Source: Candidatus Sulfopaludibacter sp. SbA3 (GTDB lineage Bacteria; Acidobacteriota; Terriglobia; 20CM-2-55-15). Taken from it: a stretch of 58,349 nt of DNA. Position 1 is the first letter of the stretch. Each line of letters opens with the position of its first letter. The stretch spans positions 1-58,349 of the forward strand of contig CAMBFR010000012.1 of assembly GCA_945865815.1 (NCBI GenBank), read 5' to 3'. Below are positions 1 to 58,349 of this stretch, piece by piece. The translations under genes and the position numbers were made by a program. Below the pieces are notes generated by a model. It worked only from the letters and a program-made list of their open reading frames with translations. It did not search any database and was not told the DNA's origin.

Positions 1-50
1 GGGGACGCACCTCCGAATTCCTGAACTGCGGAATTCGGAGGTGCGTCCCC
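1..50. repeat. Perfect 20-bp palindrome (GGGGACGCAC family hairpin)
   Basis: Bases 1-20 and 31-50 are exact reverse complements around a 10-nt spacer. The arms begin GGGGACGCAC and contain GAATTC. It resembles the hairpins at 5565-5618 and 28353-28393, which share the GGGAC(G/A)(C/G)AC edge. It lies upstream of gatB and has no U-tract on the plus side, so it is read as a dispersed palindromic repeat rather than a terminator. A RAYT/REP-type origin is an inference. Confidence 0.8.
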
Positions 51-94
51 GGATCTCCCCGTGCCCGTCTGTGCTACGCTTGTGATTCTTAATT

Positions 95-1549
95 ATGGCC
101 AATAACTACGAGGCTGTGATCGGGCTGGAATGCCACGCGCAACTCCTCACGAATTCCAAACTGTTCTGTTCCTGTTCCACGCGTTTTGGCGAAGCGCCGA
201 ACATGAATACCTGTCCGGTGTGCCTCGGCCTTCCGGGGGCTTTGCCTGTGCTCAACCGCCTGGCCGTGTCGATGGCCATCAAGGCGGGGCTCGGTGTGAA
301 TTGCCGGATCAATCCGGAAGCGCAGTGGTCGCGGAAGAATTATTTTTATCCGGATCTTCCGAAGGGTTATCAGATCACGCAGTACGATCGGCCATTGGCG
401 CAGCAGGGCCACATCGAGATCTCCGTCGACGGAGTTAAGAAGACAGTCCGGATCAATCGTATCCACATGGAGGAGGACGCCGGGAAATCGCTGCACGAAG
501 GTTTTTCCGATTCCAGCCGCAACACCCACCTCGATTTCAATCGCAGCGGCGTGCCGCTGATCGAGATCGTCACCGAGCCTGACCTTCGGTCTTCTGCCGA
601 AGCCTACGATTACCTGTCCCGGTTGAAAGAGATTCTCGAATACCTCGAAGTGAATGACGGCAACATGGAAGAGGGCAGTCTGCGCTGCGATGCGAATGTT
701 TCCGTACGCCGCGCCGGCGAAGAGAAATTCGGAACCAGGACGGAACTGAAGAACATCAACTCGTTCCGGTTCGTACAGAAAGCCATCGACTACGAGGTCG
801 CCCGCCAGATTGATGTGATCGAAACCGGAGGCCGGATCGTACAGGAAACCCGGCTATGGAACAGTGAGGAAGAGCGAACGGTCTCCATGCGCAGCAAGGA
901 AGAGGCGCACGACTACCGGTATTTCCCGGATCCCGACCTTCCGTTGCTCGTCGTCGACAACGAGTGGGTCGAAACCGTCCGCCACTCCATGCCCGCTCTT
1001 CCCGAAGAGCGTCGGCGCCGGCTGGTCCAGGAGTACGCGCTCTCCGAGTACGATGCCGGCGTCCTGACCGCGACACGCGCTCTCTCGGATTTCTTCGAAG
1101 AAACAGTAAAACGAAGCGGACAACCCAAGACCGCCGCCAACTGGATCATGGGTGACCTGCTGCGATTCTATAAAGAGAACAACGTCGATACCAAAGACCT
1201 GTCTCAGTCGCCGGTAACGCCCGAAATGCTGGCCGACATGATTCGACTCGTCGAGAATGGCACCATCTCCGGAAAGATCGCGAAGACGGTCATGGAAGAG
1301 ATGTACAAAACGGGCAAGCCCGCTCAGGAAATTATCGAAGAGAAGGGCCTCGTCCAGATTTCAAACAGCGGCGAAATCGAAAAGATCGTCGACAAGGTTC
1401 TTGAAGACAATGCAAAACCCGTCGAGCAGTACCGTGCCGGGAAAACAGGATCGTTCGGCTTTTTCGTGGGCCAGGTAATGAAAGCTACAGGCGGCCGCGC
1501 GAACCCTCAGACCGTGAACGACCTTCTACGGAAGAAGCTTGCGGGGTAA
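95..1549 (+). CDS. gatB: Asp-tRNA(Asn)/Glu-tRNA(Gln) amidotransferase subunit B
   Basis: GatB binds the misacylated tRNA and activates its acid side chain with ATP, so that ammonia released by GatA converts Glu-tRNA(Gln) or Asp-tRNA(Asn) to the amide. At 484 residues it is full length for the family. The N-terminus carries the IGLECHAQL motif, followed by a CSCS...CPVC cysteine set typical of the zinc site. The LDFNRSGVPLIEIVTEPD signature lies near residues 148-165. The C-terminal YqeY-like helical domain ends with FFVGQVMKATGGRANP. No clear Shine-Dalgarno precedes the ATG. Its partners gatA and gatC lie on the opposite strand at 2527-4250, so the three genes are near each other but not one operon. 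Confidence 0.97.
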   Translation: MANNYEAVIGLECHAQLLTNSKLFCSCSTRFGEAPNMNTCPVCLGLPGALPVLNRLAVSMAIKAGLGVNCRINPEAQWSRKNYFYPDLPKGYQITQYDRPLAQQGHIEISVDGVKKTVRINRIHMEEDAGKSLHEGFSDSSRNTHLDFNRSGVPLIEIVTEPDLRSSAEAYDYLSRLKEILEYLEVNDGNMEEGSLRCDANVSVRRAGEEKFGTRTELKNINSFRFVQKAIDYEVARQIDVIETGGRIVQETRLWNSEEERTVSMRSKEEAHDYRYFPDPDLPLLVVDNEWVETVRHSMPALPEERRRRLVQEYALSEYDAGVLTATRALSDFFEETVKRSGQPKTAANWIMGDLLRFYKENNVDTKDLSQSPVTPEMLADMIRLVENGTISGKIAKTVMEEMYKTGKPAQEIIEEKGLVQISNSGEIEKIVDKVLEDNAKPVEQYRAGKTGSFGFFVGQVMKATGGRANPQTVNDLLRKKLAG

Positions 1550-1566
1550 TCGACATCGGAGTTATA

Positions 1567-1851
1567 GTGCCCGCCATCATGGAAGTGCTGGAGCAAAAGA
1601 GAAAGAACATCGCCGAGTTCTACAAGGAAGAGTTCCTGCGCCACCGGTGCCGCCTGGAAGTGCAGCGGCCTTTTTTCGCGGAAAAAACCTACGAAGAAAT
1701 CGAAGGGGTTCTGAACCGGATCATTGAAGAGATGGATCGCATCTGCGAGGTGGATAACTTCGAGCAGGTCGCCAGCCATCTTCTGCATCGAATCGACGTG
1801 GTGACGAATCTTTCATTGTCGAAAGTCAATCCTACCTACAGAATTCACTAA
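1567..1851 (+). CDS. Conserved-looking hypothetical protein, 94 aa, charged and helical
   Basis: I do not recognise this short protein. It begins 17 nt after the gatB stop and is probably cotranscribed with it. The GTG at 1567 is preceded by GGAG at 1558-1561 with a 5-nt gap; an ATG at 1579 has a poorer spacing. The product is rich in Glu, Lys and Arg (for example EQKRKNIAEFYKEEFLRHR), has no signal peptide or membrane segment, and looks mostly alpha-helical. Codon use resembles the neighbouring genes. Function cannot be assigned. The gene ends just before a palindromic repeat and converges on the OmpH-like gene. Confidence 0.65.
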   Translation: MPAIMEVLEQKRKNIAEFYKEEFLRHRCRLEVQRPFFAEKTYEEIEGVLNRIIEEMDRICEVDNFEQVASHLLHRIDVVTNLSLSKVNPTYRIH

Positions 1852-1858
1852 GCGAAGA

Positions 1859-1892
1859 GCTGTGAGCGCGGGGCTGAAGCCCGGCGCCCACA
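1859..1892. repeat. CTGTGGGCGCNGGGC family palindrome
   Basis: On the minus strand this reads CTGTGGGCGCCGGGCTTCAG followed by CCCCGCGCTCACAG, an imperfect inverted repeat. Related copies are at 27434-27470, 39590-39623 and 47029-47067. This one sits between two convergent stop codons (1851 and 1897) and could form a hairpin in both transcripts. No long U-tract follows on either side, so terminator activity is uncertain. Confidence 0.7.
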
Positions 1893-1896
1893 GTTA

Positions 1897-2475
1897 TTAC
1901 GGCCGCGGCGCCGCTGCCGGCGCCGCCGGAGCCGGCCTGGCCGCAGGAGCAGCCTGTGCAAGGGCCGCATCGATTCGCCGGGTGATCTCCGTCGTAACAT
2001 TCAGCGTATCGCTGGCGTACACGATGTTGGTCTGCGGATTCGAGAGATCGAAAATAACCGTGTACGATTGCTCCGCCGCGTAAGCCTCGAGCAGCTGGGC
2101 CCCGGCTTCACTGATCGGGCGAAGCAGCTCGTTGCGGTATCCTTCCAATTCCCGCTGGGCGTCCTCATTCATCCGAGTGAGATCCGTCTGCCCACGCTGG
2201 AGGTTCCGGTTCAAATCGGCAATCGCCGCTTCGCTGAGCGCGCGTTGCTGCGTCGCCAACCGGGTTTGTATATCTTCGAGCTCTTTCTGCTTCGCTTCGA
2301 TTTTCGACCGGTGTTCTTCAACCTTCGCATTGAACTGCGCTGAAGCTTTCTTTCCCTCCACCGATTCGACCACCGCGCGCTCGAAATCCACCACCGCGAT
2401 TTTGGGCGTGCCTTGCGCCAGCACGATCGCGGGCGCTAAAACAACGGTCAACAGGACCAATAATCTGGCAAACAT
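1897..2475 (-). CDS. OmpH/Skp-like periplasmic chaperone
   Basis: The 192-residue protein has a clear signal peptide (residues about 1-20, ending VLAQG). The mature start TPKIAVVDFERAVVES is the beta-strand opening typical of OmpH/Skp proteins. Residues about 45-125 are a long Lys/Glu/Gln-rich coiled coil, and a second beta segment follows (YTVIFDLSNPQTNIVYAS). Skp-family trimers hold unfolded outer-membrane proteins in the periplasm. The last 25 residues are an Ala/Pro tail that is probably disordered. The gene is isolated from bamA and lpxD, its common neighbours, and lies directly downstream of gatA on the same strand, 51 nt away. Confidence 0.88.
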   Translation of the reverse strand: MFARLLVLLTVVLAPAIVLAQGTPKIAVVDFERAVVESVEGKKASAQFNAKVEEHRSKIEAKQKELEDIQTRLATQQRALSEAAIADLNRNLQRGQTDLTRMNEDAQRELEGYRNELLRPISEAGAQLLEAYAAEQSYTVIFDLSNPQTNIVYASDTLNVTTEITRRIDAALAQAAPAARPAPAAPAAAPRP

Positions 2476-2526
2476 AACAGTGAAACCTCTCCGTGAAGTT
2501 AGTCGGGATATTCTAATAGAAAATAC

Positions 2527-3972
2527 CTACAGGAGGAAGCCGCCCGCTTTCTCAAACTGGTGGGCCACCTGCAGCAGCGGGCCTTCCTGGAAGTGATTCG
2601 CGATGAGCTGCAGTCCGACCGGCAGGCCTTCGGAGTTCTTGCCGCACGGCACTGAAATCCCCGGCAGGCCGGCGAGGTTGCAGGTAATAGTGAAGATATC
2701 GGAAAGGTACATCGACAGCGGATCGTCTGTCTTCTCGCCGATTTTGAACGCAACAGTGGGCGCTGTGGGCGTCAGGATGACATCCACGCGCTCAAACGCC
2801 TTCTGGAAATCCCGAAGCACCAGCGTGCGAACTTTCAGCGCCTTGAGATAGTAAGCATCGTAGTAACCCGAGCTCAGCGCATAGGTCCCAAGCAGGATGC
2901 GGCGCTTCACTTCCTTTCCGAAGCCGGCCATGCGAGTCTGGCGGTACATATCCTGCAACCCTCCGTTTGCAGCCTGACGGAGCCCGTAGCGGACGCCGTC
3001 GTATCGCGCGAGGTTGGAACTCGCTTCCGCCGTTGCAATCAGATAGTAGGTGGCCACGGCATACTCGGTGTGTGGCAGGCTGATCTCTTCGATCTTGCAT
3101 CCGAGGCTTTCATAAAGCCGTATTGCGGCTTGAATTTTAGCCTTTACCTCGGCGTCCATGCCGTCAACGAAGTATTCCTTCGGGACTCCGATTCGAATCT
3201 GTTTCACCGGTTGGTCGAGACCCTTGACGATCTCGTCAACCGGGGTATCGGCCGATGTGGAGTCGTAGTGATCGAATCCGCAGATCACTTCGAGAATTTG
3301 CGCCGCTTCGTGCACGGTCTTTGAGAGCGGCCCGATCTGATCGAGCGACGAAGCGAACGCCACCAGGCCGTAGCGCGAAACCCTGCCGTAAGTAGGCTTG
3401 ACTCCGACCACGCCGCAGAAGGATGCCGGCGTGCGAATCGATCCCCCGGTGTCGGAACCCAGCGCCACGAGAGCCATCCCTGCTGCGACGCTGGCTGCGG
3501 AACCCCCACTGGAGCCTCCCGGGACTCTCGTGAGATCGTGGGGATTGCGGGTGACGAAGAAACCCGAGTTCTCGGTGGACGATCCCATGGCGAATTCGTC
3601 CATGTTGGTCTTTCCGACGACGATCGCTCCGGCGCTGCGCAGCCGCTCGACTGCCGTCGCGGTATAGGGTGAAATGTAGTTCTCCAGGATTCGAGAGCCG
3701 CATGTGGTGAGCACATCGCGAACCGCCATGTTGTCTTTGATCGCGACGGGGACACCCGCGAGCGGTTCAAGAGTCTCTCCCGCCTGAATCTTTGCATCCA
3801 CCCGCCGCGCGTCTTCAAGCGCCCGGTCACGCATCAACGTAATGAAGGCCCGCACGTCCTTATCGGTCCGTTCGATTTCCTCAAAGACGCCCTGGATCAC
3901 TTCCGTAGCCGTCAGATCGCGATTCCGGTAGAGCGCCACGAGCTTATCCGCCGTAATGTTCCTGAGGTTCAT
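2527..3972 (-). CDS. gatA: Asp-tRNA(Asn)/Glu-tRNA(Gln) amidotransferase subunit A
   Basis: GatA is the glutaminase of the GatCAB complex and produces the ammonia that GatB uses. The 481-residue protein has the amidase signature. The catalytic Lys lies in VAIKDNM (about residue 78), and the Ser-rich stretch GGSSGGSAASVAAG and the nucleophile region DTGGSIRTPASFCG follow around residues 150-180. This is the full Ser-cisSer-Lys triad layout. The length is normal. The start overlaps the gatC stop by 4 nt (ATGA), showing translational coupling. It is the last gene of the trpS-DUF721-gatC-gatA cluster. Confidence 0.97.
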   Translation of the reverse strand: MNLRNITADKLVALYRNRDLTATEVIQGVFEEIERTDKDVRAFITLMRDRALEDARRVDAKIQAGETLEPLAGVPVAIKDNMAVRDVLTTCGSRILENYISPYTATAVERLRSAGAIVVGKTNMDEFAMGSSTENSGFFVTRNPHDLTRVPGGSSGGSAASVAAGMALVALGSDTGGSIRTPASFCGVVGVKPTYGRVSRYGLVAFASSLDQIGPLSKTVHEAAQILEVICGFDHYDSTSADTPVDEIVKGLDQPVKQIRIGVPKEYFVDGMDAEVKAKIQAAIRLYESLGCKIEEISLPHTEYAVATYYLIATAEASSNLARYDGVRYGLRQAANGGLQDMYRQTRMAGFGKEVKRRILLGTYALSSGYYDAYYLKALKVRTLVLRDFQKAFERVDVILTPTAPTVAFKIGEKTDDPLSMYLSDIFTITCNLAGLPGISVPCGKNSEGLPVGLQLIANHFQEGPLLQVAHQFEKAGGFLL

Positions 3973-4250
3973 CGTTCGGTTATGACCTTCGGCACTTTGA
4001 ACAGCTTGACGGTCTTGCCCGCATCCGAGGATCCGGTGCGCGGGCTAACGCGGTCGTCGCGTATGGCGTGTTTGACACTGGTCACAACCTGGGCTGTGGG
4101 TTCAATGGCAGAGACGTCCAGCTTGTTCAACTGGTCCACGAACTCGACAATCCGGCTCAATTGTTCGGCCAGTTCCTTTTTTTCCCCGGGCGCCACTTCG
4201 AGGTTTGCCAGCTTCGCCACATACTCGACATCGGCTTCGCTAATTTTCAT
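3969..4250 (-). CDS. gatC: Asp-tRNA(Asn)/Glu-tRNA(Gln) amidotransferase subunit C
   Basis: GatC is the small belt subunit that wraps between GatA and GatB and stabilises them. The product (93 aa from ATG 4250) begins MKISEADVEYVAKLANLEV, the standard GatC opening, and contains LSRIVEFVDQLNKLDV, the conserved helix. A TTG at 4262 would add four residues, but it lies almost on top of the likely ribosome-binding site (GGAG), so the ATG is preferred. The 5' end overlaps the DUF721 gene and the 3' end overlaps gatA by 4 nt. Confidence 0.93.
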   Translation of the reverse strand: MKISEADVEYVAKLANLEVAPGEKKELAEQLSRIVEFVDQLNKLDVSAIEPTAQVVTSVKHAIRDDRVSPRTGSSDAGKTVKLFKVPKVITER

Positions 4251-4527
4251 ATGTAAAGGCAATCTCCGTAATTTTGGATCCGCTCCACGGCTCGTTGATC
4301 TTCTCCAGCAGCTCCTTCTTCATCTTCATGAGCTGTTTGCGCCAGAGCTGATTAGGGACGTTCACGACAACCTGCGAGCCTTGAATCGCCACCACCCTCG
4401 TTACCGATGCCAGATTCTCTCCAACCAGAGTTGGCCAGAGCTTTTGCAGCAGCTCCAGATCCAGGTCGGCGTCCCAGTTGGGTGACTGCCGGAAGGTCTC
4501 TATCAGCTTTCGATAAACAGGATCCAT
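4240..4527 (-). CDS. DUF721 (DciA-like) domain protein
   Basis: This is a 95-residue protein of the DUF721 family. The core runs through LQKLWPTLVGENLASVTRVVAIQGSQ and then VVVNVPNQLWRKQLMKMKKELLEKIN, which is the KH-like fold pattern of the family. Some DUF721 members (DciA) load the replicative helicase, but short versions like this have not been assigned firmly, so that role is only inferred. The gene lies 23 nt after trpS and its 3' end overlaps gatC, so it is cotranscribed with both. Confidence 0.85.
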   Translation of the reverse strand: MDPVYRKLIETFRQSPNWDADLDLELLQKLWPTLVGENLASVTRVVAIQGSQVVVNVPNQLWRKQLMKMKKELLEKINEPWSGSKITEIAFTYEN

Positions 4528-4550
4528 GAGCCCTTCAGTTTACTCCGCCT

Positions 4551-5531
4551 CTAGTTCAATCCGCTCGCCTGCCTGGCTCGGTCCAAAACTTTCCGCGCCA
4601 CTTCGCGCGCGCGGCCGGCGCCTTCCTGAAGCACCTGCCGGACATGATCGAGGTTGCCGGCGAGTTCGCTGCGCCTGGCGCGCATCGGTGCGAAGTAATC
4701 CCAATAGTGCTCGAACAAGGCCTTCTTCAAGTCGCCGTAGCCCAGTCCGCCGGCGCGAAGGCGATCTTCGAAGTCCATGGCTGCAGCGGGTTCGGCCATC
4801 AGTTTAAGCAACTGAATGGCGAGGTTCTTCTCCGCATCGGGTTTGGGTTCCTGCGGTGTCCGGCTGTCCATGACGATGCCCATTACCTTTTTTCGCTGAG
4901 CCTTTTCGTCGCCGAAGATGTCGATGGTGTTGCCGTAACTCTTGCTCATCTTCTGGCCGTCACTGCCGGGGACGACAGCCACGTCGTTGCGGATCAGCGG
5001 CTCCGGAACGACAAACGTTTGGCCATAAAGATTGTTGAACTTGATGGCGATGTCTCGCGTGACTTCGATGTGTTGCTTTTGATCGCGGCCGACGGGAACC
5101 AGGTTCGAATCGAAAATCAGAATGTCCGCCGCCATCAATACGGGATAGGCGAATAACCCATGGTTGACTTCATCGAGGTCGTTGCCGGCGAGCCGGGCCT
5201 TTTTGTCTTTGTAGCCGTGGCAACGCTCCAGCAGGCCCATTGGCGCGACCGTCGAGAGCAGCCAGGCCAGTTCGGTCACCTCGGGAAGATCGGATTGTTT
5301 CCAGAAGACGGATTTCTTCGGATCGAGTCCGCACGCCATGAAATCGAGCGCGACGTCGAGCGTATTGCTGCGGCGCTTTTCGGCGTCGAAAAGCGAGGTC
5401 ATGGAATGGTAATTGGCGATGAAGTAAAAAGCCTGGCCCTTGTCCTGCAGCTCAATGGCGGGCTTCATCATGCCGAAGTAGTTTCCGATGTGTAGCGTGC
5501 CCGAAGGCTGTATGCCCGACAGAATTCGCAT
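4551..5531 (-). CDS. trpS: Tryptophanyl-tRNA synthetase
   Basis: This class Ic synthetase charges tRNA(Trp). The 326-residue length matches bacterial TrpS. The HIGH-type motif is TLHIGNYFG near residues 12-20 and the KMSKS motif is QKMSKSYGN near residue 195. The tryptophan-pocket stretch MAADILIFDSNLVPVGRDQKQH is complete. It is the first gene of the cluster that continues with DUF721, gatC and gatA, so two aminoacyl-tRNA pathways share one transcript. Two repeat elements lie just upstream (5565-5757). Confidence 0.97.
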   Translation of the reverse strand: MRILSGIQPSGTLHIGNYFGMMKPAIELQDKGQAFYFIANYHSMTSLFDAEKRRSNTLDVALDFMACGLDPKKSVFWKQSDLPEVTELAWLLSTVAPMGLLERCHGYKDKKARLAGNDLDEVNHGLFAYPVLMAADILIFDSNLVPVGRDQKQHIEVTRDIAIKFNNLYGQTFVVPEPLIRNDVAVVPGSDGQKMSKSYGNTIDIFGDEKAQRKKVMGIVMDSRTPQEPKPDAEKNLAIQLLKLMAEPAAAMDFEDRLRAGGLGYGDLKKALFEHYWDYFAPMRARRSELAGNLDHVRQVLQEGAGRAREVARKVLDRARQASGLN

Positions 5532-5564
5532 CGATGAAGCTTAGCAGAGAATAGAAGGTGGAGA

Positions 5565-5618
5565 TCTGGGGACAGACTCCGAATTCCTGACCCGCGGACT
5601 TCGGAGTCTGTCCCCAGA
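5565..5618. repeat. GGGGACAGACTCC palindrome (19-bp arms)
   Basis: Bases 5565-5583 and 5600-5618 are reverse complements around a 16-nt spacer. The arm reads TCTGGGGACAGACTCCGAA. It has the same organisation as the element at 1-50 (GGGGAC edge, CTCCGAATTC inner part) and belongs to the same family. It lies in the spacer between the peroxiredoxin gene and trpS, close to another repeat. Confidence 0.8.
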
Positions 5619-5626
5619 GCTCAAAA

Positions 5627-5757
5627 TTCCCCTCCTGTTTTAGGAGGGGTGGCGCGAAGCGCCGGGGTGGGATTGAAGGTCCAAAGAGTCTTTCGATCTT
5701 TTTACCACCCCGCCTCGCTGTCGCTCGGGCTTCCCCTCCTAAAACAGGAGGGGAACT
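5627..5757. repeat. Compound inverted repeat, REPIN-like (CCCCTCCT...AGGAGGGG)
   Basis: Each end is a short hairpin, CCCCTCCTGTTTTAGGAGGGG on the left and CCCCTCCTAAAACAGGAGGG on the right, followed inward by CGGGGTGG on the left and its complement CCACCCCG on the right. The two ends flank a roughly 35-nt core (TGAAGGTCCAAAGAGTCTTT and following). The right half plus core (5674-5755) recurs at 52091-52174 with only a few differences. Two inverted REP units around a spacer is the REPIN arrangement. No transposase is nearby. Confidence 0.75.
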
Positions 5758-5790
5758 GCGTCTCCTTACTGCAAGAGACACCACTACCGT

Positions 5791-6450
5791 TTATTTCGGC
5801 TGTTTGACCATGCGCAGATACGGTTTGAGCGTTTTCCAGCCCTGGGGATACTTTGCCTTGGCTTCTTCGTCGGAAACCGCGGGTACGATGATGCAATCGC
5901 CGCCGTCCTTCCAATTGGCAGGGGTCGCCACTTTATGAGCGGCAGTCAACTGGATCGAATCGATGACGCGCAGGATCTCGTCGAAGTTGCGGCCAGTGGT
6001 CATCGGGTAGGTGATGATCAGTTTGATCTTCTTGTCCGGTCCGATGATGTAGACGTTTCGGACGGTCATGTTGTCGGCCGCGGTGCGTCCGGCTGCGGCG
6101 CCGGCGGTTTCCGCGGGAAGCATGTCATACAGCTTTGCTATCTGGAGGTCGGGATCACCGATCATCGGATAGTTGACGGCGGCGCCCTGTGTTTCCTCGA
6201 TGTCCTTGGACCACCTCTTGTGGTCGTCCACCGAATCCACACTCAAGCCGATGGCCTTCACGTTCCGTTTGTCGAATTCGGGTTTGAGCTTCGCTACATA
6301 GCCAAGCTCGGTGGTGCAGACAGGCGTGAAGTCCTTTGGATGCGAGAACAACATCGCCCATTTATCACCAATCCAGTCGTGAAACTTTATCGGGCCCTCG
6401 GTCGTTTCGGCCGCGAAATCCGGCGCAGTGGCGCCTAGTCGAAGTGGCAT
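5791..6450 (-). CDS. 1-Cys peroxiredoxin (Prx6 family)
   Basis: Thiol peroxidase reducing hydrogen peroxide and organic hydroperoxides in the cytosol. The 219-residue product carries the peroxidatic Cys in PKDFTPVCTTELG (near residue 45). The C-terminal extension typical of Prx6-type enzymes follows, with ITYPMTTGRNFDEILRVIDS. The CIIVPAVS segment holds one further Cys, and no AhpC-type resolving-Cys motif is seen, which fits the 1-Cys class. A strong Shine-Dalgarno (AGAAGGAG, 6457-6464) lies 6 nt before the ATG. It appears monocistronic, with repeats downstream. Confidence 0.95.
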   Translation of the reverse strand: MPLRLGATAPDFAAETTEGPIKFHDWIGDKWAMLFSHPKDFTPVCTTELGYVAKLKPEFDKRNVKAIGLSVDSVDDHKRWSKDIEETQGAAVNYPMIGDPDLQIAKLYDMLPAETAGAAAGRTAADNMTVRNVYIIGPDKKIKLIITYPMTTGRNFDEILRVIDSIQLTAAHKVATPANWKDGGDCIIVPAVSDEEAKAKYPQGWKTLKPYLRMVKQPK

Positions 6451-6624
6451 AACAGTCTCCTTCTAGTGTTATAGAGTGATCAGGACTCTGAATCGAATAC
6501 ATGATTACACGACTTTTCCAGCCGTGCGTCAAAGGCTTCCGACATGATGACTGCGATAGCTCGCCTTGGTGACTATGCCGGATGCGACATGAACTCGTGA
6601 TCGATGAGTCTCAGGAATATGACA

Positions 6625-6957
6625 ATGCGTGAATCAAAGAAGAAGCGTCTGGAGAAGAAGGGATGGCAAGTCGGTTCGGTTGACGAGTTTCTGGGTCTAA
6701 GTGACGAAGAGTCTCAGTACATCGAACTAAAGCTCAGGTTGAGCGAGGCGTTCAGGAAGGAACGCCGGCGAAAAAAGCTGACCCAGGTCGAAACCGCCCG
6801 CGTTCTCCGATCGAGCCAGTCCCGCGTCGCAAAGATTGAAGCGGGGGATCCGTCGGTATCCGTTGACTTGCTCATTCGATCGCTCTTTGCCTTAGGAACC
6901 ACCTCAAGTGAACTCGGCCGACTTGTTGCCTCTCGCGAACGTGCGGCGGCAACCTAA
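6625..6957 (+). CDS. XRE-family DNA-binding protein (HigA-like), orphan
   Basis: The 110-residue protein carries a Cro/C1-type helix-turn-helix. The recognition region is LTQVETARVLRSSQSRVAKIEAG, followed by the conserved DPSVSVDLLIRSLFALG tail. The N-terminus MRESKKKRLEKKGWQVG matches the usual start of this subfamily. ATG 6625 has AGGA at a good distance, and in-frame ATGs at 6604 and 6619 are less likely. Such proteins often act as antitoxins or repressors, but no toxin gene lies on either side. It is therefore called an orphan regulator; function is unknown. Confidence 0.82.
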   Translation: MRESKKKRLEKKGWQVGSVDEFLGLSDEESQYIELKLRLSEAFRKERRRKKLTQVETARVLRSSQSRVAKIEAGDPSVSVDLLIRSLFALGTTSSELGRLVASRERAAAT

Positions 6958-7056
6958 CGCTTGCCGCTCAGCCGCGAGGGGCGCCCACGGCCGTCTCGAA
7001 TCAGCCCGAGTTGCTCGCGCCGCTCGGCGGCCGCAGCGGCGTGAGACGGCAGGGTA

Positions 7057-7860
7057 CTAGCGTCGCTGTTGCTTGAACAACCACGTGAATAGATCTGCCC
7101 GGTCGTAGGCCGGATCCCAGGCATTGTGACCGACGCCTGGCAGTTCGGTGTACTGAACGTTGGCACCGAGCGCCTTGAGGGCAGACGCCATACCCCGCGA
7201 CTGTTCCACCGGCACTGTCTGGTCGGCATCACCGTGGAAAATCCAAATCGGTAGCCGCGAGACGCGTTGCGCAACCGCGGCAAATGGATCTGGAGCCGAG
7301 ACAGGCGCAATCGCCGGATAGAAGACGCCGCTACCGGTGCCGGTAAACTCTCCAATGAATCCGCACACTACAACCAGGGCTGCAAATCGATCGGAATGAC
7401 GGTAGGCGAGGTACCAGCTGCCGTTTCCGCCCGCGGATAGACCGGTAAGATACACGCGCTTCGCGTCGCCGTTGAACTCGGCGATGGACCTGTCCAACGC
7501 CGCCAATGCGATGCGTTCCCCAAGGGCCTGAAACCCTGGAGTCCCACCCGGTGGGCTCTGCGGAAAGACAACGATGGCAGGAAACCGGTCGGCGTGTCGG
7601 CGAATCGCGCGACCGAGGCCGCCATCAGTCTGCGCGAGGCCATCTTTGCCATAGCTCCCACCTCCATGAAGTGCCAAGATGATCGGCCAAGCCGTGGAGT
7701 GTTGGTATTCACGGGGGACATAGACCTGGTACCGATACTCGGCTCCGTCGAGCAGGACCGAGCGATTGAGGAAACCAGTCTCCCCCGTCTGGGCGAAGAC
7801 CACCCCTACAGCTGATACTACAGCCGCCACAATAACAACTGCTTTTCGCAAGGTTTGCAT
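7057..7860 (-). CDS. Exported esterase of the PHB depolymerase/LpqC type
   Basis: Alpha/beta hydrolase with a signal peptide (residues about 1-24, ending VVFAQTG). The product of about 267 residues has the oxyanion segment LALHGGGSYGKDGL, the nucleophile elbow GLSAGG, the acid region IFHGDADQTVPVEQSR and the catalytic His in GVGHNAWDP. The order and spacing fit the poly(3-hydroxybutyrate) depolymerase/feruloyl esterase-like family. ATG 7860 is chosen because AGGAG lies 9 nt upstream; the GTG at 7878 would place that site inside the gene. The substrate is unknown: a polyester, feruloyl ester or other ester are all possible. Confidence 0.88.
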   Translation of the reverse strand: MQTLRKAVVIVAAVVSAVGVVFAQTGETGFLNRSVLLDGAEYRYQVYVPREYQHSTAWPIILALHGGGSYGKDGLAQTDGGLGRAIRRHADRFPAIVVFPQSPPGGTPGFQALGERIALAALDRSIAEFNGDAKRVYLTGLSAGGNGSWYLAYRHSDRFAALVVVCGFIGEFTGTGSGVFYPAIAPVSAPDPFAAVAQRVSRLPIWIFHGDADQTVPVEQSRGMASALKALGANVQYTELPGVGHNAWDPAYDRADLFTWLFKQQRR

Positions 7861-8247
7861 CTTACAGGTCTCCTGCACCTCTGATTGCCGTCTAACTCGT
7901 ATTCACCCGCTACCTCACGTCAGAAATCCTTGCGTCCGCACGCTCGATAAATCGGTACAGGTGTTCTTTTCGAAACGATGGAATACAGTAATGCGATCAG
8001 GAGTTTATCTATTAGCGATAGTGTGTAACAGAAAAAAGTTGCGTGGATCGGCCGGTTAAGACCGTTTCCATCTCGATGTCCGGCTTCGGCAGAAGGAATC
8101 GCTGCGGACTGGCGCTCGATAACGCGGCGCCGTTGAAGGGCATTCCCACGGGATAAACGGGAGGCCACCAACAGTTTCCGGATTCCAGCAGCGCATCATG
8201 AAAACAGTCACAAACTGCGCTGACTTGCGGACTAGACCGTTACAGCG
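7861..8247. other. 387-nt intergenic region with no recognised feature
   Basis: This gap separates the esterase start from the stop of the EamA transporter, both on the minus strand. It should hold the esterase promoter. I see no convincing ORF, tRNA, terminator with a U-tract or member of the repeat families found elsewhere. Short ORFs here have low-complexity arginine-rich products and look like chance. Confidence 0.5.
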
Positions 8248-9129
8248 TTACGTGGCCCGTTGCCTGCGCACCATCAATGGATGGCTGAAGACCACAACGA
8301 GAATAGTCGCGACGCCTGCGTAAAAGGCAGGGGTCAATTCGCGTTGCTCGCCGAAGAAGATCATGGCCAGCACGATGGCATACACCGGCTCCATGCTTAC
8401 CGCCAGCGCTGTTGAGAACGCATTCAACCGGCGCAACGCGATGAATGAGAGCGCAAATGGCAGCAGCGTACATCCGATCGCGAGCGCGAACAGTAGTATT
8501 GCGTCGCGCTGGCCAGGCACGACGAACACAGCTTCCGCCGCGGGCGCGAACGGCGCCACGAGCGTCAGACAAAGGGCGCCCGCTCCCATTTCCAGCCCAG
8601 TAACGGTCAGCGCTTCGCCGGATTCGACAAATCGCTTGTTCAGCGATCCGAAGATCGCGACGAGGAACGCCGACAGCACGCCAACCGCAATCCCGAGCCG
8701 CATTTCCACCGGAGTGCCGCCAACGACGAGGGCGGCGCCCGGAATTACGGCCAGGCCGAAGAACAGTTCACGCGGATCGAAGCGGCTTCCCACGAGCACG
8801 GGCTCAATCAAGGCGACAAACACAGGCGCCAGCGCCATGCACGTGGCGGCCACCGATGCGTTGGACAGCTTGATCGAACCGTAGAACGTGACCCAGTGCA
8901 TCGCCACGAGCACACCGATGCCCGCGTAGGTTGCCATCAGCCGCGGCGAGAGCCTGGCCAGCCCGGTCCAGAATCGTCGCACCAGCAGCAGCGTCGCGGT
9001 GACCAGCGTCATTCGCCACCACACCAGCGGCAGTGCCGGCAGGGAAATCGCTTTGCCCAGGATCGCGGTGAAACCCCAAAGAATGACGCAGAAGTGGATC
9101 TGGAACCAGGCACGCGTAGAAGAGGACAT
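8248..9129 (-). CDS. EamA/DMT-superfamily transporter
   Basis: The 293-residue protein has about ten hydrophobic helices in two homologous halves, the DMT (EamA) layout. The N-terminal half opens FQIHFCVILWGFTAILGKAIS and the motif region VAMHWVTFYGSIKLSNASVA ends it. The C-terminal half contains LRRLNAFSTALAVSMEPVYA and IFFGEQRELTPAFYAGVATI, the usual signature of the second repeat. Members export amino acids or other metabolites, and the substrate here cannot be told. It is divergent from the LVIVD lipoprotein gene with 90 nt between starts. Confidence 0.9.
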   Translation of the reverse strand: MSSSTRAWFQIHFCVILWGFTAILGKAISLPALPLVWWRMTLVTATLLLVRRFWTGLARLSPRLMATYAGIGVLVAMHWVTFYGSIKLSNASVAATCMALAPVFVALIEPVLVGSRFDPRELFFGLAVIPGAALVVGGTPVEMRLGIAVGVLSAFLVAIFGSLNKRFVESGEALTVTGLEMGAGALCLTLVAPFAPAAEAVFVVPGQRDAILLFALAIGCTLLPFALSFIALRRLNAFSTALAVSMEPVYAIVLAMIFFGEQRELTPAFYAGVATILVVVFSHPLMVRRQRAT

Positions 9130-9219
9130 GAACTGCGACTATAGCCAATATTCGGCTGCGGGCACACGGGCGTTGTAGAATCCGCCATCAAGAATTATCG
9201 AGAATATGGAGGATCGTAT

Positions 9220-10680
9220 ATGACATCCAAAGCCTGGTTGGCGTTTTCCTTACTGCTGGCATCCTGCACCGCGGGCAACACGCCGCCGGCCGGCGCCGAT
9301 TCGGCCGATGATCCGATGTCGGACGGCGCCGAGAACGTCAGGCTGGTCGGCCACCACGATCTGCAGGGACGGACGGCGCTTGTGGTGACTACGAAGTCCG
9401 ATGCGGCGAACGGGAACTGGGTTTACGTGGGCCACCACGAGAGCTTCCGCGACGGTAAGCCCCTGCTCAACCCGATCACCGGGAACATGGAATTCAACGG
9501 CACCTCCATTCTCGAAATCTCCGATCCTTCTCAGCCCAAGCTTGTGTGGCACATTCCCAACGAGACGAACAGGAATTCGCGCGGCGTGTCGGTTGTGTAT
9601 GACTACAGATTCGACTCGTCTGGCCGCGACTATCTGATCCGGAACTCAGAAACCCTTACCCAGGGTGAAACCGGACAGGACCTGAAATATCAGATCTTCG
9701 ACATCACTTCCAGGGACACCGATCCATCAAAGATCTCGCTCGTGTCCGAGATAACGGGCACACCGGTAAACTCGTGCGGTCCCGGCTGTGGCGGCAAGTT
9801 CATTCTCCGCGCCCACAAAGGCTGGTGGTCTGAGGACACCGGTTACTTCTACGCGGCATCGGGAGAACCGGGATTCCGGAACGTGATCGTCCAGATTTTC
9901 GATCTGAAGAATCCCAGGGAGCCGAAACTGGTCGGCCGCGCCTGGATTCCGGGATTGAAGGAAGGCGAGCCGGGCTATGAAGGACAGTACTCGCATCATC
10001 CGGTCGTCGACGAGCAGAACAACCGCCTCTACGTCGGCTATCGCAATGCTGGAGGTCATGCGGCTTCTTTCGACATCTCCAATCCCGCCCAGCCGAAACT
10101 CGCATGGTCGATCGACATGAACCCGCCGCACCGGGGCCCCCACTCCGTTTCGCCGATCGTCTACGACACGGTTCCGAATTTCGGGCCGACGGCACTGCCC
10201 CGCACGTATGCCTTCATCGTGGATGAGGCCGGCGCTGGAGATATCAAGCCGTGCCCGGAAGGTGTGCGCGCGGGATCGTACATGCTGGACATCACAACCG
10301 AAGGGAAGCCTTTTCCCGTGTCGGTATGGCAGGTGCCGGTCGGCAATTTCTGCGATAAGGGCGGACGCTTCGGGCCGCACCAGTCCGCGGAGACGGTGAA
10401 CGGGAAGATCAACCGGTTCGAGGACAAGATAGCCTGGATCGCGTATTTCAACGCCGGGGTCCGTGTTGTCGATCTCAGCGATCCCTACAACCTGAAGGAA
10501 GTTGGGTTCTTTATTCCGAAGACGAACAGCAACTCCTATGCGATCGAAGAAGGGCAGCCTGTCGTGATTCAGATGAACGACGTTGATATTGACCACCGCG
10601 GGCTGGCGTATGCAGCGGATCGTGTGGGAACGGGACTGTTCATTCTGGAATACACCGGGAAGAAGGCGGGTCCCAATTAG
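9220..10680 (+). CDS. LVIVD-repeat lipoprotein
   Basis: The 486-residue exported protein has a short signal peptide ending in a lipobox, LLASC, so the mature N-terminal Cys (residue 16) is probably lipidated. Repeated segments such as LEISDPSQPKLVW, FDISNPAQPKLAW and VDLSDPYNLKEVGFF are typical of LVIVD repeats, which fold as a beta-propeller. Paired Cys residues (NSCGPGCGG) may form a disulfide. A strong GGAGG at 9208-9212 precedes the ATG by 7 nt. Members occur on the surface of many bacteria, but no reaction is established. No catalytic motif is visible. It is transcribed alone. Confidence 0.85.
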   Translation: MTSKAWLAFSLLLASCTAGNTPPAGADSADDPMSDGAENVRLVGHHDLQGRTALVVTTKSDAANGNWVYVGHHESFRDGKPLLNPITGNMEFNGTSILEISDPSQPKLVWHIPNETNRNSRGVSVVYDYRFDSSGRDYLIRNSETLTQGETGQDLKYQIFDITSRDTDPSKISLVSEITGTPVNSCGPGCGGKFILRAHKGWWSEDTGYFYAASGEPGFRNVIVQIFDLKNPREPKLVGRAWIPGLKEGEPGYEGQYSHHPVVDEQNNRLYVGYRNAGGHAASFDISNPAQPKLAWSIDMNPPHRGPHSVSPIVYDTVPNFGPTALPRTYAFIVDEAGAGDIKPCPEGVRAGSYMLDITTEGKPFPVSVWQVPVGNFCDKGGRFGPHQSAETVNGKINRFEDKIAWIAYFNAGVRVVDLSDPYNLKEVGFFIPKTNSNSYAIEEGQPVVIQMNDVDIDHRGLAYAADRVGTGLFILEYTGKKAGPN

Positions 10681-10711
10681 CCGCGCGGAGGCGCCGGCCC
10701 GCAAAGCCCGG

Positions 10712-10870
10712 TTACATCAGCGAGGCCGAAATGCGGCGAGCGGCGTAGATGCCCGCAGCAGTCCCGATGACCGCAAGGAAAAAGGCGGTCATCATTCCAA
10801 CATGCTCCCCCAGCCACCAGCCGATGCCGCTGCCGATCGTTGCGCCGATGAAACCCAGGGTTTTAGACAT
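10712..10870 (-). CDS. Small membrane protein, 52 aa
   Basis: The peptide has two hydrophobic stretches, LGFIGATIGSGIGWWLG and MMTAFFLAVIGTAAGIYAA, with a short turn between them and a basic C-terminus. Spaced Gly residues (GxxxGxxxG) in the first helix suggest tight helix packing. ATG 10870 overlaps the 3' end of the dehydrogenase gene by 8 nt, and a GAGGGAG site lies 9 nt upstream, so it is translated as the third member of the pepE cluster. Similar two-helix small proteins are common but unassigned. Confidence 0.65.
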   Translation of the reverse strand: MSKTLGFIGATIGSGIGWWLGEHVGMMTAFFLAVIGTAAGIYAARRISASLM

Positions 10871-11720
10871 TCTCCGGCGCTCCCTCAAGGAGCGCCGCAA
10901 GGACGTCCTCGAGTGGCGGCGTGGCCGGCGAACCCTTGAATCGCGCCAGTCTCCGGTAAATCTCCGCCGCCGCCGCATGGAATTCGCCAGGCATTCCTGC
11001 GTCCGAAAACGTGCGGGAGATTTCGTCCATTTCCGCGGACCATCGCCACGCCTTGGAGGTGACAAAGCGTACGCGGGAAATGGACTCGTCGAGGAATTTC
11101 GCATCCTCGCGTTTCCACTGGTTGAACAGGTCTTCGCGTACGCCCAGGCTTTCGGCCGTTCCGAGGATTCCGCAGAGCAGCGCGGCTGTCCCCTTCGTAT
11201 ACGCCGCGTAACACATTTTCAGCGCGGAAGCCTTGCCTATTGCCGGGCCGAGCACTTGAGTTTCCAGCGGCCCCGCCGAGAAGCAGGCCGCAACTTCAGC
11301 GGCATCGGGACCCGACAGGTACAGCCACGTGGAGCCGGGCTTCCACGCCGGCAGGCCAATGATCCCGCCGTCGACAAAACGAATGCCCGCCCTGGTCATG
11401 GATTCGCCGATCCGGATCAGCCGCTGCGGCGCGATCGCATTCGCGTCGACAAAGAGGCCTTTATAAGAGGATGCGACGACCACGCCGGCCACGCTTTCAG
11501 CAGCATGCGGAGGACACACGCTGATCACCACCGAGCACTCTTTACAAAGTTCATCGATCGTTTCCAGATCGCGGAGACCGAACTTTTTCGCGCGCTCCTT
11601 CGTGTCGGCGCTGCGGCCCCTGGACGCCCAGCACACCGTGTGTCCGCCGTTCTGCGCAGCCGCAGCAACGGATATGCCCATCTCACCGGGATGAAGGATA
11701 CCGATCCGTTGTGGTGTCAT
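10863..11720 (-). CDS. NAD(P)-binding dehydrogenase with DUF1932 C-terminal domain
   Basis: The protein (285 aa) starts MTPQRIGILHPGEMGISVA, a Rossmann NAD(P) site of the 6-phosphogluconate/beta-hydroxyacid dehydrogenase type in which the usual GxGxMG reads HPGEMG. The middle includes VDANAIAPQRLIRIGE and FVDGGIIGLP. The C-terminal half (KASALKMCYAAYTKGTAALL) matches the DUF1932 helical domain with its substrate-binding Lys. The longer upstream reading frame overlaps pepE and is not used, because the ATG at 11720 overlaps the pepE stop by 4 nt. The substrate is not known. Confidence 0.88.
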   Translation of the reverse strand: MTPQRIGILHPGEMGISVAAAAQNGGHTVCWASRGRSADTKERAKKFGLRDLETIDELCKECSVVISVCPPHAAESVAGVVVASSYKGLFVDANAIAPQRLIRIGESMTRAGIRFVDGGIIGLPAWKPGSTWLYLSGPDAAEVAACFSAGPLETQVLGPAIGKASALKMCYAAYTKGTAALLCGILGTAESLGVREDLFNQWKREDAKFLDESISRVRFVTSKAWRWSAEMDEISRTFSDAGMPGEFHAAAAEIYRRLARFKGSPATPPLEDVLAALLEGAPENV

Positions 11721-12439
11721 TGCCCTGTTCCTTCCTTTGACCCAAGAAACTCCGTATCGAGCGGCTGTTCCTCCGGCGCGCCATTCACCAGCCGCATGCG
11801 GTATGCCCTGGCGTTGGGCCGCGAAGCCACGGCCTTGTGGATATCGCCGCCGATAAAGTGCACGGCGGCCCCATCCTCGATCGCATAACCGGACTGAATT
11901 CGATTTTCTGAAAGCAGGGAGTGGAACGTGGGTCTCCTCTCCTTTTCGCCGTCGTAATGAGGACAACAGCTTCCACCCAGGAATCCAAGACAGTCCATTA
12001 CTCTGAGGTTACCTGCAAACGAATCCGTGATCCCCTGCTGAAACCAGCAAATGGCGCCAGCACTGACGCCCGACAGCACGACGCCGGCTTCCCATGCTTC
12101 CCTCAGGATTCGGTCCAATCCCCACTCCCGCCACACGGCCAGCATGCTCTTCGTGTTTCCGCCTCCTACATAGATGACGTCCTGATCCAGCAGGTACGGT
12201 CGCAACTCGGGTGTTCGCGCGAATAGAGGCAGGTAGGAAGGGCGGCAACCATGCCGCGTGAAGAAGCTGTTGAAGCTGACGGTGTAGCGAGGGTCATCGC
12301 CGGTTGCGGTCGGGATGAAACAGACCTTCGGGTTGGATGCCCCGGACTGCTTCAGGATGTACAGTTCCATGGCCGGATTGTCCGGCTCACCAGAGAATCC
12401 GCCCCCACCAACTGCGATGATCTGCCGTTGCTTACTCAT
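11717..12439 (-). CDS. pepE: Peptidase E-like serine peptidase (family S51)
   Basis: The 240-residue protein has the S51 fold signature. IIAVGGGGFSG opens the Rossmann-like sheet, YVGGGNTKSMLAVWREW is the conserved glycine-rich loop, and GVSAGAICWFQQG holds the nucleophile Ser. A His (CPHYDGEKERR) follows. Family members cleave Asp-X dipeptides or cyanophycin; the sequence does not decide between these. It is the first gene of a coupled set with the DUF1932 dehydrogenase and a 52-aa membrane peptide. Confidence 0.88.
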   Translation of the reverse strand: MSKQRQIIAVGGGGFSGEPDNPAMELYILKQSGASNPKVCFIPTATGDDPRYTVSFNSFFTRHGCRPSYLPLFARTPELRPYLLDQDVIYVGGGNTKSMLAVWREWGLDRILREAWEAGVVLSGVSAGAICWFQQGITDSFAGNLRVMDCLGFLGGSCCPHYDGEKERRPTFHSLLSENRIQSGYAIEDGAAVHFIGGDIHKAVASRPNARAYRMRLVNGAPEEQPLDTEFLGSKEGTGQ

Positions 12440-12612
12440 TCATTAGACCGTAGTGGCCCGTCCCCGAATCAGACCACTACCAAACTTCGCACTTTAACCG
12501 GTACAGCGGAGAATTTAAACCCCTCTGGAGAAGTAGTAGGCGAAATATTGAAGGATTCGCCGGATCGGAGGGACAATCAGCAAGAGGCCCTGTTCTCCGA
12601 ATGAGGTGTTCT

Positions 12613-14733
12613 ATGCGAAGAATCGCCATTTATGCCGGTATCCCTCTTGGAATTCTGATTCTCACCGGGATCGCAGTGTGGACGTTTGCGAATCCGAACC
12701 GGCATCGAGCGTTCATTCAATCTCAGCTCGAAGACCAACTGGGAAGGAAAGTGACTCTGGGCGAGATGAGTCTTGGCCTGTTTCCTTTTCGTTTCCAGGT
12801 GAAAAATGCCGCCATCGCGGAAGATCCGTCGATGGAACAGCAAGAGCCCTTCATTCAGGCCGACGAACTCGATATCCGGATATCCCTTTCCTCCCTGCTC
12901 CGAGGCGATGTTCAGCTTGATTCGGTCGAGTTGCGGAGGCCGCGCGTTGAATTGGTCCGAAACAAAGAGGGTGCTTGGAACTTTTCAACACTGGGCCGGA
13001 AAGGCGAGGCCGGTAGTCCGGATTCCGGAAGCTCCGGCGAAAGCGCTCCGCCTGAATTCGTCCTGGAGCAGTTGGCGGTCGTCGATGGTCAGCTCGGAAT
13101 CACGGACCTGCAATCCGCCCGGCCCCGCGCCGGTTACGATCACATCAACCTGACTCTTCTCCATTTCGCCGCGGGTAAGCCTTTTTCTTTTGACCTCGCG
13201 GTTCGGATACAGGGCGAGGGCAGCCAGGAGATACGCCTGAACGGTGAAGCGGGGCCTGTCTCCGTATCCAGCCCGGCCGATACTCCGTTCCGCGGCACAC
13301 TGAGCCTGACGCAGGTTGGAATCGAAGGCCTCATGAAGTTCCTTGATTCCGAGGTCATCACAAAAGCCAGAGGGAACCTGTCGGGACAAGGCGAGATCCT
13401 CAATCAGCCGGGCGAGCTGAAGACGAACGGGAAAATTCAACTGGACGGCGCCCAGGTCAACGGCCTCGACATCGGATATCCAATCGCTCTCGACTACGAT
13501 TTGAGTGCAAGCGCCGTCGGGATCGTCACTATCAACAAGGCTGCGATGCAGCTGGGATCAACGCCGCTGGCATTCACGGGGACCCTGAATACCGGCGTCA
13601 CGCCCCCTTCCATGGATGTAGGAATCAAACTGGGCGGCGTGGCCATCACGGAACTTGCCCGCCTGGCATCGGCATTTGGCCTGGCGTTCGCTCCGGGGGC
13701 TTCCGTCACCGGGCGTCTTAGCGCAGATATGCGCGCCAGGGGTTCAGCCGCAAAACCGGAATGGACGGGGACGATTGGCGGACGAGAACTCCGGATCTCC
13801 GGCCAGGGAATCGCGCTGCCGGTTGAGGTCAAGGCCATGGATCTCCTGCTGACGCCCAGGGCGATTCAGTCGAACGAATTTACGGCCACATCGGGAAAGA
13901 CGGCGGTAATCGCACGATTCTCGCTTCTTGAATATGCCTCGAATTCACCGTCGGTGGATCTCGCCTTGAAATCTCCAGGCGCCACGCTGCCGGACATCCA
14001 GTCCATCACCAAGGCATACGGAATTACGGGACTCGATCAATTGTCGGGCGAAGGTTCTCTCAATTTTGACCTGAACGCCAAGGGGGCACTGCAGTCCCTG
14101 AGCACCGCAGCGGCTGTCAGGAATCTGAACGGGACTATCAACGTCGACTTCAGTCCGCTCAGGATTGCCGGCTTTGACACCGCCCACGAGCTCGGAAAGC
14201 TGGGAGGCTTTGTCTCCGCGATTGCCCAACAGAGCGAAACCGAGATTGTCCGCATGGCGGGCCGTATCCTCGTGAAAAATGGAGTGGCCCAAACCGATGA
14301 TCTCCGGATGCAGCTTGGAATCGGCAGCCTTTCGACGAGCGGCACAGCAGACCTCGAGTCCGAAGCCCTCAATCTGAAACTCTCCGCGGTCTTCTCGAAA
14401 GAATTCACGGACAAGATTGGAAGCACGCGTACCGGAACTTTCATGAACGCTGCGCTGACCAACAGCGCCGGCGAACTGGTGTTGCCGGCCATCGTTACAG
14501 GAACTTTTCATCAACCCAGGTTTTCTCCCGACCTGAAGGCGGCTGCGGAACTTCAGAAGCAGAAGTATCTGCCGTCGCTCAAAGACCCGGCCGCCGCCGT
14601 TGGCACGATCATTGAGACGCTGACAGGAAAAGGCAAAGCCGCAACCGGGCAACCTGAAGGAGAAAAGCCGTCGGCAATACAGCGGCTTCTGGGAGTGTTC
14701 GGCGGTAAAAAGGATGAGGAGCCCGCGAAGTGA
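12613..14733 (+). CDS. AsmA-family membrane-anchored periplasmic protein
   Basis: The protein of about 706 aa has one N-terminal transmembrane helix (IYAGIPLGILILTGIAVWTF) and a long periplasmic region. The opening RAFIQSQLEDQLGRKVTLGEM is the AsmA/DUF748-type start. The rest is long beta-strand repeats, as in bridge-like lipid-transfer proteins (AsmA, TamB, YhdP), with a C-terminal AsmA core (DVDFSPLRIAGFDTA-like region and LKLSAVFSKEF). The role is probably phospholipid transport or outer-membrane assembly, by family. ATG 12613 has AGGTG just upstream; an in-frame ATG at 12601 would add four residues. The C-terminus is Lys/Glu-rich. Confidence 0.87.
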   Translation: MRRIAIYAGIPLGILILTGIAVWTFANPNRHRAFIQSQLEDQLGRKVTLGEMSLGLFPFRFQVKNAAIAEDPSMEQQEPFIQADELDIRISLSSLLRGDVQLDSVELRRPRVELVRNKEGAWNFSTLGRKGEAGSPDSGSSGESAPPEFVLEQLAVVDGQLGITDLQSARPRAGYDHINLTLLHFAAGKPFSFDLAVRIQGEGSQEIRLNGEAGPVSVSSPADTPFRGTLSLTQVGIEGLMKFLDSEVITKARGNLSGQGEILNQPGELKTNGKIQLDGAQVNGLDIGYPIALDYDLSASAVGIVTINKAAMQLGSTPLAFTGTLNTGVTPPSMDVGIKLGGVAITELARLASAFGLAFAPGASVTGRLSADMRARGSAAKPEWTGTIGGRELRISGQGIALPVEVKAMDLLLTPRAIQSNEFTATSGKTAVIARFSLLEYASNSPSVDLALKSPGATLPDIQSITKAYGITGLDQLSGEGSLNFDLNAKGALQSLSTAAAVRNLNGTINVDFSPLRIAGFDTAHELGKLGGFVSAIAQQSETEIVRMAGRILVKNGVAQTDDLRMQLGIGSLSTSGTADLESEALNLKLSAVFSKEFTDKIGSTRTGTFMNAALTNSAGELVLPAIVTGTFHQPRFSPDLKAAAELQKQKYLPSLKDPAAAVGTIIETLTGKGKAATGQPEGEKPSAIQRLLGVFGGKKDEEPAK

Positions 14734-14739
14734 CCGTTT

Positions 14740-15492
14740 CTAGAATTTCACGACGAATGCCGTCACGAAAGCAGTGTCATTCTTCTTGATCGCCGCGTTC
14801 GGAGGTTTGTTCTTGTAGCTGTCCAGGAACTCCACCTTGAGTTCCAGGCGGCTGGTTAACGACGAAGTCAGACCAATCGCAAAGTTTGTAAGAGAATCGC
14901 CGAAGTCGTTCGTCTTCCAAAGCGTTCCGACAGATTGCGTAATCGTGGCCGTAGACGATAATTTTCGTGACAGACTCTCGCCAACGCTGACGCTGCCGGA
15001 ACTCTTTACTGACAGTCCCGAATTCTTTTCCCAAACGCCGCCCGCGCCGCCACTGATTGAAAAGGATGCCGTGTCGGTCTTGATCATGTTGTAACCCAGA
15101 CCGCCGCCCGGTGCGAGCAGGTAGCGAATGTCTTTGAATTCATCACGCAGATAGTCCATCTCGCCATACAGAAACAGCCGGTTGGATACGATGTGTTCAT
15201 TCCGGACTCGTACGGATGAACGATCCAGACTCAGCACGTCATTTTGCGATCCACGCAGGTAGGATGCGTCCACTTTGAGCACATCTCTGGTCTTGGGATC
15301 CCGAACGAGCGCGAAGGCCAGGTTGAAATTCTTCGTATCCGTGTTGCCGCTGGTCAGCGCGAATCCGCCCCCAAGAGTTCCCGTATAGATGGGTGCGGGC
15401 GCTTGAGGGGTTTGAGCTGCCGCAAAACCGGAAAAGAGCACGCAGCCGGCGAGGCCCAGGAGAGTCGACGCATTTCGTATTGTGAAGAACAC
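14740..15492 (-). CDS. DUF481 (YdiY-like) outer-membrane beta-barrel protein
   Basis: The 250-residue protein has a signal peptide ending FAAAQTPQ. It is followed by alternating amphipathic strands, each with aromatic ends, starting TGTLGGGFALTSGNTDTKNF, the typical DUF481 opening. It ends with Phe (AFVVKF), as expected for an outer-membrane barrel recognised by the BAM machinery. Function of the family is unknown; salt-induced expression is reported for one member, E. coli YdiY. The start codon directly abuts the mscL stop, so both may be cotranscribed and both could relate to osmotic or envelope stress. Confidence 0.87.
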   Translation of the reverse strand: MFFTIRNASTLLGLAGCVLFSGFAAAQTPQAPAPIYTGTLGGGFALTSGNTDTKNFNLAFALVRDPKTRDVLKVDASYLRGSQNDVLSLDRSSVRVRNEHIVSNRLFLYGEMDYLRDEFKDIRYLLAPGGGLGYNMIKTDTASFSISGGAGGVWEKNSGLSVKSSGSVSVGESLSRKLSSTATITQSVGTLWKTNDFGDSLTNFAIGLTSSLTSRLELKVEFLDSYKNKPPNAAIKKNDTAFVTAFVVKF

Positions 15493-15930
15493 TCAGGGAG
15501 TCTCCAGATCGGAAGTGCATTGTGGGCACCGTGTAGCCTTGATCGGAATGCTCATGCTACAGAAGCGGCATTCCTTGGTCGCCGGTGGTGCGGCCGGCGC
15601 GGGAGCCTTCATCCGATTGACCTGTTTAACGAGAATGAAAATCGCGAAGGAAACGATCAGGAAATTTACAATCGTATTGATGAAATTTCCGTAGGCAATT
15701 ACGGGAACGCCCGCCTTCTGCGCTTCGTCGAGGCTCCTGTAGACGCCGCCATCGAGCGCAATGAAGAGGTCTTTGAAATCCAGGCCACCCATAAGAGTGC
15801 CAATCGGTGGCATGATGATGTCGCGCACCAGGGAGTTGACGACAGCTCCGAAGGCGGCTCCGATAATGACGCCCACGGCAAGATCCAGAACGTTACCGCG
15901 CATCGCGAATGCTTTGAATTCTTTGAACAT
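15493..15930 (-). CDS. mscL: Large-conductance mechanosensitive channel with zinc-ribbon tail
   Basis: MscL opens under membrane tension to release osmolytes. The first transmembrane segment region [28 protein letters not shown] and the MPPIG loop are canonical, and TM2 is [23 protein letters not shown]. The protein is 145 aa. After a Pro/Ala linker it ends in [18 protein letters not shown], a four-cysteine zinc ribbon in the place of the usual C-terminal helical bundle. Similar tails occur in some MscL proteins. The gene is the first of a pair with the DUF481 protein and is divergent from the DinB-like gene. Confidence 0.96.
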
Positions 15931-15991
15931 GTCACTGCCTCAATGCCAGAGTATATGCCGGTACAGGCGAATTCACGACCCAGGAGCGAAC

Positions 15992-16513
15992 ATGGAAACG
16001 ACGAGCGGCTCGGCTGAAACAGTCGGCGCCGAATTCCTTCAGGCATCGTGCATTTTTCTCAAGCAGGACTTTCTTCCGAAACTGCTGCACTGCCTGGAGG
16101 GGATGTCGGACGACCAGATATGGTGGCGCCCCAACGAGCAGTCCAATAGCGTCGGGAATCTCGTGCTGCACCTTCGGGGCAATCTCATGCAGTGGATCGC
16201 GGCCGGGCTTGGTGGAGCGAAGTTTCGCCGCGACCGGGACGGGGAGTTTGCCACGCGCGAGAGAGTACCGAAAGAAGAACTGATTGCAGGCATCCAGTCC
16301 GCCGTTGCCGAAGTGGATGCGGTCCTGATGAAGTTTCCGGAGAAGCAATTGCTCGTGCGCTATCCCGTTCAGGTTTACCGCGTATCCGCGCTGCAAGCCG
16401 CGTATCACGTCGTCGAGCATTTCAGCTATCACCTGGGACAGATTCTCTACATCTACAAGCTGCAAACCGCAACAGACCCCGGATTCTACCGGCAGCTCTC
16501 GGGCAAAGCCTAA
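15992..16513 (+). CDS. DinB-like/DUF1572 four-helix-bundle protein
   Basis: The 173-residue protein has the DinB-superfamily layout with metal-binding His residues. One lies in NLVLHLRGN (first ligand) and two in YHVVEHFSYHLGQI, with the pattern HxxxH typical of the family. The conserved tryptophan-rich stretch is DDQIWWRPNEQSNSVG. Members include bacillithiol-type S-transferases and many of unknown function; the thiol partner here is not known. The ATG has AGGAG 5 nt upstream, and a longer frame from 15761 overlaps mscL and is rejected. Confidence 0.87.
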   Translation: METTSGSAETVGAEFLQASCIFLKQDFLPKLLHCLEGMSDDQIWWRPNEQSNSVGNLVLHLRGNLMQWIAAGLGGAKFRRDRDGEFATRERVPKEELIAGIQSAVAEVDAVLMKFPEKQLLVRYPVQVYRVSALQAAYHVVEHFSYHLGQILYIYKLQTATDPGFYRQLSGKA

Positions 16514-16522
16514 GGCTGCGTT

Positions 16523-16827
16523 TCACAATTTCAGGATGCTGCCGGGCGCCGGAGAATAGGGATAGTCCATCTGCCTGCGTATCTTTTCCTTCGCTTCGCT
16601 GCCGGCAAGACATTCGACCAGATACAGACCGACATCGATGGCCGCCGTGACGCCACCTCCGGTGATGACGTCGCCGGCGTCTACGATTCGGCTTTCAACA
16701 ACGGTTTCGCAGTACTCGCGCAGTTCGTCTAACGGGTTGGGATGCGTCGTTGCGGTGCGGCCGCGGAGGAAGCCCGCTGCGCCGAGCAGCAAGGACCCCG
16801 TACACAAATGACGAATGCGATCTGCAT
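16523..16827 (-). pseudogene. DJ-1/PfpI family gene with large internal deletion
   Basis: The 3' part encodes CTGSLLLGAAGFLRGRTATTH and on to VITGGGVTAAIDVGLYLVE, which is the nucleophile-Cys elbow and C-terminal half of a DJ-1/PfpI glutamine-amidotransferase-like protein. In another frame just upstream, ATG 16827 reads MQIAFVI, the typical N-terminus of the same family. About 90 codons between the two are missing, and the junction is out of frame. The original start codon remains 5 nt after the stop of the neighbouring gene, so it was once in that operon. It is read as a decayed gene. A residual 94-aa frame from TTG 16807 could still be translated, but it lacks half of the fold. Confidence 0.75.
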
Positions 16828-16831
16828 GAGA

Positions 16832-17464
16832 CTACCGTGCAAGGGGCGGGAACGCCGGTGTTGCGCCGGCGGGAAGCGGCGTGCGCACGGTGTTCACGAT
16901 CATCGAGATCAGCGTGTAATAGCCCGTAATGCTTATGGTGTCGACAACGCCTTGCTCCCCGAACTTCGAAACCGCCCGGGCGTATACGGCGTCGCTGACG
17001 GTCTGGTTTCGATGAAGTTCCATGCAGAAGTCGTAAAGAATCTCCTCGTCCTCAGCCATTCGTTCCGGCCGTCGTCGGTCGATGATCGCCTTTGCAACTT
17101 CGGGGTTCAGCCCACCCTCGATGGCAAGTGTGTAATGAGAGTTCCACACATACGGCTGTGTCCACTGCCGGGCCGTCATCAGGATGACAAACTCGCTCAG
17201 TCTTGGCGGCAACTTGCTGTTGTAACGCAGATAATCGCTCAGTGCGCGGGTGCGGGTCATGAGATCGGGGCTTCGAAGAAGGGCGATCCACGGGCCTGTG
17301 GGCTCACCACGGGCCGCCACGAATTCGGCGAGCGCCTTCTTCTGATCTGCCGTCATCTTGTCGGCAGGTATGGGGGGCATTCGATTTTGAGCAATTGCTG
17401 CGGCAGAGCCCGCGACCAGCAGAATCAGAGTCAGGACAACCATTCTCCAACCGTGTGCATTCAT
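16832..17464 (-). CDS. Exported carboxymuconolactone decarboxylase-like protein
   Basis: The product (about 210 aa) has a signal peptide (VVLTLILLVAGSAAAIAQ) and a CMD/AhpD-like helical fold. The segment PRLSEFVILMTARQWTQPYVWNSH with the conserved His, and later FGEQGVVDTISITGYYTLISM, are typical of the family. There is no CxxC pair, so AhpD-type peroxidase activity is not expected. ATG 17464 fits the GGAG spacing better than ATG 17470. It follows the DUF6282 hydrolase gene and precedes the DJ-1/PfpI remnant, all on one strand. The substrate is unknown. Confidence 0.86.
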   Translation of the reverse strand: MNAHGWRMVVLTLILLVAGSAAAIAQNRMPPIPADKMTADQKKALAEFVAARGEPTGPWIALLRSPDLMTRTRALSDYLRYNSKLPPRLSEFVILMTARQWTQPYVWNSHYTLAIEGGLNPEVAKAIIDRRRPERMAEDEEILYDFCMELHRNQTVSDAVYARAVSKFGEQGVVDTISITGYYTLISMIVNTVRTPLPAGATPAFPPLAR

Positions 17465-17481
17465 CGTCATTCTCCCTCTAT

Positions 17482-18411
17482 TCAGCGCAGTCCGAGCAAT
17501 TGCGCCGGATTCTGTTTAGACATACGTCCGATTTCCGATTCTGTAAATCCTTTGCGCCGCAGCGCAACGAGAAACTCGCCAAAACCGTCCGGAGGCAGCG
17601 CATTTCCCATCTGGCCGAGGTCCGAAGAAAGGATGCAGAATTCCGGATCAATCCTGCGAATTGCGTCTGCAAAAGCGTTGATTCTGGCTGTCGCGTCGGA
17701 TGAGGCAAGGGAACCGCCTACGAATTCGATAAGCGCGCCCGATTTTGCCACTTCCTGCATTTGCGGCACGCTCATGAGCACGGGTGCATTCATCGCATGC
17801 GTTATGACCATGCGTTGAGCGCCCTGCCTGCGGCCTTCGCGCACCAGCAGCAGTGCTTCGTCCGGTGAGGAATGGCCGGTTGCCAGCACCAGACCGTGTT
17901 TCGCGATCAATGCGATGACCTGCTCCACGGCCGGCAGCAACTTTCCACTTTGCGAGACACTGACGAACGGCCGATTCTCCTTCGAGTAGCGCACCTGGTT
18001 TTCGGCGTCAAACGTGGGCATCCAGACGAAACGTCCCCAACCTCCGGATACTCGCGTCATATGTTCCACGGCGGCGGGATTGATTCCGCCGACCGTGAGA
18101 TTCAGGTCGATGCCGCCGAATACTTCGATCCCGGGAACTTCCTTCCGCGCGATGTAAGCCATGCCGGCGGTGGACTCGTAGTGATTCTTCAGGACGATCG
18201 CTCGCATTCCCCGCGAGCGCGCGAGCCGGGTCACGTCAATTGCATCGATCGACCGGGGACGGTCGTCCGGATAGCTGTGGACATGAATGTCGATGGCGCC
18301 CGCGAGCATGGGTTCCGTTGGGTCATCTCCGCGCTGACCCGCAGCCCAGCCGCCGGTTGCGCAAAGCAGGCCGAGTGCACTACAGAATTCTCTGCGATTC
18401 ATGGAAGACAT
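17482..18411 (-). CDS. Tat-exported amidohydrolase-like protein (DUF6282)
   Basis: The 309-residue protein starts with a twin-arginine signal (MNRREFCSALGLLCATGGWA). The mature part begins GAIDIHVHSYPDD, with the HxH metal pair of amidohydrolase-fold enzymes. Further ligands may be ATGHSSPDEAL and the Asp in ILSSDLGQMG, close to the C-terminus. The pattern fits the DUF6282 group of metal-dependent hydrolases. No reaction is known for it. It is the first gene of a minus-strand group with the carboxymuconolactone decarboxylase-like protein, and divergent from tag. Confidence 0.83.
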   Translation of the reverse strand: MSSMNRREFCSALGLLCATGGWAAGQRGDDPTEPMLAGAIDIHVHSYPDDRPRSIDAIDVTRLARSRGMRAIVLKNHYESTAGMAYIARKEVPGIEVFGGIDLNLTVGGINPAAVEHMTRVSGGWGRFVWMPTFDAENQVRYSKENRPFVSVSQSGKLLPAVEQVIALIAKHGLVLATGHSSPDEALLLVREGRRQGAQRMVITHAMNAPVLMSVPQMQEVAKSGALIEFVGGSLASSDATARINAFADAIRRIDPEFCILSSDLGQMGNALPPDGFGEFLVALRRKGFTESEIGRMSKQNPAQLLGLR

Positions 18412-18530
18412 CGCCGCCTCCAGGTCCCGGAATCGAAAGGATGCGACATATTAACCGTCCCGGGCGGCAAACCGCAAAATCTCCGTTGGGCAGCTTGCAA
18501 TTTTCCGACTTGTTGGGCAAAGCTACACGA

Positions 18531-19109
18531 ATGGATAAGAAAGTCCGCTGCTCCTGGTGCCTCGGTTCGGAATTGTACGTCCGCTACCACGATGAAGAAT
18601 GGGGTGTCCCGGTTCACGATGACATCAGGCATTTCGAGTTCCTGATCCTGGAAGGCGCGCAGGCCGGTTTGAGCTGGTCGACGATTCTGAACAAGCGCGA
18701 GGGTTACCGGAAGAATTTTGCGGGCTTCGATCCCGTGAAAGTCGCGCGATTTACCCCGGAGCGTGTTGAGAAGATTCTGCTGGACCCGGGCATCGTGCGC
18801 AATCGGCTGAAAGTGGAGGCGGCGGTGAACAATGCCAAACGCTTTCTTGAACTGCAAAAGGAATTTGGCGGCTTTGATGCCTATATCTGGAAGTTCGTGA
18901 ACGGCAAGCCGATCGTCAATAAACGGGAAGCATTGAAGGACATCCCGGCCACGACGACCGAATCTGACGCCTTAAGCGCAGACCTGAAGAAGCGGGGTTT
19001 CAAGTTCGTGGGCAGCACCGTCATCTACGCGCATATGCAGGCCTGCGGACTGGTCAACGATCATCTGATGGAGTGCTGGAGGTATCGCGGGACCCGTGGG
19101 TTGAGGTAG
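18531..19109 (+). CDS. tag: DNA-3-methyladenine glycosylase I
   Basis: Tag excises 3-methyladenine from alkylated DNA in base-excision repair. The 192-residue product starts MDKKVRCSWCLGSELYVRYH, with the first zinc Cys and the His of YHDEEWGVP. It keeps the base-pocket region FEFLILEGAQAGLSWSTIL and ends with HLMECWRY, which supplies the remaining zinc His and Cys. All four zinc ligands are present. The length is normal. An upstream in-frame ATG extension (from 18240) has no family similarity and overlaps the divergent gene. Confidence 0.95.
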   Translation: MDKKVRCSWCLGSELYVRYHDEEWGVPVHDDIRHFEFLILEGAQAGLSWSTILNKREGYRKNFAGFDPVKVARFTPERVEKILLDPGIVRNRLKVEAAVNNAKRFLELQKEFGGFDAYIWKFVNGKPIVNKREALKDIPATTTESDALSADLKKRGFKFVGSTVIYAHMQACGLVNDHLMECWRYRGTRGLR

Positions 19110-19115
19110 ATCGAT

Positions 19116-21743
19116 ATGATGATTACAAGGAATCGCGCGGCCGCACTCTTAGTCCTCATACTTGTAACAGTCCCGCTTCAGGCGCAAAGCCGCATAACGG
19201 CTCCGAGAGAGCAGTTCGGTTTCAACATTGGCGACAACTACATGCTCGCCAACTACTCACAGCTCGTCGATTACTGGAAAAAGCTGGACGGAGAATCGGA
19301 ACGGATGTCGATGGTCGATATCGGTAAGACGGCCGAGGGCCGCACGATCTACATGGCCGTCATCACGTCTCCGGAGAACCATCGAAGGCTGGACCGCTTT
19401 AAGGAAATCGCGCGGCGCCTGGCGCTGGCTGAAGACATAACCGAGGAACAGGCGGGAGCACTGTCGCGTGAAGGGAAGGCGGTAGTCTGGATCGATGGCG
19501 GTCTCCACGCGGATGAAACACTCGGGGCTCAGCAGTTGATCGAATTGGTCTATCAAATGGTGAGCCGGGCGGACGCCGAGACGATGCGCTTTCTGGACGA
19601 CGTGGTGTTGCTGGCGGTGTGCGTGAATCCGGACGGCCTGGACCTGGTTGCCGACTGGTACATGCGGCAGGCCGATCCATTGATACGTTCCACTGCCGAT
19701 CTTCCCCGGCTCTACCATAAGTATGTTGGGCACGACAACAATCGCGACTTTTTCATGTCGTCGCAGTCCGAAACCGAAGCTATCAATCGAGCGCTTTATC
19801 GCGAATGGTTTCCTCAGATCGTTTACAACCACCATCAGACCGGCCCTGCCGGGACCGTCATGTTCGCCCCGCCTTTCCGCGATCCCTTCAACTACAACTA
19901 CGATCCTCTGGTTGTGACCGCCCTGGACGAAGCCGGCGCCGCGATGCACAGCCGATTCGCGCTGGAGGGTAAACCCGGCGTGACAACGCGATCGAGCGCG
20001 AACTACTCGATCTGGTGGAATGGGGGACTTCGCACGAGTCCCTATTTCCACAACATGATCGGACTGCTCACGGAAACGATCGGCAGTCCCACGCCTGTCG
20101 ACATTCCGTTCGTTCCGGGAAAGGCGCTTCCGAATGGCGACCTGCCGCTCCCCATCACGCCGCAGCGATGGCTCTTTCGACAGTCCATTGATTACTCCAT
20201 AACCGCGAACCGCGCTGTCATGGATTACGCTTCGCGAAACAAGGACCGCCTGCTCTTCAATGCCTACCGGATGGGCAGGAACGCCATCGAGCGCGGGAAC
20301 AGAGATAACTGGACCGACACACCGAGCCGCATCTCCGCCGTGGTGGCGGCGGCAGGCGGGGATCGAACACGCGCGGGCGCGGTCAATTCGAGCTACTTTC
20401 AAATGCTGCGGAACCCGTCCATGCGGGATCCGCGTGGATATGTGATTCCCTCCGACCAGCCCGACTTTCTCACTGCCACCAAATTCATCAACGTCCTCAT
20501 CAAGAACGGACTCACCGTTCATCGCGCCGCCCGTTCGTTTGCGGCGGCAGGCACGACGTACCCGGCCGGCTCATTTGTCGTAAGAACCGCGCAGGCTTTC
20601 CGGCCGCAAGTCCTCGACATGTTTGAGCCACAGGACCATCCCAACGATTTCGCTTTCCCGGGCGCTCCTCCCACGCCGCCTTACGACATCGCGGGCTGGA
20701 CGCTGGCCTACCAGATGGGTGTGAAATTCGACCGAATTCTCGATGGTTTCGATGGCCCCTTTGAAAAACTGCCCGGCGAAGTGAAACCGCCCGCCGGAAG
20801 AATCACCGGCCCGGCAGGCGGCGCGGGCTTTCTTCTGAGCCATGAAATCACGGATTCCTTCATTGCCGTGAACCGGCTTCTCTCCAGCGGGGAACAGGTT
20901 TTCTGGATCAGAAATTCCGTTCGTGTGAACGGAAACGCGTATTCTCCCGGCGCGCACTTCATACCGGCGCGTCCCGGCACGCGCGAAAAACTGCAGAGGC
21001 TGTCCGCCGAAGTTGGACTAAGTTTTGAAGCGGTTGCGGCGAGGCCGCCGGGCGATGCGCTGCTGCTGAAACCATTGAGAATCGGTCTTTGGGACCGATA
21101 TGGAGGTTCGATACCTTCGGGCTGGACGCGATTTATTCTCGAGCGATTCGAGTTTCCCTTCACTGTAGACAGCGACGTCGACCGTCTGGCCGAAAACTAC
21201 GACGTGTTGATCTTCGTGGACGACGGACGGCCCGAAGTCTTGTCCGCTATTCCCCGGTTGAGGAAGTTCATGGAAGACGGCGGAACCGTTCTCGCCATCG
21301 GCGGTTCGACTGCGCTCGGATATCGCGCCGGACTGCCCCTCGCCGATGGTCTGGGGGGATTGGGGCCCGACAAATTCTACATTCCCGGTTCCGTCCTTGA
21401 GGCCAGAGTCGATAACACGCATCCATTGGCTTTCGGCATGGGGGACAAAGCCGATTTCTTTGTCAACCAAAGTCCGGCCTTTAAGTTGGACGCCGATGCC
21501 GAGGTCAGAGGAGTGCGGGCCGTGGCCTGGTACGACTCCCCAACCCCGCTGCGCAGCGGATGGGCCTGGGGACAGCAGTACGTCGAAGGCGCCGCCGCGG
21601 TAGTGGACGCCACCGTGGGAAAGGGAAAGCTTTTCCTATACGGTCCGGAAGTGCTCTTCAGATCTCAGTCGCACGGAACATTCAAACTGCTCTTCAACGG
21701 GATCTATTACGGGCACGCCCTGACTCTGACTCAGGTTCCATAG
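19116..21743 (+). CDS. Exported M14-family zinc carboxypeptidase, 875 aa
   Basis: A signal peptide (residues about 1-24, VTVPLQAQ) is followed by an M14 metallopeptidase domain. The zinc motif HxxE is GGLHADET (His131, Glu134); the Arg of GHDNNRDFF and the third ligand region YNHHQTGPAG follow around residues 210-240. The C-terminal half continues to a Rossmann-like domain around residues 690-800 (LIFVDDGRPEVLSAIPRLR...GGTVLAIGGSTALGY), which looks like the GATase-1-like module often found in these large peptidases. It starts 6 nt after tag, so the two are probably cotranscribed. The substrate is an exogenous peptide, by inference. Confidence 0.92.
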   Translation: MMITRNRAAALLVLILVTVPLQAQSRITAPREQFGFNIGDNYMLANYSQLVDYWKKLDGESERMSMVDIGKTAEGRTIYMAVITSPENHRRLDRFKEIARRLALAEDITEEQAGALSREGKAVVWIDGGLHADETLGAQQLIELVYQMVSRADAETMRFLDDVVLLAVCVNPDGLDLVADWYMRQADPLIRSTADLPRLYHKYVGHDNNRDFFMSSQSETEAINRALYREWFPQIVYNHHQTGPAGTVMFAPPFRDPFNYNYDPLVVTALDEAGAAMHSRFALEGKPGVTTRSSANYSIWWNGGLRTSPYFHNMIGLLTETIGSPTPVDIPFVPGKALPNGDLPLPITPQRWLFRQSIDYSITANRAVMDYASRNKDRLLFNAYRMGRNAIERGNRDNWTDTPSRISAVVAAAGGDRTRAGAVNSSYFQMLRNPSMRDPRGYVIPSDQPDFLTATKFINVLIKNGLTVHRAARSFAAAGTTYPAGSFVVRTAQAFRPQVLDMFEPQDHPNDFAFPGAPPTPPYDIAGWTLAYQMGVKFDRILDGFDGPFEKLPGEVKPPAGRITGPAGGAGFLLSHEITDSFIAVNRLLSSGEQVFWIRNSVRVNGNAYSPGAHFIPARPGTREKLQRLSAEVGLSFEAVAARPPGDALLLKPLRIGLWDRYGGSIPSGWTRFILERFEFPFTVDSDVDRLAENYDVLIFVDDGRPEVLSAIPRLRKFMEDGGTVLAIGGSTALGYRAGLPLADGLGGLGPDKFYIPGSVLEARVDNTHPLAFGMGDKADFFVNQSPAFKLDADAEVRGVRAVAWYDSPTPLRSGWAWGQQYVEGAAAVVDATVGKGKLFLYGPEVLFRSQSHGTFKLLFNGIYYGHALTLTQVP

Positions 21744-21756
21744 AGGGAAACTCACC

Positions 21757-22632
21757 TCAGACGTTCATGATTTCGAAGCATTGTTCGAGGCTTTTGATCA
21801 CGTCGCGGCCCGGGCCCGGCCGGTATTCATGAGCGACGAATCCGGTATATCCCAGGTCGGCGATCGCGTTGGCGATGAACCGGTAGTTCAGTTCCTGAGT
21901 ATCGTCGATTTCCTGACGGGTGGGGACGCCGGCGACATGGATGTGGCAAATGTAATCGAGGTTGTCCCGCAGGTTTCGCGTGACGTCGCCATCGGCGATT
22001 TGCACGTGATACATGTCGTAGACAATCTTCATGCGAGGTGAATTCACGCGCCTGCAAACATCCAGACCCCACGCGAGGTGATCAAAGGTCTGATCGGTCC
22101 GGGCGTCCGCGACGACCTTGGAGTTTGTGATTTCCAGGCAAAGCGTTACGCCCTTCTGTTCGGCGTAACCCTTGACGCGGTTCAATATGGCTACGGTATT
22201 GTCCGCGCCTTCCTCGCGCGACATGCCGCGTCGCTCGCCGGCGAAACCGATCAGGTTCGGACAGCCCAGGTCAGCGCACATATCAATGCCGGCGCGGGTC
22301 GCCTGCTCGATGGCGTCGTGGTTCTCCCTGCGGATAAACCCATTCGGCATGGTGGTGCCGGTGCCCGCCATCATTGTTGGCGCCAGGCCATACTGCCGGA
22401 TGATGGGCACCTGTTGAGCTGTCGGCAGGTCCATGCCTTGAAACCCGATCCGCTGAAGGATTTTGCATTTGTCCTCGAACGAATTGCTCAATCCCGTCCA
22501 CACGGAATTCATCACGCTCTGCCTTATTTTCGTGCGAGTTCGGGCCGGTGTCTGGGCGGCTGCAATTTGAGTGATCGTCGCCGCCCCCAAGGGTACGGCG
22601 GCCATACCAAGGATGAATTCTCGTCGCTTCAT
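21757..22632 (-). CDS. Hydroxypyruvate isomerase-like TIM-barrel protein, exported
   Basis: The 291-residue protein opens with a Tat-like signal (MKRREFILGMAAVPLGAA). The rest is a xylose-isomerase-like TIM barrel. Metal ligands are expected in LCLEITNS (Glu), KIVYDMYHVQIADGD (Asp, His), HIHVAGVP (His) and FVAHEYRPG (Glu). The pattern fits the hydroxypyruvate isomerase/sugar phosphate isomerase-epimerase family. An exported member in this family is probably a sugar-derivative enzyme rather than a central metabolic one. It is transcribed alone and convergent with the M14 peptidase gene. Confidence 0.87.
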   Translation of the reverse strand: MKRREFILGMAAVPLGAATITQIAAAQTPARTRTKIRQSVMNSVWTGLSNSFEDKCKILQRIGFQGMDLPTAQQVPIIRQYGLAPTMMAGTGTTMPNGFIRRENHDAIEQATRAGIDMCADLGCPNLIGFAGERRGMSREEGADNTVAILNRVKGYAEQKGVTLCLEITNSKVVADARTDQTFDHLAWGLDVCRRVNSPRMKIVYDMYHVQIADGDVTRNLRDNLDYICHIHVAGVPTRQEIDDTQELNYRFIANAIADLGYTGFVAHEYRPGPGRDVIKSLEQCFEIMNV

Positions 22633-22883
22633 GCGCCGAACTATACCAGCGGTAGAGAGCGTCGTTCACCAGAAAACGCAGCGTGTTTTGCCGCGCTGTC
22701 TCTGCGGGAACCAGACCTCGATTTGGCCGGGAGGCGCGGTCAGGTTTCTCGCGTCCGAAAGCATGGACGGCCCGTCTGACGAGTTCGGGAGAAAGCGCCT
22801 GGCGGCCCGCCAGGCCGCTTCGTTGCCGAATGGAAGCACCGGCCGCCGCCTAGATCAATCGCACGTACTGCTCCGGAAGACTC

Positions 22884-23297
22884 TCAGAGGCGATAGAGCA
22901 TCAGGTAGACCAGGACTCCCGTAATCGAAACGTACATCCAAATGGGAAAGGTGTATTTCGCGATGCGGACGTGTTGCGGGAAGCGTTCCTTGTGGGCGAG
23001 GAACACGGTTCGCAGCACCATCGGCAGGACGACGACGGCAAGCACCGTGTGTGTCAGCAGGAGCGGGAAGTACACATTGCGGATCCAGCCTTCTTTTGTG
23101 AACCTCACGGATCCGACGTTGTAGTGGTAGATCAGGTAAGACGTCAGAAAAACCGCCGAGACGCCCAGCGCCGCAATCATGCACACTTTGTGCGCGTGGA
23201 TGTTCTTCTTGTGGATGAAATAGAAACCGGCGCCGATCAGGATCGCGGCCGTAAGATTCAGCAGGGCGTTGAGGCCCGGAAGGTCGGCGATGCTCAT
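22884..23297 (-). CDS. DUF420 membrane protein
   Basis: The 137-residue protein has four transmembrane helices (NLTAAILIGAGFYFI, MIAALGVSAVFLTSYLIY, LLLTHTVLAVVVLPMV, FPIWMYVSITGVLVYLML). Between the first two is HKKNIHAHKVCM, the conserved His region of DUF420. In Bacillus and Staphylococcus a DUF420 protein (CtaM) is needed for haem-copper oxidase maturation. The ATG at 23297 shares a base with the SCO1 stop (TGATG), so translation is coupled. It is the last gene of the respiratory block. Confidence 0.92.
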   Translation of the reverse strand: MSIADLPGLNALLNLTAAILIGAGFYFIHKKNIHAHKVCMIAALGVSAVFLTSYLIYHYNVGSVRFTKEGWIRNVYFPLLLTHTVLAVVVLPMVLRTVFLAHKERFPQHVRIAKYTFPIWMYVSITGVLVYLMLYRL

Positions 23298-23857
23298 CAC
23301 AGGAGTCTTCTTACGTCCTCCGCCAGGCGCGTCATTGCTTCTTCGTCCTCAGAGCCGTAATAGCCCCGAATCCGGCCAGCCTTGTCCACGAGGACGAACC
23401 GTGAACTGTGCGTGATCGGTTCGATCTGGGTCCCCTGGGTTTCATCAAGGGCAAGCTTGAATCCCTCGAGCGAAAGGTTGCGCATGGCGTCTTTGGGACC
23501 GGTGAGGAACAACCAGCGATTCGGATCGGCCTTGTAGCGCTCGGCGTAGGACGCCAGTACTTCAGGTGTGTCGCGCTCGGGATCGACCGAAAAAGAAACG
23601 AGTTGGATTTCGGACGGAAGCGTCTGCTGCAGCTTCTGCATTTTCTCGCTCATGGCCGGACACATTCCGGCGCAACTGGTGAAAATAAAGTCGGCCACCC
23701 AGACTTTGCCTTCGAAGTCCTGAAGCTTCACGGTCCTGTTGCTGCGCTCCGTCAATGAGAAATCGGGAACCGGGTAAAAAACCGGAAGCGTTTTCTGTCT
23801 TTGACAGCCCGCAAGTAACAAGAATCCAATAACGACGAATCGTTTCACTGTTTTCAC
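23297..23857 (-). CDS. SCO1/SenC copper chaperone lipoprotein
   Basis: The 186-residue protein begins VKTVKRFVVIGFLLLAGC, a signal with a lipobox (LLAGC). The thioredoxin-like fold carries the copper-binding CxxxC in FTSCAGMCPAM and the His of THSSRFVLVD. SCO proteins deliver copper to the CuA site of cytochrome oxidase or reduce its cysteines. GTG 23857 overlaps the ABC permease stop by one base (TAGTG), so a longer upstream frame is not used. It lies between the ABC permease and DUF420, consistent with oxidase assembly. Confidence 0.93.
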   Translation of the reverse strand: MKTVKRFVVIGFLLLAGCQRQKTLPVFYPVPDFSLTERSNRTVKLQDFEGKVWVADFIFTSCAGMCPAMSEKMQKLQQTLPSEIQLVSFSVDPERDTPEVLASYAERYKADPNRWLFLTGPKDAMRNLSLEGFKLALDETQGTQIEPITHSSRFVLVDKAGRIRGYYGSEDEEAMTRLAEDVRRLL

Positions 23858-24624
23858 TACCTTTGTCTCGTCATAAGGATAGCGGCCGCAAAAAGGATTG
23901 CCCCGAAGACTACCGACACTGCAAGCGACACTGCAAACGACGGGAGGTTCAGCGTCGCGGGGCTGCCGGCGCCGTAGATCGACCATCGCACCGCGGCCAG
24001 ACCATATGTGAGGGGGTTGACCATCATGACCCATTTCAGCCACTGTGACGCGCCGGACGCCGGGAACACCGATCCGGAAAGCAGCCACATCGGAATGAGA
24101 AACAGATTCATGATGGCATGGAACCCCTGGGTGGAATCCATACTCCACGCGATCGTGTAACCCAGGGCCGTCAGCCCGAACGCTACAAGCCCCATCATGC
24201 CGAGCGCAGCCGGTATTGCCGACAACGGAATGCCGACCAGCGGCGCGAGCAGCATGAACAGGACCCCTTGTGCGACCGCCAGTGAAGTGCCGCCGAGCAC
24301 CTTGCCCAATACAAATGCGGAACGCGGAACCGGCGCCACGAGCACGGCCTGCAGAAAGCCTTCCTTCCGGTCTTCAATGATCGATATTGTCGAGAATATC
24401 GAGGTGAACAGGAGAATCATGACCACTGTTCCAGGAAAGAAGTACTCCATGTAGTTCATCTCGCCGGCCGCTGCTCCTCGAAACGACGAACCGACGCCGG
24501 AACCAATGAGCAGCCAGAACAGCAACGGCGATCCGAATGCGCCGACAACGCGGCTGCGCTGTCTCAGGAAGCGCACCATTTCGCGCTGCCACAGCGTTCC
24601 GGTCGCGAGGAGGAAGGCGCTCAT
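23857..24624 (-). CDS. ABC-2 type transporter permease
   Basis: The 255-residue protein has six predicted helices and the ABC-2/NodJ-type pattern. It starts LWQREMVRFLRQRSRVVGAFGSP, and the loop YMEYFFPGTVVMILLFTSIF and the region EDRKEGFLQAVLVAPVPRSAFVLGK are characteristic. The start overlaps the ATPase gene by 4 nt. Its place between ctaB and SCO1 suggests a role linked to cytochrome oxidase or haem handling, though the exported substrate is not known. Similar ABC pairs are seen next to ctaA/ctaB elsewhere. Confidence 0.9.
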   Translation of the reverse strand: MSAFLLATGTLWQREMVRFLRQRSRVVGAFGSPLLFWLLIGSGVGSSFRGAAAGEMNYMEYFFPGTVVMILLFTSIFSTISIIEDRKEGFLQAVLVAPVPRSAFVLGKVLGGTSLAVAQGVLFMLLAPLVGIPLSAIPAALGMMGLVAFGLTALGYTIAWSMDSTQGFHAIMNLFLIPMWLLSGSVFPASGASQWLKWVMMVNPLTYGLAAVRWSIYGAGSPATLNLPSFAVSLAVSVVFGAILFAAAILMTRQR

Positions 24625-25556
24625 TGGCCGTCCTCCCAGAATCGATGTCCGGTGCGTGCAATGAATACGTCTTCGAGTGTCGGTTTCGCCAGTGTCACGG
24701 AGTCGATCATACCGGAAAACGCGTCGACGAGTTGTGAGACGAACGCGTGTCCGCTTTCACGTTCCACACGGACTTTCCCGTTGAAAACGGCCGCATCCAC
24801 GGCAAATCGCTCCCTGATGGCGGCGCAAAGCTCGTCGGGCGTCCGGGAACTTATGACGATGACGTCGCCGCCAATCTGTTCCTTCAACGTGTCGGGTGTG
24901 TCCAGGGCAACGACTGCGCCCTGATTCAGTATGAGCACGCGGTCGCACCGGTCGGCTTCGTCGATCAGATGCGTGGTCAGGAGGATCGTCACGCCCTCGC
25001 GCTCCCGCAGATGCTTCAGGTACAGCCATAGATCCCGCCTGGCGCCTGGATCGAGACCGACCGACGGTTCGTCGAGAATCAGAAGCTCGGGGCGGTGCAG
25101 AAGACCGCCGGCCAGCTCAACACGCCGCTGAAGGCCTCCGGAGAGTGTTTCGACAATATCTCCGGCGCGGTCGGCTACCGCGAGGCGCTCCATCATTTCT
25201 TTCATGCGGTCTTCAAGAAGGGATCCCCGGAGGCCGTAAAGACGTCCGCGATGGCGCAGGTTTTCCGCCACCGTGAGCTTCTTATCGAGGCTTGGATTCT
25301 GAAACACGACTCCGATGCGGCGCCGAACCGCTTCGGCCTGACTGCGAACGTCGGAACCGAATATCGTTGCCTGGCCCGACGTGGGTGGAAACGAAGTGGA
25401 AAGGATGCGAAATAGTGTCGTTTTTCCGCCGCCGTTGGGTCCCAGCAGACCGAAGATCTCGCCGCGCTTTACCTGAAAGCTGACACCGGCGAGCGCCTTG
25501 CGGTCTCCATAAGAGTGCGCGATGTTCAGGACTTCGACGGCTATGTTGTTGCTCAT
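24621..25556 (-). CDS. ABC transporter ATP-binding protein
   Basis: The 311-residue ATPase carries Walker A GPNGGGKTT, signature LSGGLQRRVELAGGLL, Walker B LLILDEPSVGLD and the switch His in LLTTHLIDEADRC. Walker A has GGGKT where SGKS/T or AGKT is more common, but all essential residues remain. The C-terminal extra domain is the DrrA/CcmA-like type. It pairs with the permease that overlaps it by 4 nt. The ctaB stop-to-start order suggests cotranscription with the haem synthase genes. Confidence 0.93.
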   Translation of the reverse strand: MSNNIAVEVLNIAHSYGDRKALAGVSFQVKRGEIFGLLGPNGGGKTTLFRILSTSFPPTSGQATIFGSDVRSQAEAVRRRIGVVFQNPSLDKKLTVAENLRHRGRLYGLRGSLLEDRMKEMMERLAVADRAGDIVETLSGGLQRRVELAGGLLHRPELLILDEPSVGLDPGARRDLWLYLKHLREREGVTILLTTHLIDEADRCDRVLILNQGAVVALDTPDTLKEQIGGDVIVISSRTPDELCAAIRERFAVDAAVFNGKVRVERESGHAFVSQLVDAFSGMIDSVTLAKPTLEDVFIARTGHRFWEDGQ

Positions 25557-25559
25557 GAG

Positions 25560-26435
25560 CTAACTCTTGTCCAGCATCATGAGCCCGAGCAGGGCGGGCA
25601 GATACAGAACGGAGATGCGAAGCAGGCGCTGCGCGTGCGTTGTGGATTGGAAAAGAGCCACAGCGAGGCCGTAGCCCAGGTAAACGAAACCCAATAGCAG
25701 CGCGCCGAACAGGTAATAGATGCCCGTGATCCCGAAAACTGTCGGCAGGAGGCTGATCGGAATCAGGGCGCAACAGTAGAAGATTATCTGCCGGCCGGTT
25801 CTTTCACTGCTGCCGTGCATGGTGAAACCGGCCCGCGCGTAGTCTTCAGTGAATATCCATGCGATCGCGAAGAAGTGCGGCATCTGCCACAGAAACAGGA
25901 TGGCAAAGAGGGAAAGGGCCACGGTATCGAGTTCGCCGCGGGCCGCTGCCCAGCCCATGATCGGCGGAGTGGCGCCGGGGAACGCGCCGATCAGCGTGCA
26001 CAGTTTGGTGCGCGTCTTCATCGGCGTGTAAATGAAAATGTAGGCCGCCAAAGTGGCGGCGCCGAGCAGGGCCGTCAGGACGTTCACAAAGACAGCCAGG
26101 TAGGCCATGCCCAGAACCGAAATGACTCCGGAGAAAAGCAGCGCATCGTTTGCCCCCATGCGGCCATCGGGCAACGGCCGGTTTCGTGTGCGCGCCATGC
26201 GGCTGTCCAGATCGCGCTCCAGGAACTGGTTGAACGCGCTGGCGCCGCTGGCCACAAGACCAGTTCCGACGATCGCGTTCAACAGCGGCAGAAGACGAAT
26301 TTCTTCGCCGGAACCCATGTAGTAGCCGACCAGCGTCGTGATCAGGACCATGAATGTGATCCGGGGCTTCGTGATCTCGATGTAGTCGGACGCGCGCGAG
26401 CGGCGAGCGGTCAGGTCAGCCTGTGTTATCTCCAT
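25560..26435 (-). CDS. ctaB: Haem O synthase (protohaem IX farnesyltransferase)
   Basis: CtaB attaches farnesyl to protohaem IX to make haem O, the first step to haem A. The 291-residue protein has UbiA-type helices with the Asp-rich motif NQFLERDLDSRMARTRNRPLP. The second motif region KTRTKLCTLIGAFPGATPPIMGW is complete. It lies between ctaA (20 nt upstream) and the ABC ATPase (4 nt downstream). The start MEITQADLTARRS has no signal peptide, as expected. Confidence 0.95.
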   Translation of the reverse strand: MEITQADLTARRSRASDYIEITKPRITFMVLITTLVGYYMGSGEEIRLLPLLNAIVGTGLVASGASAFNQFLERDLDSRMARTRNRPLPDGRMGANDALLFSGVISVLGMAYLAVFVNVLTALLGAATLAAYIFIYTPMKTRTKLCTLIGAFPGATPPIMGWAAARGELDTVALSLFAILFLWQMPHFFAIAWIFTEDYARAGFTMHGSSERTGRQIIFYCCALIPISLLPTVFGITGIYYLFGALLLGFVYLGYGLAVALFQSTTHAQRLLRISVLYLPALLGLMMLDKS

Positions 26436-26454
26436 GCCCGTTCCCTCGCCGTGA

Positions 26455-27414
26455 TCATATACCTGATTGCCGCGCCCTGCCGGGCTTCCATTCGTGGCCG
26501 CTCATGCCGAAAGCCCGCAGCGTCAGCACTACAGACGTTCCCAGGATAACGGCGCCGGTTGCAACGTGCGCAGTCGTGGGGACCACCGACTTCGCTGTAA
26601 GCACTGTCAGGGCGCCCAGCGTAAGCTGGACCACAACGAGCGCAAACATGGTCAGTGCGGGCCGGAAAAGCATTCGATAGCTTTTGAATTCGCGGGCTAT
26701 TCGCGAGAAGGTCCAAATGATCGTTCCCGTCACGATCGTCGCTCCAAGCCGATGAGCGAAGTGGATGGCGATGTTGGGCGAATTGAAAGGCGGAATAATC
26801 CGCCCGAACGCGAGAGGAAAATCCGGAATCGCAAGGCCCGAGTCGGTATGCCGCATCAGCGCGCCGAGTATGAGCTGCAGGTAAATTGCGGCCGTAGTCA
26901 GGCCGCAAAGCGCCGGCAAGCCAATACCCGCGGACTTGTCCGTGACCGAGGGTAAACCGTTCTTCCAGCCTGGAGACGTAAACAGCGCGAGTGACACCAC
27001 CAGGCAGAAGAATGTCTGGGCCAGGCAGGCGTGGGTCATCGAAATTGCCGTGGGCAGAAGATAGATGACGGTCAGGCCGCCGAGGATTCCCTGCGTCAGA
27101 ACAGCGAAGAAGGCCGCGACGCTCAACCGGCGAACCCAGGCGCGCTTTTCCGTGGCGCAGGTCCAGATCGTGAGGATCACGGTAAGGAACCCGACGAAAG
27201 CGGCGACCATCCGATGGCCGTGCTCATAAAAGATTCCTCCCACCATCGGCGGGAAAAACATGCCGTACGAGAGCGGCCAGTCCGGAACGGCGAGGCCCGA
27301 TTCCGTGCTGGTGACCAACCCACCTACAAAGATCAGGAAGGCCGTGCAAAAAGAAGTGAAGAGGGCGAATCGGTGCAAGCCGATACTTCCGCCCTCTAAA
27401 AAGTGCCGTGACAT
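26455..27414 (-). CDS. ctaA: Haem A synthase (CtaA/COX15 type)
   Basis: CtaA oxidises the C8 methyl of haem O to formyl, giving haem A for aa3/ba3-type oxidases. The 319-residue protein has eight helices, with His ligands in YEHGHRMVAAF, SMTHACLAQ, LMRHTDSGLAIPDFPLAFG and HFAHRLGATIV. The duplicated segments ESGLAVPDWPLSYG and DSGLAIPDFPLAFG show the two-half structure. The last 16 codons lie in a copy of a dispersed repeat (26462-26504), so the C-terminus was probably changed by the repeat. Confidence 0.94.
   Translation of the reverse strand: MSRHFLEGGSIGLHRFALFTSFCTAFLIFVGGLVTSTESGLAVPDWPLSYGMFFPPMVGGIFYEHGHRMVAAFVGFLTVILTIWTCATEKRAWVRRLSVAAFFAVLTQGILGGLTVIYLLPTAISMTHACLAQTFFCLVVSLALFTSPGWKNGLPSVTDKSAGIGLPALCGLTTAAIYLQLILGALMRHTDSGLAIPDFPLAFGRIIPPFNSPNIAIHFAHRLGATIVTGTIIWTFSRIAREFKSYRMLFRPALTMFALVVVQLTLGALTVLTAKSVVPTTAHVATGAVILGTSVVLTLRAFGMSGHEWKPGRARQSGI
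26462..26504. repeat. GGCTGCGCCCT family repeat, third copy
   Basis: This 43-nt stretch matches the copies at 31372-31414 and 43372-43414 at about 35 of 43 positions by eye, with the shared GCGCCCT, GGGCTT, CATTCG and GCCGCTCAT blocks. It overlaps the 3' end of ctaA and supplies the codons for its last residues. It is more diverged than the other two copies. Confidence 0.7.
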
Positions 27415-27433
27415 GTCTTGAATTCGAATCTAC

Positions 27434-27470
27434 CTGTGGACGCGGGGCCCTTTTATTGAAGGGCCCCGCG
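27434..27470. repeat. CTGTGG-GCGGGGC family hairpin (12-bp stem)
   Basis: Bases 27441-27452 (CGCGGGGCCCTT) and 27459-27470 form a perfect 12-bp stem around a 6-nt loop. The left edge CTGTGGA places it in the same family as the elements at 1859, 39590 and 47029. It lies 15 nt after the lipoprotein stop on the minus strand. No U-tract follows on that strand, so it is at best a pause or RNA-stability hairpin. Confidence 0.75.
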
Positions 27471-27484
27471 CAAAAGACCGAAAA

Positions 27485-28282
27485 CTAGTCGGCCGCCGCT
27501 GCGGCGCTGAACGAGAAGCCGAGATCTTTCGTCTCGCTGCCGGCAACTGTGACCATCTGGGTCTTCATTCCGTACTTCTCATGCCATGCGACGATTTCAT
27601 ATGTGCCGGGAGGCAGTTTCAGCGAGTACGCGCCGCCAGCGCCGGACACGGTGTGGAACGGATGACTGAAAACACCCGCGAAAGAGTTCATCCATCGATG
27701 AACGTCGCAGCGGATAGGAAGGGGCACTTCTTCCTTGTCGAGGTTGATGTTGTTCTTCATGCCCTGAACAGCCTGACCGATGTTGACCGGGGTATTCGTT
27801 TCGGCCCAGACGTGAATGTTGTGCAGGGTCATGTCGCTGTTCCGTACTTCCAGGGGCTGTCTGACCATCATTGTGAATACGTGCGGGCTGTAATGGCAGC
27901 CCTTCTGATCGATCACGATGGGTGCCGCCGGCGTCGCAAAGGTCAGGCCGGCCGGGGCCGTCTTGACGTAAACGATAACGTTTTCCAGTCCGCCATCGCT
28001 TACTTTCACTTCTTCACTCACGCTGGTTTCGGGAGTGGCGCTCATGGCGCAATAAGGATCCGCCGACATCTGAATGCGCGCCGCCGGAGGCGGCGTGCCT
28101 TCAAAGGCGATCTTCCCGCTGACAGTTCCCGTTGCGGTGGCCATGTCGAATGTCGCCCCGCCGGGCGCGCCGCCGGCGGGTGCGGGTGGAAGACCTGAGG
28201 TGTCATTGCCACCACCGCCACAGGCCGCGGCCAGCGCAAGCACCAGAATCGACGAGCAGACAAACACCAGTCGTTTAGGCAT
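27485..28282 (-). CDS. Cupredoxin-like exported lipoprotein of the respiratory operon
   Basis: The 265-residue protein has a signal peptide with a lipobox (LALAAAC), then a Gly/Pro linker. The core KIAFEGTPPPAARIQMSADPYC ... GCHYSPHVFTM ... SDMTLHNIHVWAETN ... IRCDVHRWM ends with the ordered Cys-x2-His-x2-Met reminiscent of a type I copper site. A C-terminal carboxypeptidase-regulatory-like beta-sandwich (GGAYSLKLPPGTYEIVAWHEKYG) follows. It probably shuttles electrons or copper, by inference. ATG 28282 has GGAG 9 nt upstream; an ATG at 28297 would include that site. It sits between the octahaem gene and ctaA. Confidence 0.8.
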   Translation of the reverse strand: MPKRLVFVCSSILVLALAAACGGGGNDTSGLPPAPAGGAPGGATFDMATATGTVSGKIAFEGTPPPAARIQMSADPYCAMSATPETSVSEEVKVSDGGLENVIVYVKTAPAGLTFATPAAPIVIDQKGCHYSPHVFTMMVRQPLEVRNSDMTLHNIHVWAETNTPVNIGQAVQGMKNNINLDKEEVPLPIRCDVHRWMNSFAGVFSHPFHTVSGAGGAYSLKLPPGTYEIVAWHEKYGMKTQMVTVAGSETKDLGFSFSAAAAAD

Positions 28283-28352
28283 CGTTAGAATCTCCATTGT
28301 TATAAGGTTGAAACTCTCAATAAAGTTATCTGTATGACTATATTAGAAGGGA

Positions 28353-28393
28353 AAAAGGGACGCACACTTAATTTTTCAGTGTGCGTCCCTTTT
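28353..28393 (-). terminator. GGGACGCAC family hairpin, terminator-like on the minus strand
   Basis: Bases 28353-28368 and 28378-28393 form a perfect 16-bp stem around a 9-nt loop. On the minus strand the stem ends in a run of U (about CCCUUUUU), so it could terminate or attenuate transcription after the octahaem gene. Its GGGACGCAC sequence links it to the repeat at 1-50, so it is a mobile-type palindrome in a regulatory position. Confidence 0.6.
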
Positions 28394-28412
28394 CTCGGCC
28401 GGCCACAGGCTG

Positions 28413-31355
28413 CTAGTCGTTCGTCGAGGTGACGGGAGCAGGCCGGCGCCTGCCGCCACTCAACGTAATGAACATGTGGTCCCGAATTGCCTCGATCTGC
28501 GACCGCACGTTTGCACCCAGGAAGTTCGTTAGTGGACTGGGCCTGTCGGGGCCGTCCGGGAAGAACGTCGGCATTCGCGTGCCCGGCATGATCTTCTGCG
28601 GATCCACCAGCCAGTTCAGAACCCACTCCGGGCGCAGTCGCTCGTGCGCGATCATCAGGTTTGGCGCCAGGTCCTCAGCGGATACGCCCGGGGGCGGCGG
28701 GCCGGTGCTGGTGGGGTGGCACTTGGCGCACTGCAAAGTCGTGAACAGTTGCCCTGCCGCCTGCAGCTTTTCGTTGTTCGTCGCGATATCCGTCGTGATG
28801 AATGGGTAATCCACATTGTCCAGCGCCGAGAAATAGCGGCCAATAGTCGCGCTTTCCTGCTCCGTGAAATGGAAAGTCGGCATCCGGGTCGTGAGCCACG
28901 GCCGCAGCCTGGTTGTTGAAGGATCCTTCACGAACGTATGCAGCCACATGGGCTGGGTTTTCGCTCCCTGCGTTGCAAGGTTCGGCGGCCACATCGCCTG
29001 ATCCATGGTGGCGCGAATATCTCCGCCGGCTCCTTCGATCAGGTGGCAGCCCTTGCAGTTCTTTTCGGCCACCAGCAAACGGCCCTCGGAGATCGCGGCA
29101 GTTGTCCGGTCGCGCATTTCGAGAGGAACCGGATCCTTCACGAGGCTGGTCAGGACCATCGCGATGGAATTGACTTCGTCCTCACTGAAGCGGAAGTTCG
29201 GCATCTTCAGTAATTCTTCCGGCCGTTTCACGCGGCCGACGTCGAAGATCCGAGGGTCCTTCAGCTTCGCTTCGTACCATCCGCTCCGCGAATGCTCGAT
29301 GTTGAGGAAACCGAAATCGAACTGCGAGATCAGCTTGCTGCCGGCCACGGTGAGTTCCGTGCCGATCGGCTGGGCATTCTCGAATCCCGGAATAGTGTGG
29401 CAGCCGAAGCAACCGTAACGTCCAACCAGGCGTTCTCCCGCAAAAAGGGTCTTTTGCTCGGGAGTCATGGTCGCCAGGGTCTGGCGGGCTTCGATGTCGG
29501 TTGAACCGGCCCGCAGTATTTCCACGGTAATTTCGTCCAGCGCTGCGGCATCCGCCTGGGGCAGCGCCTGGGAGTCGAACTCGGTGTTTTTCAGGGACGT
29601 CAGATACGCCGTCACGTCTGCGGCTTCGGCGTCGGTCAGGCGCAGGCTCGGCATCTTTGTGCCGGGCCAAACCTGTTGGGGATCCTTCACCCAGTTAAAA
29701 ATCCAGTTTGCCGTAACCTTGCTGCCCTGGCTCGCCAGGTTGTAACCATGCTTTCGCCGTGTCTGGCTCTGCCGTTCGGCTTCCTGTATTGGCCCGATCG
29801 CATGGCAGCCGTAACAACCCACGGACTCCACCAGCTGCTTGCCGCGCTCGGCGCTTCCGCCATTGCGGCCCTGGGGCAACGTTTGCGATCTGGACTTTGA
29901 GAACAGGTATTCGGTAATCGCGTTTATCTCGGCGGCGTTACGCTTGTCCCATCCTGACGGAGTGGCATTCTCTGTTCCGCTGTTGTTGCTGTTCCCCCAG
30001 AACTGCGGCATTCGCGCTTCAGGTTTGAATGCCTTTGGATTAGCCAGCCACTTTCGCACCCAATCCTTCGAAAGCTTTCCGGAAACGGTGGAGAGATCCG
30101 GTCCGACTTTGCGCACATTCTCGTAGCCTGGAATCCGATGGCAGCCGAAGCAGCCATAAATCCGGATCAGATCGCGGCCGGTATTGAGCGATGGGGCATT
30201 CGGAACGTCGGCGCTGGCGTTGTGGCATTTGTAGCAACCCGCTTCGATGTTGTTCATTGCGAACATCGGGGTTTCAAGATAATGCTCCTCGTGCCAGCCG
30301 TACTTTTCCTCCCACTCCGTCCGCTGCTCGGGAGTGCGCGGCATGTGTCCCGCGGTCTGGAAGTCCACTGCCCGGTCAAGACCGCTGTGGCAGCTTGTGC
30401 AGCCGAACTGCTCCACCGGATGGGCGGAGCTGGCCGCCAGGTAAAGGTCCATTTGCGGATGGGTCTTGAAAGGCTGGGGAGCGTTCTCAAACGCCGGCTG
30501 GTCGATGCCAAGATGACAGGTCGTGCAGCGATCGACGCGGGGAACCAGCTTGAACGGGTGCTCGTAAAACAGGTTTGGCAGCAGGATCTGGTTCACGCGC
30601 TCTGACGGAGCCAGCATGTCCAGCACCGGCGCGTTTCGAATCGATGTCACAACGGCGCCCGGATTCAGCGCATTCATTCGCAGTTGCAGGCGCTGGTAAT
30701 CTCCGAGCATCCCGTCGACTTCCGTCTGGATCACGGCGCGCTGGCCGACGAACTTGTTGAGCTCGGCGGTGACGTTACGGATCTCGATCGTCAGCTTGTC
30801 GACTTCAGCCTTGTACTCGTTCATCCCCTGCTCAGTTTCGCGCAACTGCGTCCCGAGCTGCTCGACATTGGAAGCCTTGAGTGCGAGAGCTTCTTCGTAC
30901 TCGTACTTTTCCGCATCGTAGATTGCTTTTTCGAACTGATAGTTCTGATTGACGGCGAAGAAGTCCGCCTGCAGATCGGCGATCTGATCCTGAATTCCTT
31001 CGATCTGAGCCTCGTTCTGTACCTGTCCTGCCTGCGCCTGCTGTAACTGCTGCTGAAGCTGGTCGAAGCGGGCCCGGTCAATCGCCGACGCGGCCTGATT
31101 CATGTCCTGCTGGGTGTTTGCCACACTCAGGCGGTTGAATTCCCGCTGGTACCGCTTCCAGTCGCGGGAGTAGTCGGCCAGAATCATTCCGACGGTAAAG
31201 ACGAACAGCAGCAGACTCGAGATGGCGAACCACTTATGCAGATGATCGATCTGGTAAAGCCGGTCGCCCCTCTTCTCGATGTTCAGTGCGGGAATCTTCT
31301 TGGCTGGTGTCGGTATCGGCGGCTTGTGGCCGCCATTGGGACTTTCACTACTCAC
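28413..31355 (-). CDS. Octahaem cytochrome c with N-terminal membrane anchor and coiled coil
   Basis: The 980-residue protein carries eight CxxCH haem motifs: CTTCH (about 277-281), CTSCH, CYKCH, CFGCH, CYGCH, CFGCH, CKGCH and CAKCH (about 876-880). It has one transmembrane helix at about residues 43-62 (WFAISSLLLFVFTVGMILA), then a coiled coil of about 150 residues. The haem region holds several cytochrome c-type repeats (GCYGCHAIG..., RMP..., ITEYL). The neighbours are cytochrome b6-type, subunit IV-type and Rieske genes. This protein probably takes electrons from the Rieske centre, replacing cytochrome c1 or f. All haem motifs have the standard five residues. Confidence 0.92.
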   Translation of the reverse strand: MSSESPNGGHKPPIPTPAKKIPALNIEKRGDRLYQIDHLHKWFAISSLLLFVFTVGMILADYSRDWKRYQREFNRLSVANTQQDMNQAASAIDRARFDQLQQQLQQAQAGQVQNEAQIEGIQDQIADLQADFFAVNQNYQFEKAIYDAEKYEYEEALALKASNVEQLGTQLRETEQGMNEYKAEVDKLTIEIRNVTAELNKFVGQRAVIQTEVDGMLGDYQRLQLRMNALNPGAVVTSIRNAPVLDMLAPSERVNQILLPNLFYEHPFKLVPRVDRCTTCHLGIDQPAFENAPQPFKTHPQMDLYLAASSAHPVEQFGCTSCHSGLDRAVDFQTAGHMPRTPEQRTEWEEKYGWHEEHYLETPMFAMNNIEAGCYKCHNASADVPNAPSLNTGRDLIRIYGCFGCHRIPGYENVRKVGPDLSTVSGKLSKDWVRKWLANPKAFKPEARMPQFWGNSNNSGTENATPSGWDKRNAAEINAITEYLFSKSRSQTLPQGRNGGSAERGKQLVESVGCYGCHAIGPIQEAERQSQTRRKHGYNLASQGSKVTANWIFNWVKDPQQVWPGTKMPSLRLTDAEAADVTAYLTSLKNTEFDSQALPQADAAALDEITVEILRAGSTDIEARQTLATMTPEQKTLFAGERLVGRYGCFGCHTIPGFENAQPIGTELTVAGSKLISQFDFGFLNIEHSRSGWYEAKLKDPRIFDVGRVKRPEELLKMPNFRFSEDEVNSIAMVLTSLVKDPVPLEMRDRTTAAISEGRLLVAEKNCKGCHLIEGAGGDIRATMDQAMWPPNLATQGAKTQPMWLHTFVKDPSTTRLRPWLTTRMPTFHFTEQESATIGRYFSALDNVDYPFITTDIATNNEKLQAAGQLFTTLQCAKCHPTSTGPPPPGVSAEDLAPNLMIAHERLRPEWVLNWLVDPQKIMPGTRMPTFFPDGPDRPSPLTNFLGANVRSQIEAIRDHMFITLSGGRRRPAPVTSTND

Positions 31356-31371
31356 GATTCAGCTCCAAAAC

Positions 31372-31414
31372 TTGATGGCTGCGCCCTGTGGGGCTTGCAT
31401 TCGCAGCCGCTCAT
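31372..31414. repeat. GGCTGCGCCCT family repeat, copy in the bc operon
   Basis: The 43-nt sequence TTGATGGCTGCGCCCTGTGG and on to CATTCGCAGCCGCTCAT differs from the copy at 43372-43414 at about 4 positions. The ends GGCTGCG and CGCAGCC are inverted repeats, as are inner CCC/GGG bases, so it can form a bulged hairpin. It begins 17 nt before the octahaem start on the transcript side and ends at the base before the subunit IV stop codon. Confidence 0.8.
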
Positions 31415-32494
31415 CTAAATATTAAAAAAGTATTCAGGTATACCCACGATGTACTTCAAGTTAAACAACCACCGCAAAACCATCTTGATCGGCAGAGACG
31501 CCATGGCCAGCAGCAGGAAGACCATGGTGTGGTATCGCGCTGCCCCGAGCGTGTTGTAAAAGCGCTTGAACGAGGTTTTCGCTAACACCGCCGGAATGGC
31601 AAGGAAATACGCCAGAATTGCGATGAATCCAAATATCTCGCGGATCAAGGGATTTCCCGGCAGGCCCATGCCCAGCGCCTTGACCCAGATGTATTCCGAG
31701 AGGTTTACATTCACCAGCGCCTCGAGCTTGTGAAGATCCCAATACTCGTATGGCCCGAAGAAACTCCAGTTGGGACCGCGCAGGAATGTGCCAAGGATGA
31801 CGAGCAGTATCCATAGGACCAGGAATCCAAAGAGAAAGACCGAAATCTCCCACTTGCGCTCTTTGAGCGTGTAGTAGCCGTTACCTTTCGGGTTTGTGTC
31901 GATGTAGGGAATTGCCATCAGGCCCACAATAATCAGGCTTGGAAAAACCACGCCTGCAAGCCACGGATCGAAGTAGACGAGCATTTCCTGGAGTCCCAGG
32001 AAATACCACGGCGCTTTCGATGGATTCGGCGAAGCGGAGGGATTCGCAGGCTCTTCGATTGGCGCCGGCAGCAACAGGGACCAGCCAATGAGCACCACGG
32101 TCAGCACGACCATGCAGATCAGTTCGGTGTAAACCAGATCCGGCCAGGTGAGAACCTTCTCGGCAGTCTCTTCCTGCTCGGTGAGAGGCTTTCCGTCTGC
32201 AAGTCTCTTATCGTTGCGCACGGCTTCCCGCATGGAGAACCATGTGAAGAAAGGCACCAGGAAAAGCATCCCCACGATCGGAACATTGTCCGGCTTGCTG
32301 ACGATCAGTCGAAAATCCGCGTCGAACATGCTCAGCACCAGGAAGAGAGCCATTCCCGAAAAAACAATGGCCGCCGCCCTGTCGGTATAGAACTTGTGGG
32401 GATACCTGAGCGAAACGAACAGCAGCGCCGACGCAAGCACGATCAGGATCTTGGGATCCGATAGAAAATTGATGAAGTCTTTTATGAATTCCAT
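31415..32494 (-). CDS. Cytochrome b C-terminal/subunit IV-type protein
   Basis: The 359-residue membrane protein matches the C-terminal half of cytochrome b, as in b6f subunit IV. The quinol-site-type stretch is APWYFLGLQEMLVYFDPW, preceded by LTWPDLVYTELICMVVLTV. It has two N-terminal helices before this region (PKILIVLASALLFVSLRY and FSGMALFLVLSMFD) and further helices after it, making it longer than subunit IV (about 160 aa). It forms the quinone-binding part of the complex with the cytochrome b6-type protein, whose gene ends 6 nt upstream of its start. Confidence 0.9.
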   Translation of the reverse strand: MEFIKDFINFLSDPKILIVLASALLFVSLRYPHKFYTDRAAAIVFSGMALFLVLSMFDADFRLIVSKPDNVPIVGMLFLVPFFTWFSMREAVRNDKRLADGKPLTEQEETAEKVLTWPDLVYTELICMVVLTVVLIGWSLLLPAPIEEPANPSASPNPSKAPWYFLGLQEMLVYFDPWLAGVVFPSLIIVGLMAIPYIDTNPKGNGYYTLKERKWEISVFLFGFLVLWILLVILGTFLRGPNWSFFGPYEYWDLHKLEALVNVNLSEYIWVKALGMGLPGNPLIREIFGFIAILAYFLAIPAVLAKTSFKRFYNTLGAARYHTMVFLLLAMASLPIKMVLRWLFNLKYIVGIPEYFFNI

Positions 32495-32500
32495 GTGTTT

Positions 32501-33325
32501 CTATACCGGTCCGGAAATTCCGCCGTCACGCCGGATGCGCCAGAAGTGAATCGCCATCAGGAAACCCGCCACCAACGGCAGACCGACGCAGTGGAGTACG
32601 TAAAAACGGAGCAGCGCGGCTTCGCCCACAAACCTTCCACCAAGCAGCGCAAACCTCGCATCGCTCGTGTTGCTGACAAGAGGAATGTCGCCCAGCGTCA
32701 GCAAAGCGGCGCCGGGTCCTTCATGTCCCAGGAACGGCGTGGCCCGCGCCATGCCGCTTCCCACCGTGATCGCCCAGATTGCAAGCTGGTCCCACGGCAG
32801 AAGGTAACCGGTAAAGCTCAGCAGTAACGTCAGGACGAGAAGAATCACGCCTACGTTCCAGTTGAACTCCCGGGGTGGCTTGTAGGAACCGGTCATGAAC
32901 ACCCGGTACATGTGGAGCCATACGGAAATCACCATTGCGTGCGCGCCCCACCGGTGAATCTCCCTCATGATTCCAAGCGGGACCTGCTCTCGCAAATCGA
33001 TAATGTCGACGTACGCGTACTCGAGCGTCGGACGGTAATAGAACATCAGCAGGAGACCGGTGAAGGTAAGAACAAGAAAGAGAAAGAAAGTAATGCCGCC
33101 CATGCACCACGTGTAGCGCATGCGAATACCCGATTTGCGGACCTTCACCGGGTGAAGGTGAAGAAAGACGCTTCCGAGCATGACGAGCATGCGTTTCCGG
33201 TCGGAGTCCGGAACACCGACGCGGAAAATGGAGCGATAAATCTGACTCTCCTGGATGTATTTCCCGACATTCGAGGGCGAAAGAAACTCCAGACCTTCTC
33301 GAAGCCGATCTTTCAAATTAGGCAT
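32501..33325 (-). CDS. Cytochrome b6-type protein
   Basis: The 274-residue membrane protein carries four bis-His ligands in the b6 pattern. The first pair is IHRWGAHAMVISVWLHMYR (14 residues apart) and the second YVLHCVGLPLVAGFLMAIHFW (15 apart). The loop GSYKPPREFNWNVGVILL and the Q-site helix FTGYLLPWDQLAIWAITVGS are typical. The short length and the separate subunit IV gene define a split b6f-like cytochrome b rather than a fused bc1 form. The Rieske gene lies upstream in the same operon. Confidence 0.94.
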   Translation of the reverse strand: MPNLKDRLREGLEFLSPSNVGKYIQESQIYRSIFRVGVPDSDRKRMLVMLGSVFLHLHPVKVRKSGIRMRYTWCMGGITFFLFLVLTFTGLLLMFYYRPTLEYAYVDIIDLREQVPLGIMREIHRWGAHAMVISVWLHMYRVFMTGSYKPPREFNWNVGVILLVLTLLLSFTGYLLPWDQLAIWAITVGSGMARATPFLGHEGPGAALLTLGDIPLVSNTSDARFALLGGRFVGEAALLRFYVLHCVGLPLVAGFLMAIHFWRIRRDGGISGPV

Positions 33326-33362
33326 AGTTCGTTAAGTTGTTAGCCGCGTAAATGCGGATTAA

Positions 33363-33965
33363 TTAAAGTTTCAAGAAAGAAGCCGGGTTCGACCACTCGC
33401 CCTTTTCCTGCTGGAATTTCCTGTTCTTGTCGACCACGATCTGGCCATCGGCGCCAAGGCTGATTGCAAAACGTTCGAGCGGACGAGGCGTCGGACCTTC
33501 GAAATTGACGCCATCCTTGTAATAACCGCTGCCGTGGCACGGACACTTGTATTTCTGTTCCGCTTCGAGCCAATTGGGTGTGCACCCCAGATGCGTACAC
33601 ACGGTGGAGAGGGCAAAAATACCCGCCTGGTCGCGAACGAGCCAGACGCCGAAGCGTTGCTTGAACCGTTCGTCCACCTGACCTACCTGGATTTCATTCG
33701 GGAGGCCGGCTTTGAAAGTAGCCGGAGGTTCAAAAAGGACATTTGGAAACATGAATCGCCCCGTTGCCGTCAACGTGGCGAGCATCGATGCTGTAAACGC
33801 AGCCCACGCCAGTGTCATCCATGAGAGGAAAGACCGGCGCGGCAGGACCGCCTTCGCAGGCCCAGCAGCCTTTGGAGCCGCGGCTTTGGGCGGGGCAGGC
33901 GTCGCAGGCGTCGCTGCCGGCCCGGTACCTGCCGCCGTGGGTTCTTTTGATTCCTCTTTACTCAT
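33363..33965 (-). CDS. Rieske iron-sulfur protein
   Basis: The 200-residue protein carries the 2Fe-2S site in CTHLGCTPNW and CPCHGSGYYKDG, with the two Cys and two His in the standard order and the flanking Cys pair. It has a Pro/Ala-rich N-terminus (residues 1-40), then a twin-Arg-like RRSFLSWMTLAWAAFTASML membrane anchor. The Rieske protein takes electrons from quinol and passes them to the cytochrome c subunit. It lies between the HEAT-repeat protein and the cytochrome b6-type gene. Confidence 0.95.
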   Translation of the reverse strand: MSKEESKEPTAAGTGPAATPATPAPPKAAAPKAAGPAKAVLPRRSFLSWMTLAWAAFTASMLATLTATGRFMFPNVLFEPPATFKAGLPNEIQVGQVDERFKQRFGVWLVRDQAGIFALSTVCTHLGCTPNWLEAEQKYKCPCHGSGYYKDGVNFEGPTPRPLERFAISLGADGQIVVDKNRKFQQEKGEWSNPASFLKL

Positions 33966-34010
33966 TTGGAATCTCTCCTACACCTATTAATTCGCTAGTT
34001 AATCCGAGTT

Positions 34011-34922
34011 TTAAAACTTCTTCAACGCTTCCAGTGAAACATCTCTGACGGACAGGTCAGGATCACTCCGGCTGAGATCGGATATCTTATCGCGAGCCGC
34101 CGGAAATTTCAGTATTCCAAGGCATTTAATAGCGTTTCTCATCAGCTCGTTCTTCTGTTCCTCGGTCATGCCTTCGAGCCGGGAAACATAACCGCGGTCG
34201 AGAAGCATCATCAAAAGATCCGCGCCCGCAGGATCCTGGAGCTGCGCGAGGGCGATCGCAGCGCTCCACTGTACATCCTTGCTGGGGTCGTTCAGGGCGA
34301 TCTGGAGATCACGGCTTGCCCTGGGATCCTTGATCGAGCCCAGCACATAGGCTGCCACCTTGCGAACGGAGGGATCCTCATTCCGCAGTTCGTTCACGAT
34401 GCCCGGAACCGCAGCATTGTCTCCAATCGTACCCAATGCCCACAACGTATAAATTTGATTCTCAACTTCGGGATCGTTCAAGCCTTCCGTTAACGCCGGC
34501 ACGGCTCGAGGGTCGCCAAGACGGCCCATCGTCAGGGCAAGGAACTGGCGAATTCGAGGATCCGTTCGCGTGGTGCTGCCTTCCTCGGAAGCATTGCCCC
34601 GCGAGTTCCGGTAAACCGCTGTCAGTTCTTCAACGAATCCGCTGTTTCTCAGCCGTTCTTTCTCGGTCGTGATGATGTTGGACAGCTCGTATGCGGCCTG
34701 CCAGCGCCTCGTGTCCGAGCCGGTTCGAATCTCGTTCAGATAGTCGCGCGCGTTTCTCTGTTCGTAGGTGAGGTATCCGAATAACAGAAAGATGCCGACA
34801 CAAATAGCGATGATGATCAGGGGAAAGAGGAAAAACTGCGCGACCAGCAGGGAGGTCGGTTTCTTTTCCTCCGCCAGATCTTCGACGGGTGGCATGGGAA
34901 CCGGATTGTTTTTCACTTCCAT
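34011..34922 (-). CDS. Membrane-anchored HEAT-repeat protein, first gene of the bc operon
   Basis: The 303-residue protein has one N-terminal transmembrane helix (LLVAQFFLFPLIIIAICVGIFLLFGYL, about 24-50). It is followed by HEAT-like repeats, such as DPRAVPALTEGLNDPEVENQ, DNAAVPGIVNELRNEDPSVR and DPRASRDLQIALNDPSKDVQ. It has no haem motif. Gene position, spacing (45 nt) and a candidate promoter upstream indicate it is expressed with the Rieske and cytochrome b genes. Its role is unknown. It may be a scaffold or assembly subunit of the quinol complex, by inference. Confidence 0.83.
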   Translation of the reverse strand: MEVKNNPVPMPPVEDLAEEKKPTSLLVAQFFLFPLIIIAICVGIFLLFGYLTYEQRNARDYLNEIRTGSDTRRWQAAYELSNIITTEKERLRNSGFVEELTAVYRNSRGNASEEGSTTRTDPRIRQFLALTMGRLGDPRAVPALTEGLNDPEVENQIYTLWALGTIGDNAAVPGIVNELRNEDPSVRKVAAYVLGSIKDPRASRDLQIALNDPSKDVQWSAAIALAQLQDPAGADLLMMLLDRGYVSRLEGMTEEQKNELMRNAIKCLGILKFPAARDKISDLSRSDPDLSVRDVSLEALKKF

Positions 34923-34957
34923 GTAGACGCGACCGACATCACCTATTCAAACAAAGA

Positions 34958-34987
34958 AGAATATGGGATTGCCTTCAACAAAATCAA
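34958..34987 (-). promoter_or_regulatory. Candidate sigma-70-like promoter of the respiratory operon
   Basis: On the minus strand TTGATT (34982-34987) is followed after 18 nt by TATTCT (34958-34963), about 36 nt before the ATG of the HEAT-repeat gene. This is the only clear candidate between the CoA-transferase end and the operon. The match is seen by eye only, and the motifs each differ from consensus by one to two bases. Confidence 0.35.
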
Positions 34988-35033
34988 GGCAGGACGACGA
35001 GCGGTAGTGACCGGGAATTTCTCCCAGCAGAAA

Positions 35034-36239
35034 TCAGGCGCCGTGAGCGGTTTCGGCAATGACGCCCCTTTTCAGCATATCGCCGATCTGTTCGGAGCTG
35101 TATCCCAGCTTGTCCAGCACTTCCCGATTGTGTTCGCCGAATCGCGGAGGAGCCTTGTCGACGGCGCCGGGCGTGGCGGAGAGTTTGATCGGCAGTCCAA
35201 GCACTCGCAGAGGGCCGTAATCGGGGTGCGTGAGTTCGACAATCATTTCGCGCGCGTGGATATGAGGATCCTCCATGATTTCTCCGACCGTATTGATGGG
35301 GCCTGCGGGAACGCCAACACCGGTCAGGCGGGCAATCACTTCCGAGCGGCTCAGTGCGCCGATGGCATTGTCTAATATGGGCTTGAGTTCATCGTAGTTC
35401 GCCACGCGGCCTCTCATGCTTGTGAAGCGTGGATCCGTCGCGATCTCGGAAAGGCCAAGCACGGCGCAGAAGTTTGCCCACTGCTTCTCGTTGGCCACGG
35501 CAATATTGACGAAGCCGTCCTTTGCATGAAACGCCTCGTAGGGCACGATCGACGGGTGCCTCGTTCCCATGCGCTTTGGCGAACGGCCGGTCGTCAGGTA
35601 AATGAGCGACTGGTATGTGAGTGTGGACACCATGCTGTCAAGAAGACTGACGTCGACATGCTGTCCCGTGCCGGTTCTATGACGCGCGAGCAGCGATACG
35701 GCGATTCCCTGGAATGCAAACATTCCCGTTACGATGTCTGCCAGGGATGCGCCCAGCTTTTGCGGTGGCCCGTCCGGATCGCCGGTCAGATCCATCACGC
35801 CGGACTCTCCCTGTGCGATCACGTCATATCCCGCCCGGTCTCGATAGGGCCCGGTTTGTCCGAAGCCCGAAATCGAGCAGTAAACGAGCCGGGGATTTCG
35901 CGCCGAAACAGCCTCGTAACCGAAACCCAACTTCGCAAGGACGCCGGGCCGGAAATTTTCGAGCAGCACATCGGCGCGCTCAATCAGCTTCCACAGGATT
36001 TCCCGGCCTTCATTGGCCTTGAGGTTGAGTCCGAGACTTTTCTTGTTCCGGTTGACGGAAAGAAAATAAGTACTGATTCCACCGATAAACGGCGGCCCCC
36101 ACTGCCGGCTGTCATCGCCAAGCGGCACAGGTTCGACCTTGAGTACTTCCGCTCCGAGATCGCCGAGCAACATCGTGCAAACCGGACCAGACAAAACTCG
36201 TGAGAGATCCAAAATGAAGAGATCGTCGAGCGGTTTCAT
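35034..36239 (-). CDS. CaiB/BaiF family CoA transferase (class III)
   Basis: The protein (401 aa) starts MKPLDDLFILDLSRVLSGPVC, the CaiB/BaiF opening. It contains VLLENFRPGVLAKLGFGYE, CSISGFGQTGPYRDRAGYD and the region GASLADIVTGMFAFQGIAV, whose Asp is the expected catalytic residue of the class. Family members move CoA between acyl donors in oxalate, carnitine and aromatic acid pathways, and the substrate here is not clear. ATG 36239 is preferred over a GTG at 36281, which adds a sequence with no family match. It is separate from the respiratory operon. Confidence 0.92.
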   Translation of the reverse strand: MKPLDDLFILDLSRVLSGPVCTMLLGDLGAEVLKVEPVPLGDDSRQWGPPFIGGISTYFLSVNRNKKSLGLNLKANEGREILWKLIERADVLLENFRPGVLAKLGFGYEAVSARNPRLVYCSISGFGQTGPYRDRAGYDVIAQGESGVMDLTGDPDGPPQKLGASLADIVTGMFAFQGIAVSLLARHRTGTGQHVDVSLLDSMVSTLTYQSLIYLTTGRSPKRMGTRHPSIVPYEAFHAKDGFVNIAVANEKQWANFCAVLGLSEIATDPRFTSMRGRVANYDELKPILDNAIGALSRSEVIARLTGVGVPAGPINTVGEIMEDPHIHAREMIVELTHPDYGPLRVLGLPIKLSATPGAVDKAPPRFGEHNREVLDKLGYSSEQIGDMLKRGVIAETAHGA

Positions 36240-36478
36240 GTCCGGAGATAATACTCGAAAAATAGGAACATAGTTTTCCACAGATAATTCAGCCCATCTA
36301 GTGCAACCAACTTGGTTGAACGGCTAAGGGCTTTTATTTCTGCTGTTTTCTGCTTTTAAGAATTTTTTTGGTTCGTGTTACAAAAAGTTTCCATTTTGTA
36401 GGACTGTTGGTTAGAATACCCGTCGTTCCAGCAATTTATGGATTGGTTCGCGAATTGCTCAATGTTGGTGGGTATTCT

Positions 36479-37633
36479 ATGTTGGTGAGCGATCAAACAC
36501 GCGATAACAACGGGCATCCTGTCATGCCTCTTCCAGCGCAGCCGCACTACGCATGGAAGACACGTGCTTACCCCGTGCCGTCGCCGACACGCAGCGGTTT
36601 CCGGTGGAAGGCCTCTGCACTTCGTGGACTGCCTCGATGGATGGGCGGATGCTCAGCCGCAAACCCAGTGACCGTCATTGTTCCAGCCCTGTACAACTTT
36701 CTTCCCGGCGAAAGTATTGCGATGGGCTGGTTCAACGAAATTGACGCGCTCACCACGATTCGCCAACGGATTATTCATTCCGCGAAACTTACCGGATGGG
36801 ATGTTTTTACATTCCACACTCTTCACAATCTCGATCATTATTTTGATTCGACGATTGCTGCAGTGCGGGAGACATGGGTTAAAGAAGGCAACCTTTCCAT
36901 TGATGCGATGGTCGAGACGAGGCGCCGCTTCGGCAAGCCTTACGACTACCATCGCGTTCAACCTCGCCTGATCGAGAATCTTGTCTTCCAATCGTCGCTC
37001 CTCGAATGGTTGAGTCATCGCGCGGCCGACGTTCCATTGCGTTTTCAGGTTATGGGCACAGCGCTGCTGTCGGCGTTGGTGTGGTCCGGCGCATTGCCGT
37101 TTGCATCTGCTGTCAAGGCTGCGCTGAAGATTGGCGAGCGCTGGGACAAGAGTATTGACGCGATGGTAGACGTGGAAAACCAGGACGACCGGGGCTGGCT
37201 CCGATTTGAAACCGTCCGGAACCTTGTCGAGGGCCGGAGCAACGTCTCGCTTGCCGTAGCGCGCGAAGATCTTCCGCGGCTCAGCGCGCCGGCGCGTCCA
37301 TTCTGGTATTGCGCCAATGCGAGGGAACACCCGATTCTGATCGAAACCGCTCACGATGCGACGGCAGTTCTGGAAACGCTGAACATCGCGTCGTGGTCTG
37401 CGGCCATGCCTAAGGCGAATGACGATTCGATCCGAGGCTGGCTGGTCAGCCCGCTCCACCCGATGGCACGGGCTTGCCGATGGAGCTTTTCGAACTACCT
37501 TCTGGCTACTCCCGGTGCGGTCACGCTGTTCGTCGACCACATCGCCAGCATTGGCCGGGCGCCGGTCATGATGATCGAGCCGACGAGAGAAGTCACCCGC
37601 GTCGCCCGGTTGGGCGCCCATCCCCGCACTTAG
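36479..37633 (+). CDS. Unrecognised protein, 384 aa
   Basis: I do not recognise this protein. The ATG at 36479 has a GGTGGG stretch just upstream; a longer frame from 36368 runs through AT-rich sequence. The product has hydrophobic stretches ([31 protein letters not shown]) but no clear signal peptide or lipobox. It has helical regions such as [19 protein letters not shown]. No catalytic motif is recognised. Base composition of the first 100-200 nt upstream is AT-rich compared with the neighbours. It converges on dtd, and the two stops overlap by 4 nt. Confidence 0.6.
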
Positions 37634-38079
37634 AATCTTTTTCTGCTATCCAGGATAAAAGTCACAGGACCGTCGTTTGTAAGCTCGACTTCCATCATTG
37701 CCTGAAAAACCCCGGTCGCCGTTGGAATCCTGAGACGGCCGATTTCGTCGACGAACTCCTGATAGAGGTTTCGCGCGAGGTCGGGATGCGCCGCGTGATC
37801 GAACGACGGCCGCCGCCCTCTTCGGCAGTCGCCAAGAAGCGTGAATTGCGAAACGGCAAGAATCGCTCCGCCTGTATCCGCGATGGTTCGGTTCATCTTT
37901 CCGGCTTCGTCTTCGAATATCCGCAACTCGACGATCTTCCGGGCAAGCCCTTGCGCGTCTTCCAGGGCATCATCCTTTTCGACACCGAGCAGGGCGAGTA
38001 TGCCGGGGCCGATTCGCGAGTGTTCATTCCCATCAATAATGACGCGGGCCTTCGAGACCCGTTGAATCACTGCTCTCAT
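37630..38079 (-). CDS. dtd: D-aminoacyl-tRNA deacylase
   Basis: DTD removes D-amino acids (and glycine) from mischarged tRNAs. The 149-residue protein starts [17 protein letters not shown] and carries both conserved motifs, [17 protein letters not shown] with the SQFTL block and [16 protein letters not shown] with the Gly-cisPro block. It is full length. It lies just after the DHH phosphoesterase gene (17 nt gap) on the same strand and overlaps the convergent 384-aa gene by 4 nt. Confidence 0.96.
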
Positions 38080-38095
38080 GGCTGTGTTCTGTAAT

Positions 38096-39433
38096 TTACT
38101 TTGTGCTGTGCAGGCTTCGCAGAAATTCCTGCTCGGCCTTGCGATTCATCGCGCGGATATTTCGCGGATCGATTTCCCAGCTGTGGGAAATCTGGGAGAG
38201 GGGAATGATGGCCTTGGCCATGGTGGCGTGGCCGCCGGCCGAACCAATTTCGCCGAACGCATCCTTGATAACGCGGCCCGCGGCGCGCACATAACCCACG
38301 TTCCGGATCGAAATAATGTAGTTGGAGTCGTATATGCCGCTTACAAAGGCCCACTCGATTCCTTCGAATGACAGGCTGAAATCGGCCATCTGCGGAATGA
38401 GATCGTCGCGCTCCACGCGGCCGAGATGAACGAATGCGACCTTGTCGATGATGCGGCGGTTCTTCAGGCCAAGGCTGAGCGCATCAAGGGCGGCCGGGGG
38501 CAGTTCCGGACGCTCGATGCGCCGCATCAGGTTCTGGTTTGCCAGGGGGTACAGGTGAGAGAACGCTTCGACGTCCCATTCGTTGACTTCGCGGGAAAGC
38601 GAGAACGTGTCGCTCTTGATTCCGTACAGCAGTGCCGTGGCAAGCCGTGTTGGGATGCTGGCGTTAGTACAGAGCAGGTACTCCAGCAGAATCGTAGACG
38701 TTGCGCCGTATCCCGGCCGGATATCCTTTATATGACTTTTGTAGGTGAATTGTTCCGGATGATGGTCGATGACAAGATCCACATACTCGGGCGGGTTGGC
38801 AAGGTGAGGAGGCTGAAGGTCTACAACCGCTATCCGGTCGGCCTCCTGCAGACTCTGCGTAGTGACCTTTGCGATTTCAATCTCAAGCAATTTCACCATC
38901 GCGATGTTTTCAGGCCGGGTCACTCTTCCAAAAGAGCAAATCGGCGCCGTCTGCTTGTTGCGGCCGAGCACTTGCCGCAGCGCAAGACCGCTTGCTATTG
39001 CGTCCGGATCGGGATCGTCCTGTAACAGGATGACGATCGATGCGGCGTCGTGGAAATGCGCACGCACTTCCTCCACGTTTCGCATAGTCCGTGCCAGGCG
39101 GATCTGCCATCGCAGATTCGATTCCAGGAGTTCGTGAAGCGAAACACAGTGGGCAAAACTCCTGTACTTTTCGGGGAGACGATCGGCGTGTGAGGTCAGT
39201 ACGAGCGTGGCAACCTTGCGGCTTTGCTGGCGGACGGCCTCGAGAATCCCGCCGAGCTTTTCAGGATCTTCGGATTGAGCGACAAACAGGTCAATCGAAC
39301 TCCTGGCTATCTGCTCGCCAAGATTGCCGTTCGTTCCCCGCTTGACGGACTGTGCCGTATTGCCGTTGCCTGCGAAATAGTCTTTCAGAAGACTGGCAAC
39401 AAAGTCTTCCTCGACATAGAAGAGCGACTTCAT
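38096..39433 (-). CDS. DHH/DHHA1 phosphoesterase (NrnA-like) with extra N-terminal domain
   Basis: The 445-residue protein has the DHH catalytic motifs: [39 protein letters not shown] and the GGHATMAK motif of the DHHA1 domain. Such proteins hydrolyse short RNAs (nanoRNase), pAp or cyclic dinucleotide products. The first about 120 residues ([28 protein letters not shown] and on) form an additional Rossmann-like or receiver-like domain not present in standard NrnA of about 320 aa. The exact substrate is unknown. It is followed by dtd. Confidence 0.88.
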
Positions 39434-39460
39434 AGCCGTTCAGGCTTGCCTGCCAGCAGC

Positions 39461-39492
39461 AAATAAAAATGCACCTTCAATTCTGAAGGTGC
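39461..39492 (-). terminator. Rho-independent terminator of the M20 peptidase gene
   Basis: The 9-bp stem GCACCTTCA/TGAAGGTGC (39471-39479 and 39484-39492) has a 4-nt loop. On the minus strand it is followed by the U-rich run ATTTTTATTTG (about 39461-39470). It lies between the M20 peptidase stop (39633) and the DHH gene start (39433), so it separates the two transcripts. Confidence 0.75.
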
Positions 39493-39589
39493 TGAGGTAT
39501 TACAGATAAGTTCCACGACGTCTAGTCAACACTTCATTCTAGATACGGTGATCCGACCGTGTAAAGACGTTTCTCCGGCGGCAGTCTCA

Positions 39590-39623
39590 CCTGTGGGTGC
39601 GGGGCTTTATCCCCGTGCCGGCA
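39590..39623. repeat. CTGTGGGTGCGGGGC family palindrome
   Basis: The sequence CCTGTGGGTGCGGGGCTTTA followed by TCCCCGTGCCGGCAG is an imperfect inverted repeat, of the same family as those at 1859, 27434 and 47029. It lies 10 nt from the stop codon of the M20 peptidase on the minus strand. Confidence 0.7.
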
Positions 39624-39632
39624 GCGTACTCC

Positions 39633-40760
39633 TCACAGCCGCTCTATCATTCCCGCCAGCAGGCCCGCGCGGAGCGGGAGCGAATCGATTTCCACGTGTT
39701 CGTCCACGGCATGGGCGCCATCTCCGATGGGACCAAGGCCATCCAGAGTCGGGATACCCAGTGCGGCCGTCAGGTTCCCGTCGGAGGCCCCGCCCGTTGA
39801 GCCCTCTTTCAAGTCGATTCCAATCTCTGCCGCGATGTCTTGAGCGGCTTTGAACAGTCGGGCCGTTTCCGCAGTCCGCTCCATCGGTGGTCTGCTGATG
39901 GAGCCTCGTACCTCAAGCCGCGCCCCGGCCAGTTCGGGTGTCAGCGAACGAATGGCTTTCGTAATTCGATCGGCCTCTTCCATTGATTCAACGCGCACGT
40001 CCACTTCAATGCCGGCTTCTGCCGGTACGACGTTCGATCGGGTACCACCCTGAACCACGCCGACCGTGACGGTTGTTCCTCCCGGGCCGCTCATACCCTG
40101 CAGTCTGATGATCTGGCGCGAAATCTCCTCGATCGCGTTGATTCCCTTCGACGGGTCGATACCGGCATGGGCCGCCCGCCCGATGGCTTTCAGCGTGAAA
40201 CGGCCCACGCCTTTGCGCGCCGTCTTCAGGACTCCGCCCGGAAGCGAAGGTTCCAATACAAGAACCGCGCTCGATTGGCCGGCTTCGGATTCGATAAGAC
40301 CGCGTGATGAGTTGCTGCCGACCTCTTCATCGCTGGTCAGCAGCACGGTGACGGATCGCGCGAGTCCCGGGCGAAGTTCCTGCAATGCGGAGAGAGCCAT
40401 CCACATCAGTACGATGCCGGCCTTCATGTCGAAGACTCCCGGTCCGTATGCCCTGTTGCCATCAATCCTGAAGGGACGTTTCTGGATCTCGCCGGCAGGC
40501 CATACGGTATCGGTATGGCCCAGCAGGAGGATGCGTCCTTTATCAGGGCCTGCAAACCGCACGCGCAAGTGATTCCCAAAACGCTCGGCGTTGATGAAAT
40601 CGACCTGCCCTCCAATTTCATGAAAGCGCTCGCCCAGAAACGACACAAATTCGTCGACCATCCGCTTTTCAAAGCTCGGTGACTCCATGGTGACCATCTG
40701 TTCGAGAAGGCGAAGCGACTCTGGAAGTTTCCGTTCGAGGTGCGAGAGGAGCTCGTTCAT
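39633..40760 (-). CDS. M20-family metallopeptidase (CPG2-like)
   Basis: The 375-residue protein carries the two-zinc M20 motifs. LLLGHTDTVW gives the first His and Asp, GVFDMKAG the bridging Asp, TSDEEVGS the catalytic Glu pair, VLEPS another Glu ligand and DGAHAVDEH the last His. The dimerisation domain with GRAAHAGIDPSKGINAIEEISRQI lies between. The pattern fits glutamate carboxypeptidase (CPG2-like) and related enzymes. ATG 40760 is chosen because upstream codons overlap the divergent glycosyltransferase region. No signal peptide is present. Confidence 0.92.
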   Translation of the reverse strand: MNELLSHLERKLPESLRLLEQMVTMESPSFEKRMVDEFVSFLGERFHEIGGQVDFINAERFGNHLRVRFAGPDKGRILLLGHTDTVWPAGEIQKRPFRIDGNRAYGPGVFDMKAGIVLMWMALSALQELRPGLARSVTVLLTSDEEVGSNSSRGLIESEAGQSSAVLVLEPSLPGGVLKTARKGVGRFTLKAIGRAAHAGIDPSKGINAIEEISRQIIRLQGMSGPGGTTVTVGVVQGGTRSNVVPAEAGIEVDVRVESMEEADRITKAIRSLTPELAGARLEVRGSISRPPMERTAETARLFKAAQDIAAEIGIDLKEGSTGGASDGNLTAALGIPTLDGLGPIGDGAHAVDEHVEIDSLPLRAGLLAGMIERL

Positions 40761-40794
40761 TGATGCGTCCGAGCATAGACTATAATCCCGTGCG

Positions 40795-41889
40795 ATGAAA
40801 CTGGCCATCGTCGGAACCCGCGGCATTCCAGCGAACTACGGGGGCTTTGAGACTTTCGCTGAGGAACTGTCCGCGCGGCTTGCCGCGCGTGGGCACCAGG
40901 TTACCGTCTACTGCCGGTCCAACAACATCCGTTATTCGGAGCCGACCTATAAAGGTGTCCGGCTGGCGATACTTCCCACGGTTCCCACGAAATACCTCGA
41001 TACGGTCGTCCACACATTCATCTCCGTTCTTCACGCGCTTCCGCGGCGCTTCGATTGCATCCTCATGTGCAACGCGGCTAATGCCGTTTTTGCGCTGGTT
41101 CCCCGGCTCGCAGCCGTTCCGGTGGTCCTGAACGTCGATGGAATTGAACGGAAGCGAAAGAAATGGGGAACTGCCGGGCGCGCGTACTACCGTGTGTCCG
41201 AGTACCTGGCGACGCGGATTCCGAACGTCATCGTTACCGATGCCACCGTCATTCGTGAGTACTACATGAAGGAGTATGGCGCGCCATCCGTGATGATCGC
41301 TTATGGCGCCGAGTGCGAACGGGTTTCGACCACGAAGGCCCTCGATCAGTTGGGCGTCAAGCCGCGGGATTACTTTCTCTATGTGAGCCGGCTCGAGCCC
41401 GAGAACAATGCGCATCTTGTTGTGCAGGCGTTCGAGAAGCTTTCTGTCGCCATGCCGTTGCTTATCGTCGGCGACGCCCCCTATGCAAAGGAGTACATCG
41501 ATAGGGTGAAATCCACTCGCGATCCCCGCGTTCGCTTTCCCGGCGCGATCTATGGAGCCGGATATCGCGAGCTGCAGTCCAATGCGTATGTCTACATCCA
41601 TGCCACCGAAGTGGGCGGCACGCATCCCGCGCTCATCGAAGGCATGGGGGCCGGCAACTGCGTCATCGTGTATGACACACCTGAGAACCGCGAAGTTGTC
41701 GGCGATTGCGGAATGTTCTTTCAGGACGCCGAGAGCCTTGCGCGCCAGATTCAGGCAACGGTCAGCGACCCTGCCCTGGTGGCGCATTATCGCGAAAAGG
41801 CGTGGGCCCGGGCGAAGGCCCTGTATTCGTGGGATGCCGTTACGGATGCATACGAAAAGTTGTTCAGGGACTTGGCGTTTTCCGAGTAG
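40795..41889 (+). CDS. Glycosyltransferase with DUF1972 N-terminal domain
   Basis: The 364-residue protein is a GT-B fold glycosyltransferase. It opens with MKLAIVGTRGIPANYGGFET, the DUF1972/GT4 donor-domain signature, and has the C-terminal DP-sugar motif GTHPALIEGMGAGNCVIVYDTPENREV. A PYVSRLEPENN-like region (FLYVSRLEPENNAHLVVQAFEKL) lies in the middle. Such enzymes transfer a sugar, often rhamnose, in cell-surface glycan synthesis. It is divergent from the M20 peptidase gene (34-nt gap) and 4 nt before an M18 aminopeptidase gene, an unusual partner. Confidence 0.9.
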   Translation: MKLAIVGTRGIPANYGGFETFAEELSARLAARGHQVTVYCRSNNIRYSEPTYKGVRLAILPTVPTKYLDTVVHTFISVLHALPRRFDCILMCNAANAVFALVPRLAAVPVVLNVDGIERKRKKWGTAGRAYYRVSEYLATRIPNVIVTDATVIREYYMKEYGAPSVMIAYGAECERVSTTKALDQLGVKPRDYFLYVSRLEPENNAHLVVQAFEKLSVAMPLLIVGDAPYAKEYIDRVKSTRDPRVRFPGAIYGAGYRELQSNAYVYIHATEVGGTHPALIEGMGAGNCVIVYDTPENREVVGDCGMFFQDAESLARQIQATVSDPALVAHYREKAWARAKALYSWDAVTDAYEKLFRDLAFSE

Positions 41890-41893
41890 AGTT

Positions 41894-43339
41894 ATGCCCA
41901 TGAGACCCCCGATGACACCGATTGCCTGTGTCGTTTTAGCGGCCGCTATTCTGGTCAACACGCCCATGGCGTGGACCCAGGATGTGGGCTTTGCTTCGGC
42001 CTGGCCCCAGTTGATGCCGGCAGAGCGCGACCAGGTCATGAAGTTCGCCGATGACTTCAAAGACTTCATGGGCAAGGCAAAGTCGGAGATGTTCTTCGTC
42101 CGTGAAGGAGTGAGCTTCGCCGAGGCCCGCGGTTTCAGGAAGTGGCAGTCGAACACTCCAAAAGCCGATCTGAGACCGGGTTCGCGCTGGTATTCCGTGA
42201 ACAGGGACCGCACGCTCGTGCTGTTCGTCATCGGGACCGAGCCGCTCGAAAACGGCATGCGAATTGTGAATACACACATCGATTCGGTGCGGCTCGAATT
42301 CAAGACAAGGCCTTTCCGCGACAGCAACCAGATCGCGCTCGTCGATACGCAGGTGCACGGCGGCATCAAGAACTATCAATGGGTCAACGTCCCGCTGGCG
42401 ATCATCGGGCGGGTGGACAAGGCGGATGGCACGGTTGTCTGGATCGATATCGGAAACAAGCCCGACGATCCGGTGCTGCTGGTTCCCGACCTGGCCCCTC
42501 ACGTAGATCGTGACCTTCGCAACCGCACGCAGACGGACGTGATCCGGACCGAAGAGCTGGATCCGATTATCGGGTCGCTCCCCGCCGACGAGGCAGCCGG
42601 TCAGAAGACGGCGACCGATCGAATCCTTGCATTGCTCAACCAGCAGTACGGCCTGACCGCGAGGGATTTCCTCTCGGCGGACCTCCAGATCGTGCCGGCG
42701 ACGATGCCTCGCGATATCGGCCTGGATCGCGCACTCGTCGGCGCCTACGGGCACGACGATCGATCCACCGGATGGGTCAGCCTTCGCTCGATAGCGGAAG
42801 TCCAGACGCCCCGCTTCACCTCGGTTGCCTATGCCGTCAATAACGAAGAAGTGGGATCCTGGAACACCGGCGTGAACTCGGAATGGTTCAGCACACTGGT
42901 TTCTGAGATCATCTACACCCAGAGCGGCAACCAGTACAACGACCTCATGCTGCGCCGCGCGTACTCCCGAACCCAGGTACTGGTGTCGGATTGCACAACG
43001 GCAATCGATCCGAATTTTCCGCAGCCCACGAACCAGAGTATTTCAGCCCGCCTCGGCTATGGTCTTGTGGTCAAAGAATACGGCGCCGGCCGGGAGAGCA
43101 ATTCCGAGTTTTTTGCGAAGATGCGCTCGCTGCTCGATCGCGAAAAGGTCCGGTGGCAAACACACTCTTATGAGGCAGGCTACGGCGGCAGCACGATCGC
43201 CGCATGGTTTGCCGGACAGAATATGGATGTAATGGACGTGGGCATCGGCATTCTCAGCATGCATTCGCCGTTTGACGTATCGTCCAAAGTCGATCTTTGG
43301 GAATTGCATAAAGGATTTCAGGCTTTTTTTAAGAATTAA
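41894..43339 (+). CDS. Exported M18-family aminopeptidase
   Basis: The 481-residue protein has a signal peptide (PIACVVLAAAILVNTPMAWTQ). The mature domain holds the M18 metal motifs: NTHIDSVRLEF (His, Asp), VAYAVNNEEVGSW (Glu pair), DCTTAIDPNFP region (Asp) and SMHSPFDVSSKVD (His). The order and spacing fit the aspartyl/leucyl aminopeptidase (M18) family of about 430-480 aa. M18 enzymes are usually cytoplasmic, so the signal peptide is odd. ATG 41894 lies 4 nt after the glycosyltransferase stop; another ATG at 41900 is possible. Confidence 0.9.
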   Translation: MPMRPPMTPIACVVLAAAILVNTPMAWTQDVGFASAWPQLMPAERDQVMKFADDFKDFMGKAKSEMFFVREGVSFAEARGFRKWQSNTPKADLRPGSRWYSVNRDRTLVLFVIGTEPLENGMRIVNTHIDSVRLEFKTRPFRDSNQIALVDTQVHGGIKNYQWVNVPLAIIGRVDKADGTVVWIDIGNKPDDPVLLVPDLAPHVDRDLRNRTQTDVIRTEELDPIIGSLPADEAAGQKTATDRILALLNQQYGLTARDFLSADLQIVPATMPRDIGLDRALVGAYGHDDRSTGWVSLRSIAEVQTPRFTSVAYAVNNEEVGSWNTGVNSEWFSTLVSEIIYTQSGNQYNDLMLRRAYSRTQVLVSDCTTAIDPNFPQPTNQSISARLGYGLVVKEYGAGRESNSEFFAKMRSLLDREKVRWQTHSYEAGYGGSTIAAWFAGQNMDVMDVGIGILSMHSPFDVSSKVDLWELHKGFQAFFKN

Positions 43340-43340
43340 A

Positions 43341-43494
43341 GCCCTCATCCGGCTCTTCGGGCTACTTTAATTTGACGGCTGCGCCCTATCGGGCTTGCAT
43401 TCGCAGCCGCTCATGCTCCCAGAGGGAGAAGGACTATTTAGAGAATTGTCCTTACTCCCTCCGGGAGAGGGTGCCGCGAAGCGGCGGGTGAGGG
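43341..43494. repeat. Nested compound palindromic repeat
   Basis: The right half (43448-43494) is a 47-nt unit, GTCCTTACTCCCTCCGGGAG followed by AGGGTGCCGCGAAGCGGCGG and GTGAGGG. The left half has the same unit inverted (CCCTCATCCGGCTCTTCGGGC ... CTCCCAGAGGGAGAAGGAC) but broken at about 43362 by a roughly 50-nt insertion. The insertion contains a GGCTGCGCCCT family repeat (43372-43414). The two halves surround TATTTAGAGAATT. This is a REPIN-like pair with one repeat inserted into another. It fills the gap between the M18 gene and rfbA. Confidence 0.7.
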
Positions 43495-43515
43495 AACGCA
43501 GATCGAGGAAAAGAA

Positions 43516-44298
43516 ATGAAGGGAATTGTTTTGGCCGGCGGCCTCGGAAGCCGCCTCAACCCGCTCACGAAGGTGACCAACAAACACCTTCTGCCCGTGT
43601 ACAACCGGCCGATGATCTACTACCCGATTCAGGCTCTGGTGGATGCGGGCATCTCCGAGATTCTTATCGTTACCGGAGGCAACAATGCGGGCGATTTTCT
43701 GCTCCTGCTCGGTAACGGAAAGCAGTTCGGCCTCAAGCATCTGGACTACACGTATCAGGAAGGACATGGCGGGATCGCCGAAGCGCTGTCGCTGGCGGAA
43801 CACTTCGCAGACAATGATCCGATCTGCGTCATTCTCGGCGACAATATCTACGAAAAGCCCTTTCGGAAGTCCGTCGATGAGTTCAAGCGCCGCGGACATG
43901 GCGCGAAAATTCATCTTAAGAGGGTCAAGAATCCGCAGCGATTCGGCGTTGCCACCATCAGTGGGGATCGCATTGTCAAAATCGAAGAGAAACCCAAAGC
44001 GCCGCAATCCGATTACGCCGTCACGGGTCTGTACATGTACGATGCGGCGGTGTTCGATATTGTGAAAGGTTTGAAACCATCCGGACGCGGCGAACTTGAG
44101 ATTACCGACGTCAATAATGCCTACATCCAGCGCGGTGAACTGACCTACGAGATTATCGATGGCTGGTGGTCCGACGCCGGCACATTCGATTCCCTGATCC
44201 GAACAAACATCCTTGTCGCGAGTCAGCACGAGGGCAATCCGGAGGAGATGCCGCAAAGCGTGCTGCAGGATTCCGCCTCGATTCTGAGAACCCACTAA
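43516..44298 (+). CDS. rfbA: Glucose-1-phosphate thymidylyltransferase, short form
   Basis: RfbA makes dTDP-glucose from glucose-1-phosphate and dTTP. The 260-residue protein starts MKGIVLAGGLGSRLNPLTKV, the nucleotidyltransferase signature, with KHLLPVYNRPMIYYPI and the metal Asp in CVILGDNIYE. It lacks the extra about 30 C-terminal residues of the E. coli enzyme, a length seen in some bacteria. The stop directly abuts the rfbB start, so it is the first gene of an operon for deoxysugar synthesis. GAGG lies 7 nt before the ATG. Confidence 0.93.
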   Translation: MKGIVLAGGLGSRLNPLTKVTNKHLLPVYNRPMIYYPIQALVDAGISEILIVTGGNNAGDFLLLLGNGKQFGLKHLDYTYQEGHGGIAEALSLAEHFADNDPICVILGDNIYEKPFRKSVDEFKRRGHGAKIHLKRVKNPQRFGVATISGDRIVKIEEKPKAPQSDYAVTGLYMYDAAVFDIVKGLKPSGRGELEITDVNNAYIQRGELTYEIIDGWWSDAGTFDSLIRTNILVASQHEGNPEEMPQSVLQDSASILRTH

Positions 44299-45339
44299 AT
44301 GAAGATTCTCGTAACAGGCGGCGCCGGATTCATCGGCTCCAGCTTCGTTCGATACGTACTTCGCACACAGCCGGGTACCGAGATCGTCAACTTCGACCTG
44401 TTGACCTACGCCGGCAATCTTCGCAACCTGGAGACCGTCGCGGGCGATCCGCGCTATCAATTTGTTCGCGGCGATATTACTTCGTCCAACGATGTCCGGG
44501 CGGTTTTCGAAAGCCATCGGATCGATACAGTCGTCAACTTCGCGGCGGAAACCCACGTGGACCGGTCCATCGAGGACGCATCGCCGTTCGTCAAAACGAA
44601 CATCGACGGCACGCGTTGCCTGCTGCAGCAATCGCTCCAGTCCGGAGTATCGAAATTTGTCCAGATCTCGACAGATGAAGTTTATGGGAGCCTCGGGCCC
44701 GTCGGCGCGTTCACGGAAAACAGCCCGATAGATCCCAGCAGCCCCTATTCCGCGAGCAAGGCCGGAGCCGATCTTCTCGCTATGGCGTTTCACAGGACGT
44801 ACGGTCTTCCCGTCGTGATTACGCGCTGCTCGAACAACTACGGTCCGTGCCAGTTTCCCGAAAAGCTGATTCCGGTTCTGATCACGAATGCGATGGAAGA
44901 CAGGCCTCTGCCGATATACGGCGACGGTCTTAACGTTCGCGAGTGGATCTTTGCGGACGAACATTCACGGGCCGTCTGGCTCGCGCTTGAACGCGGCAAG
45001 ACCGGGGAGGTCTATAACATCGGCAGCGGGCACGAGAAAACGAATCTTGAAGTCGTGCGGGAGATTTTGCGTTTGCTCGGCAAGCCCGAATCGCTGATCA
45101 AGTTCGTGAAAGATCGGCCGGGACACGATCGCCGGTACGCTATCGATTGCTCGAAGATCAGGCGTGAATGGAATTGGTCGGCAGAGGTCGATTTTGGCGC
45201 CGGCCTGGCCGAGACAATCGACTGGTATAAGAATCAACAGGACTGGATCCGCGACATAAAGAACTCCGCCTACCTTTCTTATTACGATCGCATGTACACC
45301 CGCCGCGACCAGACACTCGCATGGTCGAGACAGGACTAA
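44299..45339 (+). CDS. rfbB: dTDP-glucose 4,6-dehydratase
   Basis: RfbB converts dTDP-glucose to dTDP-4-keto-6-deoxyglucose. The 346-residue SDR protein starts with MKILVTGGAGFIGSSFVRYV (NAD site) and contains the NFAAETHVDRSI motif, the Asp-Glu pair STDEVYGSLG and the catalytic YSASKAGAD (YxxxK). NIGSGHEKTNLEVV lies toward the C-terminus. It directly follows rfbA and overlaps the methyltransferase gene by 19 nt. No rfbC or rfbD is seen in this window, so the end sugar (rhamnose or another) is not known. Confidence 0.96.
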   Translation: MKILVTGGAGFIGSSFVRYVLRTQPGTEIVNFDLLTYAGNLRNLETVAGDPRYQFVRGDITSSNDVRAVFESHRIDTVVNFAAETHVDRSIEDASPFVKTNIDGTRCLLQQSLQSGVSKFVQISTDEVYGSLGPVGAFTENSPIDPSSPYSASKAGADLLAMAFHRTYGLPVVITRCSNNYGPCQFPEKLIPVLITNAMEDRPLPIYGDGLNVREWIFADEHSRAVWLALERGKTGEVYNIGSGHEKTNLEVVREILRLLGKPESLIKFVKDRPGHDRRYAIDCSKIRREWNWSAEVDFGAGLAETIDWYKNQQDWIRDIKNSAYLSYYDRMYTRRDQTLAWSRQD

Positions 45340-46187
45340 TCCCGTGCGACCTCTGCGGAAATGCAGATCCGAACATCGTTCTTGAGTCTGCCCGGCTTGA
45401 TGGGCCATTGGTGGAATGCCGCTCCTGCGGCTTTCGGTACGTAGGCCGCCGCCGTTCCCAGCTGACTTTCGGATCGGAAAAATCAGCCGACGTGGCCGAG
45501 CGCGTTCGACAGGCCAACTCCGATTTCCGGAATATCCCTCTTGAAGAAGAGCATCGTCTTGCGATGCTGAACGCGCAATGGCGCCTCGACCTCATTCGTC
45601 CGCTTTGCGGTTCGGGAAGACTGCTTGAGGTGGGGTGCGCCCGCGGCGACTTTCTGCGTGCCGCGCGCGAACACTTCGACGTGTATGGAGTCGAGCCCAA
45701 TCCCGATCTGGCGGCCTTTGCCAGCCTCGTTGCCCCGGTCCACACCGACGTGGCCGAGACGGCGCCCTGGCGGGACTTCGATGTCATCGTGAGTTTCCAC
45801 GTCATCGAGCACGTGGATTCACCCCGGCGCTTCATCGCCGCGATCCGCGAGCGGCTCAAGCCCGGGGGCCTTGTGGTCATCGAAACGCCGAACATTCAGT
45901 CGATAGCCTTCAGGATATTTCGAAAACACTGGCGCCAGTTCATTCCGGAGCATTATTTTTTCTTCGACCCGAAGACCATAACAAAACTGTTCCGGGAAGA
46001 AGGGCTGACAGTGAACCGGACGATCGGAATTGGAAAGTACGCCAGCCTGGAGTTGATCACGAATCGGCTTTCGCGCTATCTGCCTGGCATGCCGGCGGTG
46101 CCCCGCCTGCCGGGGTTATCACGCCTGACATTTCGTGTGAATCCCACGGACATCATGCTTGTATTCGCCACGAGGCCCGGGGAATGA
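45321..46187 (+). CDS. Class I SAM-dependent methyltransferase with N-terminal zinc site
   Basis: The 288-residue protein begins with CDLCGNADP ... VECRSCGFRYV, four cysteines in a zinc-ribbon arrangement. The methyltransferase fold follows, with LLEVGCARGDFLRAARE as the SAM-binding motif I and FHVIEHVDSPRRFIAAI as motif II region. KPGGLVVIETPN is the conserved post-III segment. Such fused zinc-methyltransferase proteins act in deoxysugar C- or O-methylation in surface-glycan clusters. The start overlaps rfbB by 19 nt and the stop overlaps the GT2 gene by 4 nt. Confidence 0.9.
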   Translation: MVETGLIPCDLCGNADPNIVLESARLDGPLVECRSCGFRYVGRRRSQLTFGSEKSADVAERVRQANSDFRNIPLEEEHRLAMLNAQWRLDLIRPLCGSGRLLEVGCARGDFLRAAREHFDVYGVEPNPDLAAFASLVAPVHTDVAETAPWRDFDVIVSFHVIEHVDSPRRFIAAIRERLKPGGLVVIETPNIQSIAFRIFRKHWRQFIPEHYFFFDPKTITKLFREEGLTVNRTIGIGKYASLELITNRLSRYLPGMPAVPRLPGLSRLTFRVNPTDIMLVFATRPGE

Positions 46188-47035
46188 CGACCAGCGTGGC
46201 GATCGTGAACTGGAACTCCGGAGGCCGGCTCAAGACCTGCCTGGAGTCGTTGCTGGCTACAACAGCGAGCCCCGAGATTGTCGTCGTCGACAACGCTTCC
46301 AGCGATGGATCCATCGATTCGGCTGTCAGTTTCAGGGACCGGGTTCATTTCATTCGAAACAGCGTGAATCGTGGGTTTGCGGCCGGGATCAATCAGGGTT
46401 TCCAGGCCACAGAGGGCGCCCATGTCCTTGTGCTCAATCCGGATATTCGTGTCATGCCGGGCGCGGTCGAAACACTTGAGAATTTCATGACCACCCACCC
46501 GCGCGCAGGAGCAGTCGGGGGCTATGTGAACGCAAAGTACTTGCCGCGAAGATTTCCCACGGCTGCTGCGTTGATTCGCGAGAATCTCGGCCTGGGCCGC
46601 CGCGCACTCGCCTCAGTACCGTCGAAGGAAGCACGGGAGATCGTGCCCGTCGATCAGCCCGCTGCCGCGGCACTGATGGTTCGGCGCGATGCATACGATC
46701 AACTGGGCGGATTCGACGAGCGGTTTTACCCTGCGTGGTATGAGGACGTGGATTTTTGCCGCCGGCTCAAAGGCGCCGGCTGGGAAATCTACTTTGCTCC
46801 GCATGCGGAATTTCAGCATGAAGGCGGCTATAGCGCCGGCGCCCTCGGCGTCGAAGATTTTGCCCGTGCTTACTATGCCAACCAGACCCGGTATGCGCGG
46901 AAGCATCTCGGTCCCGCGGCGGTCGTTGCGGTGCGGGCATCAATTGCCGCCGGAATGCTGGGACGCATGGCCGCAAGGCCCTGGCAAGCCCGGGCATATG
47001 CCAGAACTTTTTGGGAGGCCATTCGTGGCTTGTAG
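46184..47035 (+). CDS. Family 2 glycosyltransferase (rhamnosyltransferase-like)
   Basis: The 283-residue protein starts MTTSVAIVNWNSGGRLKTCL, the GT2 opening, followed by IVVVDNASSDGSIDSAV with the nucleotide-binding Asp. The DxD-like site is LVLNPDIRVMPG, and the C-terminal acid motif is PAWYEDVDFCRRLKGAGWEIYF. The pattern fits GT2 rhamnosyltransferases. It begins in an ATGA overlap with the methyltransferase stop. A repeat lies across and after its stop codon, before the next GT2 gene. Confidence 0.92.
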   Translation: MTTSVAIVNWNSGGRLKTCLESLLATTASPEIVVVDNASSDGSIDSAVSFRDRVHFIRNSVNRGFAAGINQGFQATEGAHVLVLNPDIRVMPGAVETLENFMTTHPRAGAVGGYVNAKYLPRRFPTAAALIRENLGLGRRALASVPSKEAREIVPVDQPAAAALMVRRDAYDQLGGFDERFYPAWYEDVDFCRRLKGAGWEIYFAPHAEFQHEGGYSAGALGVEDFARAYYANQTRYARKHLGPAAVVAVRASIAAGMLGRMAARPWQARAYARTFWEAIRGL

Positions 47036-47067
47036 GCGCGGGGCTTCAGACCCGTGCCCACGGGTAG
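47029..47067. repeat. GTAGGCGCGGGGCTTCAGAC family palindrome
   Basis: The sequence CTTGTAGGCGCGGGGCTTCA followed by GACCCGTGCCCACGGGTAG is the fourth member of the family seen at 1859, 27434 and 39590. It contains the stop codon TAG (47033-47035) of the first GT2 gene and ends just before the start of the next gene. Confidence 0.7.
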
Positions 47068-47074
47068 GCATTCA

Positions 47075-48025
47075 ATGGTGAAGCTCTCCGTCAACATCGT
47101 CACTTTCAATAGTGAATCCGACATTGCCGATTGTCTCAGGAGTCTCGAACACCAGACATTCCGCGATTTCCGCACACACATCTTCGACAACGCTTCCAGC
47201 GACGAGACGCTTTCGCTCATTGAGCCCTTTGACGCCGATGTCATTCGCTCGACTGTGAACACCGGCTTCTGCAGGGCACACAACGAACTGGTCCGAAGAT
47301 TTCCCGCGGAGTACGTTCTCTTCCTGAACCCGGACACGGTTCTTCGTCCGGAGTTCCTCGAAGAACTGGTTCGCGCGCTCGACGCCCGGCCCGATGCCGC
47401 CTCGGCCAGCGGCAAGCTGCTTCGCATGGACGGCAAGACGATCGATTCCACCGGGATCATCATGCTCCGAAGCCAGCGTCATCTCGACCGAGGCGCCGGG
47501 GAACCGGATCGAGGCCAGTACGACCAGCCCGGCGAAATATTCGGACCCAGCGGCGCCGCTGCGCTCTACCGGCAGAAGGCCCTCGAGGATGTGGCCATCG
47601 ACGGCCAGTACTTTGACGAAGACTTCTTCGCCTATCGCGAGGATGCGGATCTGGCCTGGCGCTGCCGCTTATTCGGGTGGATCTCAATCTATGTTCCAGC
47701 CGCCGTTGCCCGGCATCGCCGGCGCGTCACACCGGAGCGCCGATCCGAGCTGCCGAACCTGATCAACTACCACTCGGTCAAAAACCGATTCCTGCTTCGC
47801 ATGAACAACATGACCGGCAGTCTCTATCGCCGGGATTTCTGGCTCATCACGCGACGCGATGCCGAAGTCATCGGTTACGTCCTCTTGCGGGAATGGTCTT
47901 CCATCCCCGCGCTGACCTATATCGCGCGCCACTTCGTCCGGCTGTGGGGGAAGCGAAGGTCGATCCAGGCCCGTGTGCGAATCGATCGCGGGAAGCTGGA
48001 ATCCTGGTTTGGTCATGTAGAATGA
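47075..48025 (+). CDS. Family 2 glycosyltransferase
   Basis: The 316-residue protein starts MVKLSVNIVTFNSESDIADCL with HIFDNASSDETLSLIE and the DxD-like NPDTVLRPEFLEEL. The acidic motif DEDFFAYREDADLAWRC and the His of ARHRRRVTPERR are typical of the family. The C-terminal helix region RRDFWLITRRDAEVIGYVLL suggests membrane contact. ATG 47075 is chosen; an earlier in-frame start at 47054 lies in the repeat. It is transcribed with the other GT2 gene, and its stop overlaps the DUF4159 gene by 4 nt. Confidence 0.92.
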   Translation: MVKLSVNIVTFNSESDIADCLRSLEHQTFRDFRTHIFDNASSDETLSLIEPFDADVIRSTVNTGFCRAHNELVRRFPAEYVLFLNPDTVLRPEFLEELVRALDARPDAASASGKLLRMDGKTIDSTGIIMLRSQRHLDRGAGEPDRGQYDQPGEIFGPSGAAALYRQKALEDVAIDGQYFDEDFFAYREDADLAWRCRLFGWISIYVPAAVARHRRRVTPERRSELPNLINYHSVKNRFLLRMNNMTGSLYRRDFWLITRRDAEVIGYVLLREWSSIPALTYIARHFVRLWGKRRSIQARVRIDRGKLESWFGHVE

Positions 48026-48879
48026 CTTCAACCATGATCCGGAAAAAGACAGCCCTCTTATCCCTGCTGTGCTTTGTTGCCGTGGTTTCCTTCGTCTCGT
48101 TGGCGGCTGCCCAGTTGGCGGACTCCGTTACGGACCCGCCCGAGTTCTATTTCACACGCCTGATGTACACCGAGAATAGCCGCCGCGGGTTCGGCGGTTT
48201 CAGTATGACGATGGCCAAGCCGCGTCCATACACGTGTCCGGAGTTCGGCGGCAAAAATTTCTTTCCGCGCCAGGGCCGGGGATGGGGCACGGATTATCCC
48301 GGGGCGGACTGCAAGTTCATGGGCGGCATTCATCGGCTGACCGGCATGCGTGTCGATCCCAATCCGAACGTCATCGCGATCATGGACGAAGACCTCTTCA
48401 AGTTTCCTTACGTGTACATCGTCGAGCCGGGAGGCATGTCGATCAACGACAGGGAGGCCGCGCGGCTTCGCGAATACCTGCTGCGCGGCGGCTTCCTGCA
48501 CGTGGACGACTTCTGGGGACTCCGGCAGAAGGCGAACTTCGACGCCCAGATGCGAAAAGTCTTTCCGGATCGGCCGTTCGAAACCCTGCCGCTGACACAC
48601 GAGATCTTTCACACGTTCTTCGACATCGATACCATGATGCAGATTCCGGGCGAGGGCGATGCCTGCAATGACGGGCCCACCTGGCAGCAACCCGACGATA
48701 AGGAACCGAGAGTTTACGGAATATCCGACGACGCAGGCCGCGTCATGGTTGCGGTGACGTACAACTCGGACCTGGGAGACGCGTGGGAATACATGGATCT
48801 CGCCTGCTATCCCGAAAAATACTCCGGCCAAGCCTACCGCCTCGGCCTCAATTTCATGATTTACGCGTTGAGTCACTGA
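48022..48879 (+). CDS. DUF4159 domain-containing exported protein
   Basis: The 285-residue protein has an N-terminal signal peptide (LLCFVAVVSFVSLAAAQ). The DUF4159 region includes EFYFTRLMYTENSRRGFG, a stretch RRFG-like near YTCPEFGG, YVYIVEPGGMSINDREAARLREYLLRGGFLHVDDFWG and LTHEIFHTFFD. The domain is often next to vWA or MoxR proteins in Acidobacteriota, but here it ends a glycan operon and has no such partner. It starts in an ATGA overlap with the second GT2 gene. The function of DUF4159 is not established. Confidence 0.9.
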   Translation: MTSTMIRKKTALLSLLCFVAVVSFVSLAAAQLADSVTDPPEFYFTRLMYTENSRRGFGGFSMTMAKPRPYTCPEFGGKNFFPRQGRGWGTDYPGADCKFMGGIHRLTGMRVDPNPNVIAIMDEDLFKFPYVYIVEPGGMSINDREAARLREYLLRGGFLHVDDFWGLRQKANFDAQMRKVFPDRPFETLPLTHEIFHTFFDIDTMMQIPGEGDACNDGPTWQQPDDKEPRVYGISDDAGRVMVAVTYNSDLGDAWEYMDLACYPEKYSGQAYRLGLNFMIYALSH

Positions 48880-48905
48880 CGGCTAATGCCGGCTAATGCG
48901 GCAAT

Positions 48906-49244
48906 TTAGAGCGCCAGGACAAGCCGTAGTCCGTCTTCGACTTCTTTGACCAGAGCCTCGGAGACGCCGGCAACCCTTTCCGTCAGGAATCTCTTATCGA
49001 TGGTGTATAGCTGGGAGACGTTCACAACTGAATCTTTGGACAAACGCGTTTGCTTTTTCTTACAGAGCACATTGCCGGGGGCGGCCGCAAGGTTGATGTT
49101 TGAGGTGATTACCGCGACGATCACGGTATTGATGCGGCTTTCATTGAAGTCGTTTGACTGCACGATCAATACCGGACGACGGTAACCGGGACCGGACCCT
49201 TTCGGGTTGCTCATGGAAGCCCACCAGATCTCGCCCCGCTTCAT
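48906..49244 (-). CDS. mazF: MazF/PemK-like toxin
   Basis: The 112-residue protein has the MazF fold: KRGEIWWASMSNPKGSGPGYRRPVLIVQSNDFN, then VIVAVITSNINLAAAPGNV and KDSVVNVSQLYTIDKRFLTERV. MazF-type toxins cut mRNA at short sites and are held inactive by an antitoxin. ATG 49244 shares a base with the antitoxin stop (TGATG); ATG 49250 is also possible. The upstream partner is a ribbon-helix-helix antitoxin. Catalytic Arg and Ser/Thr residues appear to be present (GYRRPVLIV and SQL). Confidence 0.9.
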   Translation of the reverse strand: MKRGEIWWASMSNPKGSGPGYRRPVLIVQSNDFNESRINTVIVAVITSNINLAAAPGNVLCKKKQTRLSKDSVVNVSQLYTIDKRFLTERVAGVSEALVKEVEDGLRLVLAL

Positions 49245-49480
49245 CACCATCTTTCTCTTGTGGCAGTAGTTCGCTGCATTGCGTCCAAAACGGAATCGGC
49301 ATCCGACGATTCGGTGGAATAAACACTGTTGAGGCGTTCTTTGACGTGCTGAAGGTTCTGCGATTTTAAATATTCCGTGACGGCGCTCGTAAATAGTTGG
49401 CTACGCGACACACCGGCGCTTCTTGCATGACGCTCTGCCGCACGGAATACGTTGTCAGGAATCGAAATGGCGGTTTTCAT
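49244..49480 (-). CDS. Ribbon-helix-helix antitoxin of the MazF-like toxin
   Basis: The 78-residue protein starts MKTAISIPDNVFRAAERHAR, a ribbon-helix-helix DNA-binding domain like MazE/CopG antitoxins. The C-terminal tail VKERLNSVYSTESSDADS is the disordered toxin-binding part. ATG 49480 is chosen; earlier starts (49516) add a sequence with no family match. Its stop overlaps the toxin start (TGATG), a typical antitoxin-first order with coupled translation. It probably represses its own operon. Confidence 0.85.
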   Translation of the reverse strand: MKTAISIPDNVFRAAERHARSAGVSRSQLFTSAVTEYLKSQNLQHVKERLNSVYSTESSDADSVLDAMQRTTATRERW

Positions 49481-49512
49481 GTGCCGAGTATAACCATGGT
49501 TATACCCCAAAC

Positions 49513-49715
49513 TCAAGGATCGGGTAACGATCTACGTCGAATGTCGATGCCCCGGCGGTGGAGTAGCGATAAACGTACGGACGAGTTTCGGCCATTTCTC
49601 CTGCGACAGTTCTGCGGACACTTCAGGCGGGATCATCACTTTGCCGAAAAGACGCGGAAGAATGTCGATCTGCCGGATGTTGACCAAAACGATCAGGGGC
49701 GAACCCGTCCAGATC
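49513..49715 (-). pseudogene. Remnant of a PIN-like toxin gene (DUF3368 type)
   Basis: The conceptual product contains SPLIVLVNIRQIDILPRLFG and VMIPPEVSAELS, followed by FIATPP. This matches the opening of DUF3368 PIN-like toxins (DASPLIVLxxIxxLDLLPxLFG). The catalytic Asp codon just upstream is one base out of frame with SPLI. A second shift after FIATPPP moves DIRRRSLPDP into another frame that ends in a stop. The C-terminal half of the domain is missing. It lies next to the mazEF pair, so the region has hosted more than one toxin module. Confidence 0.65.
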
Positions 49716-49891
49716 CGGAGTCTCCTCGCGAAGCTTCCGTTCAACATGCAAGAAACCACGCGTTTGTTTGTGAGCGTTTAGCAGCGATCTTAGTCTAGTT
49801 CGCGACCAGGGGACGGAAAGAAGTTTATCGCTTTCGCTGGTTGACTCACTGACGTATCCCATGCCTTCATTGTTCCAGCGGTAAGAAGAGC

Positions 49892-52081
49892 ATGATCGAA
49901 TCGAAAACCTGGTCCACGGATGAAATTCTTGCGACGGTGCGCCGGTATTGGGGTTTTTCCGAGCTGCGCCCGCTGCAGGAGCAGGCGATCCGGGCAGGTC
50001 TGGAGAGGCGCGACTCGCTCGTGGTCATGCCGACAGGTGGCGGCAAATCGCTTTGCTACCAGGTTCCGGCGGAACTGGAGCAGCGCACCGATATTGTGGT
50101 CTCGCCGCTCATTGCGCTGATGAAAGACCAGGTCGATGGGTTGCGCGAGTGCGGCTATCCGGCCGGCGCTCTCTACAGCGGCATGCCTCTCCATGCTGTG
50201 CGCACAACCGAGGAGGGAATTGCCGCCGGACGCTATCGCCTGGTCTTTGTGGCGCCCGAGCGTCTGCTCACGCCGTGGTTTCTGCAGCTCATCGAACGGC
50301 TGCCTGCGCCCGCCTTTGCCATCGACGAGGCTCACTGCATCAGTCATTGGGGCCATGACTTCCGGCCGGAATACCGCCAGCTTGCCGAACTCAAGACCCG
50401 CTTTCCCCAGGCGAGCATGCACGCGTACACGGCAACAGCCACAGAGCGCGTGCGCGCCGACATCGTCCAGCAACTCGGATTGAAGGACCCGGCCGTGCTG
50501 ATCGGAACGTTCGATCGGCCGAATCTGGTTTATCGCGTCGTTCCGCGCGTGGATGCGCATGCCCAGGTGCTGCAGGTCCTCCAGCGGCATCCGGGTGATG
50601 CGTCCATCGTCTACTGCCTCAGCCGTAAAGACACGGAAGGGATGGCCGAGGCGCTCAAGGAAAACGGAATGCGCGCCGCGTTTTACCACGCCGGCATGGA
50701 GGCGGGCGATCGCCGCAGAACGCAGGATGCGTTTGCAGCGGAGGAAATCGACGTCGTAGCGGCGACCGTGGCGTTCGGCATGGGTATCGACCGCAGCGAT
50801 GTGCGCTCGGTCATCCATGCCGCCATGCCGAAATCGATCGAGCACTACCAGCAGGAGACCGGCCGCGCCGGCCGCGACGGCCTGGAGGCGGAATGTGTGC
50901 TGCTGTATTCGGCCGCCGATGTCATCCGCTGGGAGTCCCTGATCGAAAAGAGCGCAGCAGAAGCAGGGGCCGCTCCCGCGGTGATGACCGCATCCCGGCA
51001 GTTGCTCGAACATGTGCGCCGTTTCTGCACGGGCCTTCACTGCCGGCACCGCAGGCTGTCCGAGTATTTCGGCCAGGCGTTTTCGAAGTCCAACTGCGAG
51101 GCCTGCGACGTGTGTCTCAACGAGGTCGAGAACCTTGCAGACGCGACCGTCACCGCGCAGAAGATCCTTTCGTGCGTGGCGCGCACGGGGGAACGCTTTG
51201 GCGCCGAGCACGTGGTGGACGTCCTGGTGGGCGCCAACACCGAACGCATGCGCCGCTGGGGCCACGATCAGTTGTCGACGTACGGCTTGATGAAGGGCAC
51301 GGAACGGAAGGGCCTCACCAACATGCTCTATCAACTTCTCGATGAGGGTCTTCTTGATCGGACCGCCGATGATCGCCCGGTCTTTAGACTCAACGACGAA
51401 TCGTGGGCGGTACTCCGCGGCCAACGTCAGGTGAAGCTGGTACAGCCGAAAGCAAAAGTCCGCAAGACCCGCTTTGCCGAAGAGTCATGGGAAGGAGTCG
51501 ATCGCGGACTATTCGACGGTCTTCGAACACTGCGCCGCGAGGTCGCAGACGAACGAGCCGTGCCCGCGTATGTCGTGTTCAGCGACGCCACGCTCCGCGA
51601 TATGGCGCGCGCCCGGCCGGGTTCCGCCACAGCGTTGCTCAACGTGCGCGGAGTGGGCGAGCGCAAAGTGAGCGATCTTGGACCGCGATTCCTGGAGTGC
51701 ATCGCAGAGTATTCCCGCGCGAACGGCCTGGAACTGGATATGAGTGCCGGCAGCCGGCCGAAGCGGCAGCGTTCGTCCCGGAAAAATGACGCGAAGGCGG
51801 CCGCCTTTCAAATGTTCGCCAAAGGCGCCGCGATTGAGAAGGTCACCGCGGCTACGGGCAAGGCGCCGAGTACGGTGTGGGGTTACCTTGCGCTGTTTAT
51901 CGAAGCGCATCCATCCCAGCGACTGGATCCATGGGTCAGTCAGGAAACTCATCAAGCCGTTGCCGGCGCCGTACAGGACTTGGGCGTGGCATACCTGAAA
52001 CCGATTTTCGACCGGCTTGAAGCACGAGTGCCGTACGAACAGATTCGCCTGGTGATCGCGTCCCTGAAGAATTCCGCGTAG
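49892..52081 (+). CDS. recQ: ATP-dependent DNA helicase RecQ
   Basis: RecQ unwinds DNA 3' to 5' in recombination and repair. The 729-residue protein has Walker A MPTGGGKSLCYQ, the DEAH box IDEAHCISHWGHDFR, helicase C-terminal motifs ATVAFGMGIDRSDV and QETGRAGRDG, the zinc Cys set in CEACDVC, an RQC domain, an HRDC domain (VFSDATLRDMARARPGSATALL) and a C-terminal helical HTH_40-like extension (KGAAIEKVTAATGKAPSTVWGYL). It is complete. A repeat copy follows its stop. The upstream gene is on the other strand. Confidence 0.97.
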   Translation: MIESKTWSTDEILATVRRYWGFSELRPLQEQAIRAGLERRDSLVVMPTGGGKSLCYQVPAELEQRTDIVVSPLIALMKDQVDGLRECGYPAGALYSGMPLHAVRTTEEGIAAGRYRLVFVAPERLLTPWFLQLIERLPAPAFAIDEAHCISHWGHDFRPEYRQLAELKTRFPQASMHAYTATATERVRADIVQQLGLKDPAVLIGTFDRPNLVYRVVPRVDAHAQVLQVLQRHPGDASIVYCLSRKDTEGMAEALKENGMRAAFYHAGMEAGDRRRTQDAFAAEEIDVVAATVAFGMGIDRSDVRSVIHAAMPKSIEHYQQETGRAGRDGLEAECVLLYSAADVIRWESLIEKSAAEAGAAPAVMTASRQLLEHVRRFCTGLHCRHRRLSEYFGQAFSKSNCEACDVCLNEVENLADATVTAQKILSCVARTGERFGAEHVVDVLVGANTERMRRWGHDQLSTYGLMKGTERKGLTNMLYQLLDEGLLDRTADDRPVFRLNDESWAVLRGQRQVKLVQPKAKVRKTRFAEESWEGVDRGLFDGLRTLRREVADERAVPAYVVFSDATLRDMARARPGSATALLNVRGVGERKVSDLGPRFLECIAEYSRANGLELDMSAGSRPKRQRSSRKNDAKAAAFQMFAKGAAIEKVTAATGKAPSTVWGYLALFIEAHPSQRLDPWVSQETHQAVAGAVQDLGVAYLKPIFDRLEARVPYEQIRLVIASLKNSA

Positions 52082-52090
52082 ATCGAATAT

Positions 52091-52174
52091 TGAAGGTCCA
52101 AAGAATCTTTCGAGCTTTTTACCACCCCGCCCTCGCTGTCGCTCGGTCTTCCCCCTCCTAAAACAGGAGGGGAA
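52091..52174. repeat. REPIN right-half copy of the 5627-5757 repeat
   Basis: The sequence TGAAGGTCCAAAGAATCTTT through the hairpin CTCCTAAAACAGGAG repeats the core and right half of the element at 5674-5755 with a few base differences. The left hairpin is absent. It is located between the recQ stop and the next gene on the same strand. Confidence 0.8.
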
Positions 52175-52205
52175 TTGAAAAACAACGCGGTACACTGGCG
52201 CCGCC

Positions 52206-52916
52206 ATGTTTCGGGTTTTCCTCATCCTATTTTGTTTTGTCGCGACGCTGAATGCGCAGCGGGCTCCGCGCATCACGGTTTCGCCGCTCCAGCTGGCGCC
52301 CACCGATACCGTGGAGATTCGCGGGACCGGATTCACTCCCAGCCGGCTCGTGATTTCCCATCTCCGCCGGCCTGACGGGAGCGAATACGGCGTCCTACGG
52401 CTTCTTACCAATGCCCAGGGCGAGTTCTCGCACCCGATCGACACCTTGCTGTTGCTTCCGGGCACTCATGAGCTCTGGATTGTGGATGAGACCGCGCAGG
52501 TCACCTCCAATACAGTCCGGTTCACGATAGATTTCGATGCGGGAACTCCGGCTCTTCCGGAAGTTCAGCAGGCCCTGGGTCCTTACATCGGAGTCTGGCG
52601 CGGCGATGGGGCACGAAATAGTCCCGCTGTTCCGGCCACAATTCTCATGACCCTCACGGGGGGGAATAACGGGCCGGTCGCCGGAACCATTGCCTATCCT
52701 TCCTTGTCCTGCGGGGCTGTGCTGACGTTTCGCGCAATCGCAACGGACTTCGTCGAGTTCTTTGAGACATCGACCTACGGCGTGGAACGTTGTGCGGGCA
52801 ACGGCATTGTCTCCGTTAGAACTGCGCCCGATGGCAGCCTCACATTCCAGTGGCGCAATCCAGCTCTTCCGGCCGTTGCGGGAACCGCGGCCGGGAAGCT
52901 GGTGTCTTTAAGATAG
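52206..52916 (+). CDS. Exported protein with IPT-like N-terminal domain, function unknown
   Basis: The 236-residue protein has a signal peptide (LILFCFVATLNAQ). Residues about 20-115 look like an Ig/IPT-type beta-sandwich (PRITVSPLQLAPTDTVEIRGTGFTPSRLV). Residues about 120-230 form a second beta domain starting YIGVWRGDGARNSP, with Cys in LSCGA and VERCAGNG. No enzyme motif is seen. It is followed by two further envelope proteins on the same strand, and the three may form one operon. The function is unknown. Confidence 0.72.
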   Translation: MFRVFLILFCFVATLNAQRAPRITVSPLQLAPTDTVEIRGTGFTPSRLVISHLRRPDGSEYGVLRLLTNAQGEFSHPIDTLLLLPGTHELWIVDETAQVTSNTVRFTIDFDAGTPALPEVQQALGPYIGVWRGDGARNSPAVPATILMTLTGGNNGPVAGTIAYPSLSCGAVLTFRAIATDFVEFFETSTYGVERCAGNGIVSVRTAPDGSLTFQWRNPALPAVAGTAAGKLVSLR

Positions 52917-52938
52917 AATCAGAAACGAAGGAATGTGA

Positions 52939-53385
52939 ATGGCTGACAAGCTGATCGGCAGTCTTATTTATGGCGAACACGCGGTTCCGAAGAAATCGAG
53001 GCCGTGGAAAGACCGGCTGAAGGTCCCTGTAGCGATAGGTGTGCTGGCGCTCGTCATCGGCGGCCTGGCTTACAAATTCGCAAACTTCCGTGAAGAAGGC
53101 CGGACCCAGGAATTTCTTCAGGCTGTTCTTGCCGGGCAGTACGATGCCGCTTTCGGAATGTGGGAATCCCAGAGCGGGTACTTGATGGAGGACTTCCTCT
53201 CGGATTGGGGCAAGGACGGCTACTACACCAAAGGCGTCCACACGGCCGATGTGATCGATTCGAACACGAGCGGACTTGTGGTCATCGTTTACGTCGCGCT
53301 CGACACTTTCAAGACGCCGCTTGCGCTCCGCGTGGATAAAGAGACATTAAAGTTGTCATACTCACCCCTAAACAAATATCGTTAG
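52939..53385 (+). CDS. Membrane-anchored hypothetical protein, 148 aa
   Basis: The 148-residue protein has a basic N-terminus and one transmembrane helix (VPVAIGVLALVIGGLAYKF, about 28-48). The remaining about 100 residues (EFLQAVLAGQYDAAFGMWES and on) look like a small alpha/beta domain, similar to NTF2-like or lumazine-binding folds in outline. The start is 22 nt after the preceding gene and 4 nt before the next, so it is part of a three-gene set. No function is assigned. Confidence 0.65.
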   Translation: MADKLIGSLIYGEHAVPKKSRPWKDRLKVPVAIGVLALVIGGLAYKFANFREEGRTQEFLQAVLAGQYDAAFGMWESQSGYLMEDFLSDWGKDGYYTKGVHTADVIDSNTSGLVVIVYVALDTFKTPLALRVDKETLKLSYSPLNKYR

Positions 53386-53389
53386 CCCC

Positions 53390-54574
53390 ATGATTGCTCT
53401 TCTGCTCCTGCTCGCAGTTACCACCACCGACATCGTTGTTGTTTCCCTGCCGGTGAGAGGCGGCGCCAACGTTGCGCTGATGCCGCCGGGCAAAGTCGAG
53501 CTTCGGCGGGAAGGAACCCTCACCACTGCGAAGATCGAAATCGAGCGGTTGCCGCCTATCGCCACTCTTGGGGCCGGCGCGAACGCGTTCATCGCGTGGT
53601 CGGTTTCGCCGGAGGGGGTTTTCGAAAATCTCGGGGAACTGGACGAGAAGGGCCAGCTGCAGGCCACAACCCGATTCGAACATCTGGGCATTCTCATTAC
53701 GGCCGAACCGCACTATCTGGTGGATCGTCCGAGTTCGGCGGTCGTGTTTCGGAGTGGAAACCCGGAGGAGACCCGGCTGCGCCGGACGACCGTTTCCATT
53801 GAAGTCGGGACATACGACTACTCGGCGATTCAGTTTCCGGCCCGGCAACTTGTGCCGAGTGTCGTTATCCAGTCGCGTGCTGCGCTGCAGGTGGCAAAGA
53901 GCATTGGAGCAGACCGGTTGGCCGTGGCTGAACTCCGTCAGGCTCAGATCGCAATGGACACCGTCGAGGAAATGCTCAACCGGCGGGCTCCTCTTGAAAT
54001 CATCTGGCCCACTGCCAACGAGGCCATTCGCAAGGCGCAACTGGCTGTCGTCGCTTCCCGGGAGAAGGCTGCTCAGGCAGAGATCGATGGTTTGAAAGGG
54101 GAAGCCACAACGCTTCGTGACAACAATCAGGCGCTGGAAGCCCGTGCACAGGAAACCACGCGGCAACTGACCGGGCAATTGAGCGAGCAGCAGCGCCTGG
54201 CCGCCGAGCAGATCCGGGCACTGAATGCCGATGTTGCAGCCGCCCGCCAGGAGATCCAGCGCCTGAACCAGGACCGCGATCAGGCCGCGGCTCGCGAGCG
54301 CGCTCTCGAAGCGCAGATCGCGGAGCTAAGACAGAGAGCGAACGCCGTTCAACAGGATTTGACTGTGCGCCTGCGCTCCGAGTTCATGGATCCGGTCAGC
54401 AACCAGATCACTTCCGCCGGGCGTGACGCCCTCACACGAGTCCTGAACTTCGCGGCGGTCGTTGCGGGACCGATCCGAATAGAGGGTCCCGCCACCGATG
54501 CGCTTTTCGAAGCAGCCCGCCAGTTTCTTGTCGAGGCGGGCGTTGCTCAGGACCGCATCACGACGGTCCGATAG
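53390..54574 (+). CDS. Exported coiled-coil protein with OmpA-like C-terminal segment
   Basis: The 394-residue protein starts with a hydrophobic signal-like segment (IALLLLLAVTTTDIVVVSLP). Residues about 40-140 are a beta domain, followed by about 160 residues of Gln/Arg/Glu-rich coiled coil (DNNQALEARAQETTRQLTGQ and on). The end RSEFMDPVSNQITSAGRDALTRVLNFAAVVAGPIRIEG resembles the start of an OmpA-type peptidoglycan-binding domain, but the protein stops before the normal end of that fold. It may be a truncated or divergent OmpA-like protein. Its 3' end overlaps the convergent GT4 gene by 28 nt. Confidence 0.7.
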   Translation: MIALLLLLAVTTTDIVVVSLPVRGGANVALMPPGKVELRREGTLTTAKIEIERLPPIATLGAGANAFIAWSVSPEGVFENLGELDEKGQLQATTRFEHLGILITAEPHYLVDRPSSAVVFRSGNPEETRLRRTTVSIEVGTYDYSAIQFPARQLVPSVVIQSRAALQVAKSIGADRLAVAELRQAQIAMDTVEEMLNRRAPLEIIWPTANEAIRKAQLAVVASREKAAQAEIDGLKGEATTLRDNNQALEARAQETTRQLTGQLSEQQRLAAEQIRALNADVAAARQEIQRLNQDRDQAAARERALEAQIAELRQRANAVQQDLTVRLRSEFMDPVSNQITSAGRDALTRVLNFAAVVAGPIRIEGPATDALFEAARQFLVEAGVAQDRITTVR

Positions 54575-55551
54575 AAGGCCTCGACTCGCGGTATGACCCT
54601 CGAAATCTCATATTCCTGCTCCACTCGCCGGTACGCGTCCCTGACAACGCGCTCTCGCAGCGCCTGATCCGTTGCGAGTGAGCGTATCGCCGTGGCCAGC
54701 GCCGCCGGGTTGCGCGGAGGCGCCAGTATTCCGTCGCGGCCCGAAACGATGATCTCTGCCGGTCCGCCCTTGTCGGTGCTCACTACAGGTATTCCTGCCG
54801 CCATCGCCTCGAGCAGCACGATGCCGAACGGCTCTTCCCAGGAAGGCGCCGCCAGAACATCAATCATTTCAAAAAACAGAGGCAAGGAAACGAAGCCGGG
54901 AAAATCCACCGGCAGGCCTGCCGATTTCGCCTTGAGACCCTCAGTGTAGGCATCATCACCTTTGCCGGCGATCACCAGGCGATAGCCTTTGCCGAGCAGA
55001 CGAATGGCCTCAATGGCATCGTCGTGGCCCTTATGCGGTGCAATCTGACCGAGCACGCCAACGGTAATCGGATCGTGCAGGCCGTGAGGCTGATGCGCAA
55101 ACTTCGCGAGGTCTACCCAGTTTGGAATGACAGCCGACATCTTCGGCGCGAGTGGCCGAAGCGTGGCGAGCACCTGTGAGGTTATGGCAATCCACCCGTC
55201 GACCCGCCTGTAAAGGATGTTCGGGCGTATGGGATAAAGAAGATGGCGCGTGAACACAACCTTGACGTCCGGAATATTCCACGCGGCGGCTGCGACAACG
55301 GAATAGTCGCGGGCAACGTGAGCGTGAACGAGATCGAAGCGTTCCTTCCTTAGAATCTTTCGAAGCCGGAAGGCGCTGAAAAAGTCTGCGGAATTCAGGA
55401 AGGGCAGCGTAATGTCCGGCTTTAGCGGGCCGTTACGCCGGCCGGCAACCACGACCTCGTGGCCGCGCTTGCGCAAACTCCCGGTGAGTTCGAGTAGGTG
55501 TGTTTCTCCGCCTCCGAGACTACGCGCCGAACTAATCTGCAGAATGCGCAT
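54547..55551 (-). CDS. Family 4 glycosyltransferase
   Basis: The 334-residue protein has a GT-B fold. MRILQISSARSLGGGETHLLE starts the N-terminal domain, GVLGQIAPHKGHDDAIEAI the C-terminal domain, and EEPFGIVLLEAMAAGIPVVS the EX7E donor-sugar motif. The acceptor sugar is unknown, but the surrounding genes (heptose-7-P kinase, GT9) suggest lipopolysaccharide core or similar glycan synthesis. It overlaps the kinase gene by 20 nt. The start at 55551 gives the normal GT4 opening; an upstream extension has no match. Confidence 0.92.
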   Translation of the reverse strand: MRILQISSARSLGGGETHLLELTGSLRKRGHEVVVAGRRNGPLKPDITLPFLNSADFFSAFRLRKILRKERFDLVHAHVARDYSVVAAAAWNIPDVKVVFTRHLLYPIRPNILYRRVDGWIAITSQVLATLRPLAPKMSAVIPNWVDLAKFAHQPHGLHDPITVGVLGQIAPHKGHDDAIEAIRLLGKGYRLVIAGKGDDAYTEGLKAKSAGLPVDFPGFVSLPLFFEMIDVLAAPSWEEPFGIVLLEAMAAGIPVVSTDKGGPAEIIVSGRDGILAPPRNPAALATAIRSLATDQALRERVVRDAYRRVEQEYEISRVIPRVEAFYRTVVMRS

Positions 55552-56527
55552 TTCTGGATACGAAATCGGCCACAAGCTCAGGGCAGTTTACGGTAGCGGT
55601 CCCGATCTTTCCGACAGCGATTCCGGCCGCGTGGTTGGCCAGCGTGGCAGCCTCTTCCATTGTCGCTCCGCCGGATTTCGCCAGGGCCAGCGTTGCAATC
55701 ACCGTGTCGCCCGCGCCGGTAACATCGAAGACTTCTCGCGCAAACGTAGGCAGGTGGTGCGAGCTCGTTGAATTGAATAGCGACATGCCTTCTTCGCCCC
55801 GGGTGATGAGGACGTATTCGCAGCCGAACTTTTCAATCAGCCGGCGGCCCGCTTCGTTCAGGGTCTGCTCGTCTTCGATGACGAGCCCGGTAAGGAGTTC
55901 GGCTTCGCGTTGATTCGGCGTGATCAATGTAACCGGCCGATAGTAGTCCGCGTGGTGCACTTTGGGATCGAGAAACACGGGGATTCCGGCGCTCCTGGCT
56001 TTCGGAAGAATTTCATCGAGCAGGTCGCGGTTCACGACGCCCTTGTCGTAGTCCGATACGATTACGGCGGCCGCTTTGGAAAGCCATCGCTCGAACGCTT
56101 CGGCGAGACTTCTGTTGATGGCGGCCGCAAGCGGTTTTCTGCTTTCACGATCGGCGCGGACCACCTGCTGGCTATGCGCGATGATGCGGGTCTTGAGCGT
56201 CGTTGGGCGTAGTGGTTCTTCGATCAGGCCCGATGTATCCACGCCGGACTGCGCCAGCAGATCCCGCAGGCGTTCGGCCGCGCGATCCCGGCCGATCACG
56301 CCGATCGGAATGGGCGTGCCGCCCAGGGCCCGGATATTTGCCACGACGTTGCCTGCGCCGCCCAGCCGATACGTCTCGTCCCGAACTTCCACGATTGGAA
56401 CCGGAGCTTCGGGGGAGATGCGCCGAACTCTTCCCCAGATGAATTCATCGAGCATGGCGTCGCCTACGACGAGAATTGTCTGGCCGGAAAATCGTTCGAG
56501 GATTTGATTAACGCGTGTGCGATTCAT
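55532..56527 (-). CDS. rfaE1: D-glycero-beta-D-manno-heptose-7-phosphate kinase
   Basis: RfaE1 adds phosphate at C1 of heptose-7-phosphate for ADP-heptose synthesis. The 331-residue PfkB-type protein has the family opening ILVVGDAMLDEFIWGRVRRISPEAPVPIVE, the sugar-site motif RLGGAGNVVANIRALG and the catalytic loop VFDVTGAGDTVIATLALA. The cytidylyltransferase domain of bifunctional HldE is absent, so the transferase (RfaE2) would be elsewhere. It overlaps both neighbouring genes (GT4 and GT9) and is a member of this LPS-type cluster. Confidence 0.94.
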   Translation of the reverse strand: MNRTRVNQILERFSGQTILVVGDAMLDEFIWGRVRRISPEAPVPIVEVRDETYRLGGAGNVVANIRALGGTPIPIGVIGRDRAAERLRDLLAQSGVDTSGLIEEPLRPTTLKTRIIAHSQQVVRADRESRKPLAAAINRSLAEAFERWLSKAAAVIVSDYDKGVVNRDLLDEILPKARSAGIPVFLDPKVHHADYYRPVTLITPNQREAELLTGLVIEDEQTLNEAGRRLIEKFGCEYVLITRGEEGMSLFNSTSSHHLPTFAREVFDVTGAGDTVIATLALAKSGGATMEEAATLANHAAGIAVGKIGTATVNCPELVADFVSRNAHSAD

Positions 56528-57513
56528 AACAGTTCGTTGACGGCTGCGGACACCTGTTCCACCGTCACGGACTCGATGCAGAGCGGCGAATCCGCGACGA
56601 GGCAACGATAGCCCGGACACGGATTACACTCAAACGGATTCTGAACCACGCGTGACTTCACCCGCCACGGACGCCACCGGCGCGAATCCGAGGAACCCCA
56701 GACGGCCACTGTCGGCGTTCCCACGGCCGCGGCCAGATGCATGGGCCCGCTGTCGTTGCCGATGTAAAGCCTGGCGCCGCGTATCAGCTCGGCAAGTTCG
56801 GGTATGCCCAGGCCAGTCTGCGTGACGCTGCCCACGAGGTCTTTTGCAACCTCGCGGACGACGGATTCTTCGCCAGGACCGCAGGTCAGAACGACAGTCA
56901 GCCCGCGAGATGCCAGTTGGCGCGAGATGCCCGTGAACCGCGCGGCCTCCCATCGTTTCGTTTCCATCAACGCGGCCGGGTGAATCACGACATACGGAGC
57001 CTTAAGGCCTTCGCGAATGCGCGCCGCCTCTGTGGGATGCGGTTCGTAACGCAGCGGCGGCGCTTCGAGCGCCCGGACGCCAAGCCACTGGAGCGCAGCC
57101 ATCGTGGATTCGACCGAGTGAGCGGCCGGGTCCGGGGCGGGCAACAGGCCGTGATACAGCCTTCCATATTGATACTGTTCGCTCCCGATGCGGGCGCCCC
57201 GGGCCATACGTGAATAGAAAAGACTGGTCGGTCCGCCGTGCAGATTGATGATCGCGTCGAATCGGCGCGTGAGCAGTTGAATGCCGGTGCGGAATTTGCC
57301 GGACGCGATGAGAACTTCGTCAAAGTCCGGATTCTGGTCGAAGCAATCCGCGAATCGCGCCTCGGCCAGCACGGATACACGGAAGTCCGGGAACTCCTGT
57401 TTGAGCGCTCGAACCGGCGCGGTCAGCAGAAGGCAATCGCCCATCGAACGTAAGCGGATAAGGAGAATGTGCGCCCGGGATGGTAGCTTGTGAAAAAGAT
57501 CCTTAGTCTTCAA
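56524..57513 (-). CDS. Family 9 glycosyltransferase (heptosyltransferase-like)
   Basis: The 329-residue protein starts with ILLIRLRSMGDCLLLTAPVRALK, the heptosyltransferase opening. The donor-site region is VVIHPAALMETKRW and the motif GARLYIGNDSGPMHLAAAVGTPTVAVWG is characteristic. These enzymes transfer heptose from ADP-heptose to the lipid A/core acceptor. It overlaps the rfaE1 gene by 4 nt, which fits a heptose pathway. The acceptor cannot be told from the sequence. Confidence 0.93.
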   Translation of the reverse strand: MKTKDLFHKLPSRAHILLIRLRSMGDCLLLTAPVRALKQEFPDFRVSVLAEARFADCFDQNPDFDEVLIASGKFRTGIQLLTRRFDAIINLHGGPTSLFYSRMARGARIGSEQYQYGRLYHGLLPAPDPAAHSVESTMAALQWLGVRALEAPPLRYEPHPTEAARIREGLKAPYVVIHPAALMETKRWEAARFTGISRQLASRGLTVVLTCGPGEESVVREVAKDLVGSVTQTGLGIPELAELIRGARLYIGNDSGPMHLAAAVGTPTVAVWGSSDSRRWRPWRVKSRVVQNPFECNPCPGYRCLVADSPLCIESVTVEQVSAAVNELL

Positions 57514-57673
57514 CTTTGGCTTCGCTGATGAGCATCACAGGGATGTCGTCGCGAATCGGATACACCCGGCGGCATTGAGTGCATTTGAGTCCCTGTCCGC
57601 CCTGCGTCAAATCGAGCTGGGCCTTGCAGAGAGGGCAAACCAGAATCTTCAGTAGCTCGGAATTCACCGCCAT
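57503..57673 (-). CDS. Trm112-family zinc-ribbon protein
   Basis: The 56-residue protein starts MAVNSELLKILVCPLCKAQLDL and has the second Cys pair in CTQCRRVYPIRDDIPVML, matching the Trm112/YcaR family. Such small proteins may activate methyltransferases or help lipid A steps; YcaR lies next to lpxK in many genomes. It overlaps the GT9 gene by 11 nt and is the first gene of this minus-strand cluster. ATG 57673 gives the family start; a longer frame to 57715 has no match. Confidence 0.88.
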   Translation of the reverse strand: MAVNSELLKILVCPLCKAQLDLTQGGQGLKCTQCRRVYPIRDDIPVMLISEAKVED

Positions 57674-57811
57674 AATGGCGAAAATGGTAGCACAGGGCGG
57701 CGAGATTGCGCCCACAGCAAGTGCTGGAAAAGAACTTTCGTACTGGCGCCCTCTGTATCGCTATAATCGCGCAAAAATACTCAGGGACAGACAGAACAAG
57801 GAGAAATTGAT

Positions 57812-58312
57812 ATGCGTAACTGGCTTTGCCTGCTTTCGCTTTCCGTATTGGTCACGATTTGCTTCGCCTCCGGCGCATCCGCGATGCAATTGACGACCGA
57901 CATCAAGATCATCTCGAGTGCCGGGGCCCGCGCGCTGGTGGACGCCTGTGCCGTCTGGGCCGGGAAGAACAACCAGATCGTGGCGATCGCGATTTTGGAT
58001 TGGGGCGGCAATCTCATCGAGTCTCACGCCATGGAAGGAGCGCCGGCGAACTCCATTGACACGGCCCTGTTGAAGGCGAAGTCCGCCTTGCGCTGGCGTC
58101 GCCCGACCTCCGAAACCAACCGGATCGTGCGGACCGGCGAGAATCTGGCGCCAACGTTCATGAACGATTTTCCGCAGCCGGGCGCGCTTCCCGTCGTGCT
58201 GAATGGCAAGGTCATCGGCGCGATCGGCGTTTCCGGCGCGGACGGCGAAAAATGCGGCCAGGCCGCGATCGACGCCGTGTTCAAGGGGCAGGCCACAAGC
58301 ACGGCACGGTGA
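57812..58312 (+). CDS. Exported GlcG/HbpS-family protein
   Basis: The 166-residue protein has a signal peptide (LSLSVLVTICFASGASA). The mature part includes VDACAVWAGKNNQIVAIAILDWGGNLIESHAMEGAP, ALLKAKSAL and FPQPGALPVVLNGKVIGAIGVSGADGEKC, the GlcG/HbpS (DUF336) pattern. HbpS proteins bind haem or sense redox signals; function in this group is otherwise poorly known. The start ATG at 57812 has GGAG upstream. The gene lies 36 nt before the end of the window; its operon partners may be outside. Confidence 0.88.
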   Translation: MRNWLCLLSLSVLVTICFASGASAMQLTTDIKIISSAGARALVDACAVWAGKNNQIVAIAILDWGGNLIESHAMEGAPANSIDTALLKAKSALRWRRPTSETNRIVRTGENLAPTFMNDFPQPGALPVVLNGKVIGAIGVSGADGEKCGQAAIDAVFKGQATSTAR

Positions 58313-58349
58313 ATCGTCCGCAGAACCTGCAAATCGTGCGCGGTCTATG

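Follow-up and report, generated by a model that had tools for sequence, protein, structure and literature searches.

A short hairpin repeat at stop/start junctions and initiation sites of Candidatus Sulfopaludibacter sp. SbA3, with a copy that has altered the end of CtaA

The genome of Candidatus Sulfopaludibacter sp. SbA3 harbors a family of short hairpin repeats, at least 93 copies of which were found, lying preferentially at stop/start junctions and translation-initiation regions and mostly oriented with the downstream gene. Many of the sites read empty in a sister genome, and one copy has replaced the C-terminal residues of CtaA. We interpret the repeat as a small, non-autonomous mobile element that favors harmless stop/start and initiation sites in the manner of the mycobacterial MIRUs, a reading to which we assign a probability of about 0.8. 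The starting point was a 58,349-nt stretch of DNA, called here the window, which is contig 12 of an assembly of 193 contigs and 4,342,588 bases (G000). A search of the open-licence literature brought up no apparent description of the element.

Results and Discussion

Copies in the window

Three copies of a 46-nt family are present in the window, at 26460-26505, 31369-31414 and 43369-43414, which corroborates the three sites of the initial annotation. The length of 43 nt given there holds for the core; the full unit measures 46-47 nt. The middle copy shares 80% and 91% identity with the other two, and the three score 58.7, 72.1 and 73.8 bits, far above chance, with R1, a covariance model derived from an alignment of 33 copies. 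All are short forms whose sense strand is the minus strand and begins ATGAGC. Copy 1 forms the in-frame last codons of ctaA (26455..27414, minus strand; COX15/CtaA family, Pfam COX15-CtaA), which is followed by a gene for a UbiA-family prenyltransferase, ctaB by position (25560..26435, minus strand). The gap between these genes is 19 nt here, while in the sister genome G001 ctaA overlaps the start of the UbiA-family gene. The distances to upstream stops reported earlier were also right: copy 2 adjoins the TAG of a gene of the cytochrome b C-terminal domain family (31415..32494, minus strand) and copy 3 begins 29 nt past the stop of an M18 peptidase gene. Thirteen nucleotides separate copy 2 from the GTG that starts the next gene downstream (28413..31355, minus strand), which encodes a 980-aa protein with cytochrome c domains. 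Copy 3 is antisense to both neighbors. An Rfam scan of window positions 26000-44000 gave no family at gathering score and two matches below it.

A second repeat found between genes (CTCATCCGGCCCTTCGGGCCACCTT ... GCTCCCGGAGGGAGAAGGAC) encloses copy 3 with its two halves (43340-43368 and 43415-43434). This repeat carries the element at one internal place on contigs C56, C96, C23, C7, C142, C6, C58, C45 and C146 as well; ten copies of the genome, including copy 3, fit its flank by a 6-base criterion, C146 being doubtful. The second repeat and the element may spread as a unit. Other repeats were seen at 5554-5758 and 52089-52177, related to each other through a 43-nt block of 95% identity (CCCCTCCTAAAACAGGAGGGG). 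The two apparently represent another intergenic repeat family, and strong inverted repeats occur at 5554-5758. A perfect inverted repeat of 21 nt (GGGGACGCACCTCCGAATTCC) lies at the contig start (1-50) and a copy related to it at 5577-5606; a repeat may form the end of the contig.

Sequence, hairpin and copy number

With R1, at least 93 copies in the 4.34-Mb genome reached 40 bits among the 150 of 4244 candidates that were scored, and the next-best score, 25.8 bits, leaves a clear gap below them. The initial DNA search had given at least 48 matches (40 of 94 candidates scored). An exact core pattern, sought on both strands of the whole genome, matched 61 times, against none for the reversed pattern.

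The sense-strand unit reads ATGAGCGGCTGCGAATGCAAGCCCGATAGGGCGCAGCCATCAAGNN(N), has an outer stem of 7 bp and an inner stem of 3 bp, and ends in ATGAGC on one side and CATCAAG on the other. Its 5' ATGA is nearly constant (A in 114, T in 115, G in 118 and A in 118 among the 119 distinct short copies). Two length classes are found: 83 of the 93 copies are at most 57 nt long, nearly all of them 45-46 nt, and 10 measure 82-83 nt, their loop being enlarged by an additional 36-37 nt with an inverted repeat of its own. On alignment A3, which had been aligned to the model, 97.9% of cells were paired and 5 cells were changed on both sides, against a mean of 0.3 after shuffling; the first alignment, A2, was too uniform and gave no covariation signal.

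A small ORF of 13-16 codons runs through the short form. Selection on its peptide was not visible, since the frame-0 synonymous excess was matched in frame 2; sixteen of the frame-0 differences are stops.

The arrays seen are head-to-tail, with tandem steps, counted over copies of this genome and its relatives, of 47 nt in 13/28, 46 nt in 8/28, 83 nt in 3/28 and other lengths in four. Within them the 5' ATGA of one unit occupies the target position of the next. Inverted pairs of the BIME/REPIN type were absent from the arrays, apart from which one 22-bit inverted fragment lies near C7:13949. A CRISPR array was considered and rejected, as the arrays, periodic at 46-47 nt, hold nothing but the repeat, with no unique spacers.

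The element is present in 9 of the 11 genomes searched from the family of the window and absent from the two that belong to genus g2. Of the remaining 110 relatives in the set of 121 searched, one (G113) gave a single marginal match. In an even sample of 396 genomes across the phylum, R1 detected it in G000 and G003 only.

Position relative to genes

Genes were called with our own codon-score script, trained on 12 long ORFs of the window. Geometry in arrays was counted on end copies, the 3'-most for the downstream gene and the 5'-most for the upstream gene. As background we took 607 permissible V/ANGR sites (a slash marks the insertion point) lying at most 12 nt inside a called gene in 82 kb (the window and loci L207 and L208). 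The downstream gene is sense-directed in 69/76 of the 3'-most copies, against 366/607 background sites, and its start lies within 20 nt in 39/76 (background 91/607) and within 2 nt in 16/76 (35/607). An upstream stop at -4 to +3 accompanies 32/75 of the 5'-most copies (25/607), and both features together, such a stop and a start within 20 nt, occur in 18 of 69 singletons (13/607). One-sided Fisher P values for the comparisons of single features (sense direction, the two start distances and the stop) range from 4e-5 to 3e-19, the sites not being fully independent. The upstream gene is sense-directed in 53/75. The 32 stops are distributed over -4 (18), -1 (5), 0 (3), +1 (2), +2 (3) and +3 (1). 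The 18 at -4 are partly self-made, because the element carries TGA in its ATGA, which truncates any ORF entered in that frame. The copies of the relatives, taken from the best-scoring matches with genes called by the same script and counted with no background of their own, gave a sense-directed downstream gene in 58/60, a start within 20 nt in 29/60 and a stop in 18/66.

ATG or A[ACG]G[AG] begins within a 5-base range at the 3' end in 63/78 of the 3'-most copies here and in 58/69 of those of the relatives; the first 3' flank base is A in 73% and 67%, respectively, and a G stands three bases after it in 76% and 71%. T is very rare as the base preceding the element (1% in either set).

The initial annotation had proposed a bias for 3' gene ends. 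The proximity to stops stands; the preference itself is for stop/start junctions and translation-initiation regions, with ATG or AAGG/AGGA/ACGG as targets and an orientation that mostly follows the downstream gene (69/76). This bias is not evident from the three window copies alone, and copy 3 disobeys it. Junction location is a preference and no strict rule: 28/76 end copies are separated by over 20 nt from any called sense start, 7/76 have an antisense gene downstream, and in 2/76 a start was called inside the element.

Empty and filled sites in a sister genome

The joined flanks of 59 loci were sought in G001, 20 of them selected for good junction geometry (clear junctions) and 39 being further un-nested singletons. 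Twenty-one sites read empty (10 + 11 in the two sets), 11 occupied (5 + 6), and 27 were not found, partial or unclear (5 + 22). Clean empty sites reveal exact insertions of 47 or 83 nt at ATGA or TAATG stop/start overlaps. At C17:25721, TACTC/ATGA has become TACTC-47 nt-ATGA; at C3:47144, TACA/ATGA gains 83 nt; C3:56663 (GATC/ATGA) and C103 (CACAAG/ATGA) are also clean. At C59 (GGTA/ATGA) and C46 (GATA/ATGG) the upstream TAA overlaps the ATG. At C73, where AGGA was the target, the protein encoded upstream is shorter by two residues than its counterpart in G001. The weakest empty state is that of C13:8686, a poor copy, and the exact edges are uncertain at C40, C86, C15:47890 and C99:5705. At C88, C130:2430 and C17:25721 the element is missing from more distant relatives too, so insertion is likelier than loss at these three sites.

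Of 11 shared sites, six carry the short form in this genome and the long form in G001 (C2:1470, C117, ctaA, C1:38092, C15:34410 and C57), and three carry the short form in both (C99:13101, C25 and C101). C44 has one long unit here and two short ones in G001, and C59:21629 is single here and double there. At this last site (L192) an ORF begins with a decayed copy read in frame, with two tandem copies at C197 of G001 (L381); the ORF residues after the decayed copy seem to resemble SmpB.

The altered end of CtaA

As first annotated, the repeat overlaps the end of ctaA and encodes its last residues: copy 1 encodes MSGHEWKPGRARQSGI and a stop. Its sense strand is ATGAGCGGCCACGAATGGAAGCCCGGCAGGGCGCGGCAATCAGGTA, followed by T and then the target ATGATC, and the last 16 codons of ctaA correspond to the element plus one target base. 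The 47 nt cause a frameshift to the TGA within ATGATC. In G001, whose CtaA is 92% identical to the one here, the long form occupies the site, with 84 nt from ATG to ATG; it is in frame and is followed by the retained former tail, with MITARERAWR and a stop. The former tail is lost here because the short form shifts the frame, and it remains readable in the downstream DNA. The proposed alteration of the C-terminus is borne out by G003 of the same family, which has no repeat there: its CtaA ends RAFGMVSKRQPAAIYPFREPAWK and reads, past a conserved Met (RA[FY][GA]M or RSFAM/RSYAM), VSKRQPAAIYPFREPAWK and a stop. In G009, G004, G007, G008 and G002 other, shorter tails follow the conserved Met and are unlike the element. 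R1 found no confident element at the ctaA loci of these six genomes, the weak matches, 15.1 bits at L244 (G008) and 13.8 bits at L239 (G004), lying outside the tail. G010, from another genus of the family, has the tail SGAHADAIARSKDQMLIDRVPAWK and, at it, an R1 match of 19.1 bits (E 0.00045; L238, 2407-2447), perhaps a decayed copy or a related element family. The tail comparison leaves aside G005 (L242 and L034, apparently one contig), for which the script gave no tail, and in G006 a CtaA match was not found.

The target ATGA in ctaA was internal and in the frame of the element ORF, so that the element came to be translated within CtaA. A later loss of 37 nt from the loop of the copy here would have shifted the frame and cut off the old tail. 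The simplest cause would be slippage across the AAGCCCGA and AAGCCGA-like sequences that flank the loop insert. The further suggestion that such an insertion is tolerated in a membrane enzyme is tested only weakly, because the altered residues lie beyond the Pfam CtaA match (residues 62-294 of 319).

Proposed mode of insertion

The proposed element measures about 47 nt, or about 83 nt when a further hairpin is nested in its loop. It would insert in one orientation before an ANGR-like sense sequence (YCNT on the opposite strand). Targets of low harm would be of two kinds: starts overlapping a preceding stop, as in ATGA and TAATG, and Shine-Dalgarno-like sequences such as AAGG and AGGA. At an ATGA or TA/ATG junction, the nearly constant ATGAGC end puts a stop codon into the frame that remains, and the target ATG stays the start codon of the following gene. 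Both flanking proteins are thus unchanged at such junctions. Copies would survive by landing in these harmless sites, and ribosomes may be relayed from the upstream stop through the small ORF to the downstream start. Where a start lies 0-2 nt away (28 copies), the element ORF ends within -8 to +5 of it in 18, positions that fit termination-reinitiation.

Transfer would take place via single-stranded DNA. TCAT is nearly constant at one end and a YCNT-like flank is found at the other, and the ATGA end is kept with an AAGG target. The constant end, the other end supplied by the flank and the hairpin resemble single-strand reactions of the IS200/IS605 type.

Comparison with known systems

Like the element described here, MIRUs occur in tandem copies and have the same polarity as the flanking genes; they are not known to show dyad symmetry. 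The element has a clear hairpin and two length classes arising from a loop insert, belongs to another phylum and also targets Shine-Dalgarno-like stretches. According to the sections of PMC12548453 that deal with them, MIRUs insert at start codons, with an ORF coupled to the downstream gene at -4 spacing, and this coupling is thought to soften the effect of insertion (citing Supply et al. 1997). The likeness, as far as that account goes, lies in a short, apparently mobile repeat at start codons and stop/start overlaps of co-directional genes. On that description the element would work like a MIRU, by analogy and not by shown descent. Of the 28 copies whose downstream start lies at 0-2 nt, 7 show the exact -4 geometry, and 16/28 tandem steps (47 or 83 nt) give it.

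Rickettsia palindromic elements (RPEs) sit in frame within ORFs, as does the element in ctaA. Together with the CGTC-tagged repeats, in the portions of PMC3733652 that treat them, they share with our element a palindromic structure, a tetranucleotide tag and the lack of an associated transposase gene. The bases corresponding to the CGTC tag are mostly CATC here (second base A in 91% and G in 8% of the 3'-most copies of this genome), and insertion is mainly between genes. REP sequences and REPINs with their RAYTs, treated in PMC3733652 (see also PMC2817692 and PMC3116915), are likewise short, palindromic, present in many copies, mostly intergenic and probably non-autonomous. The element differs in the missing GTAG end, the head-to-tail arrays and the strong junction preference, and no RAYT gene with adjoining copies was found among the searched loci.

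Alternative explanations

Ordinary REP sequences moved in trans by a RAYT (Y1) and left between genes once purifying selection has cleared the other insertions, with the junction pattern as a by-product of the ANGR target and selection, are a somewhat unlikely explanation. The hairpin would suit it, as would the arrays in which the 5' ATGA of a unit stands at the target position of the next, and the one nearly constant end with a flank-supplied partner, as in IS200/IS605-type reactions. One Y1_Tnp gene was found in the genome. Selection and target choice may explain part of the start bias, because permissible ANGR sites already lie within 20 nt of a start in 91/607 cases; selection alone, however, would need to raise this share from 15% to 51%. 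The GTAG end is absent, and the Y1 genes themselves do not follow the element. Beside Y1 genes at ten loci (L111 and L208 of this genome and eight of relatives, searched at one locus per genome, though G004 has four Y1 genes) nothing exceeded 15 bits, the best match being 14.3 bits and within a coding region. In a comparison covering 8 of 12 Y1 loci, the Y1 protein here is 45% identical to that of G001, too diverged for a plain vertical orthologue given the 92% of CtaA. Furthermore, G002 and G005 have Y1 genes and no element, while G006 and G008 (88% and 81% complete) have the element and no Y1 gene that we found. A RAYT as dedicated mobilizer was rejected on account of the missing linkage in the searched loci and of sister proteins far more diverged than CtaA.

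A conserved cis-regulatory RNA or attenuator, its immobile hairpin being part of the downstream genes' 5' leaders, would account for the orientation toward these genes, the location at initiation regions and the few compensatory changes in the hairpin. It is improbable in view of the 21 of 59 orthologous sites that read empty in the sister species, the tandem arrays, the nested copies, the copy within ctaA and the Rfam scan of 26000-44000, where no family reached its gathering score. Very improbable indeed is that the ctaA tail is ordinary coding sequence resembling the repeat by convergence, or that ctaA was the source of the repeats. In two species the tail reads in frame, a point in favor, but its unit also occurs at 93 places in the genome, the tails past the conserved Met differ in G003, G009, G004, G007, G008 and G002, and the copy in the ctaA of G001 is of the long-loop form, as in 10/93 copies here. 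The small mobile element with a preference for harmless junctions remains our preferred reading.

Conclusions

In broader terms we propose, tentatively and at slightly less than even odds, that junction-specialized elements with their own stop and a tiny coupling ORF arose independently in Acidobacteriota and mycobacteria, the stop and ORF letting them spread harmlessly between co-directional genes. The hairpin here would be recognized by a putative single-strand DNA enzyme, and the traces left would be rewritten protein tails and separated start/stop pairs. The family adds a second lineage with short repeats at likely translational-coupling junctions. Sites naturally empty in one sister species and filled in another would allow a direct test of whether such insertions preserve or break coupling, and the case of ctaA illustrates that a junction element inside a gene end can rewrite the protein tail differently in two close species.
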